Below, piece by piece: positions 1-64,000 of a stretch of DNA of 64,000 nt. The position numbers were made by a program, and so were the translations under genes. Within the stretch, counting starts at the first letter, position 1. Every line of letters begins with the position of its first letter. The stretch comes from Planosporangium mesophilum. Lineage in GTDB: Bacteria > Actinomycetota > Actinomycetes > Mycobacteriales > Micromonosporaceae. The notes beneath the pieces are model-generated. The model searched no databases, had not been told where the DNA came from, and was given only the letters and a program-made list of their open reading frames with translations. The stretch lies in contig NZ_BOON01000041.1 in the NCBI RefSeq assembly GCF_016863255.1, forward strand, positions 1-64,000. The letters run 5' to 3'.

Positions 1-855
1 CCCGTCAGCGGCATCACCGTCGCGGCGACCAGCGTCGTGGCCGCCGCCGTGCTGGTACTGGCGGGCACCGAGCCGGTACCGGTCGCCAGACCGGTCGGCG
101 CGCCCCACATCGTCGGCGCGGCGGTGTCCACGACGCAGACCGCGGGCCCGCCGCCGGTCACGCGGCCCGGGCGTGCGCCCGGTGCCCAGCCGCGGATCGC
201 GATCTTCGGTGACTCGGTCGCGTACACCCTCGGCGAGTTCCTGCTGCCGGTACAGAGCGGCCTCGCCGTCACCAGCCGCGGCAAGTGGGGCTGCGGCATC
301 ACCCGGCGACCGGCCTGGTTCATGGATGCCCCGCACGGCGTCATCGCCGACTGCGAACAGTGGGACCAGCGCTGGCGCAAGGACGTGGACACCGACGACC
401 CGGACGTCGCCGTCATCCTGCTCGACCGCTGGGAACTCATGGCACGCGAGCTCAACGGCCGCTACCAGCACCTCGGCGACCCGGACTACGACGCGTACAT
501 CACCGGCGAACTCCGGCTCGCCATCGCCACCGCGTCGGTACGGGGTGCGCGGGTGGTGCTGCTGACCGCACCGTATCTGCGCCCGCCGGAGCGGCCGGAC
601 GGCAGCCAGTACCCCGAGGACACCCCGGAGCGCGTCGACGCCTGGAACCGGCTGCTGGCCCGGGAGGCCGCCGCGAACCCCGTACACCCGACGGTCCTCG
701 ACCTCAACCGGGTCATCTGCCCCGGTGGCGCGTTCGCGTGGTCGGTCGGCGGCGTACGGGTACGCAGCGACGGCGTGCACCTCACCCCGGAGGGGGTGCA
801 GCAGATCATCGCACCATGGCTGCTGCCGCGCCTGGCCGCCGTGGCGATGACGTAA
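1..855 (+). CDS. Acyltransferase C-terminal SGNH domain (5' end outside window)
   Basis: The frame is open from base 1, so only the last 284 residues are visible. They start with one hydrophobic segment (about residues 5-22), then a Pro/Ala-rich linker, then an SGNH-hydrolase fold. The block I motif GDS (FGDSVAYTL) and the C-terminal block V motif DGVHL carry the catalytic Ser and the Asp/His pair. This layout is known from OafA/YrhL-type acyltransferases, where a multi-pass acyltransferase_3 domain precedes an extracytoplasmic SGNH domain that O-acylates cell-surface glycans. The membrane acyltransferase part would lie upstream; that is inference. It converges with the GMC oxidoreductase operon, leaving only 34 bp between the stops. 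Confidence 0.75.
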   Translation, partial: PVSGITVAATSVVAAAVLVLAGTEPVPVARPVGAPHIVGAAVSTTQTAGPPPVTRPGRAPGAQPRIAIFGDSVAYTLGEFLLPVQSGLAVTSRGKWGCGITRRPAWFMDAPHGVIADCEQWDQRWRKDVDTDDPDVAVILLDRWELMARELNGRYQHLGDPDYDAYITGELRLAIATASVRGARVVLLTAPYLRPPERPDGSQYPEDTPERVDAWNRLLAREAAANPVHPTVLDLNRVICPGGAFAWSVGGVRVRSDGVHLTPEGVQQIIAPWLLPRLAAVAMT

Positions 856-889
856 GAATGGCGCTCGACGACGCCATCGGGCGGGCTCC

Positions 890-2476
890 CTACCAGGCGT
901 CCGAGTAGCGCACCGGCACCCCGAACTCGGCGGCCCGCCGTACGATCGCCGGCCCGGCCCGCTCGGCGAGCGCCGCGATAGTCAGCGACGGATTGACGCA
1001 CAGCGACGTCGGTACGGCCGAACCGTCGGTGACGAACAGGCCGGGGTGGCCGCGTAGCTCGTTGCTGTCGTCCAGCGCGGAGGTGGCGGGGTCGTCGCCC
1101 ATGCGGCACGACGACAGCGGATGGGCGCACAGCGCGCCGCCGACGTCGCTCCACGGGCGTACCCGGGACAGGCCGTCGCGCTCCAGTACCGCCCGAGCCT
1201 CGGTGTCCGCCGCGGCCCAGCCGCGCAGCGTGTTCGCGGTCGGCGCGTACCGCAGCGGGCTCAGCCCGATCGACGAGGCGAGCCGCGTGAACGCGCCGGT
1301 CGGCGGCGGCACCCCGAAGGTACCTTCGTTGTCGTCCTCGGTCATGGCCAGCACGGTCAGCCAGGAGCGCCACCGGGCGCTCAGCTCCTTCTTCTCCACG
1401 CCGAACCAGCTCGACCCGGCGTCGCCGCTGCGGGTCAGCAGGTTGGTGATGGTGGGGAAGTAGATCTGCTGCAGGGAGAAGCGGGTGAACTCCGCCGCGT
1501 GCGGGTCGAGCCGGTCGTAGCTCATCGATCCGATCGGCTTGCCGATGTGCAGCGCCTCGTACGGCACCCCCGGCTCGCGTTCGAGGCCCAGTACGTCCCG
1601 GATCCGGTCCTCGTTCATCGCGGCGACGCTGACCCGGTCACCGTTGCTGGAGAAGTACCGGCCGACGGCCGCGGGCACCCCGCCGAGCGCGGCCGCCGAA
1701 CGTTGCAGCAGGACCGGGGTCGCCATCGCGCCGGCCGCCAGGACGACGATCTTGGCCTCGATCGCGCCGCCGCCGGTAGGTACCCGGTAGTCGTCACCAT
1801 CCACTGTGGTGTACGTGACGCGGTACCGGTAGCCGGGCGTGACCGCGGGCCCGATGAGCTGCACCTCGTGCAGCGGCCGGATCTCCGCGCCGTGCGCGAG
1901 CGCCGCCGGGAGGTAGTTGAGCAGCATGGACCGCTTGGCGTCGAAGCGGCAGCCGGAGAGCATCCAGTTGCAGTTGGTACAGCGCCGCAGGTCCACGGCG
2001 ACCGGGACCGGGTTGCAGGTGCGGCCGGCGTTGCGGCAGGCGGCCGCGAAAAGCCCACCCGGGTACGGGACGTCGTGCCACGACTGCTGCGCCACCGGGA
2101 GGGTCTGCTCGACCCGCTCGTACCAGGGATCCAGCGTCGCCCGCCGCAGCGACGCCGGCCAGAGCCGGTGCCCCAGGCTGCCCCGCCGATCGAACACGAA
2201 GCCGGGCGCGCGCAGCGAGGCGGCGAAGTAGACGACGCTGGAGCCGCCGACACAGTTGCCGGCGACCACGGTGATCCCGTCGCCCTGGATCAGATCGACG
2301 ATCCGGGTGTACGTGCCGAGCCGCAGATCGTGGGTGAAGTCCTCGGTCCGCAGCCACGGCCCGCGCTCCAGGACGACGACCTTCGCGCCGCCCGCGGCGA
2401 GGCGGTACGCCGGGATCGCGCCGCCGAAGCCGCTGCCGATCACGACGACGTCGGTGGTCTCCGTTGCCGCGTTCAT
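890..2476 (-). CDS. GMC-family FAD oxidoreductase (cholesterol-oxidase-like)
   Basis: A 528-residue flavoprotein. The N-terminal dinucleotide-binding motif is IGSGFGGAIPAYRL, followed by E at the ribose position (VVLERG). The C-terminal half holds the GMC signature region AHPLSSCRMGDD and the final FAD-contact segment VNPSLTIAALAERA; the His and Asn of these are the expected catalytic pair. The central Cys-rich segment (RCTNCNWMLSGC) resembles bacterial cholesterol oxidase/GMC dehydrogenases. Substrate is likely a sterol or other alcohol, not determinable here. The ATG overlaps the TGA of the upstream Tat-protein gene (ATGA), so the two are translationally coupled. It has no signal peptide of its own, so export, if any, would depend on its partner. 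Confidence 0.85.
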   Translation of the reverse strand: MNAATETTDVVVIGSGFGGAIPAYRLAAGGAKVVVLERGPWLRTEDFTHDLRLGTYTRIVDLIQGDGITVVAGNCVGGSSVVYFAASLRAPGFVFDRRGSLGHRLWPASLRRATLDPWYERVEQTLPVAQQSWHDVPYPGGLFAAACRNAGRTCNPVPVAVDLRRCTNCNWMLSGCRFDAKRSMLLNYLPAALAHGAEIRPLHEVQLIGPAVTPGYRYRVTYTTVDGDDYRVPTGGGAIEAKIVVLAAGAMATPVLLQRSAAALGGVPAAVGRYFSSNGDRVSVAAMNEDRIRDVLGLEREPGVPYEALHIGKPIGSMSYDRLDPHAAEFTRFSLQQIYFPTITNLLTRSGDAGSSWFGVEKKELSARWRSWLTVLAMTEDDNEGTFGVPPPTGAFTRLASSIGLSPLRYAPTANTLRGWAAADTEARAVLERDGLSRVRPWSDVGGALCAHPLSSCRMGDDPATSALDDSNELRGHPGLFVTDGSAVPTSLCVNPSLTIAALAERAGPAIVRRAAEFGVPVRYSDAW

Positions 2477-3231
2477 GCCGGGCTGCCGGACGGGGTGGTC
2501 GACGGGTGCGGATCGGCCAGCGTGCGCTGGTAGGAGAACCGGGGGTAGCGCCACAGTCCGTCGGCGTCGGGCTGCGGGAACCGCAGGTGCGCCAGGCCCG
2601 GGTGGCCGTGCCGCACCGCGTCGGGCGTGTGCAGGTGCGCGGCCGTGTCGAAGGCCAGCGCGGAGACCAGGGCGAGCAGCAGCCACAGCTTCTGGTCGGG
2701 CGTACCGGGCCGTAGCAGGTCCGCGGCCAGGGCGGCGCGATCGGCGTACCGCAGGCCGACGAACGGCGGCTGGAGCGACAGCGGCGGCTGGAGTGACAGC
2801 GGCGGCTGGAGCGACAGCGGGGGCCGGCCGTGCGTGGTGGCGTACCCGGTCGCCTCGACGTCGAGCAGGCCCGCCAGCCCGGGCAGCAGCGGCGTGAGGC
2901 CGAGCTCGGGCGCCCTCAGGAGCGTGATCGCGCCGGCCTGTACCGCGCCGGGACCCGGGGCCGCCCCGGCGAGCGCGTGGTCGCCCGGGTACCGCTTCAC
3001 TCCGGGCACGATGGTGTCCGCGAACGCCTCCAGCGTGGCGACGGTGACCGGGTCGACGGGCAGGGCTGGGCCGGCGGACAGGGCCGGGCTGGCGGACGCC
3101 CGACCGGCCGGCGCGACCGCGTACAGCGCGCCGACCGCGGCGGCCAACCCGCGCAGCAGGGCCCGCCGGGACAGGGCCCGCCGGGACAGGGCCCGCCGGG
3201 ACAGGGCCCGCCGGGACAGGGCGCCGGTCAT
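2473..3231 (-). CDS. Tat-signal partner protein of the GMC oxidoreductase
   Basis: A 252-residue protein. The N terminus is four tandem ALSRR units followed by ALLRG and a hydrophobic stretch, so it reads as a twin-arginine signal with the SRR motif amplified. The mature part (LEAFADTIVPGVKRYPGD) resembles gluconate 2-dehydrogenase subunit 3-like/DUF5987 proteins that accompany GMC flavoenzymes. A second in-frame repeat, three copies of LSLQPP, sits near residue 145. Both ends overlap neighbours by ATGA: it follows the secreted-protein gene and precedes the GMC gene, giving a three-gene operon. A role as maturation or export partner for the flavoenzyme is inferred from family and position. 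Confidence 0.7.
   Translation of the reverse strand: MTGALSRRALSRRALSRRALSRRALLRGLAAAVGALYAVAPAGRASASPALSAGPALPVDPVTVATLEAFADTIVPGVKRYPGDHALAGAAPGPGAVQAGAITLLRAPELGLTPLLPGLAGLLDVEATGYATTHGRPPLSLQPPLSLQPPLSLQPPFVGLRYADRAALAADLLRPGTPDQKLWLLLALVSALAFDTAAHLHTPDAVRHGHPGLAHLRFPQPDADGLWRYPRFSYQRTLADPHPSTTPSGSPA
2765..2818. repeat. 18-bp tandem repeat, 3 copies, in frame
   Basis: The unit ggcggctggagcgacagc is repeated three times; the middle copy has one substitution. It lies in the coding strand of the Tat partner gene and encodes LSLQPP units. Because 18 is a multiple of 3, copy-number change keeps the frame. Confidence 0.95.
3161..3220. repeat. 15-bp tandem repeat, 4 perfect copies, in frame
   Basis: The unit gcccgccgggacagg is repeated four times without a mismatch, immediately inside the 5' end of the Tat partner gene. 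Read on the minus strand it encodes ALSRR, so each copy adds one twin-arginine motif to the signal peptide. Confidence 0.97.
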
Positions 3232-3821
3232 CGGCACGGCAAGCCCAGGGGGAGCCGCACCCGCGCGCCCCGCGCGGCGGGTGCGGCGGGTGCGGTGGCG
3301 CCGGCGATCGTGTCGGCCAGGTCGGGCCGGTACGGGCGCAGTTCGGTGGCGACCCGTTCGGCGTCCGCGGGCTGCCCGGCGACCGTGAAGTTCGCCAGCC
3401 GCGCGGCGGCCTCGCCGGCCCGCTTGTCGAACCAGTAGCTGCCGTCCCAGCCGACGAGCCTGGTACTGCCGGGGCCGACCTGCACGCTCCAGTGGTCGAC
3501 CTGCCAGTACCGGCAGGCGGGCACCGCGACGGCGAAGCGCGCCGGCTCGGCGAGCGCGAAACGCAGCGCGCCACCGTTGTCGGCGGTGATGTCCCGCTTG
3601 CTGTACTCGACGCAGAGCGGGTCGCTGCCGGCAAGCTCCAGCGGTGGCTTTTCGCCCTCGCCGAAGTGGTGGAAGTGGCACTCGCCGGCGAACGCCGGGT
3701 CGGCGTAGGCGGCCACGATCGGAGTCGCCGCGGCGGCGGGTGCGGCGGCGGGTGCGGCGGGCGCGAGCAGCGGCAGGGCAGCCGCCAGGGCGACGACGGT
3801 CGACTTCAGCGATCCATGCAT
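3228..3821 (-). CDS. Secreted protein of unknown function
   Basis: A 197-residue protein, first gene of the GMC operon. The start at 3821 is chosen because it places a Lys followed by a long Ala/Leu/Pro-rich hydrophobic stretch at the N terminus, a classical secretion signal ending near the Ala-rich run (residue ~35). The mature part is rich in aromatic residues and contains HFHHFGEG, a possible metal-binding cluster, plus three cysteines. I do not recognise the family. The stop overlaps the next start (ATGA). Position suggests it works with the oxidoreductase outside the cytoplasm; that is inference. Confidence 0.65.
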   Translation of the reverse strand: MHGSLKSTVVALAAALPLLAPAAPAAAPAAAATPIVAAYADPAFAGECHFHHFGEGEKPPLELAGSDPLCVEYSKRDITADNGGALRFALAEPARFAVAVPACRYWQVDHWSVQVGPGSTRLVGWDGSYWFDKRAGEAAARLANFTVAGQPADAERVATELRPYRPDLADTIAGATAPAAPAARGARVRLPLGLPCR

Positions 3822-3870
3822 GATCAGGCCGCTCCTCCCGCAGCCGGCGAAGCCTTCACCGGCGGGCTGC

Positions 3871-3900
3871 ATTCGGCGTATCGTGATTCGGCGTATCGTG
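3871..3900. repeat. 15-bp direct repeat, 2 perfect copies
   Basis: attcggcgtatcgtg occurs twice back to back upstream of the secreted-protein gene, in the short gap before the lipocalin-like gene. The position could fall in the 5' leader or promoter of the GMC operon. Confidence 0.9.
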
Positions 3901-3945
3901 CCGCACCGGTACGTCCGACCACAAGGGAGTCACTCCTCGGCGCGG

Positions 3946-3990
3946 ATCGCTCAGGCACGGATCCCTCAAGCACGGATCGCTCAAGCACGG
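3946..3990. repeat. 15-bp tandem repeat, 3 copies, at a gene end
   Basis: Three copies of a unit like atcgctcaagcacgg, with one or two changes. The array covers the stop codon of the minus-strand lipocalin-like gene: read in its frame every unit carries a TGA after Arg-Ala, so the gene could end at any unit. The last five residues of that protein are repeat-encoded. Confidence 0.9.
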
Positions 3991-4979
3991 ATCGGTACTC
4001 CGTGTTCCCGGTCGTCGGTGAGGATCTCGAACAGCGCCCGGTGCTCGGCGACCAGCGTCTCGCGGGTACCGGTCGCCCGGTCGGTCACCTCCACCTCGCA
4101 GCGCGCGATCTTTGTGTTGAGGCAGTGCTTCACGCCGCCGGGCGGGTTCGCGTACGCGAGACCCACGAACGCCTCGGCCGGCGCCTCGATGCGCCCCCAC
4201 ACCCGTACGGTGTCCGACTGCGACGCGAACTCCCAGAAGAAGTACCCGAACCGGCCGCTCGCCCGCAGCCCCTGCCGCAGCGTGTTCATCGAGTGTTCCC
4301 GACCGCCGTGCCGCAGGACCAGCAGGGTGACCAGCGGCGTGCTCACCGGGCCGATCCGGTTGGCCGCCGTGGTGACCTCCAGAAAGGTGTCGGGGGCGTT
4401 GTCGAAGCCGGCCACCTGGCCGAAGGCGTACCGGTCGGTGTGCCGGCTGCCCCAGTTGTGGTTCTGGCTGCCCACCCAGCCGTCGACCGGCACCAGGCGT
4501 CCGTCGGCCACGAGTTCGCCGTCGTAGCGCGCCAGGGGAGTGCCGACCAGGCTCTTCGCGGTCGGGAAGCGGCCGGTGTACAGCCGCTTCGGCAGCAGGT
4601 ACAGCGGCGGTTGGCCGTCCGTGTAGGTGAGGTCCCAACGGGTCTCGCCGGCTCTGCCGGCCAAAGCGTGCGGCTCCAGCGTGGAGTCCGCGATCCGCAC
4701 CCCGAAGGCCCGCCGGTCGTACGCGCAGTCGGCGATCGGGTGCTCACGCTTGGCTACCACGTGCTCCCCGGTCTCCCCGTCGAACAGCACGAACCACAGC
4801 TCACCGAGCGCGTCCGCCGGCCGGCCCGCAGGACTGAAGACCGTGTACCGGATCCAGCAGGCGAGCGGCCGGGTGGGGTGGTTGGCCCGCTGGTAGAAGC
4901 TCTCATAGTGGCCACCCGGCCGGCCGGGTTCGTACCGTGCCCAGTTGACCTGCTGGTCCATCGGTGAATCCGGCCGCAT
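3981..4979 (-). CDS. Lipocalin-like (CrtC/AttH/tocopherol-cyclase-type) protein
   Basis: A 332-residue cytoplasmic-looking protein without signal peptide. It shows the pattern of two-domain lipocalin-like enzymes: an N-terminal segment with W, R and Y in beta-rich spacing (WIRYTVFSPAG), a central VGSQNHNWGSRHTDRYAFG, and a C-terminal beta-rich part. The NHNWG motif is characteristic of the carotenoid 1,2-hydratase/AttH/tocopherol-cyclase-like group, which handles terpenoid or lipid substrates. Substrate and reaction cannot be assigned. Its C terminus lies inside a 15-bp tandem repeat and its upstream region is a 16-bp tandem array, so both borders look slippage-prone. Confidence 0.6.
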   Translation of the reverse strand: MRPDSPMDQQVNWARYEPGRPGGHYESFYQRANHPTRPLACWIRYTVFSPAGRPADALGELWFVLFDGETGEHVVAKREHPIADCAYDRRAFGVRIADSTLEPHALAGRAGETRWDLTYTDGQPPLYLLPKRLYTGRFPTAKSLVGTPLARYDGELVADGRLVPVDGWVGSQNHNWGSRHTDRYAFGQVAGFDNAPDTFLEVTTAANRIGPVSTPLVTLLVLRHGGREHSMNTLRQGLRASGRFGYFFWEFASQSDTVRVWGRIEAPAEAFVGLAYANPPGGVKHCLNTKIARCEVEVTDRATGTRETLVAEHRALFEILTDDREHGVPIRA

Positions 4980-4998
4980 CGGTCCGCCGCCCTCCCTG

Positions 4999-5078
4999 TG
5001 TCATTGACGATCACTGTCATTGACGATCACTGTCATTGACGATCACTGTCATTGACGATCACCGTCATCGACGATCAC
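4999..5078. repeat. 16-bp tandem array, 5 copies, between divergent genes
   Basis: Five head-to-tail copies of tgtcattgacgatcac, the first four perfect and the last with two changes. Each unit contains GTCAtTGAC, a small inverted repeat GTCA-N-TGAC. The array fills the gap between the divergent lipocalin-like gene (start 4979) and the YbaB gene (start 5134), where promoters and operators would be expected. Sixteen bp is about 1.5 helical turns, so successive half-sites would alternate faces of the DNA. Confidence 0.97.
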
Positions 5079-5133
5079 CGCTGAGGGTATCCGTCGGCAA
5101 CCCCCCGGAGCCGGGAGACCATAGACTGCCGTC

Positions 5134-5523
5134 GTGACGAGCATGCAGGACCCGGGCGGGTACGACCTGGGCGCCATGAGCCAGCGGCTGAGCTGGGTGG
5201 CCGAGGATCTGCGGCGCGCCGGGGATCAGCTCCGGCAGGCCGTCGACGGCGCCGAGTCGCTCAGCTACGAGGCGGCGTCGAGCGACGGTCTGGTACGGAT
5301 CAGCGTGAACGGCCGGGGTCGGGTCACCTCGCTGGAGCTGAGCCCGTACGTGCTGCGCCAGGACCCGGACACGCTGGACGCCGCCCTCACCGCGACGCTG
5401 AACGACGCACTCGGGCAGGCGCGCGCGGGCTCCCGGCAGGCGCTGTCGGAGGCGCTCCCGCCGCACCTGCGTGCCGGCATCGAGCAGACGGTGGACGACG
5501 CCCGACGGGAGGGCCCACGGTGA
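5134..5523 (+). CDS. YbaB/EbfC-family nucleoid-associated protein (first of a pair)
   Basis: A 129-residue protein from a GTG start. Central segment ASSDGLVRISVNGRGRVTSL followed by helix LDAALTATLNDALGQAR is the YbaB/EbfC pattern: a small beta sheet flanked by helices, known to bind DNA as a dimer. The actinobacterial members often stand beside WXG100/type VII genes rather than beside dnaX-recR. Here it overlaps a second YbaB-like gene (GTGA), suggesting a heteromer, and converges on a cassette of WXG/EspC-like proteins. Upstream lies the 16-bp tandem array, a candidate regulatory region. Confidence 0.75.
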   Translation: MTSMQDPGGYDLGAMSQRLSWVAEDLRRAGDQLRQAVDGAESLSYEAASSDGLVRISVNGRGRVTSLELSPYVLRQDPDTLDAALTATLNDALGQARAGSRQALSEALPPHLRAGIEQTVDDARREGPR

Positions 5524-5930
5524 CCATGCCCTCGCCGGACGAGCGGATGGAGCAGCTCCAGCGGGCGGTCGAGGACTACCCGTACCGGGTCAGGCGGCTG
5601 ACCGAGGACGCCGCCGAGGCGGCGGCGCAGAAGGTGACGGGGGAGGCCGGCAACGGCCAGGTTGTCGTCACGGTCACCGGCGGCGGTGCGATCGACAGCG
5701 TCCGGGTGACCTACGGCGCCCTGCGCGAGCTGGACAACCGGACCCTCGCCGACCGGGTGATGGCCGCGGTCAACGACGGACTGGAACGGGCCGAGGCGCT
5801 GATGCCCGGCGCGGGAGAGCCCGACGACGCGGCCGCCGAGGAGGCGCTCCACCGGTTCGAGCAGCGCATGGACGACCTGCTCTACGAGCTGGACTACATC
5901 GACCGGAAGCTGAACCGGATCGACGAATAG
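5520..5930 (+). CDS. YbaB/EbfC-family protein (second of a pair)
   Basis: A 136-residue protein starting at a GTG that overlaps the preceding stop by 4 bp. It has an N-terminal helix, then the YbaB-like core GQVVVTVTGGGAIDSVRVTY and helix TLADRVMAAVNDGLERAEAL, then an acidic helical tail (DDLLYELDYIDRKLNRIDE). It is longer and more acidic at the C terminus than its partner. Function as DNA-binding or type VII-associated small protein is inferred from family and neighbours. It ends 30 bp before the stop of the convergent WXG gene. Confidence 0.7.
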   Translation: MTMPSPDERMEQLQRAVEDYPYRVRRLTEDAAEAAAQKVTGEAGNGQVVVTVTGGGAIDSVRVTYGALRELDNRTLADRVMAAVNDGLERAEALMPGAGEPDDAAAEEALHRFEQRMDDLLYELDYIDRKLNRIDE

Positions 5931-5960
5931 AGGCGGCGCCGGCCTACCGCTGCGCCTCGC

Positions 5961-6818
5961 CTACCTCTGAGCGTGGTCCTGGGCGTCGCTGGCGTCCTGC
6001 CAGCCCTCGACGTAGTCCTTCCCGGTCGCGTAGAGCTTGCCGCCCCCGCCCGGGATGTTGACGGTGCCGCCGGTGGCAGCGGAGATCCCCTTGGACGTGG
6101 CCGCGTACTGGATGCTGGAGCTCGTCATCGCGCCGAGCTTGTCCCAGCCCTTGGCGGTCTTGGCGAGTGCCTTGCCATCCTTGAGCACCTCGAGAAGCTG
6201 CTTGACCACCTGGCTGATCGTCTTGAGGAGCTGGCTGAGCTTGCGGAAGATCTCGGCGACCTTGGCGAGGACCTGGGCGAGCTTCTCGACCACGCGGGCC
6301 ACCTTCGCCAGCGTGTCGACGGCCTTGGCGACGACCGCGGCCACGCCGGCCGCGAGGCTGGTGCCGAGCGAGATCACCGCCAGCGCCACGTTCACCGCGA
6401 TCGTGCCCAGCGCGAACATGATCAGGCTCGTCACCAGGTCGATGATCATGTTGGCGCTCTCGACACAGGCCTGGGCCCCGGACTCCAGCACCTCCTTGAC
6501 CGGCTTGATGGCCTCGGCCAGCTTCGCCAGCTGCTCCTCGACGTGCTGCATCTTCTCGGTGAACGCGTCGTAGGCGTCGCCGCGCCACTGACCGGCGAGG
6601 GCCGCGCGGGCCTGTACCTGCTGCTGGCCGACCAGGTGCACGGACTCGGCGATCTGCACGTACTGGCCCGCGGCGGCCATCAGCGCGTCGGGGTTGCCGG
6701 CCACCGACTTCAGGCAGCCGTTCGCCCAGTCGAACGGCTCGTGCAGGACCTCCTGCACCAGGCTGGGCAGCGAGGAGAACCACGACTCCAGCTTGTTGGC
6801 GTGCTGCTCCCCGCTCAT
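5961..6818 (-). CDS. WXG100-like protein with hydrophobic helical C-terminal half
   Basis: A 285-residue protein. Residues 1-110 form a helical hairpin with a WRG turn (GQWRGDAYDAFTEKM), the WXG100 signature of type VII (ESX) secretion substrates. Residues ~120-165 form long hydrophobic helices (two probable membrane segments), followed by a Lys/Leu-rich coiled-coil region (residues ~165-225) and a short Gly-rich tail (TVNIPGGGGKLY). It resembles the N-terminal trafficking part of polymorphic-toxin-like proteins, but no toxin domain is recognisable. It overlaps the upstream EspC-like gene by ATGA. No secretion ATPase (EccC) is present in the window. Confidence 0.65.
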   Translation of the reverse strand: MSGEQHANKLESWFSSLPSLVQEVLHEPFDWANGCLKSVAGNPDALMAAAGQYVQIAESVHLVGQQQVQARAALAGQWRGDAYDAFTEKMQHVEEQLAKLAEAIKPVKEVLESGAQACVESANMIIDLVTSLIMFALGTIAVNVALAVISLGTSLAAGVAAVVAKAVDTLAKVARVVEKLAQVLAKVAEIFRKLSQLLKTISQVVKQLLEVLKDGKALAKTAKGWDKLGAMTSSSIQYAATSKGISAATGGTVNIPGGGGKLYATGKDYVEGWQDASDAQDHAQR

Positions 6819-7162
6819 CGGACCCCCCGGATGTCGACGCCGCTGAGGCCCTGCTCGACGGCGGTGTGGCTGTCGCGCGCCGCCTGGTCGGAGGTGGTGT
6901 ACGCGACGACGACGCCCCGGACCGTCGCGGCGATCTCCGCCAGGGCCTCGGAAGCCGAGGAGATCGAGTCGGCGCAGCCGGTGACGAACTCGTCGTACGC
7001 CTCGTAGATCCGGCCGCCGATGCCCGGTACGTAGCCGAAGGCGTCCCGCGGCACGTGCACACCGTCCATCCGGCTACGCAGGTTGCCGTACTCCTGCTGG
7101 CGGCTCATCGTGGAGGCCGCGAACCCCTCCACCGCATGCGGCTCGATGTAGAACTCGCTCAT
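6815..7162 (-). CDS. EspC/WXG100-like ESX-associated protein
   Basis: A 115-residue, all-helical small protein with the EspC-like layout: N-terminal VEGFAASTMSRQQEYGNLR, a mid-region hydrophobic/Gly segment, and a C-terminal helix rich in Ala/Ser (ISSASEALAEIAATVRG). Such proteins are known as type VII secretion substrates or co-substrates. The ATG at 7162 overlaps the TGA of the upstream gene and its own stop overlaps the WXG gene start, so all three genes are translationally coupled. It probably pairs with the downstream WXG protein. Confidence 0.6.
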   Translation of the reverse strand: MSEFYIEPHAVEGFAASTMSRQQEYGNLRSRMDGVHVPRDAFGYVPGIGGRIYEAYDEFVTGCADSISSASEALAEIAATVRGVVVAYTTSDQAARDSHTAVEQGLSGVDIRGVR

Positions 7163-7794
7163 GGTGCCCCCGTCTGTGTGGTCGGACCGGCCAGCGCCGC
7201 CACCAGGGAACGGCCTCGGGCGGCGGACACGAAGCCCGGGGTCCAGGCCTTCATCGACCCGTCGGTGAAGCGCACCTCCACCCGGCCTCGCTGGAACAGC
7301 AGCTTGCCCCGGCGGGTCGCGGACGCCACCGCGGTCCGCGGCACCTCGAAGAGGATCTCGTAGCTTCCCTTGTCCGGCTTGTCCTCGGCCAGCACCAGCA
7401 GGCGCCGGTCGGTGACCGCGTACGCCATCTCGCCGCCGTACGACTTGGCCGTGCGCCACAGCCGGCCCGCCAGCGACCCCGGGGCACCTTCGCCGGAGAT
7501 GCCGCCCATCCACCGGTCGATGCGGTTGGGATTGACCTGCAGTCCACCCTGGAACGGGTCGAACCCCTCGATGAACCTGTCGGAGCGGGGCAGCGGCCCG
7601 CGCTTCTCGACGTACTGGCGCATCCGGGGAGTCAACTCGGCGACCGTACGCTCGAGCCGGCTCTCGTCACCGATGAGCGGCTCCCGGTAGGGGCCCATGT
7701 CGATCAGCCGTTCGCCGGGCTCCAGCACCGCGGCAACGTCCGCCCCGTACAGCTTCACGTAGTTGACCAGCGGCATGTCCCGGTGCTCTTCCAT
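7159..7794 (-). CDS. Conserved hypothetical, PH-like C-terminal part
   Basis: A 211-residue soluble protein, first gene of the WXG/EspC-like operon. The C-terminal half (MAYAVTDRRLLVLAEDK, then LFEVPRTAVASATRR, LLFQRGRVEVRFTDGS) has the strand pattern of bacterial PH-like domains that begin 'aVTdrRLlv'. The N-terminal half is charged and unfamiliar. No signal or membrane segment. It is likely an accessory cytoplasmic factor for the type VII-type cargo downstream; this rests on context only. Confidence 0.5.
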   Translation of the reverse strand: MEEHRDMPLVNYVKLYGADVAAVLEPGERLIDMGPYREPLIGDESRLERTVAELTPRMRQYVEKRGPLPRSDRFIEGFDPFQGGLQVNPNRIDRWMGGISGEGAPGSLAGRLWRTAKSYGGEMAYAVTDRRLLVLAEDKPDKGSYEILFEVPRTAVASATRRGKLLFQRGRVEVRFTDGSMKAWTPGFVSAARGRSLVAALAGPTTQTGAP

Positions 7795-7973
7795 CCATCT
7801 AGACAGCGGCGGACCTCACCATATCGGTCGGCCGATCCGCCGTGCCACCCCCGCTACTCCGCTGTGGGCGCGGGCGCCGCCGCACGGCGCCGCTTCTCTA
7901 GCATGGTTCCGGGCTCCCCGGCGACGGACCGGCGGGGGCGGCGTGCGGCGAGGGCGAAGGCGGATGTCATCGG

Positions 7974-8397
7974 TGAGCATGGATGCGGATACGTGGCTGC
8001 CCCCGACCGTCATCCCGCAGCAGCGGGGCGCCGCCGAGGCGCGCGGCGAACTCGTCGAGCGCGGTGGGTTTCTCGTCCAGGCCGGCCGGCGGCTCGGTCA
8101 GGTCGTCCGCCGTCGGCCGTCGGGGATAACGCCGAATCAATGGAACAGCGCCGTCCGTACCCACCTGACCTTCGTGGTCTGGGAAGCGGACGCGGTGACG
8201 CCGGTGGCGCACGAGTCCGCGATCAACGCCGTGTTCGCCGGTCACGATGCGGCCATGCTGTGCCTCTCAAGACGCTCGACATCGCTGAGCCACGGCTCGT
8301 CGGCCGGGACCTCCTGGGGCGCGACTTCGCCGAACTCAGGCTGCGCCGGGACCAGATGGCGGGCGCCTTCGAGTACGACCACCTCTCGTTCGGGTAG
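7974..8397 (+). pseudogene. Mosaic remnant region containing a MEDS-domain fragment
   Basis: The stretch 7795-8421 carries no convincing intact gene. From ATG 7974 a frame reads MSSVSMDADTWLPP, runs through an unrecognised Arg-rich segment, then enters VAHESAINAVFAGHDAAML (bases 8204-8265), which is identical in DNA to part of the MEDS gene at 19.7 kb, and then continues in unrelated sequence. A different frame reads LLGRDFAELRLRRDQMAGAF and stops at 8397, so the tail of some other gene may also be present. I read it as a scar of recombination, not as a functional gene. Confidence 0.45.
8204..8265. repeat. 62-bp exact duplicate of 19650-19711
   Basis: These 62 bases are identical to 19650-19711 inside the MEDS-ATPase gene, in the same orientation, with no similarity immediately outside. 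The copy encodes the segment HESAINAVFAGHDAAMLCL in the same reading phase as the source. Confidence 0.97.
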
Positions 8398-8421
8398 CCC
8401 TACGGGCTCGTGGGCACAGCC

Positions 8422-10545
8422 TCACGGGCGGACCGTCGACCGCGATCCGCCGGGCAGGGTCCGCTCGTCGACCACGTCGAGCCTGAGGTCGGGCCGTTCG
8501 GCCGCCAGCCGCCGCATCCGGTCGAGGATGGCGTCGTCGTCGGTGACCACCCGGTACTGCCGATCGTTCCGGCTGGCCACGATGCTCTCCACGTACTCGT
8601 CCGGGGTGCGGTTGTACCGCAGCCAGATGAAGGTGAACCAGTCGGTGGTCCGGTCCCGCCGGAGGCTGCACAGCAGCTGCATGGTGATGGTGTCGACCCT
8701 GTGCCGGGTGTGCACGATCAACGCCCGGTCGTCGTTCGGCGTGTAGCGGTGGACGCGGTAGGCCAGGTGGGCCGCGACCACGCCGGCCGGGTTGCGCCGG
8801 AGGTAGTCGTTGACCCAGCCGCTGTTCGCGGTGGCAACCCCGGGCCGCACCTCGAGACCGCCGGTGACGGCGGCGACAGCCGCCACGCACGCGGTGGCGA
8901 TGACGGCCATCCGGCGCCGGCCGTCGACGCCGAGCTTGAGCCGCCCCAGCAGGGGGGTGGCCGCGCCGGCGGCGACCAGCGCCGTCACGATCACGCAGTA
9001 CATCATCTTGTCGAAGAAGTAGGCGAGCGTGCCGATCAGGTAGAGCTGCACGGCTGCGAGCGCCGCCGTCGCGCCCACCACCGTCGCGACCGACGCTGTC
9101 ACCGAGCGCAGCATCGGCGACCAGCGCCGGGCGCAGGCCAGGGCCAGGACGAACAGCGCCAGCAGGACGGCGGCGTGGCCCAACGGCACGGTACGGATGC
9201 CGAACTGCTGGACCAGGAGGGCCCACGAGTGGTCGGAGGCGTTCTTCATCCGCGGGATCGGGGCCACCGCCACCGTGACCACGCCCGCCGTCAACAGCAC
9301 CGGCCAGTGTCGCAGCAGCCGGCGGCGGTAGGTCCACCCGTACAGCAGCAGCGGGACCGCCGCGAGCGGCAGCAGCAGGTAGTACGTGAAGGCGACGCCC
9401 AGCACCGCGGCCGAGAGCGCGACGATCTGCTGTCGCGTGCTGGGCAACGGCCGGGCCGCCAGCACCATGATGAACACGAGGTACGTCATGCCGACCACCT
9501 GCGGCGCGAACCCGTACCTCCACCCGTCGAAGAGGTCGCCGAAGAGCAGGTAGCCACAGATGAGCCCGGCGACCGGCCAGAAGGTGAAGATCCGGGCCGA
9601 CGGACCGGCCAGCCGCCGGGCACCCCAGATCATGACCAGGCCCAGCATCGAGTAGGCCAGGATGTCGTAGCCGAGAAAGCGCGAGTACGCCGCCGTCGCG
9701 TCACCGGGGACCGTCGTGGAGGTGAGGAAGTTGTCGAGCACCGCGCCGACCATGTGGGCGCCGGCCGGATAGGTGCGGTCCGTGTGCATGACCCACTGCG
9801 CCGTCACGGCCGACTCGGGCGTGAAGAACAGGTACCCGCCGGCGCGCCGCATCGAGTCCATGACCATGAAGTGGCGGTGCAGGTCCTCACCGAGCACGAG
9901 CATGCCGAAGCGGTCGGGCAGCGCGCGGACCAGGTACGGGATGCCCAGCAGTGCGGCGAACCCGCCCGCCGGGACGGCCACCAGCAGGTCGGAGCGGCGC
10001 GGCCGCGGCAGGCTGGGCGCCCGTCCACGCACCCCCCAGAGCAGCACCACGACGGTCAACGCCGTGCCGCCCAGCGCCACCGGATGCAGGTGCCACGGCC
10101 ACACCGAGAACAGCAGGCCCGCGAGGCAGGTGGTGCCGGCCAGCGTGATCAGTGACAGCACGAGCCGGTCCATCAGGGTGCCCGCCCGGTCCAGCACGAC
10201 GGCGGTGGCGACCACCACCAGGACCAGCAGCAGCCAGTCGGCGCGCGCCGCGTGCAGCGCCACGGCCGCCAGCCAGGCGCCGGCCAGGCCGGCGGCGGTC
10301 AGGAGCAGGCGCCGGCCGAGCGTCGGAGCGCTGCGCGGACGCCGTGCCGCTCCGGACGCCCGCCCCACGGCCGGCGGTGCGCCGTCGGCCACCCGGGTAG
10401 CGGCCGGAGCCGGGTCCTGGGCGGACGGGTCCTGGTCAGGCGAGTCCTGATCGAGCTGGGACGTCATCGCGGTCGTTGTTCCGTTTCTGTGCTGGCTGCG
10501 CGTCACGTCGGCGCCGTCACCGGCTGGCGTCTGCGTTCCTCTCAT
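8422..10545 (-). CDS. Multi-pass membrane protein (possible GT-C-type glycosyltransferase)
   Basis: A 707-residue protein: about 90 polar, probably disordered N-terminal residues, roughly a dozen hydrophobic segments between residues ~90 and 570, and a soluble C-terminal domain of about 130 residues ending in TLPGGSRSTVRP. The first loop after the early helices holds ED-LHRHF and DRTYPAGAH, polar motifs of the kind seen in membrane glycosyltransferases using lipid-linked sugars; that assignment is tentative. Start 10545 is preferred over ATG 10467 because GGGGG precedes it at Shine-Dalgarno distance. It lies downstream of cbbR on the same strand, separated by 168 bp. Confidence 0.55.
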   Translation of the reverse strand: MRGTQTPAGDGADVTRSQHRNGTTTAMTSQLDQDSPDQDPSAQDPAPAATRVADGAPPAVGRASGAARRPRSAPTLGRRLLLTAAGLAGAWLAAVALHAARADWLLLVLVVVATAVVLDRAGTLMDRLVLSLITLAGTTCLAGLLFSVWPWHLHPVALGGTALTVVVLLWGVRGRAPSLPRPRRSDLLVAVPAGGFAALLGIPYLVRALPDRFGMLVLGEDLHRHFMVMDSMRRAGGYLFFTPESAVTAQWVMHTDRTYPAGAHMVGAVLDNFLTSTTVPGDATAAYSRFLGYDILAYSMLGLVMIWGARRLAGPSARIFTFWPVAGLICGYLLFGDLFDGWRYGFAPQVVGMTYLVFIMVLAARPLPSTRQQIVALSAAVLGVAFTYYLLLPLAAVPLLLYGWTYRRRLLRHWPVLLTAGVVTVAVAPIPRMKNASDHSWALLVQQFGIRTVPLGHAAVLLALFVLALACARRWSPMLRSVTASVATVVGATAALAAVQLYLIGTLAYFFDKMMYCVIVTALVAAGAATPLLGRLKLGVDGRRRMAVIATACVAAVAAVTGGLEVRPGVATANSGWVNDYLRRNPAGVVAAHLAYRVHRYTPNDDRALIVHTRHRVDTITMQLLCSLRRDRTTDWFTFIWLRYNRTPDEYVESIVASRNDRQYRVVTDDDAILDRMRRLAAERPDLRLDVVDERTLPGGSRSTVRP

Positions 10546-10713
10546 GGCGAGCCCCCGCTCTCGCGCCGTGTGGCGGCGCTCCTGTCCAGAAGTGTTCCAG
10601 ACTGTTCGCGGACGGCGGCGCTCACCGTACCGGGCATGAGCCGGTCTGCTCCGACCGGACCAGCCCCGAAGATCCGGGCCAACCGCCCGTTCCCGCGCCG
10701 AGCCGCGCGGGGC

Positions 10714-11592
10714 TCAGGACGAGCGGGTACGCGGCCGGCGCCAGCCCCGCTGGAGCAGGTGGTCGACGAGCAGCAGGGTCGGCCCGCTCGCGTGCTCGAC
10801 GGAGGCCGCGTGCCAGGGCCGGCGCAGGGGGGTACCCGGGACCGGCACGACCGCCAACCGCCCCTCGGCCAGCTCCCGCTCCACCGCGGCCCGGGACACC
10901 AGCGTCAGCCCGAGCCCGGCGACCGCCCCGGCCACCACCGCGCCGTTGGACCCCAGGACCAGCCGGGGCGGGTCGATCTCCAGCCCGGCCAGCAGCGACT
11001 CGCAGGTGGACCGGGTACCCGAGCCGGGCTCCCGGAGCAGCCAGGTGCGGCCCGCGAGGTCTGCCTGCGCGCCGGTCCCACCCGCCTCCACCACCACCAG
11101 TTCGTTCGGGAGCGCAGCCCTTACCCGCGCGTCCAGGCCCGCCGGTGGCCGGCCGGCGATGGTCAGGTCGACGGCGTGGTCGCGCAGCAGCGTCCAGACG
11201 TGGTCGCTCGCCCCGACCGAGAGCCGGATCTGGATGCCCGGGTGCGCCGTGCGGAACGAGGCCAACAGGTCGGGCAGGAGATGGTCGGCGGCGGTGGTGA
11301 CGGCCCCGACCGCCACCTCGCCGCGCTCCGGGTCGAGTTCGCCCCGGGCTGCGGCGCCGGCCCGGTCCAGCAGGCCGAGCATCTGGCGGGCGTACCGGGC
11401 GTAGACCCGGCCCGACGGGGTCAGCCGCAGGCCGCGCCCGTCCCGCTCGACGAGCGCGACGCCGACGTCGCGGCTGAGCGCGGCGACGGCGGCCGACACC
11501 GCGGACTCGGTGACCACCAGGCGGCGGGCAGCCTCCCGGACCGAGCCGGAGTCGGCGACCTCGACGAACGCGCGCAGCCTCGGGAACGTCAC
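10714..11592 (-). CDS. cbbR: LysR-type regulator of the RuBisCO operon
   Basis: A 292-residue LysR-family protein. Residues 1-60 form the winged HTH (LRAFVEVADSGSVREAARRL and VTESAVSAAVAALSRDVG); residues ~90-290 are the periplasmic-binding-like effector domain (GEVAVGAVTTAADHLLPDLL). It is transcribed divergently from cbbL with 99 bp between start codons, the classical CbbR arrangement. CbbR proteins are known to activate cbb operons in response to Calvin-cycle metabolites or nucleotides. The symbol rests on this position; the family alone would not fix it. Confidence 0.85.
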   Translation of the reverse strand: MTFPRLRAFVEVADSGSVREAARRLVVTESAVSAAVAALSRDVGVALVERDGRGLRLTPSGRVYARYARQMLGLLDRAGAAARGELDPERGEVAVGAVTTAADHLLPDLLASFRTAHPGIQIRLSVGASDHVWTLLRDHAVDLTIAGRPPAGLDARVRAALPNELVVVEAGGTGAQADLAGRTWLLREPGSGTRSTCESLLAGLEIDPPRLVLGSNGAVVAGAVAGLGLTLVSRAAVERELAEGRLAVVPVPGTPLRRPWHAASVEHASGPTLLLVDHLLQRGWRRPRTRSS

Positions 11593-11613
11593 GGCGCTCT
11601 CTCAATCGAACGC

Positions 11614-11638
11614 TCAAGTGTCACGCGGGAACTCTTGA
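11614..11638. promoter_or_regulatory. Putative CbbR operator
   Basis: TCAAG-N15-CTTGA is an interrupted inverted repeat in the cbbR-cbbL gap, with another TCAA and GTCAAA nearby (11602, 11645). LysR-type sites are T-N11-A-centred imperfect palindromes, and this is the only clear one in the gap. A Shine-Dalgarno (gagagga) lies further down at about 11678, before the cbbL ATG at 11692. Confidence 0.5.
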
Positions 11639-11676
11639 TGGACAGTCAAAGCCTGCCACGACGAGCATGGATCTGA

Positions 11677-13131
<1,455 letters not shown>

Positions 13132-13144
13132 GAGGAGGCGCGCG

Positions 13145-13570
13145 ATGCGGATCACCCAGGGCACGTTCTCGTACCTGCCGGACCTCAGCGACGACGAGAT
13201 CAGGGCGCAGATCCAGTACGCCCTCGACAACGGCTGGCCGTTGTCGGTGGAGTTCACCGACGACCCGCACCCCCGCAACAGCTACTGGGAGATGTGGGGG
13301 CTGCCGATGTTCGACCTGCACGACGCGGCCGGGGTGCTGTACGAGGTGAACGAGTGCCGCCGCGCGTACCCCAACCGGTACATCAAGGTGAACGCCTACG
13401 ACGCGCGGTTCGGGCGGCAGACCACCGCGCTGTCGTTCATCGTGAGCCGGCCCGCGGAAGAGCCCGGGTTCCGGCTCGACCGGCAGGAGTCGGCCGGCCG
13501 GATGATCCGCTACACCACCCATCCGTACGCGCTGGACCTGCCGTCCGGCGACCGGTACCCGCAGCCGTGA
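13145..13570 (+). CDS. cbbS: RuBisCO small subunit
   Basis: A 141-residue protein beginning [19 protein letters not shown], with [20 protein letters not shown] and the C-terminal beta-hairpin extension ([19 protein letters not shown]) typical of red-type small subunits. The ATG is preceded by aggaggaggcg, the best ribosome site of the cluster. It caps the L8S8 holoenzyme. The stop overlaps the GTG of cbbX by 4 bp, so small subunit and activase synthesis are coupled. Confidence 0.96.
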
Positions 13571-14562
13571 CCGGCGGGCGACCCGCGTTCGGCATGCGCG
13601 GTGATATCGGCGAAGCCGACGGGCGGGTGTCCGACGACGCCGATGATCGGCTCCCCGACGACGCCACCGTCGACCTCGCCGCCGAACGCGCGGCCGCCGG
13701 CATCGACGAGGTGCTCGACTCGTTGGACCGGGAGCTGGTCGGGCTCGCGGCGGTGAAGACGCGGATCAGCGAGATCGCCGCCCTGCTGCTCGTGGACCGG
13801 GTACGGGCGAGGTTCGGCCTGTCGGCCTCCCGGCCGAACCTGCACATGTCGTTCACCGGCAGCCCCGGTACCGGCAAGACGACCGTGGCGATGCGCATGG
13901 CGGAACTGCTGCGCCGGGTCGGGTACCTCGAACGCGGCCACCTGGTCGCGGTGACCCGCGACGACCTGGTCGGGCAGTATGTCGGGCACACCGCGCCGAA
14001 GACCCGCGAGGTGCTCAAGCGGGCTATGGGCGGGGTGCTTTTCATCGACGAGGCGTACTACCTGTACCGGGCCGAGAACGAGCGGGACTACGGCCAGGAG
14101 GCGATCGAGATCCTGCTCCAGGTCATGGAGAACCAGCGGGACGACATCGTGGTGATCCTGGCCGGCTACGCCGAGCGGATGGACACCTTCTTCGCCTCCA
14201 ACCCGGGGATGAGCTCCCGGATCGCCCACCACCTGAACTTTCCCGACTACGACCTGGACGAGCTGGCGGCGATCGGTGGACTGATGCTGGAGCAGCAGCG
14301 GTACCGGCTGTCGGAGGACGCCGAGGAGACATTCCGCGAGTACCTGCGGCTGCGGATGCTGCGCCCGCGCTTCGCGAACGCCCGCAGCGTCCGCAACGCC
14401 GTGGAGCGGGCGAGGTTGCGGCACGCCAACCGCCTGCTCGGTGGTGCCGGGCACGCGTGGACCAGGGACGACCTGATGCGGTTGGAGCCGGCGGACTTCC
14501 TGGCCAGCCGGGTGTTCAGGGAGGCGGAGCCGCCGTCCGGCCCTGTCGGGGGACCCGGCTAA
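13567..14562 (+). CDS. cbbX: Red-type RuBisCO activase CbbX (AAA+)
   Basis: A 331-residue AAA+ ATPase. Walker A is GSPGTGKTT (residues 98-106), Walker [11 protein letters not shown] (around 157-166), with sensor/Arg-finger region [14 protein letters not shown] and a helical lid ending near residue 310. CbbX is known to remodel inhibited red-type RuBisCO by pulling on the CbbL C terminus, and is itself activated by RuBP. The GTG at 13567 is chosen because it overlaps the cbbS stop (GTGA); ATG 13594 is an alternative. The first 45 residues are acidic and variable. Completes the cbbLSX operon. Confidence 0.95.
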
Positions 14563-14571
14563 GGTCTGTCG

Positions 14572-15480
14572 ATGGCCGGTGCGGCGCGGGTGACGTATCG
14601 CAGCGGGCTCACCGACAGCTCCCGATGGGAACGGTTTCCGTTCCGGCCCGGTGACATCGTGATCAGTACGCCGTCGAAGTGCGGGACGACGTGGATGCAG
14701 ATGATCTGCGCTCTGCTGATCTTTCAGAGCGCAGATCTACCCGCGTCGTTGACCACGTTGTCTCCCTGGCTCGACATGCGGCTGCGGCCGATCGATGAAG
14801 TCCTTGCGCTACTCGAAGCGCAGCAGCATCGGCGGTTCATCAAGACTCACACCCCGCTGGACGGTCTGCCGCAGGTCGACGGCGTCACGTACGTGTGCGT
14901 GGGACGCGATCCGCGGGACGTCGCTGTATCCATGGACCATCACCGCGCCAACCTGAACCGCGACGTCTTCGAGAGGCTGCTGCCCCAGAAGCATCATGAC
15001 GCGAGAACGGTCCACCCCGGCCGACCGGGCGACCAACGCGAGCGTGTCCTCCGGTGGATACTTGACCCGCGACCGCCGACGATGAACCTGGACTCGCTGC
15101 GGGGAGTCGTGCGGCACCTCGGCGGTGCCTGGGCTCGGCGGCAGGAACCGGCGGTGGTGCTCATGCACCACGCCGAGCTGTCCCGCGACCTGTACGGACA
15201 GATGCGGAGCCTGGCCGGGCGGCTGGGTATCACCATGCCCGGCAGGCTGTGGCCGACGCTGGTGGAGGCTGCCTCATTCGACCGCATGCGGGCACGAGCC
15301 GGTGATCTCGTGCCCGACGAGCGACTCGGGCTGTTCTCGAACAGGGACAGCTTCTTCCGATCCGGCAGGCCCGAGCAGTGGCGGGCTGTGTTCACCGCAG
15401 ATGATCTCGTGGCGTACGAGGATCTGCTGCGGTCACTGGCCCCGGAGGACCTGATGACCTGGTTGGCAAACGGACGGTGA
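14572..15480 (+). CDS. Sulfotransferase
   Basis: A 302-residue cytosolic-type sulfotransferase. The 5'-phosphosulfate loop is STPSKCGTTWMQ (residues ~33-44) and the 3'-phosphate motif is CVGRDPRDVAVSMDHH (~108-123). A late helix and the FRSGRPEQWR segment match the C-terminal PAPS-binding region. It would transfer sulfate from PAPS to a hydroxyl or amine of an unknown acceptor. It starts 9 bp after cbbX but has a poor ribosome site; whether it belongs to the cbb transcript is unclear. Confidence 0.85.
   Translation: MAGAARVTYRSGLTDSSRWERFPFRPGDIVISTPSKCGTTWMQMICALLIFQSADLPASLTTLSPWLDMRLRPIDEVLALLEAQQHRRFIKTHTPLDGLPQVDGVTYVCVGRDPRDVAVSMDHHRANLNRDVFERLLPQKHHDARTVHPGRPGDQRERVLRWILDPRPPTMNLDSLRGVVRHLGGAWARRQEPAVVLMHHAELSRDLYGQMRSLAGRLGITMPGRLWPTLVEAASFDRMRARAGDLVPDERLGLFSNRDSFFRSGRPEQWRAVFTADDLVAYEDLLRSLAPEDLMTWLANGR
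14703..14737. repeat. 13-bp perfect inverted repeat inside the sulfotransferase gene
   Basis: gatctgcgctctg (14703-14715) is mirrored by cagagcgcagatc (14725-14737) with a 9-nt loop. It falls just after the PAPS-loop codons. Confidence 0.9.
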
Positions 15481-15504
15481 CCCTTGGGCGGGTCGCCCGG
15501 CTGG

Positions 15505-16002
15505 TCAGCGGCCGATAACGTCGAGAAAGACGGTGCCGCTGCTGATATCGAGATAGACGGGCCCGCTGTATCGGGCTGTGCGCACGTCCTTGGCGAACTC
15601 ATCGCTGACCTGCCAGGCGCCGGCCGCGGGTAGGAAGGGGCGCAGCTCGGCACGTAGCGACGCATCCCAGTTCGCGGGCGCGGGCTTCCACTTGTAGCGC
15701 GAGGCGGCCGATGCGAGGGCCTGGGGCGGCAGCACTGCCAGCGCCTGGATGTGCACGTCGGTAGGCCCGGGTACGCCACCGTTGTCGGACCCGGCCGCCG
15801 AGCCCTGCCAGTGGACCGTGGTGAAATCACCGAGCTGAGGAAAGCGCTTCGCGATCGGCTCCCGGTCGGTACGCACTGCCGACGTGCTCATGGTGGTGGT
15901 CCTCTCCGCGGGGCGTCGGTCGGTGGGGGAGCTGCCTTGGGTGCAGCCGGTGAGAGCCAGCAGGGTCACCGACAATACGGCCGCGGCGCGCAGGTCAGCC
16001 AT
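15505..16002 (-). CDS. Secreted lipoprotein of unknown function
   Basis: A 165-residue protein with a lipobox: hydrophobic residues ~6-18 followed by LTGC, so Cys would be lipidated. The mature part has no recognisable domain; it contains GGVPGPTDVHIQALAVL and ends in a strand-rich segment (YSGPVYLDISSGTVFLDVI). The ATG at 16002 lies 8 bp inside the upstream gene, so it is translationally linked to the large WXG-type protein. An outer-surface partner of that exported protein is a reasonable inference, not shown. Confidence 0.6.
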   Translation of the reverse strand: MADLRAAAVLSVTLLALTGCTQGSSPTDRRPAERTTTMSTSAVRTDREPIAKRFPQLGDFTTVHWQGSAAGSDNGGVPGPTDVHIQALAVLPPQALASAASRYKWKPAPANWDASLRAELRPFLPAAGAWQVSDEFAKDVRTARYSGPVYLDISSGTVFLDVIGR

Positions 16003-17365
16003 TGTTGCGCCGGTCCACGCGGTCCTCACCGGGAGCGTTGCGTTCGGGGCCGGTGTCGGCGCTGACGTCGGACGACTCGCCGATCGTCCATGTCACAGTG
16101 CGTTCCACCTGTCCGTGCGTAGGGAACCCCTTGGCCCAGCCAAGAGTTGAGAACCGGCCGTTTTCGTTGTCGGGTGCCCCGGTGGCGATGTCGGCGGCGT
16201 TCGCGTTGAAGTTGTACATGTCCTCGGCGTGTACCTTGATCTTCATCGTGATCTGGTTGCCGTTGACGACCACGTCGGACGTGCCGTAGACGGTGTGGTC
16301 GCCGAGGGCCTTCTGCCAGTTCTCGGTCGCTGGGTAGCCGCCCAGAGCCGTGACTGAGGATGGGTTTCCCGTCATCTGGAAGCCGGTCTGTCCGGTCTCG
16401 CGGTAGATCCGCTCCGCCTCCTTCTGCGCGGAGAGGATCTCATTGTCCACCGCCAGTCGGATGTTCGCGTCCTCCCGGTACGCCTCCTCGTAGTCCACCC
16501 GCAGGTCCGTGCCGGTTCCGTCCATGTAATGGGCGTAGGCGGCGGTGGCGTCGTCCAGGTCGACCCGAAGCAACTGGCCACCGCGCAGCTTGGCCTTCCA
16601 CTTGGCCCAGCTGGCGTAGTCGCCGGGCGTCGGCGCGGCGTTGGGGTCGTATGGGAAGTCGTCGTCGAACGTCAGGTCGGGCGCCGTCGGCGGTCCGACG
16701 TGGTATTTGCCGTGGATATCCTCCAGGCCCGGCGTCTCGTCAACGATCTTCGCGCTGAGTGGTGAGCTCGCCAGGAAGTCGGGCAGTAGCCGATAGGCCG
16801 CGGTGAGCTGGCCGACGGCGTCTTCGCGCGCTTCCGTCTCGATACGGAGCGCGTCGTCGTAGGCGGCGGTGGCGCGGTGCCACAGCCGGTCGGCTTCGGC
16901 GCGTACCTTCTCGATCTCGTCGTGGACGCCGAGCTCGATCAGCCAGTCCGTGACTCCGGTGGTACTGCGCAGGTCGTTCCACTGCCGCAGCGGGTCGGAG
17001 AAGCGCACCTGCAATGACTGGGTGGCCACGATAGGTGCGATCAGCGCGTGCAACTGGCCCTCCGCGGTGACACCGTCCGCCACCAGTGTCTGGGCTTGGA
17101 CCTGTGCCCGAGCATAGGCGGTGACAGCCTGCCCAGCCTTGTCGAACCCGTCATGTAGACCCTCGGCGAGGTCGATCGTCTCCTTGAGGCGCCGCTCGTA
17201 GAGATCCGCCGCATCGGATCTCCACTCCACCTTGCCTGGCAGGCCGTCGAGCGTTGGCAGTGCCGTACGAATGATGCTCTTGGTGCGTAGGCACTCCTCG
17301 CCGACCGCGTTGACGAAGCCGGGATTCATGTCCTCGATGTACTTCGCCGCGTCGTGGTAGGCCAT
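15995..17365 (-). CDS. Large helical ESX-type protein with novel C-terminal domain
   Basis: A 456-residue protein. Residues 1-110 are helical with W-R-S-D (VEWRSDAADLYERRL), the turn of WXG100-like type VII substrates. A second coiled helical stretch covers ~150-210. Residues ~220-290 are Pro/Asp-rich. The last ~150 residues form a separate alpha/beta domain: YEEAYREDANIRLAVDNEI, then HTVYGTSDVVVNGNQITMKI and a Trp-containing GWAKGFPTHG, with strands of a small lipocalin- or barrel-like fold. No signal peptide. It resembles a polymorphic-toxin layout, but the C-terminal domain is unknown to me. An immunity gene, if any, might be the downstream lipoprotein. Confidence 0.55.
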   Translation of the reverse strand: MAYHDAAKYIEDMNPGFVNAVGEECLRTKSIIRTALPTLDGLPGKVEWRSDAADLYERRLKETIDLAEGLHDGFDKAGQAVTAYARAQVQAQTLVADGVTAEGQLHALIAPIVATQSLQVRFSDPLRQWNDLRSTTGVTDWLIELGVHDEIEKVRAEADRLWHRATAAYDDALRIETEAREDAVGQLTAAYRLLPDFLASSPLSAKIVDETPGLEDIHGKYHVGPPTAPDLTFDDDFPYDPNAAPTPGDYASWAKWKAKLRGGQLLRVDLDDATAAYAHYMDGTGTDLRVDYEEAYREDANIRLAVDNEILSAQKEAERIYRETGQTGFQMTGNPSSVTALGGYPATENWQKALGDHTVYGTSDVVVNGNQITMKIKVHAEDMYNFNANAADIATGAPDNENGRFSTLGWAKGFPTHGQVERTVTWTIGESSDVSADTGPERNAPGEDRVDRRNNG

Positions 17366-17369
17366 GGCG

Positions 17370-17708
17370 TCACTTCGTTCGGTGGTCGGCGGCCCGGAAC
17401 GTCGACGCCGTCAGGAACCTCGTCATGTCCTGTTCGGTCGCCTCGTCGGTCTGCTGGTAACCGATTGCCGCGGCCTTGACCCGTGTCGACAGCGCCGCGA
17501 GCAGCGCGACAAGGTCCTGGTACTGATCGTGCGCGAAATCCCCGAACAAGCGCATGGCCCGCGCCACATCCGGGTGGCTCGCAGGGTCCCTCGCCCAGTC
17601 CAGCAGGAAGCGGTCGAACTGCCCGGCCTGCAAGTCATGGGCCAGGTCGTGCAAGGTCGCGGCCGCGCCCGTGAGCGACGTGGGATCAACCTGAAATTCT
17701 CCCGTCAT
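17370..17708 (-). CDS. Small EspC/WXG100-like helical protein
   Basis: A 112-residue helical protein starting MTGEFQVDPTSLTGAAATLH, the usual opening of EspC/WXG100-type proteins in actinobacteria, with a central helix LFGDFAHDQYQDLVALLAAL. ATG 17708 is chosen over the longer frame because the family begins here. It precedes the large ESX-type gene by 4 bp and is probably its co-secreted or chaperone partner. This is a second cassette of the same kind as that at 5.9-7.8 kb but not homologous gene by gene. Confidence 0.6.
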   Translation of the reverse strand: MTGEFQVDPTSLTGAAATLHDLAHDLQAGQFDRFLLDWARDPASHPDVARAMRLFGDFAHDQYQDLVALLAALSTRVKAAAIGYQQTDEATEQDMTRFLTASTFRAADHRTK

Positions 17709-17822
17709 CGCCACCTGCCAGATCAACCGCTGTTGTTTCGACACGATACCCGCCGTGGTCAACCGCTGATCATCGTTGATTCGTCAACCGTGCTGCCGGC
17801 CGGTTCTGGAATCATGCCAGGC

Positions 17823-18223
17823 ATGACTTCCGAATCGAGGCAGCTCAGCGTGCGGATCGACCGGTCGGCGGCCGACGTGTACGAATACGTCTCGAACCCG
17901 GCGAATCTCCCGCAGTGGGCTCCGGGACTGGGCAGCACCGTCGAGAACGTCGACGGACAGTGGTACGTGGAGACTCCGTCGGGCCGGGCCGGCTTCGCTT
18001 CGTGGAGCGCAACAAGTACGGCGTCCTCGACCACGACGTCACGATGCCGTCAGGTGAAGTCGTCTACAACCCGATGCGGGTCGTTCCCGACGGTGACGGC
18101 TGCGAGGTGGTGTTCACCCTGCGCCGACTGACCGACATGAGCCACGGGGAATTCGCCCGCGATGCGGGTCTGGTGCAGGCCGATCTTCAGCGGTTGAAGC
18201 GGGTGCTCGAAGCCGCAGGCTAG
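17823..18223 (+). pseudogene. Frameshifted SRPBCC (polyketide cyclase/START-like) gene
   Basis: The frame from ATG 17823 reads SVRIDRSAADVYEYVSNPAN and LPQWAPGLGSTVENVDG, an SRPBCC-type start. Near base 17990 the similarity moves to another frame (RLRFVERNKYGVLDHDVTMP) and continues to the stop at 18223. One missing base between 17990 and 17991 explains it: adding a base restores continuous A-R-L-R-F-V. Intact length would be about 133 residues. Either a true recent frameshift or a sequencing error. The family binds hydrophobic ligands; the substrate is unknown. Confidence 0.8.
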
Positions 18224-18387
18224 GCCGGCGACTGTTTCCCCGGGGAGTCGATCACTTTCGTTGTCGATCCCCGGCGCGTTCGGCTACCGTCGGGGGCGGC
18301 CCGCGCCTTGACAGGTTACGGGCCGTTTCCCTGCGGATGACCTCGACAGGGTGGTGGGCGTGGCGATGTCGAGGGAGGCGTCGGAAC

Positions 18388-19293
18388 ATGGTCTCCCCGA
18401 TGGCGGTGGAGCGGCTGCAGCGTGGTGATCACGCGTGCTGGCTGTACAGCGACGAGCCGCAACGGCTGACTGCCACGGCCCGGTACGTGCAGGCCGGGCT
18501 CGACGGCGGCGAGAAGGTGCTCCTGCTCACCGAGAGCATCCGGCCCGACGCGTTGCTGGCCGGCCTCGACGCGCACGGTGTCGACGGGGCCGCACCGACC
18601 CGGTCCGGTCAACTCGAGATCATCACGGCGGATGAGGCATACCTGGCCACCCGTGGTTTCGACCCGGAGGTGATGATCGCGGGCTGGCCCGGTGTGATCG
18701 CGTCGGCCCGCGACGGTGGGTGGTCCGGTCTGCGGGTGGCCGCGGACATGAGCTGGGCACTGCGGGCGACCGTCGACGACTCCCGGCTGGCCTGGTACGA
18801 AGCGCACGTCAACGCCGTGTTCAGCGACACCTACACGACCGTGGTGTGCCAGTACGACCGGAGCCGGTTTCCGGCGACTGAGCTGCGCCGGATCTCGGCG
18901 GCCCATCCGGCGACGATCCCGGTGGGCGCGGACGGTGCCTGGGAACCGTTGCTGCACGTGACGCGCATGACCGACCCACCCGGGCTTCGCCTGTCCGGTG
19001 AGGTGGACATGTCCAACCGCCCCGCGGTCGCCGCGACGCTGTACGACGGGATCGCGGACGGTGCACACAGCGGGCGGGAGTTCGTCGTCGACGTCGCCGC
19101 GCTCCGGTTCGCAGACGTGGCTACCGCGGAGCTGCTGGTGGCCGCGGCCCGGACCGGCCCGGCCGGCCTTGCCGTCGTCGGTTGTTCGCCTGCCCTGGCC
19201 AGGATGATGACCTGGGTGGCTGAGGCCGACGGCGCCGGTGCTGAGGCGGCTGTGCCTGGGTTGAGGATCGTTGTCCGGGAGCGGGCGTCATGA
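18388..19293 (+). CDS. MEDS-domain sensor fused to a STAS domain
   Basis: A 301-residue protein. Residues ~5-190 are a MEDS domain (RGDHACWLYSDEPQRLTATA, then VQAGLDGGEKVLLLTES and LRVAADMSWALR), the DcmR sensory fold thought to bind hydrocarbon-like or unknown ligands. Residues ~205-300 look like STAS (LRLSGEVDMSNRPAVAATL, FVVDVAALRFADVATAELLV), as in anti-anti-sigma factors; the usual phosphorylatable Ser position is Ala/Thr here. Start at 18388 has gggagg 9 nt upstream. It overlaps the next gene (ATGA), which carries the matching kinase fold, so the two form a sensory switch pair. Confidence 0.85.
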   Translation: MVSPMAVERLQRGDHACWLYSDEPQRLTATARYVQAGLDGGEKVLLLTESIRPDALLAGLDAHGVDGAAPTRSGQLEIITADEAYLATRGFDPEVMIAGWPGVIASARDGGWSGLRVAADMSWALRATVDDSRLAWYEAHVNAVFSDTYTTVVCQYDRSRFPATELRRISAAHPATIPVGADGAWEPLLHVTRMTDPPGLRLSGEVDMSNRPAVAATLYDGIADGAHSGREFVVDVAALRFADVATAELLVAAARTGPAGLAVVGCSPALARMMTWVAEADGAGAEAAVPGLRIVVRERAS

Positions 19294-20240
19294 CTGTCGT
19301 GGCAGAGACCGGGGCCCGGCCCCGGGGTGATTTCGATCACCTGGCCCTGTTCTACCGGAACTCCGACGAGTTCGCGGCGGGCGCCGTCGCGTTCGTGCGG
19401 GACGGGCTGGCAGCCGGGGAGCCGACGCTGGTGTCCCTGGCGGGTGAGCACCTGGACCTCATCCGCGGCCGGTTCGGCGGGTACGGCGCCGACGTCCGTT
19501 TCCTCGACGCCGCGGCGGCCGCCCGTAACCCCGGGCGGATCATCGCGGAGGTGCTGTGGCCGTTCGCCGCCGCGCATCCCGGCCGGCGGGTACGCGTCGT
19601 CGGTGAGTCGATCTGGCCCGGTCGCGCCGGGTTCGAATACCACGCCTGCGTGGCGCACGAGTCCGCGATCAACGCCGTGTTCGCCGGTCACGATGCGGCC
19701 ATGCTGTGCCTGTACGACGCTGTGGGCCTGCCCGAGACCGTGCTGTCCGACGCCGGTCGCACCCATCCGCTGCTGACGGACGGTGCCCGGATCAGCATCA
19801 GTCCCGGCTACGCCGCTCCGGAGGCGATCGTCCTGCGGGACCGGCGACTACCCGAGGCCCCGGCTACGGCGGTGACCATGGTGTACTCCGACGAGTCGAT
19901 GCTGCGCCAGGTACGGCGCTTCGTCGTCGCGCACGCCGCCACCGCGGACCTGAGCCCCGAGCGGGCCGACGACCTGTGCGTCGCCGTGAACGAACTGGCC
20001 TCCAACACTCTCCGGTACACCGCCGGGCCCGGCCGCTTGTCCATCTGGACCGAGGCTGACGTCCTGGTCTGCCAGATCGACGACGACGGTCACATCACCG
20101 ACCCGACGGTCGGCCGCGTCCCGCCCGGCCACGACCGCACGGGCGGCCGCGGCCTGCTACTGGCCCATCGGCTCTGTGACCTGACGTGCATCCACAGCAG
20201 TGGCGAAGGCACCCGGATCCGGGTACACGTCAACCGGTAG
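19290..20240 (+). CDS. MEDS-domain sensor fused to a HATPase (anti-sigma-type kinase)
   Basis: A 316-residue protein. Residues ~10-180 repeat the MEDS fold (DHLALFYRNSDEFAAGAVAF, VRVVGESIWPGR, HESAINAVFAGHDAAML). Residues ~195-316 are an RsbW-like HATPase_c: N-box VAVNELASNTLRYT, then QIDDDGHITDPT and GRGLLLAHRLCDL. The combination is a soluble ligand-sensing anti-sigma/serine-kinase-like protein. It overlaps the MEDS-STAS gene and is followed by a GAF gene 100 bp on. A 62-bp piece of this gene is duplicated at 8204-8265. Confidence 0.87.
   Translation: MTVVAETGARPRGDFDHLALFYRNSDEFAAGAVAFVRDGLAAGEPTLVSLAGEHLDLIRGRFGGYGADVRFLDAAAAARNPGRIIAEVLWPFAAAHPGRRVRVVGESIWPGRAGFEYHACVAHESAINAVFAGHDAAMLCLYDAVGLPETVLSDAGRTHPLLTDGARISISPGYAAPEAIVLRDRRLPEAPATAVTMVYSDESMLRQVRRFVVAHAATADLSPERADDLCVAVNELASNTLRYTAGPGRLSIWTEADVLVCQIDDDGHITDPTVGRVPPGHDRTGGRGLLLAHRLCDLTCIHSSGEGTRIRVHVNR
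19650..19711. repeat. 62-bp segment duplicated at 8204-8265
   Basis: Source copy of the exact duplication; it lies within the MEDS domain of the MEDS-ATPase gene and encodes HESAINAVFAGHDAAMLCL. Confidence 0.97.
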
Positions 20241-20340
20241 CCCGGCTGCGGGTGGCCGAACGGTTGCCATAGCATGATCGAATAGCTGGCGGGTGTCCGC
20301 TGAAACCGCTGCGGCAGTCGGTGAAAGGGGAAGAGCCGAG

Positions 20341-21159
20341 TTGTCCACGACCGTTGACGGCACCGCCCTGAACGACCCGGCCAGGCTGGCCGCGGTGCAC
20401 CGCTACGAGATCCTCGACGCCCCCCGCGACGGGGAGTTCGACGTGATCGCGGAAGCAGCCGCCGCGCTGTGCGGCACCCCGATCGCCACTGTCAGCATCG
20501 TCGACGCCGACCGGGTGTGGTTCGCCGCTGCCCAGGGTCTTGACGGTGTCGCTCAGGTGGGCACCGAGCCGGGCCTGTGTGCGTCGGCTTTCCTGGCCGA
20601 TGACGTGTACGTCGTCAACGACGCCTCGATCGACCCTCGTACTCTCGACCACCCGTTGGTGCGCGGCGAGTTGGGGCTGCGCTTCTACGCGGCCGCGCCG
20701 ATCACCACCGCCGATGGATACCACCTGGGCACCGTCACCGCCATCGACTCCACCCCGCGGGAGTTGACCGAAGCGCAGACCGCCGTGCTGGGCAAGCTCG
20801 CCACGGTGGCCGCCCAGCAGCTGGAGCTGCGCCTGTCCGCCATCAAGGCGGTACGGGCCGAGCGGCAGCTACGGGCCGAGGCCGAAGAGCGCGCCGCCGC
20901 TTCGGCGAAGCTGGCCATGCAGATGCGTGAGGCCGCCGAAGCGCAGCGCAACACCCCCCACCCGGCACTGTGCCAGCTCGGGGGCACCGAGGGCTGCTCC
21001 GCCCCGGCGGAGCTGAAGGTCGCCGACTCGTGGGGCGACTCCGCCTGGGGCTGCGCCGCGCACGTCGAGGAAGCCATCATCAACGTCCGGTCGGTCTTCA
21101 TCGCCAGCGAAGAGCTCAACGGACTGGCTGCTTACCGCAACCGCCACCGATCGCGCTGA
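20341..21159 (+). CDS. GAF-domain sensory protein
   Basis: A 272-residue protein. Residues ~10-160 form a GAF domain (RLAAVHRYEILDAPRDGEFD, then GTPIATVSIVDADRVWF, LRFYAAAPITTADGYHLGTV), as in two-component and cyclic-nucleotide sensors. A coiled coil (residues ~175-205, ERQLRAEAEERAAASAKLAM) links to a small Cys-containing tail with the pattern HPALCQLGGTEGC-C. TTG 20341 is chosen because aaggggaag lies 8 nt upstream; GTG 20293 is in frame. It probably supplies a further input to the MEDS pair. Confidence 0.75.
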   Translation: MSTTVDGTALNDPARLAAVHRYEILDAPRDGEFDVIAEAAAALCGTPIATVSIVDADRVWFAAAQGLDGVAQVGTEPGLCASAFLADDVYVVNDASIDPRTLDHPLVRGELGLRFYAAAPITTADGYHLGTVTAIDSTPRELTEAQTAVLGKLATVAAQQLELRLSAIKAVRAERQLRAEAEERAAASAKLAMQMREAAEAQRNTPHPALCQLGGTEGCSAPAELKVADSWGDSAWGCAAHVEEAIINVRSVFIASEELNGLAAYRNRHRSR

Positions 21160-21183
21160 GGGCGGGCAGCGCGCCGCAGCACC

Positions 21184-21861
21184 CTATCGGCGGCGCCGCC
21201 AGCCGGGCGCCGGGTGCACGGCGCGCTGCAGTTCGGGCAGCTCGCTCAGCACGGCCGCGCGTACCGCCGCCAGGTCGGCGGCCGGCACCCGGTCGAGCAC
21301 GTCAGGGGCGTCGCCGGGCAGCGGCAGGTCCAGCGACCAGCTCGCCACCAGCAGGGCGACCAGCTCACCGAGGTCCAGCTCGTCCGGCGGTCCGCCGCCC
21401 AGGCTGATCAGCTGGCGCTGGAGCCGCCGCCGCTCCCGTACCGTGAAGGTGAGCGGATCCCGCAGCACCGCCCAGTGGCCGTCGGCCAGCGGCACCCGTT
21501 GCCCGGCGAGCAGCAGGTCGCGGATGGACAGGACGCCGAGCACCCCGGACCCGTCGGCCACGATGAGATGGCGGAAGTGGTGCGCGGCCATCTCGGCCGC
21601 CGCCTCGTAGATCTCCCAGTCCGGTTCGACCGTCACCACGTCGCGGGTCATCAGTTTCTCGACCCGGGTCTCGTCCAGCCCCATCCCCTCGGCTACCGCC
21701 CGCAGGACGTCCCGCTCGGTGAGGATCCCCACCAGGTTGTCCTCGTTCAGTACCACCGCCGAGCCGACCCGGTGCTCCACCATGTGCCGGGCCGCGTCGC
21801 GCAGGGACCATCCGGGCCCCACCGACACCACGTACGCGTTGCTCAGGTCGCCGACCTTCAT
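21184..21861 (-). CDS. CBS-domain pair protein
   Basis: A 225-residue protein. Residues 1-120 are two CBS motifs (SLRDAARHMVEHRVGSAVVL, LVGILTERDVL; then VEPDWEIYEAAAEMAAHHF and GVLGVLSIRDLL), which form a Bateman module known to bind AMP, ATP or S-adenosyl compounds. Residues ~125-225 are helical and polar with no clear domain. Its ATG overlaps the NuoF-like stop (ATGA), and that gene overlaps phosphoribulokinase, so it is the last gene of a tight operon. An adenylate-sensing control subunit is inferred. Confidence 0.83.
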   Translation of the reverse strand: MKVGDLSNAYVVSVGPGWSLRDAARHMVEHRVGSAVVLNEDNLVGILTERDVLRAVAEGMGLDETRVEKLMTRDVVTVEPDWEIYEAAAEMAAHHFRHLIVADGSGVLGVLSIRDLLLAGQRVPLADGHWAVLRDPLTFTVRERRRLQRQLISLGGGPPDELDLGELVALLVASWSLDLPLPGDAPDVLDRVPAADLAAVRAAVLSELPELQRAVHPAPGWRRRR

Positions 21862-23219
21862 ATCGACGTCACCTGGCCGGTGTCGAGCGGTTCGTAGCTC
21901 CAGTCCGGCAGCTTCCGGTCGTACCCGGTGTCGTACCTGAACCGGCCGGCCGTACGGTCGAAGTCGACGATCTTCGGAATCGGCAGCGCGCGCGGCCGTG
22001 GGCAGGCCCGGCCCAGGTGCGCGGCGAACTCGTCGGCGAACTGCTCCACACTGCTGCGTACCAGGCCTGCGTGGCCGACCGGCAGGGCGCACCGGTGGCC
22101 GCCGGTGACGCTGCGGCACTTGCCGGCCAGCGCGGCCAGGTCGTCCTCTTCGCCGTCGCCGCGCTCGATGCGCGCCAGGATCGCGCTGATGTCGTGCGAT
22201 CCGTTCTTGCAGGCGGGGCACTGCGCGCACGACTCGACGTAGAGGAATCGCGAGCAGGCCAGGGTGGCCGCGACGACGCAGCCGGAGCCGTCCAGGGCCA
22301 GGAAGCCGCCCGAGCCGAGGCCGGACCCGGCGTCCCGCAGCGCGTCGAACTCCAGCGGGGTGTCGAACCGGCGCCGGTCGAGCACGCCGTGCGAGACGCC
22401 GGGGAACACCGCCTTGAGGTCCTCGTCGCCGGGCGGTCCGCCGCCCACGTCGTACAGCAGGGTCCGCAGCGGTACGCCGAGCGGCAGCTCGTAGACGCCG
22501 GGTCGCCGGACGTCCCCGCAGAGCGTGAACAGCATCGTGCCCGGCGAACGGTCGGTCCCTAGTAGACGGAAATGCTCGGCACCGTCGCGGACGATGCGCG
22601 GCACGTTCGCCAGCGTCTCCACGTTGTTCACCAGGGTCGGGTTCGGCGAGCCGGGCCGGGCGAACAGGCCCACCTGGTACGAGGGCAGGATCCGGGGGAG
22701 CGGCTCGCTGTTCTCCAGTACCTCGAGGAGGGCCTTCTCCTCCCCGAAGAGGTACTCGTCCGGGCCGGCGGTGATCGTGACCGGTACCGGGCCGAGCAGG
22801 TCGGCCCGCTCCATCTCCTCGACCGCGCGCCGCAGGACCGCCAGCTCGTGCCGGTACCCGCCCTTGACCGCGACGTACGCGCAGGCCGCGCCGACCGCGT
22901 ACGCGGCGATCGCGAGCCCTTCGAGCACCTGGTACGGGTTGTGGCCCAGCAGCCACCGGTCCTTGAACGTCGCCGGCTCGCCCTCCGCCGCGTTGCACAC
23001 CACGAACCTCGTCGGACACGGGTGCTCGCTGATCGCCGACCACTTGACCCCGGTGGGAAAGCCGGCCCCGCCCCGACCGCGCAGCCCGGAGCGCCGCACC
23101 TCGTCGATGACCACGTCGGGCGGTACCCGCAGCGTGATGGAGAGCGCCTCCCCGCCGCCGGCGGCCCGGTACGCCGCCAGGGTCGTGACCGGCCCGCCGG
23201 CGAGCAGCACGCTGCTCAT
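21858..23219 (-). CDS. NuoF-like NADH:FMN/Fe-S diaphorase subunit (orphan)
   Basis: A 453-residue homologue of the 51-kDa complex I/hydrogenase flavin subunit. The FMN/NADH site is RGRGGAGFPTGVKW (47-60) with NAAEGEPATFKDR (76-88) and DEYLFGEEKALLEVLE. An SLBB-like segment follows (~240-280), then the N3-type 4Fe-4S ligands Cys331, Cys334, Cys337 (ESCAQCPACKNG) and Cys368. No NuoE, NuoG or hydrogenase gene is near. It overlaps phosphoribulokinase upstream and the CBS gene downstream. It would accept electrons from NAD(P)H; the acceptor is unknown. A 75-residue C-terminal extension beyond Cys368 is unusual. Confidence 0.87.
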   Translation of the reverse strand: MSSVLLAGGPVTTLAAYRAAGGGEALSITLRVPPDVVIDEVRRSGLRGRGGAGFPTGVKWSAISEHPCPTRFVVCNAAEGEPATFKDRWLLGHNPYQVLEGLAIAAYAVGAACAYVAVKGGYRHELAVLRRAVEEMERADLLGPVPVTITAGPDEYLFGEEKALLEVLENSEPLPRILPSYQVGLFARPGSPNPTLVNNVETLANVPRIVRDGAEHFRLLGTDRSPGTMLFTLCGDVRRPGVYELPLGVPLRTLLYDVGGGPPGDEDLKAVFPGVSHGVLDRRRFDTPLEFDALRDAGSGLGSGGFLALDGSGCVVAATLACSRFLYVESCAQCPACKNGSHDISAILARIERGDGEEDDLAALAGKCRSVTGGHRCALPVGHAGLVRSSVEQFADEFAAHLGRACPRPRALPIPKIVDFDRTAGRFRYDTGYDRKLPDWSYEPLDTGQVTSI

Positions 23220-24133
23220 CGGTCCGTACTCGCGGCCGCGGTGAGCAGGTGGTACGCGATGAAGAGCTGCCCGATGGCGAGCGGGTCGGAGTGGCGCCGC
23301 CGGTTGCCCTCCAGGAACATGCCGATCGTGCGGCGCTGTACGTGGTGGTCGAAGTCCATCCGGTCCCACAGCAGCGACTCCAGGTGCCTGGTCTCCTCCC
23401 GGGAGATGTCGCGGTCCACGTCGAACAGGTCGACCGGGTGGCCCGCGTCCCGGCCCAGCCGCAGCCGTACCGAACCGCAGCCGTCCGCCGCCGCCTTGTC
23501 GACCAGTTCGGTGAGGGCGCGGTGCGAGATCGTCGGGCGCAGCACCATGGACAGGGCCAGCCGGGAGTCGTCGACCGACCCCTCGACCGGCTGGAACCGC
23601 ACCACGATGTCGGCGGTGTCGCGCTGCGGGCGTACAAACGCCGCCGAGTCCGGCTCGCGCCGCTTCAGCTCCGCGACGACCTCTTCCGGGGTGTACCCGC
23701 GGGCGGCGCAGTCGCGGCGAACCTTCCACACGCGACGGAGCTCCTCCGCCGGGTCGAGGTAGACCGTCACCGCGAAGCAGTTGCGCATCGCCCTGGTGGT
23801 CAACGACAGCAACCCCTCGACCACCATGAACTGCCGCGGTGCGAGGTACTCGGGAGCGGCGAACGTACCGTTGCGGTGGTCGTACACCGGCTTGAGCAGC
23901 GGCTCTCCGGCCGCGAGCAGCCGCAGGTGCTGCGCCAGGATGTCCATGTGGTTGCACTCCGCGTGCAGCGGGGTGATGTCCAGCTCGCGGCGGCGGACCC
24001 GGTCGTAGCGGTGGTAGTCGTCGGTGCACAGCTGTCCGACGCGGCCGTGCCCGAGGATCTGGAGCAGTCCATCGGTGAAGGTCGTCTTGCCGGCGGCGCT
24101 GTCGCCGGCGATTCCGAGTATGGCTGGCCTCAT
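23216..24133 (-). CDS. Phosphoribulokinase
   Basis: A 305-residue kinase. P-loop GDSAAGKTT (10-18), then LCTDDYHRYDRVRRREL and TPLHAECNHMDIL, matching the substrate-binding segment that separates phosphoribulokinases from uridine kinases; EGLLSLTTRAMRNCF follows. It would make ribulose-1,5-bisphosphate from ribulose-5-phosphate and ATP, the substrate of the RuBisCO encoded 10 kb away. First gene of the kinase/NuoF-like/CBS operon, divergent from a response regulator. Uridine kinase is the main alternative; the presence of cbbLSX favours phosphoribulokinase. A cbbP/prk symbol is plausible but not given because the cluster is atypical. Confidence 0.83.
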   Translation of the reverse strand: MRPAILGIAGDSAAGKTTFTDGLLQILGHGRVGQLCTDDYHRYDRVRRRELDITPLHAECNHMDILAQHLRLLAAGEPLLKPVYDHRNGTFAAPEYLAPRQFMVVEGLLSLTTRAMRNCFAVTVYLDPAEELRRVWKVRRDCAARGYTPEEVVAELKRREPDSAAFVRPQRDTADIVVRFQPVEGSVDDSRLALSMVLRPTISHRALTELVDKAAADGCGSVRLRLGRDAGHPVDLFDVDRDISREETRHLESLLWDRMDFDHHVQRRTIGMFLEGNRRRHSDPLAIGQLFIAYHLLTAAASTDR

Positions 24134-24293
24134 GCCCCTTCACCTCCGTGCCTGGATGGTCACCGTAGGGCACGGGCGGGGCTCGGGGCATCCTTCCAGC
24201 GGGGTGGAGTAGAGGGGGGAAACGACCTCCCCCACCACGGGGAATTCACTCCTGTCACTCGGTTACCGGGGCAAGCGTACGTACCCTGTCAGG

Positions 24294-24959
24294 ATGGGAA
24301 GCAGTCGTTCGCTGCTTCGGCTGATGGCCGTCGACGACCACCAGATGGTGCTTGACGGTCTGGGGGCGATGCTGGCCCCGTACTCCGACCGGGTCGAGAT
24401 CGTCGCGGAGACCCGGGAGCCCGCCCAGGCGCTCGACCTCGTCGTCCAGTGCGAGCCCGACGTGGTGCTGCTCGACGTCCGCCTCAAGGACAGCAGCGGG
24501 CTCGACCTGTGCGCCGACATCCTCCGCCGCCGGCCGGAGTGCAAGGTCGTCTTCCTGACCGTGTACGACGACGAGCAGTACCTCTACCAGGCGCTGCGGC
24601 TGGGCGCCTCGGGCTTCCTGCTCAAACGGGTACGCGGCGGTGAGTTGGTCGACTACCTGACCCGCATCTGTGAGGGGGAGGTGCTGATCGACCCGACGCT
24701 CGCGGGGCGGGTGGCGCTGTCCGCCGCCCGCCTGCACAGCCAGCGCTTCTGGCCGGGTGCGCACCTGGGCCTGACCCAGCGGGAGAGCGAGGTCCTCGCG
24801 CTGCTCGTGGCAGGGCAGTCCAACCGGGCGATCGGCGCCCGGCTCACCATCGGCGAGGAGACGGTCAAGAGCCACGTCCGTGCCGTGTACCGCAAGCTCG
24901 GCGTCTCCGACCGGGCCGCCGCGGTCGCCGTCGCGCTGCGCGAGGGGGTCTTCCGATGA
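24294..24959 (+). CDS. LuxR-type response regulator
   Basis: A 221-residue two-domain regulator. Receiver: acidic pair AVDDHQ, phosphoacceptor Asp61 in VVLLDVRL, Thr in VVFLTVYDD, Lys in FLLKRV. C-terminal LuxR HTH: LTQRESEVLALLVAGQSNRA and TVKSHVRAVYRKLGV. Its partner kinase begins 16 bp downstream. It diverges from the phosphoribulokinase operon across a 160-bp gap, so control of that operon by this pair is a natural hypothesis. Confidence 0.92.
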   Translation: MGSSRSLLRLMAVDDHQMVLDGLGAMLAPYSDRVEIVAETREPAQALDLVVQCEPDVVLLDVRLKDSSGLDLCADILRRRPECKVVFLTVYDDEQYLYQALRLGASGFLLKRVRGGELVDYLTRICEGEVLIDPTLAGRVALSAARLHSQRFWPGAHLGLTQRESEVLALLVAGQSNRAIGARLTIGEETVKSHVRAVYRKLGVSDRAAAVAVALREGVFR

Positions 24960-24975
24960 AGAACGGCGTCCTCCG

Positions 24976-26187
24976 GTGACCGGCCTCGGGTTGACCGACG
25001 CCGCACAGGAGGCCCGGCTGCTCTCCCGGATCATCGAGACCATCTCGACCGGCCTCGACCTGGACGCGATCGTCCGGGCCGTCGCCGCGCTGATCATCGA
25101 GACCACCGCGACGGACGTCTGCTTCGTACACGTGCTGGACGACACCGGGCGGCGCCTGCACCTGCGCGGCGCGACGCCGCCGTTCGACGCCCTCGCGGGG
25201 CACATCGAACTTGCCGTGGGGGAGGGGGTGGCCGGGTGGGTGGCCGCGCACGGCGAACCCGTCGTCATCGTCGACAACAAGCTCGCCGACCACCGGTACA
25301 AGTACATCCCGGCCCTGCGTGGCGAGGACTTCACGTCGCTGGCCTCGGTACCGGTCACCACCCCGACCGGACACCTCGTCGGCGTGCTCAACGTGCACAG
25401 CCGGCGTCGCCGCGAGTTCACCGACGTCGACGTGCGGCTGCTCGGTACGGTCGCCGGGCTGATGGCCGGCGCCATCGAGAACGCCCGGCTGCACCAGCGG
25501 CTGGCCGAGCGCGAGGAGGCGCTGGAGCGCTTCGCCGAGCGGGTGGTACAGAGCCAGGAGGCGGAGCGGCGCCGGCTGGCAGGGGACATCCACGACGGGA
25601 TCAGTCAGCGGATCGTGAGCCTCAGCTTCCACCTGTCCGCTGCCGCCGACGCCCTCCCGTACGCCCCGGTGTACGCCGCCGGCCAGATCGCGCGGGCCCA
25701 GCGGCTGGCCGAGGCGGCGCTGGACGAGACCCGCTTCGCGATCGCCGGCCTGCGCCCGCCGGTCCTCGACGACCTCGGCCTGACCGCGAGCCTGGAGAGC
25801 CTGGCCGGCTCACTGCCCCATGTGGAGGTACACGTCGAGGCGTCGCCCTGCCGGCTGCCCGAGCACGTGGAGACCGCCGTGTACCGCATCGCCCAGGAGG
25901 CGCTGCAGAACGTCGTCAAGCACGCCGGGGCGCGGACCGCGACGGTCCGGCTGGAGGTCGAGCCGGGTGGCGTGGTCCTGACCGTCTCCGACGACGGGCG
26001 GGGATTCGACCCGGCGGAGGTGGCGGAGCGGGCCGCGCCGACCTACGGGCTGGCCGGCATGCGGGAGCGCGCCGAACTGCTCGGGGGAGCGTTGACGCTG
26101 CGCAGCGGCCCCGGGGCGGGTACCACGCTGCGACTGGACGTACCGCTGCGGCTGGACGTACCGCCGCCGGCCGTCGGTGGGGGCTGA
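24976..26187 (+). CDS. GAF-containing sensor histidine kinase (HisKA_3 type)
   Basis: A 403-residue soluble kinase. Residues ~20-170 are a GAF domain (GLDLDAIVRAVAALIIETTA, VGEGVAGWVAAHGEPVVI, SVPVTTPTGHLVGVLNVHS), followed by a coiled linker. The DHp is the NarL-partner type with phosphorylatable His206 (AGDIHDGISQR). The ATPase has TAVYRIAQEALQNVVKHA, VSDDGRGFDP and GLAGMRERAELLGG. No membrane segment, so the signal is cytoplasmic. GTG 24976 follows the response regulator closely. Its stop lies inside a 38-bp palindrome. Confidence 0.92.
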   Translation: MTGLGLTDAAQEARLLSRIIETISTGLDLDAIVRAVAALIIETTATDVCFVHVLDDTGRRLHLRGATPPFDALAGHIELAVGEGVAGWVAAHGEPVVIVDNKLADHRYKYIPALRGEDFTSLASVPVTTPTGHLVGVLNVHSRRRREFTDVDVRLLGTVAGLMAGAIENARLHQRLAEREEALERFAERVVQSQEAERRRLAGDIHDGISQRIVSLSFHLSAAADALPYAPVYAAGQIARAQRLAEAALDETRFAIAGLRPPVLDDLGLTASLESLAGSLPHVEVHVEASPCRLPEHVETAVYRIAQEALQNVVKHAGARTATVRLEVEPGGVVLTVSDDGRGFDPAEVAERAAPTYGLAGMRERAELLGGALTLRSGPGAGTTLRLDVPLRLDVPPPAVGGG

Positions 26188-26221
26188 GTACCGGCGGCCG
26201 GCGCCGGCCGCCGGTACTCAG
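26184..26221. terminator. Bidirectional terminator-like palindrome
   Basis: A perfect 38-nt palindrome: left arm ctgagtaccggcggccggc, right arm its exact complement, with no loop spacer. It starts with the kinase stop codon and lies between convergent genes. Actinobacterial terminators often lack the U tract. Confidence 0.8.
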
Positions 26222-26242
26222 CCGGGCGGGGAGTTCGGCTTG

Positions 26243-27235
26243 TCAGCCCGGGCGGCGGAACCCGGCGATGGGCAGCACGTCGATCTTTGCCATGCGTACG
26301 ACGTCTCCGGTCTGGGGTGCGTGCACCATCCAGCCGCCGCCGACGTACATGCCCACGTGGTGCAGATCCCGGAAGAAGAACACCAGGTCGCCCGGGCGCA
26401 GGTCGGCGCGGTTGACCGGCTTGGTCTGCTGCCACTGCCAGTTGGTGTAGTGCCCGAGCGTGGCCCCGGCGGTGGACCAGGCCGTCAGCGTCAGGCCGGA
26501 GCAGTCGTAGCCGTACGGCCCGGCCGCCGCCCAGATGTACGGCTTGCCGATCAGTCCACAGGCGACCTTGGCCGCCGCGCCGCCCCGGCCGCCGGAGTAC
26601 TCGACGGGGCAGGCCACGGGTCGCAGGTTCGTCGCGGCGGCCGTCGTCACCTGCTGGCGCAGCGCCTGCAGGTTGGCGAGCTGGCTCTCGATCCGCGCCT
26701 TCCGGGCGGCGAGGTCCGCGTCCTGGCGGCGCTGCTGCGCGATCAGGTCGTCGATGACCCTCTTGTCGGCGGCGTACCGGTCGCGCGCGGCGGTCACGTC
26801 GCTGATCTGTACCCGCTTGTCGTGGGCCAGGGCGTTGAGCACCGACAACTGCTGGGCGAGCGTGGCCGGCGATCCGCTTTCGAGCAGGGCGTTCAGGGTC
26901 GAGGTACCGCGGCCCTTGTACGCCTGGACCGCGATGTCGCTGACCTTCGCCATCGCCGCGTCCACCTGTACCTGCAACGGCAGGATCCGTTGCTGGAGTT
27001 CGGCGGCCCTGGCCTGGTTGGCCTGCAACTCGCCGTGGACCCTGTTGTACTGCTCGACCAGGGGTTCGAGCTCGTTCCACGCCTTGTCGATCTGCGCCTC
27101 GACGGTCCCCTGGTCGGGGTCCGCGTTGGCGTGCGCCGCCGGAAACAGGACGGCCGTCAGCGCGACGGTGGCGGCGGCTACCAGTACCCGCAGCGGTCTT
27201 CGGCGGGGCCGGTTGCCAGGCGTGTGCGGTGCCAC
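26243..27235 (-). CDS. NlpC/P60 peptidoglycan endopeptidase (RipA-like)
   Basis: A 330-residue secreted protein. Arg-rich N terminus and hydrophobic residues ~16-37 ending AHANA form the signal peptide. Residues ~45-200 are coiled coil (EAQIDKAWNELEPLVEQYN), as in RipA-type hydrolases, keeping the enzyme inactive until engaged. The catalytic domain has Cys245 (YDCSGLT) and His293 (LHHVGMYVGG), with a third polar residue near WMVHAP. It would cut D-Glu-mDAP bonds during growth or division. A c-di-AMP riboswitch occupies its 5' leader, linking wall turnover to the nucleotide level. Confidence 0.92.
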   Translation of the reverse strand: MAPHTPGNRPRRRPLRVLVAAATVALTAVLFPAAHANADPDQGTVEAQIDKAWNELEPLVEQYNRVHGELQANQARAAELQQRILPLQVQVDAAMAKVSDIAVQAYKGRGTSTLNALLESGSPATLAQQLSVLNALAHDKRVQISDVTAARDRYAADKRVIDDLIAQQRRQDADLAARKARIESQLANLQALRQQVTTAAATNLRPVACPVEYSGGRGGAAAKVACGLIGKPYIWAAAGPYGYDCSGLTLTAWSTAGATLGHYTNWQWQQTKPVNRADLRPGDLVFFFRDLHHVGMYVGGGWMVHAPQTGDVVRMAKIDVLPIAGFRRPG

Positions 27236-27245
27236 AGAGGGCAGC

Positions 27246-27375
27246 TCCTCTTCCTCGTACCGCCTACCGGGTTAGCTGACGGGTTCGGGCGGGAAGTGTC
27301 GCCCTACCGCGCACGCGCGGATTCACCCCAGTGGGTAGTGGTTCCCCGGTTCACATCCGTGATTCGACGGCGACC
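27246..27375 (-). ncRNA. ydaO-type c-di-AMP riboswitch
   Basis: The minus-strand leader of the NlpC/P60 gene carries the conserved ydaO blocks in order: CCGGGGAACCAC, then GGGGTGAATCC, a variable GC hairpin, then CCGTCAGCTAACCCGG and TAGGCGG, and a GAGGAAGAGGAG tail before the start codon. These are the two pseudosymmetric ligand sites. In actinobacteria this riboswitch is known upstream of NlpC/P60 and Rpf genes and turns them off when c-di-AMP is bound. Confidence 0.9.
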
Positions 27376-27483
27376 GCCGCGGCCGCACCAGGCGACCTGG
27401 CAACGACGGTCGGCCTGACGATAGTGAGAGCGGCCGGTCGAACGTGGCAGGCGCCGACCAAGTTCACTAGGACAGGCGAATTA

Positions 27484-27963
27484 CTACTTCTGTCCGTAAT
27501 CGTCTGATTTCTCTGCGTGTTCGGATGGCTCCTCTGCGTCGGTCTTGGCGACTACGCCGGGCCCGATCCGGAGGGTCGCTACGCCGGGCGGAGTGACCGG
27601 GCCGCCGGCGAGCACGGCCTCCACGTGGGCGATCAGACCGGCGGGTGAGAGCGGCTTGTGCAGCAGCAGCGTGGCGCCCAACGTGCCGGCTGTCTCGGCG
27701 CGGATCCGGCCGCCGGTCACCACGATGATCGGGATGTCGGCGATCTCGGGGTCGGCTCTGATCGCGGCGACCATTTCCAGCCCGGACATGCCGGGTGGCA
27801 TCTCGATGTCGGTGAGGACCAGATCCGGCCCGAGGGCGCGGATCTGGGTGAGTGCGGCGTCGGCGTCCGGGCATGCCGTCACATCGTGCCCCGCGCGCGC
27901 GAGCGTCCGGGCGAACGCTGCGAGCAGGTCCGCGTCGTCGTCTGCGATGACCATTCTGGCCAT
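27484..27963 (-). CDS. Single-domain response regulator
   Basis: A 159-residue protein: a receiver domain (ADDDADLL, phosphoacceptor Asp52 in LVLTDIEMP, VTGG, LLLHKPLSP) followed by ~35 polar residues with no output domain. It acts as a relay or protein-interaction switch. The upstream 100-residue gene ends 5 bp before its start, so the two are co-transcribed. No kinase is adjacent. Confidence 0.85.
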   Translation of the reverse strand: MARMVIADDDADLLAAFARTLARAGHDVTACPDADAALTQIRALGPDLVLTDIEMPPGMSGLEMVAAIRADPEIADIPIIVVTGGRIRAETAGTLGATLLLHKPLSPAGLIAHVEAVLAGGPVTPPGVATLRIGPGVVAKTDAEEPSEHAEKSDDYGQK

Positions 27964-27968
27964 GGATC

Positions 27969-28271
27969 TCAGACCGCCACCGGCCGGTACCGCTGGCGCG
28001 GTGTGGGGAGAGGGCCGGGCACCGTCACGGACGTGTCGTCGGTGTGCCTCTCGTCGAACATGCGGCGCTGCTCCTCGGACACGAGGCGCGCCAGTTTGGT
28101 GAGTGCCAGGCCGGACAGTTCGTCGGTCGCGCCGTCGTCCAGGTTGTCGACGAAGCTTCGCCGGCCCTGGGCGCTGGTGACGTCGCCGCCGGCCGCCTCC
28201 CACTCGTCCATCGCGCGGAGCACGTTGCCGAGCTCCGCCACGTCCGCCAGCAGGGTACGTCTGTTCGTCAT
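27969..28271 (-). CDS. Small hypothetical protein co-transcribed with a response regulator
   Basis: A 100-residue soluble, helical protein beginning MTNRRTLLADVAELGNVLRA. No recognised domain; the tail is Pro/Arg-rich. It lies 5 bp upstream of the receiver gene and may be its partner or target. Confidence 0.5.
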   Translation of the reverse strand: MTNRRTLLADVAELGNVLRAMDEWEAAGGDVTSAQGRRSFVDNLDDGATDELSGLALTKLARLVSEEQRRMFDERHTDDTSVTVPGPLPTPRQRYRPVAV

Positions 28272-28614
28272 GGGTCCTACCTCCTGCTCTGTCTGGCGTC
28301 ACTGTCGCGACGGATGTCACCGCTTATGCCCACTTTCGGGGGAATACGTTCGGATGAAGATTCCGGCGGGTACCGCGTTCGTCGCGGTGTGAGCAGCCCG
28401 TGGGTCCGGTAGCGGTCGCCGAAAGGTCGACGCCGACGTGGTGGTTCGCGGGCGCCGGACGGTGACGGGGGTCCTGTCGGCCGAGACAGGGTGCGTGTCG
28501 GATCGGCGGGGGGGCTGGGGGAGGGCGGGGAGCGCCCTCCCCCAGCGGGGTCCGGCTCCACGGGGTGAGCCGGACCGGCGGGCGGCCTGGGGGTGCGGCC
28601 CGCCGGGGTCAGGA
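28272..28614. other. Intergenic gap with one terminator hairpin
   Basis: A 343-bp stretch between two minus-strand genes. Apart from the hairpin at 28515-28545 I see no gene or regulatory motif; the frames crossing it have no family-like sequence. Confidence 0.5.
28515..28545 (-). terminator. Terminator-like hairpin
   Basis: ctgggggagggcg and cgccctcccccag form a perfect 13-bp stem with a 5-nt loop, about 70 bp after the stop of the minus-strand anti-sigma-like gene. Confidence 0.65.
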
Positions 28615-29418
28615 TCAGGGTGAGGAGCTCGTGGCGGGCTGCGTGGTGCTGTTGGCGCTCAGTTTGTTGCCGGAGCCGGTGTTGTTGCCGGTCTGGTTGC
28701 CCGAGCCCTCGTTGTTGCCGGAGCCTTTCTTGTCGCCTTTGCCGGCACCGGGGCCCGTGTTGGGGCTGGCGCTGCCACTGGCCGACGGCGTCGCGGCCAG
28801 CAGGGCCTGGCAGAACCCGTCGACCTTGTCCTTGGCGCCGGCCGCCGTGACCAGCGTCGAGAATGCGGGATTGGCGAGCATCTGCTCGCGCTTCTTGGCG
28901 TTGTTGCCGGCGAGGTAGGCGCGACACAGCCCGACCACCGCCGGCGAGGGGGGCTTCGAAGCGTCGGGTCCGTGGGATTTCCGCGGGCCGGTCGACCCGT
29001 CGACCTTGCCCGGGCTGCGCGTGGTGACGGCGGGGTGCGCCGCGGAGAAGCCGGCGGAGCTGGCCGGAGCGGGCGGTGTCAACGGATTGGGCAGCGTGCC
29101 CACGCCGGCCGCCAGCGCCACTCCGCCCACGGTGGTGGTAGCGGCGGCGACCGCGATCACCTTGACGGTGAGTACCCTCATCACCGCACTTCGGATCACG
29201 GATAGCCGACCCGGCTGCCCGCCGGGCTGCATCGCGGCCGTGCGGAACGCCGAGGCGCTGACGTCCTCGCTCGTGAGTTCGCCTGGCCGGCCGGGCACGG
29301 CCGCCGCGGTCAGCACGGCCGCCAGCGGCGGGTGCGGGTGGCGTGCGCCCATCGGCGCCCCGCTGAGTAGTTGCTCGGCGGTGCGACGGTCGATGTGGCG
29401 GGGTGGCTGGTTGTTCAT
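28615..29418 (-). CDS. Membrane-anchored protein coupled to an ECF sigma factor
   Basis: A 267-residue protein: ~85 cytoplasmic residues, one hydrophobic segment (VLTVKVIAVAAATTTVGGVA, ~85-105), then an extracytoplasmic Pro/Ser/Gly-rich region with two Cys around residues 165 and 203 and a low-complexity Gly/Asn/Ser tail. Its ATG overlaps the sigma factor stop (ATGA). Position and topology suggest an anti-sigma factor or sigma-controlled surface protein, but no zinc HxxxCxxC motif is visible. Confidence 0.6.
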   Translation of the reverse strand: MNNQPPRHIDRRTAEQLLSGAPMGARHPHPPLAAVLTAAAVPGRPGELTSEDVSASAFRTAAMQPGGQPGRLSVIRSAVMRVLTVKVIAVAAATTTVGGVALAAGVGTLPNPLTPPAPASSAGFSAAHPAVTTRSPGKVDGSTGPRKSHGPDASKPPSPAVVGLCRAYLAGNNAKKREQMLANPAFSTLVTAAGAKDKVDGFCQALLAATPSASGSASPNTGPGAGKGDKKGSGNNEGSGNQTGNNTGSGNKLSANSTTQPATSSSP

Positions 29419-30083
29419 CTCGTCTCAGTAGGCGCCGTGGCCCACATTTCTGTCACACTCTCGTCCGGGAGGGCGTCGTCCCGGGCGGCGGCGAGTTGGT
29501 CGAGGCGTTCGGCGAGCCGGCGCAGCCCCCGGTAGGAGGCGGTCCGCACGGCCCCGGCCCGCTTGCCCAGGACCTTCCCGGCGGTCTCGGCGTCGAGACC
29601 GACCACGGCGCGAAGCAGTACCGCTTCGGCCTGGTCGCGGGGGAGTGACCGGATCAGCGCCAGCGCCGCGTCGGTCGAGATCGATTCCGTGGCGCTCTCG
29701 GCGGTGTCCCCACGGCCGGGCAGCTCCACCAGGTCCTCCACCGGGACGGTGACCGCCGGACGCCGGCGCTGGTGGCGCAGGTGATCCATGGCCCGGTTGC
29801 GGCCGATCCTGGCCACCCAAGCCCGGAACTCGTCCTTGCCCCGGAAGGAGCGCATGTCCCGGGCGACCTGCAGCCAGGTCTCGGAGGCGACATCCTCGGC
29901 GTCATCGCCGACCAGGGCCCGCAGATAGCGGAGCAGGCCAGGCTGAACCGCCCGGTACAGGCCGCGGAACGCCGTCTCGTCGCCGTTCCGCGCGGCGGAG
30001 ACCAGCGGAGACAGATCCGTCGGCCGCATTGCCGACGGATTACCTTCTGTCACCAGGACTCCCTCGCCACGCAGTAACGCCAT
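29415..30083 (-). CDS. ECF-type RNA polymerase sigma factor
   Basis: A 222-residue sigma factor. Region 2 is ETAFRGLYRAVQPGLLRYLR with DAEDVASETWLQVARD and FRAWVARIGRNRAMDHLR; region 4 is LPRDQAEAVLLRAVVGLDA with GAVRTASYRGLRRLAERL. ECF factors recruit polymerase to stress or surface-signal promoters. It is coupled to the membrane protein downstream. ATG 30083 has AGAGG just upstream; a shorter start near the ATG of residue 19 is possible. Confidence 0.9.
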   Translation of the reverse strand: MALLRGEGVLVTEGNPSAMRPTDLSPLVSAARNGDETAFRGLYRAVQPGLLRYLRALVGDDAEDVASETWLQVARDMRSFRGKDEFRAWVARIGRNRAMDHLRHQRRRPAVTVPVEDLVELPGRGDTAESATESISTDAALALIRSLPRDQAEAVLLRAVVGLDAETAGKVLGKRAGAVRTASYRGLRRLAERLDQLAAARDDALPDESVTEMWATAPTETR

Positions 30084-30254
30084 GTACCTCTAGTAGGCGT
30101 CACCGCGTCCGAAAACGTCACGCTCGCGAAGTTCGCGGGCTGGCCGGCCACGGGTCGCGACCATGCCCGATGCGTGTCCGCGGGAAAAGATTGTGACATC
30201 GCAACCACGATCGGCCTTCAACGGCCCGGGTGATCGTGAGGAGGGTGTCGGGCG

Positions 30255-30608
30255 CTACCGCAGATCCAGGGCGTCGCCCCGGGTCGCGCCGTCCAGGCTC
30301 CCGAACACCCGTAGTCGCGAGGTCAGTCCGCGGGTGTGCAATCCCTGGTAGATGAGTTCCTGCGGGGCTGACAGCCGCAGCTCCACCCCGGCCGCGGTGC
30401 ACGCCCGGTCACACGCGTCCAGCATCGCCAGCCCGGCCGAGTCACACTCCTCGACCTCGGCGAGGTCCACCACCAGTACCCGTTGGTCGCCAGCCAGCAG
30501 GCGGGCCACCTCGGGCTCCACCGTCAGCACGGTGTCCGAGCAGAGTCCACCGGACAGGGCGAGGACGGCGGCCCCGTGCATCTCGTACGTCGACCAGCTC
30601 AGGTCCAT
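30255..30608 (-). CDS. STAS-domain anti-sigma antagonist
   Basis: A 117-residue single STAS domain: VLALSGGLCSDTVLTVEPEV, LVVDLAEVEECDSAGLAML, with Ser in CDSAGL at the phosphorylation position. SpoIIAA/RsbV-type proteins titrate HATPase anti-sigma factors. It lies 50 bp downstream of a second STAS gene. Confidence 0.83.
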   Translation of the reverse strand: MDLSWSTYEMHGAAVLALSGGLCSDTVLTVEPEVARLLAGDQRVLVVDLAEVEECDSAGLAMLDACDRACTAAGVELRLSAPQELIYQGLHTRGLTSRLRVFGSLDGATRGDALDLR

Positions 30609-30658
30609 TCTCCGGCGTTACCCAACGGTGCCGAATATTGCACTGAGTAACAACGGAG

Positions 30659-30991
30659 TCACGCCGAGGCGGTGGCCGCCATCCCGAGGATCTCGGCCAG
30701 ACCGACGGTGTCCAGCTTGTACCGCATGAAGGCACTGGGGTTGTCCACGACGAACGGAGTGTTCTGCCGGCGGGCCGTGCGGTAGCCGCCCACCAGGGCG
30801 CGCAGGCCCATGGAGTCCATGAAGGTCACGCCGCCGACGTCGACCACCAGTCGGTCGGGCCCCGGTACGAGCGCGTCGGCCAGGGCCTGTCGAAGCAGGT
30901 CGGCGGTGCGCAGGTCGAACTCGCCGCGCGCGCTGACCAGCGCGACGCCGTCAGCGCATCGACGGACGCTGACTTGAGCCGGCGTCGACAT
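30659..30991 (-). CDS. STAS-domain anti-sigma antagonist
   Basis: A 110-residue STAS domain: VALVSARGEFDLRTADLLRQ and LVVDVGGVTFMDSMGLRALV, with Ser in the MDSMG phosphorylation motif. The ATG at 30991 has gaggaggt at ideal spacing. Probably forms an operon with the other STAS gene downstream; their partner kinases could be the MEDS-ATPase or genes elsewhere. Confidence 0.87.
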   Translation of the reverse strand: MSTPAQVSVRRCADGVALVSARGEFDLRTADLLRQALADALVPGPDRLVVDVGGVTFMDSMGLRALVGGYRTARRQNTPFVVDNPSAFMRYKLDTVGLAEILGMAATASA

Positions 30992-31065
30992 CACAACCTC
31001 CTCGTGGCGGTACGAGGCTTAAGGCCCACCGGAGAGGGGCCCTAAACATGCCGGCCGGAGAAGTC

Positions 31066-31094
31066 TTGACTTGGGGTAGTGGCTGAAATACGTT
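31066..31094 (+). promoter_or_regulatory. Sigma-70-like promoter for the MFS/oxidoreductase operon
   Basis: TTGACT at 31066 and TACGTT at 31089 are spaced by exactly 17 bp. Transcription would start near 31101, just before the palindromes at 31104-31138. Confidence 0.6.
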
Positions 31095-31103
31095 CGCTCC
31101 ACT

Positions 31104-31138
31104 CTGATGTATCAGATCTTTATTCAGATATTTCAGAG
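31104..31138 (+). promoter_or_regulatory. GntR operator-like palindromes
   Basis: CTGAT-gt-ATCAG (31104-31115) and a TCAGAT direct repeat are followed by ATATTTCAGAG (31128-31138), whose complement CTCTGAAATAT recurs at 35313 before the GntR gene. The site overlaps the expected start of transcription, a repressor position. Confidence 0.55.
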
Positions 31139-31176
31139 CGGTTTCCCTCCTGCCTGCGAGCGATCGAGGAGCCACC

Positions 31177-32544
31177 ATGGCCGGTCCCGCCACACCGATA
31201 ACCAGCATCGACGACGCGCCGTTGACCCCGTTTCACAAGCGCCTGATGTACCGGTGCTCCGGAGGCCCGTTCCTGGACGGCTACATCCTGAGCATCGTCG
31301 GCGTGGCCGCCACCGGCATGACGACCGACCTGAACCTCAGCGTCTCGGCGCTCAGCGCGGTCGGCGCGGCCGCCCTGGTCGGAATCTTCGTCGGCGCGAT
31401 CATCTTCGGCCGGCTCACCGACCGGATCGGCCGCGAGGTCATGTACACGGTCGACCTGATCGTGCTGGTGGTGGCGTCGGTGCTGAGCGCCTTCGCCGAC
31501 TCGGCCTGGCAGGTCATCCTGCTCCGGTTCATCCTGGGGCTGGCCATCGGCGCGGACTACCCCATCGCCACCGCGCTCCTGGCGGAGTGGCTACCGCGAC
31601 GCAACCGGGGCAAGATGCTCGGCGCGCTCATCCTGTTCTGGTACATCGGCGCCACCGCCGCCTACGCCGTGGGCTACCTGATGATCGAGTTCGGCGGGGA
31701 CGGCCTGTGGCGGTGGATGCTGGGCAGCGCGGCGGTGCCGGGCCTGGTCATCCTGTTGATGCGGATGGGTACCCCCGAATCCCCGCGTTGGCTGGCCCAG
31801 CACGGCCGGCTCGACAAGGCCCGCGAGGTTGTCGCGAAGGTCTTCGGCGACTCGGTGGACGTCGACGCGGTGCTGGCTGCGGAGACCGCGGGTACGGGCG
31901 GGCGTCGCGGCCGGTTCAGTGACGTGTTCCGGGGCGTCTATCTGCGCCGGATGGCCTTCTGCGGCCTGTTCTACCTGTGTCAGGTGACCCCGCTGTTCGC
32001 GATCTACACGTTCGGCCCGATCATCCTGGAGGCGTTCGGCCTGAACGAGGGGACCCTGGCCTACCTGGGCTCGGCCCTGATCAGCCTGCTGTTCCTCATC
32101 GGCTGCGTCCCGGCGCTGCGGTGGGTGGACGCCTGGGGACGCCGCCCTCTGATCATCTGGTCCTTCGTCCTGATGGTCATCCCGCTCGCGGTGCTCGGCA
32201 TCGTGCCGACCGCGCCCGCGGCCGTCATCATCACGTGCTTCTGCCTCTACGCGCTGTTCTCGGGCGGCCCCAACATCCTCGAGTGGACGTACCCGAACGA
32301 ACTGTTCCCGACCAACGTGCGGGCCACGGCGGTCGGCATCTCCACCGGGATCAGCCGCATCGGGGCCGCGATCGGCACCTACCTGCTTCCGCAGTCCCTG
32401 ACCAAGATCGGCGCCGGCCCCACGATGCTCGTCGGCGCCGTGATCACCCTGGTCGGGCTCGTCGTCTGCATCGCCTGGGCCGAGGAGACCAAGGACGCCG
32501 CCCTCGGCGCCGAGGGCGACCGGGCACCGCTGGCGACGGTGTGA
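31177..32544 (+). CDS. MFS transporter (sugar-porter/metabolite:H+ symporter type)
   Basis: A 455-residue, 12-helix permease. The loop motifs GRLTDRIGRE (after TM2) and, in the second half, WVDAWGRRPL identify the MFS; IATALLAEWLPRRNRGKML and the late PNELFPTNVRATAVGIS are sugar-porter/aromatic-acid symporter signatures. It starts at ATG 31177 after a gagga site. The stop overlaps the GTG of the downstream demethylase-like oxidoreductase, so transport and first catabolic step are coupled. The substrate is likely a small organic acid or betaine, inferred from the partner. Confidence 0.9.
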   Translation: MAGPATPITSIDDAPLTPFHKRLMYRCSGGPFLDGYILSIVGVAATGMTTDLNLSVSALSAVGAAALVGIFVGAIIFGRLTDRIGREVMYTVDLIVLVVASVLSAFADSAWQVILLRFILGLAIGADYPIATALLAEWLPRRNRGKMLGALILFWYIGATAAYAVGYLMIEFGGDGLWRWMLGSAAVPGLVILLMRMGTPESPRWLAQHGRLDKAREVVAKVFGDSVDVDAVLAAETAGTGGRRGRFSDVFRGVYLRRMAFCGLFYLCQVTPLFAIYTFGPIILEAFGLNEGTLAYLGSALISLLFLIGCVPALRWVDAWGRRPLIIWSFVLMVIPLAVLGIVPTAPAAVIITCFCLYALFSGGPNILEWTYPNELFPTNVRATAVGISTGISRIGAAIGTYLLPQSLTKIGAGPTMLVGAVITLVGLVVCIAWAEETKDAALGAEGDRAPLATV

Positions 32545-34592
32545 CCGGAATGGCCCGCCTCGTGGATCCGCTCCTGGAGCCGTTCCAGCTCAAGAACCTC
32601 CGGCTCCGCAACCGGGTGGTCAGCACCTCCCACGAGCCCGCCTACTCCGAAGAGGGCATGCCGAAGGAGCGGTACCGCCGTTACCACGTGGAGAAGGCGA
32701 AGGGCGGGATCGGGCTGACGATGATCGGTGGTTCCGCCATCGTCGCGCCGGACAGCCCGGCCGCCTTCGGAAACCTGCACGTGTACAAGGACGAGATCGT
32801 GCCGTGGCTGGCAGAGTTGGCGGACGCCGTACACGAGGCGGGCGCCCACGTGATGTGCCAGATCACCCACCTGGGCCGGCGTACCAGCAACTACGCGGGG
32901 GACTGGCTGCCCGTGGTCGCGCCGTCGCCGTTGCGGGAGCCCGCTCACCGGGCCTTCCCGAAGACCGCCGAGCCGTGGGACCTCGACCGGATCGTCCGCG
33001 CGTACGCCGATGCGGCGGCGCGCTGCCGGGAGAGCGGCCTCGACGGGGTGGAGTTCGAGGCGTACGGCCACCTCCTCGACGGCTTCTGGTCGCCGGCCAC
33101 CAACCGCCGCGACGACGAGTTCGGCGGCGACCTCGAAGGCCGGCTGCGCTTCCCGCTGCGGGTGATCCGCGCCGTCCGCGAGGCCGTCGGACCGGACCTC
33201 GCCGTCGGCATGCGCATGTCGCTCGACGAGGACATGCCGGGCGGCCTCGGCAGCGAGGAGGGGCTCACGATCGCGCGGCGGGTGGTCGCGGAGGGCGTCG
33301 ACTTCATCAGCGTCATCCGGGGCCACATCGACACCGACGAGGGGTTGGCGCGGGTCATCCCGCCGATGGGTACGCCCTCCGCCCCGCACCTGCGGTTCGC
33401 CGGAGAGGTCAGGCGGTCCGTGGGCGTACCGGTGATGCACGCGGCGCGCATCAACGACGTGGCGACGGCCCGGTACGCGATCCGCGAGGGGCTGCTGGAC
33501 CTCGTCGGCATGACCCGCGCGCACATCGCGGACCCGCACATCGTCGCCAAGGTCCGGGCCGGCGAGGAGGACCGGATCCGCCCCTGCGTGGGCGCCGGGT
33601 ACTGCCTCGACGCGATCTACCAGGCCAGCGACGCCAAGTGCATCCACAATCCCGCCACCGGCCGGGAGGACCGGCTGCCGCACCTGGTACCCGCCACCGC
33701 CGGGCCGGCCCGCAAGGCGGTGGTCATCGGCGCCGGTCCGGCCGGCCTGGAGGCGGCCCGCGTCCTCGGCGAGCGGGGCCACCGTGTCGTGGTGTTCGAG
33801 GCGAACGGGTTTGCCGGGGGCCAGGTGCGCCTGTCGGCGTCGCTGCCGCGCCGCCGCGACATGATGGGCATCGTCGACTGGCGGGTGGACGAGTGCAAGC
33901 ACCTCGGCGTGGACCTCCGCTACAACGTGTACGCCGAGGCCGCCGACGTCCTGGCAGAGGAGCCGGACGTGGTCGTCGTGGCTACTGGCGGCCTGCCGAA
34001 CACGGAGTTCCTGACGGCCGGTGCCGAGCTGGTGTCGGACACCTGGGACGTGCTGAGCGGGTCGCTGCGGGCCACCGGCGAGGTGCTGCTGTACGACGAC
34101 AACGGTGGTCACCCCGGTCTGGACGCGGCGGAGGCGCTGGCCGCCGGCGGGGCGCGGCTGGAGTTCGTCACGCCGGAACGGATCCTCGCGCCCGACGTGG
34201 GCGGCATGAACTACCCGGGGTACTTCACGGCGTTCGCGGCGCACGACGTACGCGTGACGCTGAACCACCGGCTCGTGGGCGTCGAGCGGCGCGACGGGCG
34301 TCTGGTCGCGCAGCTGTACAACGAGTACGCCGGGATCAGCCGGGAACGGGTGGTCGACCACGTGGTGGTCGAGCACGGCACACTGCCCCAGGACGAGCTG
34401 TACTTCTCGCTGGTGGCGGGATCGTCCAACGGCGGCGAGGTCGACCAGGCCGCGCTGCTCGACCTGCGTCCGCAGCGGGTGCGGCGCAACCCGGACGGGC
34501 GGTACCAGCTGTTCCGGATCGGGGACGCGGTGGCGAGCCGCAACGTCCACGCCGCCGTGTACGACGCGTACCGGCTCTGCCTGGCCCTGTGA
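32541..34592 (+). CDS. OYE/FAD two-domain oxidoreductase (dienoyl-CoA reductase/demethylase type)
   Basis: A 683-residue protein. Residues 1-370 are an Old Yellow Enzyme FMN barrel (LLEPFQLKNLRLRNRVVSTS, QITHLGRRTSNY, SGLDGVEFEAYGHLLDGFW). A cysteine cluster follows (CVGAGYC and DAKC), then an FAD/NAD domain (VVIGAGPAGLEAARVLGERG). The usual cluster is CxxCxxC-x12-C; here the second Cys is Ala. That form I associate with N-methylproline, betaine or dimethylglycine demethylases rather than FadH, but I cannot confirm it. The GTG overlaps the transporter stop; ATG 32550 is an alternative. GntR control is likely. Confidence 0.83.
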   Translation: MTGMARLVDPLLEPFQLKNLRLRNRVVSTSHEPAYSEEGMPKERYRRYHVEKAKGGIGLTMIGGSAIVAPDSPAAFGNLHVYKDEIVPWLAELADAVHEAGAHVMCQITHLGRRTSNYAGDWLPVVAPSPLREPAHRAFPKTAEPWDLDRIVRAYADAAARCRESGLDGVEFEAYGHLLDGFWSPATNRRDDEFGGDLEGRLRFPLRVIRAVREAVGPDLAVGMRMSLDEDMPGGLGSEEGLTIARRVVAEGVDFISVIRGHIDTDEGLARVIPPMGTPSAPHLRFAGEVRRSVGVPVMHAARINDVATARYAIREGLLDLVGMTRAHIADPHIVAKVRAGEEDRIRPCVGAGYCLDAIYQASDAKCIHNPATGREDRLPHLVPATAGPARKAVVIGAGPAGLEAARVLGERGHRVVVFEANGFAGGQVRLSASLPRRRDMMGIVDWRVDECKHLGVDLRYNVYAEAADVLAEEPDVVVVATGGLPNTEFLTAGAELVSDTWDVLSGSLRATGEVLLYDDNGGHPGLDAAEALAAGGARLEFVTPERILAPDVGGMNYPGYFTAFAAHDVRVTLNHRLVGVERRDGRLVAQLYNEYAGISRERVVDHVVVEHGTLPQDELYFSLVAGSSNGGEVDQAALLDLRPQRVRRNPDGRYQLFRIGDAVASRNVHAAVYDAYRLCLAL

Positions 34593-34596
34593 GCGG

Positions 34597-35304
34597 TCAG
34601 AACATCTCGCGGACGTCCTCCTCGAACGCCCGGACGTGGTTCTCGGCCGCCTCACGGGCGCGGGCCGGGTCACGGTCGAGGATCGCGCGGATGACGTCCG
34701 CCTGACCGCGGACGTGCTCGCCCAGGTGGGGCAGGCGTTCGAGGGCGAGGTTCCAGATCCGCAGGGACTGGTCGAGGTTCGTGGTCAGCACGTCCAGCAG
34801 GTACGCGTTGTGGGTGAGCCGGTACACCGTACGGTGGATCGCCGTGTCGAGATCGAGAAGCTCGTCGTGCCCGGAGACGGTGTCGAGCCGCTCCAACAGT
34901 TGACGGAGCTCCTGCCGCTCCTCGTACCGGGCCCGCAGGGCGGCGCGCTCGGCGGCCAGGCCCTCGAGCCGCTCCCGGATCTCGCAGATCGCCTCCAGGT
35001 CGGCGATGTCCATCTCGGCGGCGAACGTTCCACTGCGCGGCCGGATGACCACGAGCTTCTGGTACGCGAGCCGCTTGATCGCGGCGCGGACCGGCGTCCG
35101 CCCGACCCCCAGCTCGGTGGCGAGCCGTTCCTCGTCGATCGGGGCGCCGGGCGCTATCTCCAGCGTCACCAGCTTGTTGCGGATGGCCTCGTACGCGCGG
35201 TCGGAGAGCAGTTGGGCGTCCGGCTCGCGGCTTTTCGCCGGCCTTCCTTTCGAGGACGGCGGCCCTTTCGAGGACGGCGACGCTTGGGTCGAGGACGGCG
35301 ACAT
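34597..35304 (-). CDS. GntR/FCD-family regulator
   Basis: A 235-residue protein with a 25-residue Ser/Lys/Pro-rich N terminus. Winged HTH at ~30-95 (AYEAIRNKLVTLEIAPGAPI, ELGVGRTPVRAAIKRL) and an all-helical FCD ligand domain (~105-230) with the metal-ligand pattern D-x3-H (LDTAIHRTVYRL) and later His (AAENHVRAF). FCD GntR proteins repress catabolic operons until an organic acid binds. It converges with the oxidoreductase gene, 4 bp apart, and its own promoter shares a motif with the transporter promoter. Confidence 0.9.
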   Translation of the reverse strand: MSPSSTQASPSSKGPPSSKGRPAKSREPDAQLLSDRAYEAIRNKLVTLEIAPGAPIDEERLATELGVGRTPVRAAIKRLAYQKLVVIRPRSGTFAAEMDIADLEAICEIRERLEGLAAERAALRARYEERQELRQLLERLDTVSGHDELLDLDTAIHRTVYRLTHNAYLLDVLTTNLDQSLRIWNLALERLPHLGEHVRGQADVIRAILDRDPARAREAAENHVRAFEEDVREMF

Positions 35305-35312
35305 TCCGGCAC

Positions 35313-35347
35313 CTCTGAAATATTTAATCGTGGTCGTAAAATTTCAG
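35313..35347 (-). promoter_or_regulatory. GntR autoregulatory operator
   Basis: CTGAAAT (35315-35321) and ATTTCAG (35341-35347) form an inverted repeat in an AT-rich block directly before the GntR start. Eleven bases, CTCTGAAATAT at 35313, match the transporter operator in inverted orientation. Confidence 0.6.
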
Positions 35348-35473
35348 TATCCGGCACGTGACCATAACATCATCATTGCCGAACGCCCCGTCCGCGACGA
35401 CCCTGGCCGCAGAGTCCATCGCAGACGGGAGGCTATCGATGAACCATTTGCCGATCATGGCATCGTTTAGCCG

Positions 35474-36556
35474 GTGGACACCGAACAGCCCTTCCGGGCG
35501 CTACCGGCGGCGCTCGGGACGCCGGTGGAGCCGGCGGAGCCGCTCACCCACAACGAAGGCAACGCCGCGACCGGCGGCATCTGGCGGGTACGGGGCACGC
35601 TCGGCGCCGCGGTCCTCAAAATCGCGCGTCCACCGTCCGTCGAACCGGTCGGTTCTCCGGCGTGGCAGACCAGCGACGAGCCGAGCCACTGGAACTACTG
35701 GCGGCGCGAGGTCCTGGCCTACACGACCGGCTTCGCCGCCACCGCCTACGCCGACGCGGGCATCGCGGCACCGGCCCTGCTGGAGGTGAGCGAACGCCCC
35801 GACGGCGCGGTCGAACTGTGGCTGGCCGAGGCGGCGGGCGCGCCGGGCACCACCTGGACGGTGCCCCGGCTGGCGCAGTTCGCATACCGGTTGGGGGCGG
35901 CCCAGGCCGGGTGGGTCGACCGGGTCCCGCCGCTGCCGTGGCTGTCCCGGCGATGGTTGGCGCAGTACCTGGCCAGCGGGCCGAGCCGGCGGGTGAGCGT
36001 CGACGACGGGTACTGGGACCACCCGGCCGCCGAGGCGTGGCCGGGTGAGGTATGCCGACGACTGAGGGATCTGTGGACGCGGCGCGACACGGTCCTCGCG
36101 GTCGCTGAGGCGACGCCGAGGACCCTGTGCCACCTCGACGTGTGGCCCTCCAACCTGATCGGGGACCAGACGTCGACCGTACTGCTGGACTGGTCCTTCA
36201 CCGGCGAGGGCGGGCTCGGCGAGGACATCGCCAACCTCATCGTGGACAGCGTCGCCGACGGCCTGATGGACGCGACGTTGCTGCCGGAGATCACCGCCGG
36301 CGTCACCGACGGGTACCTCGCCGGGCTGCGGGACGGCGGCTGGACGGGCTCACCCGACACGGTGCGGCACGCCATCGCGGCGTGCGGAGCGGCGAAGTAC
36401 AGCTGGTTCGGCCCGGCCGTGCTCGGCCGGGTGGTCCGCGACGGGTCGTTCGGTCACCCGCAGTACGGCCGGGACCGTTCGGGAACCCAGGCGCTGCACC
36501 GGCTCGAAGGTCTCGTCAGTCTGCTTGCCGACTGGACGGCGACGGTACGGTCCTGA
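35474..36556 (+). CDS. Aminoglycoside-phosphotransferase-family kinase
   Basis: A 360-residue protein of the APH/choline-kinase fold. N-lobe: GGIWRVRG, AAVLKIARP. Catalytic loop HLDVWPSNLI (the H-x-D-x4-N motif) and metal-binding LLDWSF. Substrates of this branch are usually unknown; it phosphorylates a small metabolite or drug. GTG 35474 has no strong ribosome site. No resistance gene context next to it, so a drug target is not implied. Confidence 0.8.
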   Translation: MDTEQPFRALPAALGTPVEPAEPLTHNEGNAATGGIWRVRGTLGAAVLKIARPPSVEPVGSPAWQTSDEPSHWNYWRREVLAYTTGFAATAYADAGIAAPALLEVSERPDGAVELWLAEAAGAPGTTWTVPRLAQFAYRLGAAQAGWVDRVPPLPWLSRRWLAQYLASGPSRRVSVDDGYWDHPAAEAWPGEVCRRLRDLWTRRDTVLAVAEATPRTLCHLDVWPSNLIGDQTSTVLLDWSFTGEGGLGEDIANLIVDSVADGLMDATLLPEITAGVTDGYLAGLRDGGWTGSPDTVRHAIAACGAAKYSWFGPAVLGRVVRDGSFGHPQYGRDRSGTQALHRLEGLVSLLADWTATVRS

Positions 36557-36743
36557 CCTGCGTACCGTTCGTTGGGCTCCCGTGAGGGTGTGAGTTAGTG
36601 CCGTCGCAGCCCGGGTAGGCCCCAGCGTCATAACTCGACAGGCCCGCCACGAACGCCCGCCTCGCCGCGACCGATCCCCGATCCCCGACCGGGTTCGTCG
36701 TGGCGCGAGAGACGCTCGCTTCCTGCTCACGCGCTACGCCCGG

Positions 36744-37991
36744 GTGGCGTCGGAGTCGCTGCGGCCGCTCGCGGCGCCGGTCGCGTACGTGGCAGCCGTG
36801 GTGGGCTTACTGGCTGTGCTGGTCATACCCGCAGGCCCGCCGCAGCCGGCGGTGCGCAAGGTGTGCGTGAGTGACGGGGCCCAGGCCAAAGCCGTGGCCG
36901 GCCTGGCCAACTTCGCCGGCTGGCTGCGACGCAACGGGGTCTCCGGCTTCATCGGTGAGGTCGGCTGGCCGTCCAACAGGGACAGTCGGCAGTGGAACGC
37001 GCTGGCCGATACCTGGTACACCGCGGCTGACCGGATCGGCCTGCCGGTGACGGCATGGGCGGCCGGATCGTGGCCGGCGGACTATCCGATGGCGATCTAC
37101 CGGTCGGGCCCCGATCCGTCGGAGGTGAACGTACCGGGACCGCAGGCGGCCGTCCTGACGCGGCACCCCAGTACCGGCCGTTACCTGCGCGGGGTCAACC
37201 TGGCATACGGCTCGTTCGGAGCGGCTGACACGAATGTCGCCTTCGGCGCGGGCAACCCCGGCCGGTACGGCTTCGAGTACGGGTACGAGGCCTCCGGCAC
37301 GTACCGTGACCTTGCCGCGCGGGGCGTGCGACTGGTACGGCTCGCGGTGAGCTGGGAACGGCTCCAGCCGGTACCGTTCGGGCCGCTGGACCTTGACGAG
37401 CTGACCCGGGTGCGCGCCGCGCTCGACCGGGCCGACCGGGCGCACCTAGCGGTCGTCTTGGATCTGCACAACTACGGCGACTTCGCCGCCGGTGGCGGGG
37501 CGCACGGCCAGATCCACCGCCTGCTGCTCGGATCGCCCCAGCTGCCGACCACCGCCCTGGCCGACTTCTGGAAGCGGATGGCGCGGGCCGTCGCCGACGA
37601 GCCGTCGGTCGTCGCGTTCACCATCCTGAACGAACCGACCCGGCTGGCCGCCGCCGGCCGGGCGGGGGCGCTGATCTGGGAACGGGCCGCGCAGCAGTCC
37701 GTCGACGCGATCCGCCGTACCGGCTCCACCACCGCGGTGATGATCAGCGGGTACCTGCCGATGGGCCCGCCGGCGTGGGGGCAGATGCACCCCCACGCCT
37801 GGGTCCGCGACCCACTCGGCCGGGTCGCCTACGAGTCGCACGCGTACTTCGACAGCGACGGCAGCGGCCGCTACACCGCTGGTTACGCCGAGGAGGTACG
37901 TCGCGTCGGCCCGGTACCGAGTCGCTGCCTCTGGCTCGCGCCGCTCGCCACCCGGGCGCTGCCCACCGTCACCGGCCCCACGGGCCGGTGA
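36744..37991 (+). CDS. Membrane-anchored GH5-like glycoside hydrolase, apparently circularly permuted
   Basis: A 415-residue protein with one N-terminal hydrophobic segment (~11-33). In ordinary GH5 enzymes the acid/base Glu (NEP) precedes the nucleophile Glu. Here a nucleophile-like strand GFIGEVGWPSN (Glu72) and the following LPVTAWAAGSW come first, and the barrel start LRGVNLAYGSFG (148), RLAVSWERLQP, VVLDLHNYGD (His242), acid/base ILNEPT (Glu297) and ESHAYFD (365-371) come after. After HAYFD only ~45 low-complexity residues remain, with no second nucleophile strand. The order fits a circular permutation; a truncated tandem gene is the alternative. GTG start without clear ribosome site. 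Confidence 0.7.
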   Translation: MASESLRPLAAPVAYVAAVVGLLAVLVIPAGPPQPAVRKVCVSDGAQAKAVAGLANFAGWLRRNGVSGFIGEVGWPSNRDSRQWNALADTWYTAADRIGLPVTAWAAGSWPADYPMAIYRSGPDPSEVNVPGPQAAVLTRHPSTGRYLRGVNLAYGSFGAADTNVAFGAGNPGRYGFEYGYEASGTYRDLAARGVRLVRLAVSWERLQPVPFGPLDLDELTRVRAALDRADRAHLAVVLDLHNYGDFAAGGGAHGQIHRLLLGSPQLPTTALADFWKRMARAVADEPSVVAFTILNEPTRLAAAGRAGALIWERAAQQSVDAIRRTGSTTAVMISGYLPMGPPAWGQMHPHAWVRDPLGRVAYESHAYFDSDGSGRYTAGYAEEVRRVGPVPSRCLWLAPLATRALPTVTGPTGR

Positions 37992-38054
37992 TCGCGAAGT
38001 CGGCCCACCACGCGCCCTCCAGCTCGTGGCTGCGGGTCACCTGCTCGGGGTCGG

Positions 38055-38711
38055 CTACCGGGCCTTCCCGGCGGGGATCTGTACGGCGATCTCGGCCCCG
38101 AGCCGCGAGCCGTCGGACAGGCGGAGGTCGTCGCCGCTCCAGAACCGGCCGGGGTCGTACCAGTTCGGCCGGCGCCCGGCCGGGAGCAGGCCCATGGCCT
38201 CGTACGTGACCGCGACGACCTCGGCGCAGTAGGCGGTCTCCAGCCGGGCGTCCCGACCGGCCCGGCCGTCCCGGCCGTCCCGGCGCACCGCCGGCACCCG
38301 GCCGCGCAGCCACCGCCCGAACAGCTGCGCCGTCGACGGGAACGGGGTGCCGTCCAGCCGGGCGACGGTACGCAGGACCGCGTCCTCCATCTGCCGGCTC
38401 GCCTCGGGTTCGAGCTGGCGCAGCCAGGCCCGTTGGCCGTACCGGTTGGCCCAGTGGCAGACCGCGTCCCGCAGGTCGTGCAGCTGGACGCCGCGCTGGT
38501 GGCCGCCGGACCACAGGTCGGGCAGCGACCGGCCGAGCTCGGCGTGCCACATCAGTGGCGGCAGGTCGTCGAGGACGACGGACATGCCGACGTGGTTGAC
38601 GGGGCTGTTCGTGGTCAGCTGGATCGCCCGGTCCGGCATCGTGCGGCCACGGAAGACCCAGACGTCGCCGGTACGGGTCAGTTGAAGCGCCTCGTCGAGC
38701 CCGATACTCAT
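38055..38711 (-). CDS. Permuted papain-like (YiiX/C92-type) protein
   Basis: A 218-residue soluble protein. Early GDVWVFRG and His40 (SPVNHVGM) with late Cys162 (TAYCAEVVAVTYEAMG) give the His-before-Cys order of permuted NlpC/P60-like enzymes (YaeF/YiiX group), which act on amide or ester bonds of lipids or peptides. A GRDGRDGRAGRD-like tract lies before the Cys. It diverges from a small membrane protein gene across 19 bp. Confidence 0.65.
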   Translation of the reverse strand: MSIGLDEALQLTRTGDVWVFRGRTMPDRAIQLTTNSPVNHVGMSVVLDDLPPLMWHAELGRSLPDLWSGGHQRGVQLHDLRDAVCHWANRYGQRAWLRQLEPEASRQMEDAVLRTVARLDGTPFPSTAQLFGRWLRGRVPAVRRDGRDGRAGRDARLETAYCAEVVAVTYEAMGLLPAGRRPNWYDPGRFWSGDDLRLSDGSRLGAEIAVQIPAGKAR

Positions 38712-38730
38712 GTCGGACTATCCTATGTAG

Positions 38731-38889
38731 ATGCGTTGGTGGAAGGTAGTCGGCCTGGCGGGCATCGTCGGTGTCGCGGCGACCGGGGTCGTGATCACCC
38801 GGGCCGAGCGGCGGCGCCGGGCGTACACCCCGGAGGAGATCCGTACCCGGTTGCGTGACCGGTACACGGCGGCGTCCGGGGGCGCCTGA
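38731..38889 (+). CDS. Small single-pass membrane protein
   Basis: A 52-residue protein, MRWWKVVGLAGIVGVAATGV at the N terminus (one helix), then a basic RAERRRR and a helix YTPEEIRTRLRDRY. Codon use is normal for the genome and it sits right at the divergent promoter of the papain-like gene. Function unknown. Confidence 0.6.
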   Translation: MRWWKVVGLAGIVGVAATGVVITRAERRRRAYTPEEIRTRLRDRYTAASGGA

Positions 38890-39209
38890 GCCGGGATCTG
38901 CGGGTCAGGAACGGCATCAACGCCGATCTCACCGTCCCGTGGGACGCCATCGCCACCGTCGGGGCGCGCGAACGCAGCCGCGAGAAGTCCCGCTCCCTCC
39001 AACTCGACCGGGACGGCACCGGTACCGTGCTGAACGTCGTCACGGCCAGCCGGACCAACGTGGAGCTCGCGCTTCGTTCTCCGCTCGCGGTACGCCTACC
39101 CGAGGGCGAGGAGTCCGTGACCGAGATCCGGCTGTTCGCCGACGACGCTCGCGAGCTGGTCGCCCGGGTGCGCGAGTACCTACCTGCCGGGACGGAGACC
39201 AACCGGTAA
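38886..39209 (+). pseudogene. 3' remnant of a PH-like membrane protein gene
   Basis: A frame continuous from 38886 to the stop at 39209 encodes a strand-rich domain (INADLTVPWDAIATV, TASRTNVELALRSPLAV, VTEIRLFADDARELVARVRE) like the C-terminal half of actinobacterial PH-like membrane proteins. Its membrane half and start codon are absent; the 52-residue gene occupies the place. GTG 39027 could give a 60-residue product, but a truncated gene is more likely. Confidence 0.5.
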
Positions 39210-39376
39210 CCCCGGAACGTGACGAGGCGGCGATCCGCATCGTGCCCGCCGGGCCCGCCGTGCCCCTGTGGACGAGCGCCCCGGTCGTCGCCGCCCTGGA
39301 CGCCCCGCAAATCGGTTGCCGGCCGAGCCGGCCTCTGCTGCACTGCGATTGACAGCCGGTCGACCCAGGAGGGGAA

Positions 39377-39487
39377 ATGCGCGAAGCGTTCGTGTTCATC
39401 CGGAAGGTAATCATCGCCTACCCAGAGGACATGACGCTTCGTGAAATCGCTGAACGTGGGGATCCTGGCGCATGTCGACGCCGGTAA
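39377..39487 (+). CDS. Leader ORF overlapping the ribosomal-protection gene
   Basis: A 36-codon ORF (MREAFVFIRKVIIAYPEDMT at its start) with the strong ribosome site aggaggggaa 3-4 nt before the ATG. It ends in the main gene at 39487, 47 nt past the main GTG at 39441, in another frame. The main gene itself has only a weak site (gagga at 39424), so translation of the leader would open or block it. A regulatory role is inference from the geometry. Confidence 0.45.
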   Translation: MREAFVFIRKVIIAYPEDMTLREIAERGDPGACRRR

Positions 39488-41417
39488 GACGAGCCTGACC
39501 GAGCGGCTGCTCTACACCGTCGGGGTCATCGACCAGCTCGGCAGCGTCGACGACGGCAGCACCCAGACCGACACTTTGACGCTGGAACGGCAACGCGGCA
39601 TCACGATCAAGTCCGCGGTGGTCTCGTTCGTCGTCGACGGCGTCACCGTCAACCTGATCGACACGCCCGGTCACCCGGACTTCATCGCCGAGGTCGAGCG
39701 GGTGTTGAGCGTGCTCGACGGCGCGGTCCTGGTGGTGTCCGCCGTGGAGGGTGTGCAGGCGCAGACCCGGGTGTTGCTTCGCACGCTGCGGCGGCTTGGC
39801 ATTCCCACCCTCATCTTCGTCAACAAGATCGACCGCGGTGGCGCGCGCTACGACGGTGTGCTGCGGGCCATCGCCGAGAAGCTGACGCCGGCGGTCGTCG
39901 CGATGGGGTCGGTACGCGACCTCGGTACCCGCGACGGTGATTTCCTCCCGTACGGCGCGACCGACGCCGCCTTCACGGCCGGCCTGGCCGAGCTGCTGGC
40001 CGACCACGACGACGCGTTCCTGGCCGCGTACGTCGCCGACGAGGCGGCCGTCTCGTACCCCTGTCTTCGTGGCGGGTTGGCCGCGCTGGCCGGGCGGGCC
40101 CTGGTGCATCCGGTGTTCTTCGGCTCGGCGATCACGGGCGCCGGCGTGGCGTCGCTGATCGCCGGGATCACGGAGTTGCTGCCCGGGACGGACGGCGACG
40201 TCGACGGCCCGGTGTCGGGCACCGTGTTCAAGGTGGAGCGCGGTCGGGCGGGGGAGCGGGTCGCGTACGTCCGGATGTGGTCGGGAACGGTACGCGTGCG
40301 GGACCGGCTGGCGGCGGGCAAGGTGACCGCGATCAGCGCGTTCGAGCGCGGGGCGGCCGTCGAGCGGGCGTCGGTGTCCGCGGGGCAGATCGGCAAGGTG
40401 TGGGGTCTGGGGGAGGTCCGCATCGGCGACGCGATCGGTGTACCGCGAACGAGTCCGGGAAGTCACCATTTCGCCCCGCCGACGCTGGAAACGATCGTCG
40501 TGCCGCGCCGCCGCGCCGACAACGGGGTGCTGCGCGTGGCGCTCGCCCAACTGGCCGAGCAGGACCCGCTGATCGACGTGCGGTACGACGACGTCCGGCG
40601 CGAGATGTCGGTCTGGCTCTACGGCCAGGTGCAGCAGGAGGTCGTCCAGGCCACGCTGGCGGCCGATTTCGGTATCGACGTCACCTTCGGCGAGACCACG
40701 ACGATCTGTATCGAGCGGCCCGCCGCCACCGGTGCGGCGGTCGAGGTGCTCGGGGTGGAGCCCAACCCGTTCCTGGCGACGGTCGGGCTGCGCGTCGAGC
40801 CGGCCCCGATCGGCACCGGCGTGCGATTCCGGCTGGGGGTCGAACCCGGGTCGATGCCGCCCGCGTTCTTCGTGGCGGTCGAGGAGACCGTCACCGAGAC
40901 CCTGCGGCAGGGGGTCCACGGATGGCAGGTCACCGACTGCACGGTCACCATGACGCACTCGGGCTACCGGGCGCGGCAGAGCCACTCCCACGGTGTCTTC
41001 GACAAGAGCATGTCGAGCACGGCCGGGGACTTCCGCAACCTGACGCCGCTGGTCCTGATGACCGCGCTGCGGCAGGCCGGCACCGAGGTGTACGAGCCGA
41101 TGCACCGGTTCCGCCTGGAGCTACCGGCGGACACGCTCGGTTCCGTCCTGCCCGTACTGGCGGGGCTGCGCGCCGTGCCGCAGCCGACGTCGACCGGCAC
41201 GCTGGAGGGCGAGATCCCGGCGGCCAGGGTGTACGAACTGCAGCAACGGCTGCCGGGGCTGACCCGCGGCGAGGGCGTACTGGAGTCCGCCTTCGACCGC
41301 TACCAGCCGGTGCGCGGCAGCGTACCGACCCGGCCCCGGTCCGACCACAACCCGCTGGACCGCAAGGAGTACCTGCTGCGCGTCGTCCGGCGGGCCGGAG
41401 CCCGGGAGGCCGGGTGA
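39441..41417 (+). CDS. TetM/OtrA-type ribosomal protection GTPase
   Basis: A 658-residue EF-G paralogue. G1 is AHVDAGKTS (10-18), the effector segment RQRGITIKS, G3 DTPGHPD, G4 NKID. Domains II-V follow, with the domain IV loop (HSGYRARQSHSHG) typical of tetracycline ribosomal protection proteins. It removes tetracycline-class drugs from the ribosome in a GTP-dependent way; OtrA-like proteins in actinomycetes are often intrinsic. It starts with GTG inside a leader ORF. No tetracycline biosynthesis genes are in the window. Confidence 0.9.
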   Translation: MKSLNVGILAHVDAGKTSLTERLLYTVGVIDQLGSVDDGSTQTDTLTLERQRGITIKSAVVSFVVDGVTVNLIDTPGHPDFIAEVERVLSVLDGAVLVVSAVEGVQAQTRVLLRTLRRLGIPTLIFVNKIDRGGARYDGVLRAIAEKLTPAVVAMGSVRDLGTRDGDFLPYGATDAAFTAGLAELLADHDDAFLAAYVADEAAVSYPCLRGGLAALAGRALVHPVFFGSAITGAGVASLIAGITELLPGTDGDVDGPVSGTVFKVERGRAGERVAYVRMWSGTVRVRDRLAAGKVTAISAFERGAAVERASVSAGQIGKVWGLGEVRIGDAIGVPRTSPGSHHFAPPTLETIVVPRRRADNGVLRVALAQLAEQDPLIDVRYDDVRREMSVWLYGQVQQEVVQATLAADFGIDVTFGETTTICIERPAATGAAVEVLGVEPNPFLATVGLRVEPAPIGTGVRFRLGVEPGSMPPAFFVAVEETVTETLRQGVHGWQVTDCTVTMTHSGYRARQSHSHGVFDKSMSSTAGDFRNLTPLVLMTALRQAGTEVYEPMHRFRLELPADTLGSVLPVLAGLRAVPQPTSTGTLEGEIPAARVYELQQRLPGLTRGEGVLESAFDRYQPVRGSVPTRPRSDHNPLDRKEYLLRVVRRAGAREAG

Positions 41418-41670
41418 CCGAAGATGCCGGGGCGCCGAGATCGCACTGACGCTGCGCGGTCGGCGGCCTGACCACCGCATCTCGGGCCGGTCCAGTGCCA
41501 GCACCGCGTCCAACGCGCCGGGCAACGCGTACACCGGCAGCGGCGCCGGCGGGTCGTCGCGCAACGCCCGCGCCCGCAGCAGCGGGGGTCATGTGAGAGA
41601 TGCTCGCAAGGACGCGGCCGCCGCCGGGGACGAGGTGCGGCCGCCGTACTCCGGCGTTAGCGTTGCTTGA
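41418..41670. other. Intergenic gap with an orphan coding-like segment
   Basis: No start-to-stop gene. The minus strand at 41590-41470 reads LLRARALRDDPPAPLPVYAL and ALDAVLALDRPEMRW, which looks like protein sequence but has no family I recognise and no start; possibly a gene remnant. Confidence 0.35.
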
Positions 41671-42927
41671 GTGCCCGTAACGAGAGTGGCCCGGATGGCG
41701 ACCGGAGCGTTCGTCGTCATGCTTGCGTTGGGCCTACTGGGAGTGCTCACATCGTCCACTCGCCGTTTGCACTCGACCCCCAGGGACCCCACACCCACCG
41801 ACTTCTCCCTGGGACCGCAGGACAGGTCCTCCCACGGCGACGACCTGGTGTCCGTCACGACCCTGGTGAAAAACCTGGACGTTCCCTGGGGCGTGACCTT
41901 TCTGCCCGACGGCGGTGCCCTGGTGACCGAGCGGCAGACGTTGCGGATTCTCAAGGTCGGACCGGGGCGGGGGCCGACCGGCGAGCTCACCGTGACCGGC
42001 GTGGCCACGATCACCGAGGCGTACTCCAACAACGAGGGGGGCCTGCTCGGCATCGCCGCCTCGCCGCACTTCGCCCGGGACAGCACCGTCTTCCTCTTCT
42101 ACACCACCAGGATCGACAACCGGATCGCGAAGATGCGGCTCGGCGGGCGGCCGGTGCCGATCCTCACCGGCATCCCGCACGCCGGTGTCCACAATGGTGG
42201 TCGGCTCGTGTTCGGCCCCGACGGCTTTCTCTACGCGAGTACCGGTGACGCGTCGCGGGCCGGGCACTCGCAGGACCTCGACGACCTCGGCGGGAAGATC
42301 CTCCGGATGACCACGGACGGCAGGCCCCCGCCCGGCAACCCGTTCCCGCGCTCGCTGGTCTGGTCGTACGGCCACCGCAACCCGGAGGGTATGGCCTGGG
42401 ACGACGAGGGCCACATGTACTCGGCCGAGATCGGCGAGGCGGTGTGGGACGAGCTCAACGTCATCCGGCCGGGCCGCAACTACGGCTGGCCGAAGGTCGA
42501 AGGCATCGGCACCGACCCGGCCTACGTCGACCCGATCGTGACGTGGCGCCCCGAGGTGGGTGTCGCCGACGGCGTCGCGATCCTCGGCCGGGTCGCGATC
42601 GTCACCTGCCTGCGCGGCCAGCGCATCTACCTCGTACGCCTCAACGACGCGGTGGTGACCGGCTTCAGCAGCCAGCGGGTCGACGGCGTCGGAGTCGGCA
42701 CGTCCAGCATCCGCTGGCGACCGGGCGCCGGCGTCGCGAGCCGCCCGATGGAGGCGCTGACCGGCAGGTACGGCCGGCTGCGCGCCGCCGTCCCGGCGCC
42801 CGACGGCAGCCTCTGGATCACCACGTCCAACCGGGACGGGCGTAACCAGCCCGTCCCGGAGGACGATCGGATCCTCCGGCTCACCCTGCACCCACCCGGG
42901 ACGAGCCCCACCCCGGGGCCGCGCTGA
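41671..42927 (+). CDS. PQQ-dependent sugar/sorbosone dehydrogenase-like secreted protein
   Basis: A 418-residue protein with a signal peptide or anchor (~11-28). The six-bladed beta-propeller (GSDH family) shows NLDVPWGVTFLPDGGALV, NNEGGLLGIAASPHF, IPHAGVHNGGRLVFGPDGF, SYGHRNPEGMAWD, RPGRNYGWPKVEG and a C-terminal APDGSLWITTSNRDGRN. The catalytic His is in the HNGG region. Soluble members oxidise glucose or related sugars with PQQ; the substrate here is unknown. The extracellular location follows from the N terminus. Confidence 0.85.
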   Translation: MPVTRVARMATGAFVVMLALGLLGVLTSSTRRLHSTPRDPTPTDFSLGPQDRSSHGDDLVSVTTLVKNLDVPWGVTFLPDGGALVTERQTLRILKVGPGRGPTGELTVTGVATITEAYSNNEGGLLGIAASPHFARDSTVFLFYTTRIDNRIAKMRLGGRPVPILTGIPHAGVHNGGRLVFGPDGFLYASTGDASRAGHSQDLDDLGGKILRMTTDGRPPPGNPFPRSLVWSYGHRNPEGMAWDDEGHMYSAEIGEAVWDELNVIRPGRNYGWPKVEGIGTDPAYVDPIVTWRPEVGVADGVAILGRVAIVTCLRGQRIYLVRLNDAVVTGFSSQRVDGVGVGTSSIRWRPGAGVASRPMEALTGRYGRLRAAVPAPDGSLWITTSNRDGRNQPVPEDDRILRLTLHPPGTSPTPGPR

Positions 42928-42940
42928 CGCCTGCCCGGCC

Positions 42941-43546
42941 TCAGCGATACACCCGTACCCGGCCGTTGGTGGCGTACGCGAGCACCTGGTCGATCTCTTC
43001 GACCGGCCGGCGGAGTGTCCTGACGGCGAAGCGGATGCCCTTGATGCCCAGCACCTTGCGGCGTAGGACGCGCTGGATGTCGGGATGGTCGAGCCCCACG
43101 ACTCCAGGTGTGGTCGCGGTGACGCCAGGTCCGAGGTCCAGGACGAGGAACCGCTGCCCACGCCATCTCGCCAGGTGGAAACCGGCGACCGCGTACCAGG
43201 GCAGGAACACCGAGTCCGACGCTGCATCGAGACTGAGGCGCAGCCCGTCGGCGGTGATACGCATCGCCACCGGGGGGACGCCCGCCGTCTCCCAGAACTT
43301 CCGCAGGCGCCGCACGGTGGCCAGCCGGCGCCCGCCGTCGGCGCAGAGGATCACTCCAGGGATGGCCATCAGCAGCAGCGCGAAGTCCGCTCCGGACCGG
43401 AAAGCGAGCGCGGTCGCGAGGGTGAGCGCGACGATCAGCACACCACCGGCCAACCCTGTCCAGGCAGAGGTGACCAGTGCGCGCAGGGTCACGACCCGCG
43501 CCCGTGACACCACCGCCTGGTCGATCTCCACGATGTAGTCCGGCAT
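42941..43546 (-). CDS. Membrane protein with PH-like domain
   Basis: A 201-residue protein with two hydrophobic segments (~22-60) and a C-terminal strand-rich domain (MRITADGLRLSLDAASDSVF, LPWYAVAGFHLARWRGQRFL) that matches bacterial PH-like proteins. ATG 43546 is chosen because the family begins MPDYIVEIDQ; a longer start at 43585 adds no similarity. Function unknown. Confidence 0.6.
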   Translation of the reverse strand: MPDYIVEIDQAVVSRARVVTLRALVTSAWTGLAGGVLIVALTLATALAFRSGADFALLLMAIPGVILCADGGRRLATVRRLRKFWETAGVPPVAMRITADGLRLSLDAASDSVFLPWYAVAGFHLARWRGQRFLVLDLGPGVTATTPGVVGLDHPDIQRVLRRKVLGIKGIRFAVRTLRRPVEEIDQVLAYATNGRVRVYR

Positions 43547-43656
43547 CGAGGCCTGTCCCGGGTGCACCCGCACAGTTTGGAGCACAGGTCCGGTGCCACC
43601 AAGTCCCGCTTCGGCTTCGGGAACGAGGACGGCATGGTGCCCGGTGCGCGGGACGG

Positions 43657-44556
43657 CTACCCGGACCTGCCGAGTTCGTCGACGAGGCGGGCGGTGACCG
43701 GGGTGTCGACGCCGTGCCGCCGGGCCGCGCGCAGGACAGCGCCGCCGATGGCGTCCAGCTCGGTCGGCCGGTTGGCCTCGACGTCGCGCTGCATGGAGGA
43801 CTTCATGCCCGGCGCCACCCGGTCGAACATGCCGAGGACCGTCGCCGGGTCCACCTGGGAGCCGGCTGCCCCCGCCACCGCGGCGACCTCGCCGATCACC
43901 GCTTCGAGGTCGGCTCGCCGCTGCTGGCGTACCACCCCGGCCGGCGCACCGGCGTGCGTGGTCAGCAGCGCCAGCGGCGCCAGGAACGCGAGCTTGTCCC
44001 AGAGCAGGGCCGTCTCGTCATCGCGGACCTTCACGTCGAGCCCGGCCTGCCCCAGCTGGGCCGCGAGCGCGTCGACACGGTCGCGCGGCGCGGTGTCGCT
44101 GGCCACCTCGATCCAGGAGAACGGGCTGGTGTGCTCGATGCGCCCGGGCGAGACCCGCGTCGACTCCACCCGGATCGCGCCGGCGACGACCTGCTCTGCG
44201 GGGAAACGCGTACGCAGCGCGGCCATGTGGTCGACGCCGTTGAGCAGGGGGAGCACCAGGCCGTCGCCCAGCGCCTGCGCCGGTACGCCGGTCAGCGCCG
44301 CGTCCAGGCTCGTCGCCTTGGTCGCCACCAGGCACAGGTCGACCGGCCGGTCGAGTTGCGCTGCCGCGGTCGCCGGCGTGTGGAAGTCACCGAACTGCGC
44401 GCTCTGCACGCTGATCCCGCCCGAGTTCAACGCCGCCGCGGTGTCCGGCTTCGCCACGTACACCACGGGGTGTCCGGCCCGCGCCAGGACCGCACCGAGC
44501 AGACCGCCGACCCCGCCCGGGCCGACGATCGCGACGCTCCACCGCGAATCAGACAT
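43657..44556 (-). CDS. 2-dehydropantoate 2-reductase family protein (PanE/ApbA-like)
   Basis: A 299-residue protein. Rossmann motif IVGPGGVGGLLGAVLARAG, then LCLVATKATSLDAAL and LPLLNGVDHM, the ApbA N-terminal domain; the helical C-terminal domain includes ALLWDKLAFLAPLALL and SSMQRDVEANRPTELDAIGG, with the Lys and Glu of the active site present. It would reduce ketopantoate or a related 2-keto acid with NADPH. ATG 44556 follows a weak ribosome site. The true pantothenate gene may be elsewhere. Confidence 0.85.
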   Translation of the reverse strand: MSDSRWSVAIVGPGGVGGLLGAVLARAGHPVVYVAKPDTAAALNSGGISVQSAQFGDFHTPATAAAQLDRPVDLCLVATKATSLDAALTGVPAQALGDGLVLPLLNGVDHMAALRTRFPAEQVVAGAIRVESTRVSPGRIEHTSPFSWIEVASDTAPRDRVDALAAQLGQAGLDVKVRDDETALLWDKLAFLAPLALLTTHAGAPAGVVRQQRRADLEAVIGEVAAVAGAAGSQVDPATVLGMFDRVAPGMKSSMQRDVEANRPTELDAIGGAVLRAARRHGVDTPVTARLVDELGRSG

Positions 44557-44649
44557 TCGCCCTCCCACTCACACGTCACCGCCAGCCGTGGTGATCATCG
44601 CGAAGTCTATGCCGGGCCCGCTGGGGCGAGTCAGCCCCGAGGGTCAGGG

Positions 44650-45225
44650 TCAACCGATCGCCGCCTTCATGAACCAGGACGTGACCCGGGGCCGGCCGTC
44701 GAGCTCCACTCGCCCGGTGGCCCACAGCAGCACCTGGACCGGGTCGCCGGGCGGGACGTCGGGGAACAGCCGGGCCAGTACCGCGGCGCACAGCGGCCCC
44801 GGCGGCAGCCAGTCGATGCCCAGACCCTGCGTGATGTCGTACGTGTGCATCAGGGTCTCGTTGACCCCGAGCGCCGCGAAGCCGCCCGGGTCGGTCGGTC
44901 CCCAGTGCCAGGCGCGGGCATCCGGTCCGGCCGCGGACAGCGCGCCGCTCAGGAGCCGTCCGCAGGCGGTGACCACTCCGAGCACGTCGCGCGGCGGCGT
45001 GCCGGCCCGGACGACCAGGTCGTACGGCAGGTAGCCGTCGCCGGCTCCGGCCGCTACCTGGCCGGCGTAGGCCAGCAGGTCATGGGCGACATGGGCGGCC
45101 GTCGTCCAGCAACTCCAGTCCAGGGATCCGGCCCGGGCCCGCCAGTCCCGGGAGGCGTGCGGGGTGAGTACCCGTACCATCTCGGCTACGGCCCGGTCGA
45201 CGTCGCGGCTGTCCAGGGTGTCCAT
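44650..45225 (-). CDS. Maleylpyruvate isomerase-N/DinB-like metal enzyme
   Basis: A 191-residue four-helix DinB/MDMPI-fold protein. WSCWTTAAHVAHDLLAYAG holds one metal His, and LGVNETLMHTYDITQGLGI the second His; TIGR03083-type features. Such proteins are mycothiol- or bacillithiol-linked enzymes, which fits an actinobacterium. The stop is 4 bp from the end of the decayed P450. Confidence 0.8.
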   Translation of the reverse strand: MDTLDSRDVDRAVAEMVRVLTPHASRDWRARAGSLDWSCWTTAAHVAHDLLAYAGQVAAGAGDGYLPYDLVVRAGTPPRDVLGVVTACGRLLSGALSAAGPDARAWHWGPTDPGGFAALGVNETLMHTYDITQGLGIDWLPPGPLCAAVLARLFPDVPPGDPVQVLLWATGRVELDGRPRVTSWFMKAAIG

Positions 45226-45228
45226 GTC

Positions 45229-45780
45229 TCAGATGGTCACCGTCAGCGCGGTGAGGCGCCAGGCCCCCGGATCCGGAATGCGCCGGGCGCCGCCGTCGGC
45301 GAGCGCGAGCCGAGGGAAGCGACGCAGCAGTGCGGTGAGCGCGACCTCGGTCTGTACCCGGGCCAGCGCCGCCCCGAGGCAGAAGTGCGGCCCGTGGGCG
45401 TAGCCCAGGTGCGCCTTCCGGCCGGCCGGGCACACGTCGTCAAGCAGAGCATCCACTATGTACTCGACTCGCGGCCGGAACTCGGCAGCGCGCCGGGCGG
45501 TGAACGCGGGGGACACCAACCGGCGCAGCCGGGCGTGCTCGGGCCCGTTCATCGAATGCATGGTCCGCATGTACTTGAGGCAGTGTTCGGGCACGTCGAG
45601 GCGCAGGTAACTGGCGTCGGTCGGCTCGAATCGGGGGTCCGTGAGCATCGCCTTCGCGTCGTCGTACCGGGTGACGGCCCACATCGTGCCGAACCCGGGC
45701 GCCACCAGGCGTGCGAGCGGCGCACGTTCGCGCGCCTGCCCGTACGCGGCGAGCGGGTCCGTCAGGACGGCCGGCGCGGC
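45229..45780 (-). pseudogene. Cytochrome P450 with internal deletion
   Basis: The minus-strand frame begins inside the P450 fold (LTDPLAAYGQARERAPLARL, AVTRYDDAKAMLTDPRF, MHSMNGPEHARLRRLVSPAF) and reaches RVEYIVDALLDD. It then jumps, in frame, to the heme segment AHLGYAHGPHFCLGAALARV with the Cys ligand. The I helix, ExxR K-helix and about 200 residues are gone. No start codon is present at the 5' end, where it abuts the next gene near 45780. Not functional as a P450. Confidence 0.83.
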
Positions 45781-46591
45781 GCTGGCGGACTTCGCGCGCG
45801 CCTGGCTGGCCCGCCTACCGCTGGCCACCGAGGACCGGCAGAGCGCGAGCCGGCTGGGGCGCGACCTCATCCCCGAAATCCTGGCCGACGACCGGACCAG
45901 CCGCCCGTATGCGCAGCTGACGAGCCTGAACGCGATCCTGCTCGGACTCGCGCTGGAGCAGTTGCGGCCGAAGCGGGCAGGGGCGCGCATGGTACGGGCG
46001 GCCGAGGTCGCCCTGACCGCCCTGCACGGCGCCGGCCAGCTCGCCGCGGCGGCGCCCGGGTTCGGTGAGCCGTTCGCCGTGGTCCGCGCCTGCCAGCAGC
46101 TCGCCGAGCTCGACCTCGACGACGGGTGGCAGCCCGCCCACCTGCCACACGTCCCGCCGGCCCGACCCGTCGACCGACCGTGGGCTCCGCCGGCCATGAC
46201 CGACGCCCTGCGCGACGAGCCGGCGAACCTGACCGGTGACGGCATCGTGGCGATCCTCGGTCTGCACCGCCTGGCCGCCATCGAGGAGGCGCTCCGTGCG
46301 GCGCCGCCGACGGCAGCGGTGACCGCGGTCCTCGTCACCGGTTACCCCGGCGAGCTCGGGCCGCTCGCCCGCCTCACGCTGACCGAGCTGCGCGGCTGTC
46401 TTCGGGCCGCCGTCCCGTCGACGGCCTGGCCGCGCCTCCAGATCGTGCACGACGAATCGGGTGCCCTCGCCGCCGCCGCGGACGTACTCGCGCGCAGCGA
46501 TGCCACCGAGAGCGCGGTACGCGTCAAGGCCGGCCGGATCGTCGCCCGTGCCGACGGCTACGGCGCCTGTCACGCGGTCGCCTCGGTGTGA
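45641..46591 (+). CDS. Hypothetical protein, probably 5'-truncated
   Basis: A frame of 316 codons from GTG 45641, but the first ~45 codons are antisense to the P450 remnant and look spurious. Gene-like sequence starts near 45776 (ALADFARAWLARLPLATEDR), where no start codon exists; ATG 45989 is the next. The remainder is Ala/Leu-rich and ends with VRVKAGRIVARADGYGACHA, which faintly resembles thioredoxin-like reductase tails. I do not recognise the family. The head-to-head junction with the P450 suggests a deletion removed both 5' ends. Confidence 0.4.
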   Translation: MSIAFASSYRVTAHIVPNPGATRRASGARSRACPYAASGSVRTAGAALADFARAWLARLPLATEDRQSASRLGRDLIPEILADDRTSRPYAQLTSLNAILLGLALEQLRPKRAGARMVRAAEVALTALHGAGQLAAAAPGFGEPFAVVRACQQLAELDLDDGWQPAHLPHVPPARPVDRPWAPPAMTDALRDEPANLTGDGIVAILGLHRLAAIEEALRAAPPTAAVTAVLVTGYPGELGPLARLTLTELRGCLRAAVPSTAWPRLQIVHDESGALAAAADVLARSDATESAVRVKAGRIVARADGYGACHAVASV

Positions 46592-46604
46592 CGCTTCCGG
46601 CTGG

Positions 46605-47669
46605 TCAGAGCCGCGCGACGGGCGCCGCCCGCTGGGTCGTCCAGCAGAGCAGCCCGACCGGCAGGATCGCCCAGCAGGACAGCAACCGGTAGACGAGTAC
46701 CGCGGCGGCGGCGGGTACCGCGGCCGCACCGGCGGCGGTGAGCGCGAGGAGCAGACTGGCCTCGATGACGCCGATGCCGCCAGGGGTGAGGGGAATCTGC
46801 CGGACCAGTTGCAGGGCGAGGTAGGTGGTGGCGACGGTCAGCGCGGGTATGGCGAGCGCCAGGGCCCGCAGGGCGGCGAGGAGGCACGCCAGGTCGGTCA
46901 GCCAGTTCAGCACCGCCAGGGCGGCGACGGCCAACCAGCATTCGACACCGACCGCCCTGGCCAGCGCCATCGAGCGCCGTGCGGTGTCGTGCAGTCGGCG
47001 TACCGGCGAACCCCCGCCGTCGTACGGCCGTGGGGCGGACGACAGAGCGGTGGCTCGACCGGGGAGGGGGCGGGCGGCGAGCAGGACCAGCCCGGCTACG
47101 GCCACCCCGGCGGTCAGGTACGTCAGCCGGGCGTCGGGAGCCACGGCCCAGAGCAGGGCGTCGCCGGTGTAGAGCAGGGCCAGGCCGATCAGCGAGGCGA
47201 GCCCGGACAGCACCATGACGGCGGCGGCGACGTGCTGGCTGGCGCCGCGGGAACGGAACTGCCGGAACGCGTAGCCGGCGGACACGATCGACCCGGCCGG
47301 CAGGGCGATGGCAATGGCCGAGCGGGCGTAGCTGACCGCCAGCGAGGTCGCCGCCGACATGGACACGCCGAAGGCGCCCAGCAGCCGACGCTGCTGCTCG
47401 CCGAACGTGGCCATGGACAGCACCTGGAGTACGGCCGCAGCGGCTAACCATCGGCCGTCGGCGTGGCGGAGGGCGGCCCAGGTCGAGGCCCAGTCTGGCA
47501 GGTTGCCGCGCAGCGCCAGGCCGGCGAGCACGACACCGCCGGCGAGCAGCGCCGGCCGCCACCACGACCGGCGTCGCCGCCCGTTGTCCCGGCCGGCGTC
47601 TTGGGTCAGGAAGCCGTCGAGAGACCGTGACGGAATCACGGTCTCTCGACCTTGCAGGACAGCTGTCAC
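46605..47669 (-). CDS. Flippase-like integral membrane protein (UPF0104/LPG synthetase TM family)
   Basis: A 354-residue protein with about 8 membrane segments and the family motif PGSIVSAGYAFRQFR and late QIPLTPGGIGVIEASL. Homologues include MprF's flippase half and AglD-type proteins, which move or modify polyprenyl- or phospholipid-linked groups. GTG 47669 is chosen because it overlaps the stop of a small upstream ORF (GTGA). A 14-bp perfect hairpin lies in its first codons. Confidence 0.8.
   Translation of the reverse strand: MTAVLQGRETVIPSRSLDGFLTQDAGRDNGRRRRSWWRPALLAGGVVLAGLALRGNLPDWASTWAALRHADGRWLAAAAVLQVLSMATFGEQQRRLLGAFGVSMSAATSLAVSYARSAIAIALPAGSIVSAGYAFRQFRSRGASQHVAAAVMVLSGLASLIGLALLYTGDALLWAVAPDARLTYLTAGVAVAGLVLLAARPLPGRATALSSAPRPYDGGGSPVRRLHDTARRSMALARAVGVECWLAVAALAVLNWLTDLACLLAALRALALAIPALTVATTYLALQLVRQIPLTPGGIGVIEASLLLALTAAGAAAVPAAAAVLVYRLLSCWAILPVGLLCWTTQRAAPVARL
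47617..47649. promoter_or_regulatory. 14-bp perfect hairpin in the flippase 5' coding region
   Basis: tcgagagaccgtga and tcacggtctctcga (47636-47649) form a perfect stem with loop cggaa, 20-50 nt after the GTG start on the minus strand. It could bind a regulator or stall ribosomes; no family motif. Confidence 0.5.
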
Positions 47670-47800
47670 GAGGAGGACGACGGCGACGGAACGGCGGAGC
47701 TGGGCGTGGTCGACCGGGTCTGGGTCGGCTTCCGGCTGTCGTCGCCGTCCTCGGCCACGGCCGCTGCGGGGGCGTTCTGCGGAGTCGCCTCGTCGCTCAT
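47666..47800 (-). CDS. Small Ser/Thr/Pro-rich leader protein of the flippase
   Basis: A 44-residue ORF starting MSDEATPQNAPAAAVAEDGD, with no hydrophobic segment, followed by a Ser tail. Its stop overlaps the flippase GTG (GTGA), so it is probably translated to couple the downstream gene. Short and low complexity, so confidence is limited. Confidence 0.45.
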   Translation of the reverse strand: MSDEATPQNAPAAAVAEDGDDSRKPTQTRSTTPSSAVPSPSSSS

Positions 47801-47978
47801 GTTTCTTGCTCCCGTAGGTCGTCGTCATGGTGGTCGGACCCATGCCGCCCACCGGAACATCCCAAGAATCGGCCGGTCAATAAAGATCTACAGCTACCGC
47901 GAATAAGAACTGGCTAAGAGCACCGTGGGCCGCCCGGGCGGCGTCCAGCTCGCTTGCGGGGCCGCGTTGGATGGATGC

Positions 47979-48519
47979 ATGCGCCCCGACTTCACCGTTC
48001 CCGCAAAGTTGACCGCCGGAGACCGGGTCGTGGTGGTCTCGCCCTCGTTCGCCGCGCCGGGCGCCTTTCCCGCCGTACACGAGGCGGCGATGCGCCGGCT
48101 GCGCGACGAGTTCGGCCTGGAGCCGGTGGAGTACCCGACCACCCGCCGGCTGGGCTCTTCGCCACAGGACCGGGCGGCGGACCTGATGGCCGCGTTCGCC
48201 GACCCGGCAGTACGGGCGGTACTGAGGTGTACCGGATGCTGCGCAACGCCGGCGAACGGGGCCTGCTGGCACAGTTCCCAGCCGTACTGGTCGGCACCGC
48301 CAAGGCCAGCAACCTGGAACGCCGCACCACGACCGAGCAGCGGGAACGGTACCGCGCCGAGCAGCGCGAGGCGATCCTTCGCGCCTTCGACCGGTACAAC
48401 CCGTCCGCCATGGTGGTCTTCAACGTGGACTTCGGCCACACCGATCCACAGTGGTATTGCCCTACGGAGGAACGGTCACCGTCGACGGTCCGGCACGCCG
48501 GATCACCTCACACTACTGA
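47979..48519 (+). pseudogene. LD-carboxypeptidase (peptidase S66/MccF-like) remnant
   Basis: From ATG 47979 the frame reads TVPAKLTAGDRVVVVSPSFA and ADLMAAFADPAVRAVL, the S66 N terminus, then breaks near 48225. A second frame gives AKASNLERRTTTEQRERYR and FDRYNPSAMVVFNVDFGHTD, the S66 C-terminal part, and a third frame VVLPYGGTVTVDGPARRIT ends at 48519. So the Ser nucleophile middle (~150 codons) is deleted and at least two frame changes follow. Intact S66 enzymes cut the tetrapeptide D-Ala or resist microcin C. Confidence 0.8.
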
Positions 48520-48790
48520 TCGGGCTGATGCACGACGTGATTGGCGTTTCCGGTGATACTTCTTGTCGTCACACCTATTCTGTACATGTTTGCCAAGCAG
48601 AACCGCGCGGTGGCACGCCGGGCCGTCAATGAGTCGGATCCGGTTGTGCTGAGCCGGCCGGCCGATCTTTGAACGAATCCAGGGGGGACCGGCGACCACC
48701 AGCGCCCGAGCGGCCACTGTCGGCAACGCCTGAGGCACGGTACGGTATCGCACGCGGACTCGTGGATACGTGCTGGGAGAGGGTGAGGAC

Positions 48791-49612
48791 GTGCCGGTCA
48801 CCGGGCAGCGAGTTGTCCGCCGAACCCTCGGGCGAAGGCTCACCCTGTTGCGTGCCGCCAGCGGTAAGAGCAGGCGCGAGGTAGCCGAGGAGAGGCTGGG
48901 CATCTCCGAGCCCACGCTGCACCGCATCGAGACCGGGAAGGTGCCGGTCACGGTGGCCAACGTGCGGGCGCTGTGTTGGCTGTACGGCGCGGACGAGAGC
49001 GTCACCGGCGCGCTGGCCGAGTTGGCGTTGGGCACCTCCCAGGAGGAGTGGTGGGATGCCAGCCCGGCGATCCCGGACTGGTTCAAGCTCTACGTGGGGC
49101 TGGAGGCCAGCGCCAGCCAGATCTGCAGCTACGACGGGGAGGTCGTGCCGGGCGAGCTGCAGACCGAGCAGTACGCCCGGGCGGTGTTCGCGGCGGAGCA
49201 GTCGACCACGAGCGAGACCGCCGATCGGCAGGTGAAGCTGCGGATACAGCGGCAGAAGACATTGTTCAGCCGCAGCCCCGAGCTGCGGTTGGTGACCGTC
49301 CTGGGTGAGGGGGCGCTGACCCGGCCGGTCGGTGGTGAGGCGGTCCTCAAGGCCCAGATCGAGCACCTGAGGCAGCTGGCGCGGCGTGACGACATCGAGA
49401 TCAAGGTGCTGCCGTGGTCGGTCGGCGCCCACGCCGCGATGGCGGGAGCGTTCCGGATCCTCGACTTCGACGACCCCGACGACCCCGACGTGGTCTACCT
49501 CGAGTCGCACGTGGGTGCCCTGTACCTGGAGGAGCCCGCGGAGGTCAACGAGTACCGGCGGATCTTCGAGCTGATCCGCAAGGACGCCATACCGGTTGAG
49601 GAGTACCGGTAA
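48791..49612 (+). CDS. HTH-XRE regulator with DUF5753 (Scr1-type)
   Basis: A 273-residue protein. N-terminal HTH (GRRLTLLRAASGKSRREVAE, GISEPTLHRIETGKVPVTV) and a ~170-residue DUF5753-type domain (EVVPGELQTEQYARAVFAAE, IEIKVLPWSVGAHAAMAGAF, VVYLESHVGALYLE). GTG 48791 has gagggtgagg just upstream. This family is usually encoded beside a DUF397 gene, present here at 50685, and is known in actinomycetes as developmental and toxin-antitoxin-like regulators (Scr1/WhiJ type). Confidence 0.9.
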   Translation: MPVTGQRVVRRTLGRRLTLLRAASGKSRREVAEERLGISEPTLHRIETGKVPVTVANVRALCWLYGADESVTGALAELALGTSQEEWWDASPAIPDWFKLYVGLEASASQICSYDGEVVPGELQTEQYARAVFAAEQSTTSETADRQVKLRIQRQKTLFSRSPELRLVTVLGEGALTRPVGGEAVLKAQIEHLRQLARRDDIEIKVLPWSVGAHAAMAGAFRILDFDDPDDPDVVYLESHVGALYLEEPAEVNEYRRIFELIRKDAIPVEEYR

Positions 49613-49770
49613 TCGGCCGAGCCGTCATCTGGTCCTGTTAGGACAGTCCACAAACTCTTGTACGGGCGGAGTCGGACGCGCGAGAATGCTCGCAACCCCG
49701 GTGAGGCGCCGAGCGGACGCGTTGGCGACAGGGCCGGTCCTCGGCGACGACAGGTGGAGGCACGACCACA

Positions 49771-50583
49771 ATGGACAACGGGGCGCAGGGTCGCACGCAG
49801 AAACCGGCGACCGCTGCCAGGATGTACGACTACTACCTGGGCGGCATCCATAACTTCCCGGCCGACCGGGAAGCGGCCGACAAGATCATGGCCCAGTTCC
49901 CCTTCGTGCCGATGGCGGCCCGGACCAACCGGGCGTTCGTGCGCCGCGCGGTGCGTCAGCTGGTGGACGCCGGGGTACGCCAGTTTCTCGACCTCGGCTC
50001 CGGCATCCCGACCGTGGGCAATGTTCACGAGATCGCCCAGAAGCAGGCGCCGGACACGCGCGTGGCCTATGTGGACATCGACTCGGTCGCGGTGGCCGAG
50101 AGTCTGGAGATCCTCGAGGGTAACGAGCGGGCTACCGCGGTACGGGCCGACCTGCGCAACCCTCGTGCGGTTCTCGACCATCCCGGGGTCCGGCGCCTGC
50201 TGGACTTCGATCAGCCGATCGGGCTCGTGATGGCCGCCGTGCTGCACTTCGTACCCGAAGACGCGGAGGCGTACGACCTGGTCGCCCAGTTCGTCGCCGC
50301 GCTCGCTCCGGGCAGCTACCTCGTCCTGTCGCACATCGCGGCCGAAGCCTTCGTGGCGGACAGCGACGAGGGCAGGGCCGCCCGGGAGGTCTATCAGCGG
50401 CGGACCGCAACGCCCGTCTGGTCGCGTAGCCGGGCGGAGGTTCAGCGGTTCTTCGCCGGCCTCGAGCTACTGGATCCGGGCCTGGTCGAGGTGCACGAAT
50501 GGCGGCCGGACGAGGATGCCCTCGAGGACCTTGGCGACAACCAGCGCAGCGGTAGTTGGGCCGGCGTCGGTCGCAAGGGGTAA
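49771..50583 (+). CDS. SAM-dependent methyltransferase, DUF574 family
   Basis: A 270-residue protein. Family opening ARMYDYYLGGIHNFPADREA, motif I QFLDLGSGIPTVGNVHEIAQ and Asp-ended VAYVDIDSVAVA, then VMAAVLHFVPED and SYLVLSHIA. DUF574 methyltransferases are abundant in actinomycetes near regulators of the whiJ type; substrates are unknown. It is inserted between the HTH and DUF397 genes. A terminator palindrome follows the stop by 14 bp. Confidence 0.87.
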   Translation: MDNGAQGRTQKPATAARMYDYYLGGIHNFPADREAADKIMAQFPFVPMAARTNRAFVRRAVRQLVDAGVRQFLDLGSGIPTVGNVHEIAQKQAPDTRVAYVDIDSVAVAESLEILEGNERATAVRADLRNPRAVLDHPGVRRLLDFDQPIGLVMAAVLHFVPEDAEAYDLVAQFVAALAPGSYLVLSHIAAEAFVADSDEGRAAREVYQRRTATPVWSRSRAEVQRFFAGLELLDPGLVEVHEWRPDEDALEDLGDNQRSGSWAGVGRKG

Positions 50584-50596
50584 GGCCATCTGAGCT

Positions 50597-50630
50597 GCTC
50601 CCGTACCGGCCGCGCGGCCGGTACGGGAGC
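50597..50630. terminator. Bidirectional terminator palindrome
   Basis: gctcccgtaccggccg and cggccggtacgggagc form a perfect 16-bp stem with a 2-nt centre, between the methyltransferase and the convergent DUF397 gene. Confidence 0.8.
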
Positions 50631-50684
50631 GGGTTTCACCCGGTCCGACGGCCCGCGGCAACGCCCACTCGCCGACGACGCCGT

Positions 50685-50891
50685 TCAGCCGGCCAGGAGC
50701 TGGTCGAACTCACCCTTCTTGGCACCGTCGAGAAAGGAGTCCCACTCCTCGGCGGTGAACCGGACGGTGCCGCCCTCAGGGTTCTTGCTGTTGCGGACCT
50801 CTATCAGTCCTGCGTGCCGGCGGGCCTGTACGCAGCTGCCGCCGTTGCCGGTCGACCTGCTCGACATGATCCATCCGATCTCGCTGTTCAT
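50685..50891 (-). CDS. DUF397 small protein
   Basis: A 68-residue protein with the DUF397 pattern: WIMSSRSTGNGGSCVQARRH, then LIEVRNSKNPEGGTVRFTAE and W-x-SFL. DUF397 proteins pair with DUF5753 HTH regulators as small antitoxin-like or co-regulator partners. Here it is convergent with the DUF574 gene that separates it from the HTH gene. Confidence 0.88.
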   Translation of the reverse strand: MNSEIGWIMSSRSTGNGGSCVQARRHAGLIEVRNSKNPEGGTVRFTAEEWDSFLDGAKKGEFDQLLAG

Positions 50892-51466
50892 CAGTGCTCC
50901 TCTATCATCCGGCGTCCTCGCGGGACTAAGGTCTGCGGGGCATGGCGGGACGCGTCGATGCGGTCGGGGTCTCGCACCGGTATCTCAGCTCCCGAAGCGC
51001 ATGCCGGATCCGAAGTGGACGCTCGCGGCGTCGCTGTGGGCCGATCGGCGGCGTGCCGCTGATCCGGCTACGAGTCGTCGCGGTGTCCGGTTGCTGATCC
51101 CAGCTGCTCGGTCTCGTCGTCGGTGCCCCCTCCCACCGGGCCCCTGCCAACTGTGGCACGGTTTTCTCGTGACTTCGTTCAGTGATCGGATCGGTGGACC
51201 GGCGACGATGTCCACAGTGGTCAGACCTCGGTGACCAGCACGTCCTCGTCTCGCCCCCTCCGAGTCTCTTTCACCGCGAAAGTTCGAGGCACGTAGCGTA
51301 ACCGAAACTGGTCCCGATGCACGATCTCTGTGTGATATCTGATCGATGTGAAATCTTGCACGAGAGAATCGATCGCTGTCATGATTACGACTGCGATGAC
51401 GGGGCGCAGGTACCGCCATCACGCTTCAACCGCGATCCGGTCCGCTGCAGCCACGAGGGGACGGGC
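50892..51466. other. Long leader/intergenic region, one AT-richer stretch
   Basis: A 575-bp gap with no convincing gene. The part 51310-51390 is markedly AT-richer than the genome and holds GATCGAT (51341-51347) mirrored by ATCGATC (51368-51374) and a repeated TGCACGA. It likely holds the promoter and a long 5' leader of the GGDEF gene; no known riboswitch pattern fits. Confidence 0.45.
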
Positions 51467-52504
51467 ATGGAGATCCTCAGCCCCGCCACCAGGATCGATG
51501 CCGGCTTGCACCAGACCGTTCCCGCCGCCGACGCCGAACTTGCCCGACTGCGCGCGCAGGTGGCATGGCTACAGGCGGAGCGGGAGGCCCTGTGGTGGGC
51601 CGTCGGCCATGACGAGTTGACCGGCCTGGCGAACCGGCGGGGCTTCTACATGCTTGCCCCGACGGTGCTGCGCGAACCGGGTCGGCCCGCCGTGGTGATC
51701 GTCCTCGATCTCAACGGGTTCAAGCCGATCAATGACAGGTTCGGTCACGACGCCGGTGACCGCGTTCTGTGTGTCGTCGCCAAGCGGCTCGCTCGCCACG
51801 TCGGCGACAACCTCGCGGCCAGGCTCGGTGGCGACGAGTTCGCCGCCGTGGTGTCCAGCCCTTACCCCTACCATCGCGAGCAGTGGTGGCAGCCCGCGGT
51901 GACCGCCCTGTCCGCGGCCATCGCTGAACCGGTGTCGGTGGGCGACCACAGCGTGACCGTGACGGCGTCGATCGGCGTCGCCCCGGCCCGCGGCGACGCC
52001 GAGATCTGCGAACTCCTCCACGACGCGGACCTGGCGATGTACCAGGCGAAGATGAGCGGCAGCAGCCATGTCGTCTGCGGGGTCGACACCGCGATCGGCG
52101 CCGGGCACAGCCGCCAGGTGGCCGCCGTGCCGGCGAAGCCGACGACGCAGGGGCACATCCCGGCACAGCGGTCCCAGGTCCTGGAACTCGCGATAATCTC
52201 GGCGGCCCAGCAAAAGGGGGCAGCCCTGCCCGCTCCCACCTGCGACCCCGTCCGGCGCGATCCGGTCGAGGTCGCTCCGGCCGGCACCTACCACCCCAGG
52301 GATCCCGTCTGGGTGCACCGGTACGGGGCCTGGCGGCCGGGCGTGGTCGAAGACGCCTCCTCGCGGGCGGTGATGATCACCTACCGCTGCGCCCAGGGAC
52401 AAGGAACGGTCGTCGACACCGTCTCCGCCGAGTTCGTCCTGCCCCGGATCGAGGCCGACCCTCAGCTTGACCGGACCACCTCCGGTCCGGGTACGGCCGC
52501 GTGA
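51467..52504 (+). CDS. Diguanylate cyclase (GGDEF) with SH3-like tail
   Basis: A 345-residue soluble protein. Coiled coil (~20-40), then GGDEF domain ~45-215: DELTGLANRRGF, LDLNGFKPINDRFGH, ARLGGDEFAAV intact, ASIGVAPARG. The inhibitory RxxD site before GGDEF is absent (HVGD instead). Residues ~265-325 (DPVWVHRYGAWRPGVVEDAS, VMITYRCAQGQGTVVDTV) form a Tudor/SH3-like module rarely fused to GGDEF. ATG 51467 is the first in-frame ATG after a gaggggac site. It makes c-di-GMP, which in actinomycetes controls development. Confidence 0.87.
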   Translation: MEILSPATRIDAGLHQTVPAADAELARLRAQVAWLQAEREALWWAVGHDELTGLANRRGFYMLAPTVLREPGRPAVVIVLDLNGFKPINDRFGHDAGDRVLCVVAKRLARHVGDNLAARLGGDEFAAVVSSPYPYHREQWWQPAVTALSAAIAEPVSVGDHSVTVTASIGVAPARGDAEICELLHDADLAMYQAKMSGSSHVVCGVDTAIGAGHSRQVAAVPAKPTTQGHIPAQRSQVLELAIISAAQQKGAALPAPTCDPVRRDPVEVAPAGTYHPRDPVWVHRYGAWRPGVVEDASSRAVMITYRCAQGQGTVVDTVSAEFVLPRIEADPQLDRTTSGPGTAA

Positions 52505-52578
52505 TCCGACCTGCTCGGCGACGGTGACGCGGCGTGAACTCGCTGGACAAGGCCTGCGTGCCGGCGGTAGAGAGCGGC

Positions 52579-53061
52579 ATGACGTCGTGGAACCTGGTAC
52601 CGGAGGCCTTCGACTCGCCCGACGCGTACCGCCTGCGCCGTGACTTCTACGACGAGGTCGCGAGCCGCTACTTGAAGCGGCCCGCGACCTCGGAGGAGAT
52701 CGACCACGGCTTGACCGGGGACGGCGTCGAGCTGCTCACGCCTCCCACGGGCCAGTTCGTCGTCGGTCGCTACGGCGGTGAAGCCGCAGCCTGTGGCGGA
52801 GTGTTGATGCTGGACGCCGAGCGCGCCGAGCTCACCCGGATCTACGTGCGGCCCGCGTCTCGCGGCACGGGGGGCGCCGGCCTCCTGTTGGGGCTGCTGG
52901 AGGACGAAGCGCGCAGGCTTGGCGCCCGGCGGATGGTCCTCAACACCCGTCTCGATCTGACCGAAGCCCGGTCACTGTATGTCCGCCACGGCTACACCGA
53001 AATCCCGGCGTACTGCACAGGTCCGTACAGAGAGATCTGGTACGGCAAGGAACTGGCGTGA
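52579..53061 (+). CDS. GNAT-family acetyltransferase
   Basis: A 160-residue GNAT. Core strands CGGVLMLDAERAELTRIYVR, acetyl-CoA loop RGTGGAGLLLGLLEDEARRL, and final NTRLDLTEARSLYVRHGY with EIPAYCTGPYREIWYGKELA, typical of single-domain GNATs acting on small amines. ATG 52579 gives normal length; GTG 52534 is in frame. Confidence 0.85.
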   Translation: MTSWNLVPEAFDSPDAYRLRRDFYDEVASRYLKRPATSEEIDHGLTGDGVELLTPPTGQFVVGRYGGEAAACGGVLMLDAERAELTRIYVRPASRGTGGAGLLLGLLEDEARRLGARRMVLNTRLDLTEARSLYVRHGYTEIPAYCTGPYREIWYGKELA

Positions 53062-53143
53062 GGTGCGTCAAGGTCCACCGCGCCGACCAGTTCGGTGCAG
53101 GTGACGCGCGGACAGCGCGAGCGCGTGGGTCGGGCAGGGGTGG

Positions 53144-54034
53144 CTACGGCTGGAGCGCCGTCCAGGAGCCGTACCCGTGCACGGCGATGCCGGCGAAGGC
53201 GTTGTACCGCTGGGCGTCGCGGTCGACGTCGGCCAGTACCCGTTCCATCCGTTGCGCGCCCAGCGGGGCGAACGTGCAGTACCCGCAGTCGGCCAGCGGT
53301 TGGGTCTCTACGGCCAGTCGGGCGGGTTTGGCCGCCCGGCCGGCGCGGCCCAGCAGGTCGGCGCCCACGTCGAGGATCGAGTTGGGACCGGTGGCGGTGT
53401 CGCGGTAGCTCATGATGGTCAGGGCGTCGGCGCGCCGCAGCACCTCGTCGGCGAGGTTCGAGTCGCCGACGGGGACGGTCGCGTACCAGAACGCCACGTC
53501 GACCTCCACCGCCTGGTCTGCCGGGCGGATGAACTCGTCGAGCAGCGTGAGGAAGCCCCGGACGGTCGCGTCGCGGGCGGTGTTCCACTCGGGCAGGGCG
53601 TACGGCTCGACGTCGAGGTGGAGGGCGTGGAACAGGCCGGTGTCGCGGACCGCCAGCTGCCAGGCGAGCGCCCTGGCGTGGTCGAGCGCCCAGTCCGGTT
53701 CGCCGCCGAGCGCGTCGAGGACGATGCCCGCCTCGTCGCAGCGCCGCTTCAGCTCCTGTAACCGGGGCAGGTCGCCGTTCGTCGCCACCTGCGGATCGAC
53801 GTAGGCGAAGACGGTGGTCACCCGGTGGGTGGTTGCCCAGGTCACGACGGCCGCCGGGTCGGCGGCCGTCCAGACCCACATGGCCCGGGTACCGGGTGGC
53901 GCGGTCGCCGAGTCGGTGGTCGTCGGCGGCAGCGTGGTGGGCGCACCGCCGACGAGTACGGCCACCAGCAGCACGAGCGCGGAGAGCAGGTACCCGCTGC
54001 AGTGGGGGAACAGGCGGCGTCCGAGCTTCGCCAC
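53144..54034 (-). CDS. Secreted TIM-barrel-like protein of unknown function
   Basis: A 296-residue protein with an N-terminal hydrophobic segment (~15-33) followed by a Thr/Pro linker. The domain starts AMWVWTAADPAAVVTWATTH, has FAYVDPQ, LHLDVEPYALPEW, EVDVAFWYATVP and ALTIMSYRDT, a barrel-like strand pattern with Asp/Glu ends as in glycoside hydrolases of the GH18-like kind. No catalytic motif I can name. It is the last of three secreted-protein genes. Confidence 0.55.
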   Translation of the reverse strand: MAKLGRRLFPHCSGYLLSALVLLVAVLVGGAPTTLPPTTTDSATAPPGTRAMWVWTAADPAAVVTWATTHRVTTVFAYVDPQVATNGDLPRLQELKRRCDEAGIVLDALGGEPDWALDHARALAWQLAVRDTGLFHALHLDVEPYALPEWNTARDATVRGFLTLLDEFIRPADQAVEVDVAFWYATVPVGDSNLADEVLRRADALTIMSYRDTATGPNSILDVGADLLGRAGRAAKPARLAVETQPLADCGYCTFAPLGAQRMERVLADVDRDAQRYNAFAGIAVHGYGSWTALQP

Positions 54035-54042
54035 GGCGCGCC

Positions 54043-54438
54043 CTACTTGGCGGGTGTGGCGGAGCCGCAGGCCCGCTGCGTCGCGCTGGTCAGAGCCCGC
54101 GCGAAGGTGGCGTCGGCGGTCAGCCGCTGCCGGAACCGCTCGACCTGGGCCGGCGTCAGGCCGGGGTACTCCGGGGTGGCCTGGTAGGCGTCGGCAAGGG
54201 CCTTCGGATCGGCGTACACCATCGACTGGACCGAGCACAGGTGGGCGGCGGTGGCGTCGAGGAACGTCTGCTCGGCGCTGGGCGTGGCGACCCGTACGGG
54301 GGTCGCGGGCCGGCCGGTGGAGGCGGTCGGGCGGGTCTCGGAACGCTGGTGGAGCAGGACTGCGGCGGTGGTGACCACGGCGATCGCCATGGCGGCCAGG
54401 ACGAGGCCGGTGGTGAGGACGGCGGTGCGTCGAGACAA
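54043..54438 (-). CDS. Small secreted/anchored protein
   Basis: A 131-residue protein: one N-terminal hydrophobic helix (TGLVLAAMAIAVVTTAAVLL), a Thr/Pro linker and a helical domain with two Cys (HLCSVQSMVY, RACGSATPAK) that could form a disulfide. Family not recognised. It ends 8 bp upstream of the barrel-like gene start. Confidence 0.55.
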   Translation of the reverse strand: MSRRTAVLTTGLVLAAMAIAVVTTAAVLLHQRSETRPTASTGRPATPVRVATPSAEQTFLDATAAHLCSVQSMVYADPKALADAYQATPEYPGLTPAQVERFRQRLTADATFARALTSATQRACGSATPAK

Positions 54439-54520
54439 GGGTTTCCCGTTCTGTCGGTTCAGGTGAGGGACCCGGCCGGGCGGCCCGGGTCCGTCACCAC
54501 GGCATCGGGCGGGGGAGGGG

Positions 54521-55321
54521 TCAGTTGACGGTGACGGTGATCGAACCGTCGTAGCTGCCGCCGGTCCAGGTCGCCTTCACCGGCACGTTGTAGGTGCCCG
54601 CGGCCAGCTTGGACGCGTCGAACCGGACCGCAGTGAAGTCGTCCTGGCCGACCGGCAGGGTGCCGAGCCTGTTCAACCCGCTGGAGGTGGCGTCACCGGG
54701 GTAGGCCACGGAGAGGCCCGCCGGCGGGGTGAGCGTCACCCGGAAGTTGGACAGCCCGGGCCTTGTGCCGGCGAAGACCAGGTTCGCCCAGGTAGGGGTG
54801 GCTCGGGAGACCGACACGGCGGTGGTCTTCTGCACCACGGCCGCCGCGCCGATCGACGGTACGACCGGGAGGGTGGCGGTGACGGTCTCGCTCCCGGGCG
54901 AGCCGACGCACTTGCCGTCCTCCTTCTTGGCCTGGCCGGGCGCCTGGTTGGTGTACGAGATGGCCAGCGCCATCTGCACCGCCCCGGTCACCGACGGGGC
55001 GACCGACACATTGAGCGCCGTGAAGTCGAGCTGGCCGGCGTCGAGGGAGGAGCTCTTGTACAGGGAGGAGTAGCTACCGGTGTTGGTCGGGTAGCTGACG
55101 GTCAATCCGGGGCCGGACGCGGTGACCCGCACGTCGCAGACGTCGTTGTTCGCCGTCCACAGCGCGCTCACCCACCCCTGCTGACCGGGCAGCATCGGTG
55201 CCAGTACCGGGACCACCAGGTCCACGTCGCCGGACTTGGGCGTCGCGACGGCAGCCGAGGCGGGTACCAGCGCTGCGGCGCCGGCCAGGAGCCCGATTGC
55301 GACTCGAGGGAGGTGGTGCAT
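54521..55321 (-). CDS. Secreted beta-sandwich protein
   Basis: A 266-residue protein with signal peptide (residues ~5-27, ending ASAAVA). The mature part is two Thr/Ser/Gly-rich beta domains (WVSALWTANNDVCDVRVTAS; RVTLTPPAGLSVAYPGDATS), resembling actinobacterial exported adhesin-like or DUF proteins. Two Cys (NDVCDV, GKCVG) may bridge. ATG 55321 is used because the signal peptide starts there. First gene of a three-gene secreted cluster. Confidence 0.6.
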   Translation of the reverse strand: MHHLPRVAIGLLAGAAALVPASAAVATPKSGDVDLVVPVLAPMLPGQQGWVSALWTANNDVCDVRVTASGPGLTVSYPTNTGSYSSLYKSSSLDAGQLDFTALNVSVAPSVTGAVQMALAISYTNQAPGQAKKEDGKCVGSPGSETVTATLPVVPSIGAAAVVQKTTAVSVSRATPTWANLVFAGTRPGLSNFRVTLTPPAGLSVAYPGDATSSGLNRLGTLPVGQDDFTAVRFDASKLAAGTYNVPVKATWTGGSYDGSITVTVN

Positions 55322-55541
55322 GAGGGCGGCCCTTCCGTTGAATGACCGAGTCTTATCGGCCGGGGCGCGGAGGTCCTGAGCCAAGAGGGCCTACTGACGG
55401 ATGAGCGTTTTGAACCAGACAGTGAGGTCGAAACTCGTCATTCGCCACGCTCAGCGGTCGTCGACGTCCGACATTTGCGCGTCGCTGTGACGTACGCGGC
55501 ATCCCGGCCCAGAATTGCGCGGATGCGGCACAGTGGCTGTC

Positions 55542-55832
55542 ATGCGCGAGATCAACGACGACCGTCCCCGCCCACTGAAGGTACTCTCCGGGCTGCCGGC
55601 CCCGGTGCGGCGAACGCTCGTCGGTGTGATGGGTGGAACCCTGATCGTGGCCGGTCTGGCCGCGATCGTGCTGCCCGGCCCGTGGACGATCCCACCGGTC
55701 CTCGCCGGCTTGGCGCTGTTGGCCACCGAGTACGTGTGGGCGAGCCGCTGGCAGCGCCGGATGCAGGACAAGGCCAAAGCGATGAAGGACGCGGTGACCT
55801 CGCGCCGCAAGGCCGGCAGCGGCGACAAGTAG
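55542..55832 (+). CDS. PGPGW-type transmembrane protein
   Basis: A 96-residue protein with two hydrophobic helices around LPGPWTIPPVLAGLALLATE, the PGPGW-family signature (here PGPWT), and a basic C-terminal tail. Small membrane proteins of this kind are common in actinobacteria, function unknown. ATG 55542 gives the usual length. Confidence 0.7.
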   Translation: MREINDDRPRPLKVLSGLPAPVRRTLVGVMGGTLIVAGLAAIVLPGPWTIPPVLAGLALLATEYVWASRWQRRMQDKAKAMKDAVTSRRKAGSGDK

Positions 55833-55879
55833 GCGCCGCCCGCTGTTACCCGGTCCCCAGAACCGCAGTACCGCGAGTA

Positions 55880-56044
55880 CCCGTCGGTGAAGTCGGACGG
55901 CATCCGTACGTCGACCACGAGGAGATCGGGCCGGTGCTGCTCGACGGCATCGAGGAGGGCGGTGGCATCGCCGACCGCGGCGACCACCTCGATGCCGTGG
56001 GAGGCGAACAGCCGGGCAGCCGGCCTGCCGATCGACGAGGACAA
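55880..56044 (-). pseudogene. Response-regulator receiver fragment
   Basis: The minus-strand frame reads RPAARLFASHGIEVVAAVGD and LLVVDVRMPSDFTDG, the middle of a LuxR-type receiver domain with its phosphoacceptor Asp, then diverges. The start with the acidic pair, the rest of the receiver and the DNA-binding domain are missing. A remnant. Confidence 0.7.
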
Positions 56045-56133
56045 TGATCCGCGTACGCCGGACCAGGTCTACTCGCGGCACCCGTACGGGTTGACCGAGA
56101 ACGGCCTCCGCGAGGAGATGGGAGCACCGAGCC

Positions 56134-57018
56134 GTGAGGCCTACTAGCTGCGGCGGCGGCCACGGGCGCCAGGCGCGCGGGTGGTGGCCGGGGCGCGTGC
56201 TCAGCGCCGGCCTGGCCGCGGTGCTGGGGTGTGCCGGCTGCGGATCCGAAGCCCCGGCCGAGCCGCACGACCCGCCGGCCGCCGGTACGCCGCCGGCGGT
56301 CCGCTTCACCTCCACCGTCGAGGTGCGCGGGCAGGCCCTGCACATCACGTACCAGCTGGTCAACGAGTCAGGTGAGGACCTGATCGGGCTCAACCGGGTG
56401 CCGGCCTACTCGGCGTCCGGCGTCGAGACCCGCGACCCCAACGCGGTCTACGCGACCGGTACCGAACCCGCCGGCCGGGTCGAGATCTCCAAACGGGCCT
56501 TCGCCATGCCCGTCACCGGTAAGAAGACCTGGGCGCAGCCCACCCGGGTCTCCGGTGTGGCCGTCGGGCAGGGACAGTCGGTGGGGGAGGAGCTGACCGT
56601 GCCGCTGCCGTTGCGACGGCACCACCCGTACGGCGACGACCACGGCGACGGCCCGATCAGCCTGCCTGACCCGGTGAAGGAGGCCGTCTTCTGCATCGGA
56701 GTGGCCCGCAAAGCCGACGTCCACCTGCCGACACCGGCCGGCTCACCGTCCGCCGGTGCGCCTCTGAGCCCACCGGATGCCGGCCGCGGCGCAGATGGTG
56801 GTGGTGCCGGCGGCGGTTCAGCCCCGCTGCTCCCCGTGATCCCGTCCACCGTGCGGTCGGGTACCAGCCGGACAGGCGCTATTGGCTCGCTTCGTACACG
56901 TCGGGGATGCCGTCATGGTCGTGGTCGGCGGTCTCGGCTTCGTGCAGGCGTCGGTAGACGCGGTTGCGCAGCCGGAGCACCACCGTGGCCAGCGCGGCTG
57001 CGGCTACCGACCCGGTGA
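56134..57018 (+). CDS. Secreted lipoprotein-like protein
   Basis: A 294-codon frame from GTG 56134 with a hydrophobic segment and lipobox-like LGCAGC. The mature part ([40 protein letters not shown]) is a beta-rich domain, with a Pro/Gly tail. The last ~45 codons are antisense to the NhaA gene and Arg-rich; the true C terminus may have been altered by a frameshift. Family unknown. Confidence 0.5.
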
Positions 57019-58189
57019 GGACGGCGACTTTCACGTGGTCGGCGCGTGCGCTGTCGAAGCCGTACGCGAGTTCGCCGACGAGCAGGGCCACGGTGAACCC
57101 GATTCCGGCGAGGACCGACAGGCCGAACACGTCGACCCAGGCCAGGTCGCCGTCGAGGCTGGCTCTGGTGAACCGGGCGACCACGAACGTGGCGGCGAAG
57201 ACGCCGATGGCCTTGCCGACCACCAGACCGGTGACGACGCCCAGCGCCACCCGGTCTTCAAGAGCCCGGGCGAATCCGCCGGCCCCGCCCATCGTGACGC
57301 CGGCGGACAGGAGCGCGAACAGCGGGACCGCCACGCCGGTCGACAGCGGCCGCCACCGGTGCTCGAAGTGCTCGGCCAACCCGGGCCCGGCGCCCGGGCC
57401 GCCTGCTGCCTGGCTGCGGATCACCGGGACGGTGAAACCGAGTAGGACCCCGGCGACGGTGGCGTGGATACCGGAGGCGTGTACCAGCGCCCAGACCGCC
57501 ACGGCGAGCGGCAGCAGCAGCCACCACGACCGGACCCGGCGCTGTACCAGCAGCGTGAACAGCGCGAGCGGCACGATGGCCAGCAGCAGCGGTATGACGG
57601 ACAGGTGCTGGGTGTAGAAGACCGCGATGATTCCGATGGCCAGCAGGTCGTCGACCACGGCGAGGGTGAGCAGGAACGTCCGTAGCGCCGCGGGCAGGTG
57701 GGTGCCGATGACGGCGAGGACGGCCAGGGCGAACGCGATGTCGGTCGCGGTGGGGATCGCCCAGCCTCGCAGCGCGTCCCCGCCGGCCCCGAGCGCTATC
57801 AGGGTGTACAGGCCGGCCGGTACCAGTACGCCGCCGACCGCGGCCGCGACGGGGACCGCGGCCCGGCTGGGAACGCGTAGGTCGCCCGCGACGAACTCGC
57901 GTTTGAGTTCCAGTCCGGCGACGAAGAAGAAGATCGCCAGTAGGCCGTCGGCCGTCCACTGGGCCAGCGTCAGATCCAGGTGCAGGGCGTGCGGACCGAC
58001 CCTGATCTCGCGTAGTGCCTGGTAGGAGTGCTCCCAGGGGGAATTGGCCCAGATCAGCGCGCATACCGTGGCGGCCAGGAGAAGGAGCCCGCCGATTGTC
58101 TCCTCGCGGAGGATCTCGGCGATGCGCCTGGCCTCCGGCCATGACGAGCGGGTGAACAGGCGAGCGGCGCCGCGGGGAGTTTCCGGCAT
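56879..58189 (-). CDS. nhaA: Na+/H+ antiporter NhaA
   Basis: A 436-residue, about 12-helix antiporter. Key motifs: [13 protein letters not shown] and [13 protein letters not shown] with the two Asp of the ion site, GLELKREFV, and the first helix [20 protein letters not shown]. It exchanges Na+ for H+ and supports salt and pH homeostasis. The C-terminal tail ends [14 protein letters not shown], a DxDxDG-type calcium-binding motif outside the antiporter core. Its 3' end lies antisense to the lipoprotein-like gene. Confidence 0.95.
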
Positions 58190-58641
58190 TCCGGCTCCTT
58201 ACAAGTCGGGTCGAGAACTGCCGACCAGACTTCCCGGCTCACCTCCGACCACCCTATCGGTCACTGCCAGGCACTCGGATGGGGGCCAGGCGGTGGTTAC
58301 GAGCATCGCTGCCGGAACTGCATCTCGCTGGTGAACGGCGACTCGCCGGCGCGTGTCGTCTCCCGCACTTCTCACCTGCTTCGTCGACCGGGTAATCGGC
58401 TTGCGGGTCGTGGATGGGCGGGCCTGTTGCCCGGCGGGCACCCGGCGTAACCAGTTCCGCTCCACCTCCGCGGCGTGTACGTCGGCACCGGGAACACGTG
58501 TAGCGTGGTGGACGAACGACAACACGTCGAGGCGGCATACCGAGCAATCGGAGCTTTCCCTGGGTCTTGCCCTCCCGGCACCGCGCGATGTCCTCCGCGC
58601 GGTCCATTCTTACTCCCGCCCGCCGGGGAGAGGCAGTGACC
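58190..58641. other. Intergenic gap, promoter region
   Basis: A 452-bp stretch upstream of the NhaA start (to the left) and of the STAS gene (to the right). Frames crossing it give only low-complexity Arg/Pro/Ser sequence. I see no repeat or RNA motif; promoters for both flanking genes must lie here. Confidence 0.45.
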
Positions 58642-58989
58642 ATGCAGCGCATTCAGCTTTTCGTACCAGAGTTCGTACCCGAGCCCCTTGCCATCGACAC
58701 TGCGTCGGACCTCGCCGGCACAATCCGGGTCCGGGTGTCCGGCGAGGTAGACCTCGCCACCATCGATCCGCTGGTCGAGGCGTTGGCCGCTGCCGTCGCC
58801 CAGCGGCCCGACCTGGTCGAGGTCGACCTGGCCGACGTTCCGTTCATGGACTCCACCGGGGTGAACGCGCTGGTCCGCGCGCACCACGCCGCCGCCAGGG
58901 CGGGGTGCCGGCTCCGGGTGGTCCGGCCGCACCGGCTGGTGTACCAGGTGCTCCGGACCTGCGGCCTGCTGGCGACTCTGGGCCTGTGA
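58642..58989 (+). CDS. STAS-domain anti-sigma antagonist
   Basis: A 115-residue STAS protein: IRVRVSGEVDLATIDPLVEA and LVEVDLADVPFMDSTGVNAL, with Ser in the MDSTG phosphorylation motif, and a C-terminal helix VYQVLRTCGLLATLGL. ATG 58642 follows ggggagagg at good spacing. A lone gene here; the third free-standing STAS protein of the window. Confidence 0.87.
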   Translation: MQRIQLFVPEFVPEPLAIDTASDLAGTIRVRVSGEVDLATIDPLVEALAAAVAQRPDLVEVDLADVPFMDSTGVNALVRAHHAAARAGCRLRVVRPHRLVYQVLRTCGLLATLGL

Positions 58990-59069
58990 CCCGGCCGGGG
59001 CCGCGACAGCCCCGCACGCCCTCAGAACGCGGGCGGTCACCGCGCCACCCGGCCTGAACCGCCGTGGCG

Positions 59070-60671
59070 TCAGGCGCGGTACTGCTGTCGCAGGGTGGCC
59101 TTCTGAATCTTGCCGGTGGCGGTCTTGGGTAGCCCCGTCATGATGTCGATCCGCTTGGGAACCTGGAAGCCGGCGAGGTGCTGTCGGCAGTGGGCCAGCA
59201 GCCGCTCGGTCAGGGCCGCCGTGTCGACGTCGGGGTCGGCCGCTACGACGACGGCGGTCACCGCCTCGCCCCACCGGTCGTCGGGTACTCCGATGACCGC
59301 CGCTTCGACGATCTCCGGGGAGCTGAGCAGGACCCGTTCGACCTCGACCGAGGAGACGTTCTCGCCACCGGTCTTGACCATGTCCTTGACCCGGTCGGTG
59401 AACCACACGACGCCTTCGGAGTCGAGGTGGCCGACGTCGCCGCTGTGGAACCAACCGTGCGCGAAGGCGGCCGTGTTGGCGGCGGGGTTGTTCCAGTAGC
59501 CGCTCATCACGTGCGGGCCGCGGTAGACGATCTCGCCGGGCTGTCCGGATGGCAGCAGCCGGCCGGACGGGTCCATGATCCGGGTGTCGACGGTGACGGT
59601 CGACGGCCCCCACGATGCGGCTTTGGTGTCCTGGTGGGAGGGCCACTGGAAGACCGTGGCCGGTACGCACTCGGTCTGCCCCGAGCCCAGGAGCACCTTC
59701 GCGTTCGGGAAGGCGGCGGCGACCTGCTCGATGCGCTCCTGGGGCATGGGCGCCATGGCGTAGATGCACAGCCGGACCGAGGACAGGTCCCGGGTACGGA
59801 TGGCGGGGGAGGTCAGCAGCGCGCCGTACATCATCGGTAGCAGCACGATGTGGGTCGCCGAACGGCGTTCGACCAGTTCGAGGAAGGCATCCGGCTCGAA
59901 GCCCCCGGGCAGGATCACCGTCCCGCCGGTGAGGAGGGTCGGCAGCAGCAGCGTGTCCAGGGCGGTGGTGTGGAACAGCGGTAGCACGATCGGCAGTACG
60001 GAGAACTCGTCGCCGCGGCGGTGCTCGACCTGCAACGCGTTGCTGAGCACGGCAACGTAGACGGAGAGGTGGCTGGTCAGCACGCCCTTCGGCCGCGCGG
60101 TGGTGCCGGAGGTGTACAGGCAGTGCAGCGTGTCCCGGTCGGAGACCATCACCTCGAGGGGCGTCGGGTCGGCCGCGACATCGTCCCAGCGCAGCACCTG
60201 TCGACCGGCGATCGATGCCGGTGCATCGTCGCCGGTGAGCACCACCGTGGTGATCGCCGGCAGCGACGGCAGGACCGCCTCCAGCAACGGCACGAACGCC
60301 GGGTCGGCAACCACAGTCCGGGTACCGGAGTCCGACAGGATCCAGGCGATGTCGTCGGGGGGCAGCATCAGGTTGACCGGCAGCGCCACCAGGCCGGCCT
60401 TCGCGCAGCCGAAGAACGTCGCCGCGAAGCGCCAGGAGTTGCCGAGCAGGAACGCCACCGGCTCCTGGCGGCGCACCCCGGCATCGAGCAGGCCCCGGCC
60501 CACCGCCTCCGCTGCGGCGTTGAGACGGCCATAGCTGATCTCCTCCTCGCGGTCGACGATCGCGGTCCGGTGAGCGAAGAGCTGGGTGGTACGGGTGAGC
60601 AGATCGCCGACGCAGAAGCGGGTGGCGAGGTTCAGGTGCAGGGGGTCGATCCCGGACAAGTCAGGACGCAT
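59070..60671 (-). CDS. Fatty-acyl/aryl-CoA synthetase (AMP-forming)
   Basis: A 533-residue ANL-superfamily ligase. P-loop-like A3 LYTSGTTARPKGVLTSHLSV, A4 LPLFHTTA, A5 GSGQTECVP, A7/A8 GWFHSGDVGHLDSEGVVWFT and DRVKDMVKTGGENVSSVEVE, with the final catalytic Lys in PKTATGKIQKATLR. It activates a carboxylic acid to a CoA thioester through an AMP intermediate; the chain length is unknown. ATG 60671 gives normal family length. No linked fatty-acid genes. Confidence 0.93.
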   Translation of the reverse strand: MRPDLSGIDPLHLNLATRFCVGDLLTRTTQLFAHRTAIVDREEEISYGRLNAAAEAVGRGLLDAGVRRQEPVAFLLGNSWRFAATFFGCAKAGLVALPVNLMLPPDDIAWILSDSGTRTVVADPAFVPLLEAVLPSLPAITTVVLTGDDAPASIAGRQVLRWDDVAADPTPLEVMVSDRDTLHCLYTSGTTARPKGVLTSHLSVYVAVLSNALQVEHRRGDEFSVLPIVLPLFHTTALDTLLLPTLLTGGTVILPGGFEPDAFLELVERRSATHIVLLPMMYGALLTSPAIRTRDLSSVRLCIYAMAPMPQERIEQVAAAFPNAKVLLGSGQTECVPATVFQWPSHQDTKAASWGPSTVTVDTRIMDPSGRLLPSGQPGEIVYRGPHVMSGYWNNPAANTAAFAHGWFHSGDVGHLDSEGVVWFTDRVKDMVKTGGENVSSVEVERVLLSSPEIVEAAVIGVPDDRWGEAVTAVVVAADPDVDTAALTERLLAHCRQHLAGFQVPKRIDIMTGLPKTATGKIQKATLRQQYRA

Positions 60672-60848
60672 GGCGGCTCCCTTCGCAGTGGGGCCGGTCG
60701 CTACCGACCTGGGAGGTCGAAGTCGGTAGATTCGTCGACCAGGTTCTCCACAGCGTAGGCACCGAAGCCTCGGCCGCATCGTGGCGCGCCAGAGATCAAC
60801 CGGTACACGTCCACCCGACAGGATGAAGTACGGCTCGTCGCCACCGGG

Positions 60849-60998
60849 GTGCAGGACGGGCCGGCCGGCGGCAGTAACCTGCAGGTGGCGGTCGGCGCCC
60901 CCGACGGCGGACCGGGACCGGAACGGATCCGGGCGTTCCTGGCGGAGACGATGCGCCATCTGCAGCGGGATGTCAGCGACAACTTCACGGCGGGATGA
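60849..60998 (+). CDS. Possible small protein
   Basis: A 49-codon frame from GTG: MQDGPAGGSNLQVAVGAPDG to HLQRDVSDNFTAG. The frame is gene-like upstream as well but has no start there, so this could be a remnant. It ends 3 bp before the next small gene. Confidence 0.35.
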   Translation: MQDGPAGGSNLQVAVGAPDGGPGPERIRAFLAETMRHLQRDVSDNFTAG

Positions 60999-61001
60999 TC
61001 C

Positions 61002-61163
61002 ATGGAACAGGCATCGCACGAGCGGCCGTTGAGCGCGGAACCGCCTGAGCCCCCGGGTGGGCCGGCGGACGTGCCCGACCTGGAGACGGAGGCGCCCGAA
61101 CGGCGTGACACGCCCGACGAGGACGTCAACCCGCAGGCGGGACTGATCGAGCCGCCAGACTGA
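61002..61163 (+). CDS. Small acidic protein
   Basis: A 53-residue, Glu/Asp/Pro-rich protein (MEQASHERPLSAEPPEPPGG at its N terminus) with a ggcggga site upstream. No domain; probably disordered. Confidence 0.45.
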   Translation: MEQASHERPLSAEPPEPPGGPADVPDLETEAPERRDTPDEDVNPQAGLIEPPD

Positions 61164-61307
61164 GGATCCACCGCCGGAGCCCACGGACCCTCGATCGGAT
61201 GGGCTCGGCCTTGCGATACCGTCAAGGCGCCCACACCGGCGTCGAGCAGTCCGCGTCCGCCGGCTGGCGATGGTCCGCGGGGCACCCGACGAATCAGGGA
61301 GATACCG

Positions 61308-61541
61308 ATGCCTGAGCCAGAGCCAGCTCAAGACGCCCACGCCGAGGACGGCAACACACCAGCCATAGCCGAGACCGAGACCGAGACCGAGACCGACGAG
61401 CCTGCCGTTTACGCGAATCGGGCTGCCCGACGCGCGAAGGGCAAGGTTGCCTCGCCTCAACCGTATGGAAAGGGTCAGCGCCCCGGCGGCCGGGGCTCGG
61501 TCCAGAGCCCGCGCCAATGGGGTAACCGCCGAAGCGGTTGA
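61308..61541 (+). CDS. Small protein with acidic repeat and basic tail
   Basis: A 77-residue protein: Pro/Glu/Asp N terminus, a run of Thr-Glu units (ETETETETD) encoded by a tandem gagacc hexamer at about 61371-61395, then a basic conserved-looking VYANRAARRAKGK segment and Gly/Arg tail. The tail could bind nucleic acid. Function unknown. Confidence 0.55.
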   Translation: MPEPEPAQDAHAEDGNTPAIAETETETETDEPAVYANRAARRAKGKVASPQPYGKGQRPGGRGSVQSPRQWGNRRSG

Positions 61542-61789
61542 TCCGTTGGTAGTGCCTTCATCGGCACACGGCTCCCGGCGTCCGCGGTGACGGTGGCGGG
61601 GGATCAGCGGGGGAGCAGCGGGGCGCCTTGAACGGCGCGCAACCGAGATGGACCCCACTCCGACGCGGGCACCAGCGCTACTCCCGGCACCCCACTCGAG
61701 GACGCCGCCCAGACGGTCGCGCAGCCCTCGGCCGGGGAGGAGGGCTGCTCGGCGACCGCATCCGATCATGGGTACGCCAGACTGGACGG

Positions 61790-64000
61790 GTGCTGCCCGA
61801 CCTGGACGCCGCGCCGGACACGAACCTGCCGGTACGGGCCGTCCTGCCCGACGTGCTCGCGGCGCTGCGCGGATCGGGGTCGGCGGTACTGGTGGCCCCG
61901 CCGGGTTCGGGCAAGACGACGTTGGTACCGCTGGCCATGGCCGGGGCGTTCCCGGGGCGGGTGGTGGTCGCCCAGCCCCGCCGGATCGCGGCCCGGGCGG
62001 CGGCCCGGCGGATGGCGGCCCTGGCCGGCGGGGCGGTGGGCGGCCTCGTGGGTTATACGGTGCGGGGCGATCACCGGACCGGACCGGCCACCCGGATCGA
62101 GGTGGTGACCACGGGGGTACTGGTCCGGCGGCTGCAGCGCGACCCGGAGCTGCCCGGTACCGGTGCCGTGGTGCTGGACGAGTGCCACGAGCGTCACCTC
62201 GACACCGACCTGGCGCTGGCCTTCCTGGTCGACGCGCGGGCCGCGCTGCGACCGGACCTGGCTCTGCTGGCCGCGTCGGCGACGGTGGACGCCGACCGGA
62301 TCGCGCGGCGACTGGGCGCCGGGGTACCCGTACCGGTGCTCAACGCCCCGGCGGCGACGTACCCGACCGAGGTGCTCTGGTGCCCGCCGCCGCGGTCGGC
62401 CGGTCGGGTATCCGGCTCGCGGGTCGACCCGCGGCTGCTCGACCACGTCGCGGCGACGGTGCGGCGGGCCCTCGGCGAGGCGGTCGGCGATGTGCTGGTG
62501 TTCCTGCCGGGGGCGGCGGAGATCGGCGCGGTCGCCGCCAGACTGTCCGGTCTGGACAGCGACGTCGACGTGCTGACCCTGCACGGACGCCAGCCGGCAC
62601 GTGTGCAGGATGCCGCGCTGTCGCCTGGTGTCCGCCGCCGGGTGGTACTCGCCACCGCCGTCGCGGAGAGCAGCCTGACCGTGCCCGGGGTACGGATCGT
62701 GGTCGACGCCGGCCTGGCCCGCGAGCCGCGTACCGATCACGCCCGGGGACTGGGCTCGCTGGTCACGGTACGGGTGTCCCGGGCGGCGGCGGACCAGCGC
62801 GCGGGCCGGGCCGGGCGCGAGGGCCCCGGCCGGGTGTACCGGTGCTGGTCGCCCGCCGAGCACGACCGGCTCGCCGGGCACGCCCAGCCGGAGATCGCGG
62901 TGGCCGACCTGACCGGGTTCGCCCTGGAGCTCGCCTGCTGGGGCCACCCGGGTGGCGAGGGACTGCAACTGCCCGATCCGCCGCCGGTCGCCGCCATGCA
63001 GGTGGCCCGCTCGACGCTGCAGGCGTTGGGGGCGCTGGACTCCCAGGGGCGGGTCACCACGCGCGGCCGGACGATCGCCGCCGCCGGTACGCACCCGCGC
63101 CTGGCCCGGGCCCTGATCGACGGGGCCGCGCTGGTCGGGCGGGACCGGGCGGCGCAGGTGGTCGCGGTGCTGGCCGACGACACCCTGGCCGGATCACGTG
63201 ACGACCTGGTGGCCGCGTGGCGCCGGCTGCGCGAGAACGACGACCGGGCCGCGTCCGCCCGCTGGCGCGACGAGGTGCGACGGCTCGCCTCGGCGGTGCC
63301 CACCGGAGTGACCGAACCGGCCAGGCCGCAGTCGTCAGCTGACCTGGCCGCCGGCCTGCTGGTCGGACTGGCCTTCCCGGAGCGGTTGGCCCGGGCCAGG
63401 TCCGCCGGCACCGGCACCTATCTGATGGCTGGCGGTACCGCGGGCACGCTCGCGCCGGGGTCGGCGCTGGCCGGTAGCGAGTGGTTGGCCGTCGCCGTGG
63501 CCGACCGGGTACCGGGCAGCGCGGCGGCCCGCATCCGGCTGGCCGCCCCGGTCGACGAGGCGACCGCCCGGCAGGCCGCCGCGTCGATGCTGGCCGGCGC
63601 CGACGAGGTCGGGTGGGCGGACGGCAATGTGCAGGCCCGCCGGGTACAGCGGCTCGGAGCGATCGTCCTGTCCGAGTACCAGCTGAGCCACCCCGACCGC
63701 GGGCTGCTGGTCGAGGCGTTGCTGGACGGCCTGCGCCAGGACGGCATCGGGCTGCTGCGCTGGGGGAGGGAGGCGCGGGCGCTGCGTGAGCGGCTCGCCT
63801 TCTGCCACCGCGTGTTCGGGCCGCCCTGGCCGGCGGTGGACGACGAGGCCCTGGTCGACCAGGCCCGGCAGTGGCTGGACCCGGAGCTTGGCCAGGCCCG
63901 ACGCCGTACCGATCTGGAGCGTATCGACGTGGGTGCGGCCCTGCGCCGCCTGCTGGCCTGGCCGCAGGCGGCCCGACTGGACGAGTTGGCCCCGGAGCGG
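61790..64000 (+). CDS. hrpB: ATP-dependent RNA helicase HrpB (3' end outside window)
   Basis: A frame open to the window end (737 codons visible of about 820). GTG 61790 starts MLPDLDAAPDTNLPVRAVLP. Walker A APPGSGKTT (36-44), motif II DECHERH (DExH helicase), SATVDADRIAR, then helicase_C HGRQ and AVAESSLTVPGVRIVVDAGL, QRAGRAGREGPG, the HA2 domain and an HrpB-specific C-terminal region. It unwinds RNA; its exact role is not settled. Confidence 0.92.
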   Translation, partial: MLPDLDAAPDTNLPVRAVLPDVLAALRGSGSAVLVAPPGSGKTTLVPLAMAGAFPGRVVVAQPRRIAARAAARRMAALAGGAVGGLVGYTVRGDHRTGPATRIEVVTTGVLVRRLQRDPELPGTGAVVLDECHERHLDTDLALAFLVDARAALRPDLALLAASATVDADRIARRLGAGVPVPVLNAPAATYPTEVLWCPPPRSAGRVSGSRVDPRLLDHVAATVRRALGEAVGDVLVFLPGAAEIGAVAARLSGLDSDVDVLTLHGRQPARVQDAALSPGVRRRVVLATAVAESSLTVPGVRIVVDAGLAREPRTDHARGLGSLVTVRVSRAAADQRAGRAGREGPGRVYRCWSPAEHDRLAGHAQPEIAVADLTGFALELACWGHPGGEGLQLPDPPPVAAMQVARSTLQALGALDSQGRVTTRGRTIAAAGTHPRLARALIDGAALVGRDRAAQVVAVLADDTLAGSRDDLVAAWRRLRENDDRAASARWRDEVRRLASAVPTGVTEPARPQSSADLAAGLLVGLAFPERLARARSAGTGTYLMAGGTAGTLAPGSALAGSEWLAVAVADRVPGSAAARIRLAAPVDEATARQAAASMLAGADEVGWADGNVQARRVQRLGAIVLSEYQLSHPDRGLLVEALLDGLRQDGIGLLRWGREARALRERLAFCHRVFGPPWPAVDDEALVDQARQWLDPELGQARRRTDLERIDVGAALRRLLAWPQAARLDELAPER

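Follow-up and report, generated by a model that had tools for sequence, protein, structure and literature searches.

An orphan NuoF-like protein and a small partner domain linked to phosphoribulokinase: a candidate unit for the control of, or electron supply to, CO2 fixation in Actinobacteria

Results

Gene organization of the locus

Three intact minus-strand open reading frames (3/3) lie side by side in the window, by which we mean the whole 64,000-nucleotide stretch of DNA analysed here. They encode a phosphoribulokinase (PRK), a NuoF-like protein and a CBS-pair protein, and are joined by ATGA overlaps at 23216-23219 (PRK/NuoF-like) and 21858-21861 (NuoF-like/CBS), as a preliminary description of this DNA had claimed. 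The neighbours that it named, cbbLSX and a divergent two-component pair, are also present: cbbL, cbbS and the gene of a CbbX-type AAA protein occupy 11.7-14.6 kb of the window, and the pair adjoins PRK at 24294-26187. The features are as follows.

10714..11592, minus strand: LysR-type regulator divergent from cbbL (cbbR by position)
11692..13131, plus strand: RuBisCO large subunit, cbbL
13145..13570, plus strand: RuBisCO small subunit, cbbS; start placed by homology inside the reading frame 13064-13570
13594..14562, plus strand: AAA protein, CbbX-type; start approximate, inside the reading frame 13294-14562
21184..21861, minus strand: CBS-pair protein with an undescribed C-terminal domain; 225 residues, no cysteine; ATGA overlap with the NuoF stop
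21187..21483, minus strand: the C-terminal domain (CTD), about 95-99 residues; homologous to stand-alone 78-residue proteins at loci L130 and L132
21858..23219, minus strand: orphan NuoF-like NADH/FMN/4Fe-4S protein, 453 residues; ATGA overlap with the PRK stop
23216..24133, minus strand: PRK, 305 residues; P-loop GDSAAGKT, without the P-loop cysteine
24134..24293, no strand: intergenic stretch separating PRK from the response regulator; degenerate box copy at 24162-24206, minus strand
24294..24959, plus strand: response regulator (Response_reg and GerE/LuxR), divergent from PRK
24925..26187, plus strand: GAF-HisKA_3 histidine kinase; start uncertain, reading frame opening at 24880

The products of cbbL and cbbS classify as RuBisCO large and small subunits by family criteria. 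The enzyme may be of form IE, and the AAA protein, also from its position, is probably CbbX. Relatives of the two-component pair occur in all seven of the other PRK-bearing stretches of genomes that carry the CTD.

The kinase is a phosphoribulokinase by family score

The kinase matches Pfam PF00485 with 115.7 bits and the NCBIfam phosphoribulokinase model PRK07429 with 353 bits against a cut-off of 236, in agreement with the identity first proposed. Could it nevertheless be a uridine-kinase-like enzyme, as the title of one close structure, 9qkn, would have it? This is very improbable: two uridine kinase models score far below their cut-offs (92 against 180 and 77 against 220 bits), 9qko and 9qkp, which together with 9qkn are the nearest solved structures (about 290 bits), are titled phosphoribulokinase, and no other protein of its genome, which has cbbLS, matches the kinase sequence at E<=0.001. 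These structures ('Cyanobacteria-specific' phosphoribulokinase) share the SAAGKTT P-loop with the window kinase, but those named are cyanobacterial; at the level of titles and abstracts, our literature search returned no paper recognisably about them.

One member of the N-terminal regulatory cysteine pair of PRK is the P-loop cysteine. This residue is replaced in 10/10 sequences of the window's PRK type (GDSA[AS]GKT), which thus lack the pair found in thioredoxin/CP12-regulated PRKs, and thioredoxin control through it is therefore unlikely; the role of the pair is described in PMC9199185.

The NuoF-like protein belongs to a separate, orphan branch

Like complex I NuoF and the diaphorase subunits HoxF, HydB and NfnB, the NuoF-like protein contains Complex1_51K, SLBB and NADH_4Fe-4S domains (Pfam) and four cluster cysteines, and NfnB, HydB and HoxF subunits are among its best solved relatives. 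It falls below the cut-offs of all three NuoF equivalog models that it matches (346 against 558.65, 269 against 389 and 237 against 749 bits). The thioredoxin-like 2Fe-2S domain that forms the N-terminal extension of HoxF, HydB and NfnB had no Pfam match in the window protein, whose core match starts at residue 14, compared to 131 in NfnB and 165 in HydB. A phmmer search with NuoE and NuoG of the window's own genome (E<=1e-5) found neither near any of 47 orphan-type loci (for the window, across all 64 kb), while the same search recovered both at five complex-I-type control loci. The reported absence of such partners is thereby confirmed.

The four N3 (Fe-S) cysteines are kept in all 46 aligned orphan-type sequences, the window's among them, as are most of the NADH/FMN residues that we examined. 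In the NADEGEP motif, Ala takes the place of Asp in 46/46 orphan-type sequences, whereas 23/23 complex-I-like ones have Asp. The early assignment of four Fe-S cysteines thus stands, but the FMN/NADH site, first called 'intact', is not fully so.

In a phylogenetic tree, orphan-type NuoFs form a branch separate from the complex-I-like proteins (support 100/100), within which the seven intact NuoFs of CTD loci make up one clade with moderate support (88/71). One scan of genome contigs yielded at least 80 NuoF loci, of which 20 (L130-L149) entered the tree and L150-L209 were left out; L130-L135 fell into the orphan branch and the other 14 into the complex-I-like branch. Some NuoF match exists in 146 of 150 genomes of the window's family, the best E value in every other genome being 7e-77 or weaker, compared to 0 here. 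Plasmid records gave 92 matches, all rhizobial and all below 60% identity. Orphan NuoF proteins thus emerge from our work as a large family.

A small C-terminal domain, not the CBS pair, accompanies NuoF

Two CBS domains (PF00571, 102.5 bits) bear out the CBS-pair assignment. What, then, is the conserved partner of NuoF? The homologues in L130 and L132 consist of the CTD only, so we rejected the CBS domains for this role; what stays constant beside NuoF is the CTD. For the same reason, adenylate sensing is not constant. CBS domains lie near 5 of 29 orphan NuoF genes (L062-L090), three of these being CTD loci and two CBS-citrate synthases. The CTD, 78-99 residues long across the finds, matched nothing in Pfam at E<=10 when searched alone, and nothing in PHROG. 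AlphaFold models are of low confidence, both for the whole CBS protein (mean pLDDT 55.5) and for the CTD (mean pLDDT 64.9, four helices). The CTD has some resemblance to a phage tail chaperone, but this candidate was rejected, with no PHROG match, no viral relative and none of 52 pattern-matching stretches confirmed.

A CBS-only protein directly follows PRK at 5/29 other PRK loci, compared to 0/30 for other NuoF loci in the family of the window (Fisher p 0.024); four of the five cases come from one family (f9), and one (L034) is a CTD genome.

The pair recurs with Calvin-cycle genes

The CTD was found in nine genomes. Eight encode PRK of this type, and in six, cbbL lies on the same stretch (the window, L241, L094, L102, L130 and L220). 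NuoF overlaps the CBS/CTD gene in all seven loci with an intact NuoF, although for L093 and L094 the 8-base overlap presupposes translation from the first start codon in the reading frame; the NuoF gene is fragmentary in G207 and G379. PRK is directly coupled to NuoF in only two of the seven, the window and L130, where PRK, NuoF, CTD and cbbL follow in a row, each overlapping the next and PRK-NuoF by ATGA. PRK lies elsewhere in the cluster in L241, L094 and L102, and on another contig in L132 and L093. The tight partner of NuoF is CBS/CTD (7/7) rather than PRK (2/7). The gene order, whose uniqueness to this genome would have spoken against the original proposal, is not unique: besides L130, the NuoF-CBS/CTD pair sits beside Calvin-cycle genes in L094, L102 and L241, and this recurrence in other families makes the window arrangement more than chance.

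We carried out the suggested survey of NuoF neighbourhoods on a sample of the phylum. CTD occurs in 6/396 genomes, and PRK in 5/6 of these compared to 34/396 overall (Fisher 2e-5). Among orphan-NuoF genomes without CTD, PRK is present in 4/35, and we rejected the notion that orphan NuoF in general tracks PRK (Fisher p 0.35; 0.26 without the six CTD genomes). Tracking thus holds for CTD-bearing genomes, not for orphan NuoF as such. As 29 of the 34 PRK genomes lack the CTD, the module is dispensable. As a raw count, [NiFe]-hydrogenase was found in 7/8 CTD genomes searched (all but G595 were covered).

A putative promoter box in some relatives

From the promoters of relatives we defined, post hoc and by eye, a box (CCCC-N1-6-GGGG, then TA[GC][CG]GT) and searched for it up to 400 bases upstream of genes. 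It precedes 4/5 separate NuoF operons, 4/8 PRK genes and 0/6 cbbL genes; it is missing at the PRK genes of the window, L094, L102 and L220 and at the NuoF gene of L093. The degenerate copy in the window departs from the strict pattern and ranks below the 12 sites that score best there. In L241 the separate NuoF and PRK operons have the box in common. Leave-one-genome-out scans returned a NuoF or PRK promoter as the best site in 6/6 loci; with G595 left out, its PRK copy was outside the four best sites. A site at 6733 on the minus strand of L094 was rejected as a transketolase promoter, the transketolase match starting about 0.9 kb away.

Discussion

The PRK-NuoF-CBS/CTD arrangement is almost certainly a real, conserved module linked to the Calvin cycle. 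Its basis is gene coupling, a single NuoF clade, Calvin-cycle linkage in several families and a box in some relatives. It would be an accessory Calvin-cycle module of Actinobacteria, mostly carriers of [NiFe]-hydrogenase, in which orphan NuoF and CTD probably form a functional unit, with the CTD docking on NuoF.

What might this unit do? The reading that we favour, if by less than even confidence, is that it reports NADH through NuoF and adenylates through CBS, and adjusts Calvin-cycle flux. Judging from its conserved residues, NuoF may bind and oxidise NADH via FMN and one 4Fe-4S cluster, so that its redox state would report NADH supply, and the CBS pair, where present, may bind adenylates. 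PRK would be the likeliest target, although an output that is regulatory and also reaches PRK is a little less probable again. Of the RuBP-gating device first envisaged, the Calvin-cycle link has held up, with PRK in most CTD genomes; that NuoF and CBS proteins act on the kinase is still something we infer.

Nearly as likely as control is a role in electron supply. Orphan NuoF would here mediate electron exchange of NADH with a carrier, ferredoxin-like or hydrogenase-derived, thereby providing reductant for the Calvin cycle, the CTD (with or without CBS) would be a regulatory or docking subunit, and PRK merely a co-expressed neighbour. The four cluster cysteines, kept in 46/46 sequences along with most of the NADH/FMN residues examined, suit electron transfer better than sensing. 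The CBS protein itself, having no cysteine, could conduct electrons neither by thiols nor by a cluster bound to cysteines. Relatives without CTD sit next to or close to other metabolic genes, namely those of a multifunctional 2-oxoglutarate dehydrogenase (L103, L092 and, by clustering, L064), glutamate synthase (L124, L123) or aconitase with CBS-citrate synthase (L104 and, by clustering, L107). The distance between NuoF and the hydrogenase is about 12 kb in G311 and 19 kb in G437. Yet the window's own genome has its hydrogenase on another contig (C31), no ferredoxin gene was noticed in passing beside the module, and NuoE/NuoG-type partners are missing from the 47 loci. CBS proteins beside PRK without NuoF, too, point to a separate adenylate link.

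It is unlikely that an unrelated NuoF-CBS/CTD pair simply came to sit in a Calvin-cycle cluster and is only co-expressed, even though NuoF and PRK are apart in several relatives and the pair is missing from 29/34 PRK genomes of the phylum sample: the linkage recurs in several families, the NuoFs are one clade, the L241 operons share the box, and the CTD, found in three classes (the intact NuoF-CTD pair in two), is confined to PRK genomes but for G379, which is 81% complete.

Orphan NuoF plus CTD, usually CBS-fused, has the look of a unit dedicated to CO2 fixation, either controlling it by energy status or supplying it with electrons. According to PMC9561532, bacteria that draw on trace H2 or CO to fix CO2 occur widely in the soils of cold deserts, and we found no paper, from the partial texts that our search covered, on energy-dependent switching of CO2 fixation in actinobacteria with this kinase. 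The NuoF-CTD-PRK unit is a concrete, assayable candidate for such switching, and our work points to the CTD as an undescribed small domain.

How does the module compare with known systems? No paper was recognised as describing this gene arrangement in a search that covered mostly titles and abstract openings and few subscription journals. The preliminary description drew an analogy to CP12/thioredoxin control: the different parts are borne out, but the closer analogues are CBS-CP12 and those PRKs that NADH activates and AMP inhibits. According to PMC9406205, CBS-CP12 binds AMP and inhibits thioredoxin activation of PRK. Like it, the window protein joins two CBS domains to a small domain and is PRK-linked, and in both systems the small domain also stands alone (CTD 78 residues, cyanobacterial CP12 about 80). 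Unlike CP12, it has no CP12 Pfam match, no AWD_VEEL motif on inspection and no cysteine in 225 residues; its partner is an orphan NuoF and its hosts are Actinomycetota. An orphan NuoF reading NADH, coupled to PRK by a new small domain that stands alone or is fused to a CBS adenylate sensor, might tentatively be seen as a Calvin-cycle control system that evolved in hydrogenase-bearing Actinobacteria, a counterpart of CP12/CBS-CP12 built from unrelated parts. Class I PRKs are activated by NADH and inhibited by AMP (PMC4806589). The same two signals would be read by the proposed module, but whereas the response is built into those kinases, here it would sit in separate proteins and be supplied to the kinase from outside.

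Recurrence of the NuoF-CBS pair

Is the joining of a phosphoribulokinase (PRK) to an orphan NuoF-like protein and a CBS-pair protein peculiar to a single genome? The genes concerned lie in the window as follows.

21184-21861, minus strand: CBS protein gene
21858-23219, minus strand: NuoF-like protein gene
23216-24133, minus strand: phosphoribulokinase gene
10.7-14.6 kb: LysR gene, cbbL, cbbS and CbbX-type AAA gene

Both junctions, PRK/NuoF and NuoF/CBS, are ATGA overlaps, and a GAF histidine kinase and LuxR-type response regulator diverge from PRK; the preliminary description was thus correct on the overlapping trio, the adjoining two-component system and the proximity of cbbLSX. The operon also adjoins two neighbouring MEDS-domain proteins (MEDS-STAS and MEDS-HATPase, 18340-20240) and a GAF protein (20293-21159), and a 456-aa ORF at 15995-17365 has no Pfam match.

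The gene order is not unique. An intact NuoF gene overlaps one for a CBS protein or for its C-terminal domain (CTD) at no fewer than seven loci, namely the window and L093, L094, L102, L130, L132 and L241 from relatives. Five of these overlap by ATGA or GTGA, the other two by 8 bases if, as assumed here, the ORF begins at its first start codon. NuoF and CBS/CTD almost certainly form a conserved module, and the observed arrangement is more general than the window sequence alone could tell. Two further copies are fragmentary: in L220 NuoF is reduced to residues 4-87 and the CBS-CTD that follows starts at residue 38, and L221, on a 4-kb contig, retains the tail of NuoF alone, with a CBS-CTD that is frame-shifted. 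Both genomes are draft, and the breaks may be an assembly effect. The window's own family, sampled in 150 genomes, showed no second NuoF of the window type.

In L130 (an Actinoallomurus MAG) and L132 (a Streptosporangiaceae MAG), the partner of NuoF is a 78-residue protein whose homology to the window CBS protein is confined to the C-terminal end of the latter. The constant partner of NuoF is this new domain, CTD, for which Pfam and PHROG return no match at E<=10. L130 reads histidine kinase, response regulator, PRK, NuoF, CTD, cbbL, cbbS, cbbX, with successive overlaps from PRK through NuoF and CTD to cbbL. The NuoF promoter of L132 (9740-10010) is similar to the PRK promoter of L130 and ATGA is retained at the NuoF start, as if an older PRK-NuoF operon had lost its PRK.

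In samples that overlap one another, a CTD profile matched 6 of 396 genomes across the phylum; by class, the figures were 2 of 394 for that of the window, 3 of 66 for that of genome G437 (2 of 30 in a subset) and 2 of 24 for that of G207. With L130 and L132, the total is at least nine genomes in three classes. PRK is present in eight of the nine, the exception (G379) being 81% complete, and is carried on other contigs in G384 and G544. Six of the nine have cbbL within the same stretch; it is missing from L093, L132 and L221. Between the CBS-CTD gene and cbbL of L241 lies a 206-aa ORF (10342-10962) without Pfam match.

The kinase and its association with CTD

By family score the window kinase is a phosphoribulokinase, as first described, and the alternative of a uridine kinase was not supported. 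Among solved structures, its closest relatives bear the title 'cyanobacteria specific phosphoribulokinase' or 'uridine kinase'. The P-loop cysteine of the canonical kinases 6gve and 6hzk is missing from it and from nine related actinobacterial sequences (10/10), and it has no second match in its own genome at E<=0.001.

Do NuoF homologues track PRK, as the preliminary description asked? The window PRK type occurs at E<=1e-40 in 34 of 396 phylum genomes, and orphan-type NuoF in 40 of 396 at E<=1e-100, a threshold that misses at least G522 (orphan branch) and G393 (split gene). Of the 6 phylum genomes with CTD, 5 have PRK, versus 34/396 overall (p 2e-5). The converse fails, CTD being missing in 29 of the 34 PRK genomes. 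Orphan NuoF without CTD shows no association (4/35, p 0.35), so that tracking holds for the CTD genomes and not for the remaining orphan NuoFs.

Two-component pair and promoter box

Relatives of the window's two-component pair were found in all seven other PRK-read stretches of CTD genomes (L094, L102, L130, L220, L222, L225, L241) and at 5 of 29 PRK loci, read with flanks up to 1.5 kb out of 38 PRK matches outside the window; they were seen at none of 30 further NuoF loci from the window's family and at none of 29 orphan NuoF loci. A candidate promoter box, CCCC-N1-6-GGGG, 22-25 bases, then TA[GC][CG]GT, precedes operons of PRK or NuoF and, in one case, a transketolase gene (L094, L102, L130, L132, L222, L225, L241, L047).

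A scan of both strands, together 1.84 Mb, found 13 matches. Nine directly precede a NuoF or PRK gene or, in the single case of L102, a transketolase gene, and two of the nine (L094 NuoF, L102 transketolase) are independent of pattern discovery; one lies in L094 between response regulator and transketolase, about 0.9 kb from the latter, and three elsewhere. A further 3.19 Mb yielded seven: three known sites re-read, one new PRK promoter (G289) and three elsewhere. Within 400 bases, the exact box accompanies 4/8 PRK genes (missing: window, L094, L102, L220), 4/5 separate NuoF operons (missing: L093) and 0/6 cbbL genes. With the tested genome omitted, the top site of a two-block matrix fell on a NuoF or PRK promoter in 6/6 loci, the L241 PRK site falling outside its four best. 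The window copy is degenerate and outside the window's 12 best sites, which argues against extending the box to the window.

The orphan NuoF family

The window NuoF-like protein matches NADH/FMN, SLBB and 4Fe-4S domains, scoring under the cut-offs of all three NuoF models matched. The reported lack of NuoE/NuoG nearby extends to all 47 orphan-type stretches (773 kb), while both were recovered in 5/5 complex-I-type controls. A tree of 69 sequences splits 46 orphan-type from 23 complex-I-like ones (support 100/100). The 'intact FMN/NADH site and four Fe-S cysteines' stands in full only for its second half: the cysteines are kept in 46/46 orphan-type NuoFs, and the Asp of the NADEGEP motif, a putative functional residue of the FMN/NADH site, is Asp in 23/23 complex-I-like and Ala in 46/46 orphan-type sequences, so that an intact site needs this caveat. 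An orphan-type NuoF of 50% identity also lies on a contig that bears a Bacteroidota label (L131:10001-11314).

The seven CTD-linked NuoFs group in a single, moderately supported clade (88/71). Its sister (fork 98/97) comprises L064, L091 and L092, all without CTD, and two of these three adjoin or neighbour 2-oxoglutarate dehydrogenase genes. CTD-less orphan NuoF genes (L064, L092, L103, L104, L107, L123, L124) adjoin or neighbour metabolic genes: multifunctional 2-oxoglutarate dehydrogenase, aconitase with CBS-citrate synthase, or glutamate synthase. The literature searches turned up no publication on this family.

Control of the kinase or electron supply?

Could the NuoF and CBS/CTD proteins regulate the kinase, as the preliminary description supposed? 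We regard such putative gating by redox state and adenylates as a real possibility, a little short of an even chance. Electron supply as the role of the module is nearly as likely, if still tentative. All orphan-type NuoFs keep the cluster cysteines, though a mere sensor could do without an Fe-S cluster, and the position of CTD-less relatives beside oxoglutarate dehydrogenase, glutamate synthase, aconitase and citrate synthase suggests a redox enzyme. A [NiFe]-hydrogenase occurs in 7 of 8 CTD genomes searched (a raw count without background rate, G595 lying outside it), sharing the NuoF contig in G311 and G437.

For regulation of the kinase, the adenylate side can be followed at other loci. 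A CBS-only protein lies directly 3' of PRK at 5 of the 29 PRK loci (L033, L034, L038, L044, L057) and at 0/30 other NuoF loci (L003-L032), a difference that the p of 0.024 overstates, since a single family supplies four of the five cases and L034 comes from a genome with CTD. At L220:5035-5833 and L038:680-1474, what comes after PRK is either two distinct CBS-pair proteins or a single protein with four CBS domains, in both cases lacking CTD. The CBS motifs T-x-x-D and S-x-x-D, predicted to bind adenylates, are invariant in all four fused proteins aligned. An adenylate link to PRK is plausible. Known systems offer parallels: in cyanobacteria, AMP is bound by CBS-CP12, which inhibits the activation of PRK (PMC9406205), and NADH and AMP act directly on PRKs of class I (PMC4806589).
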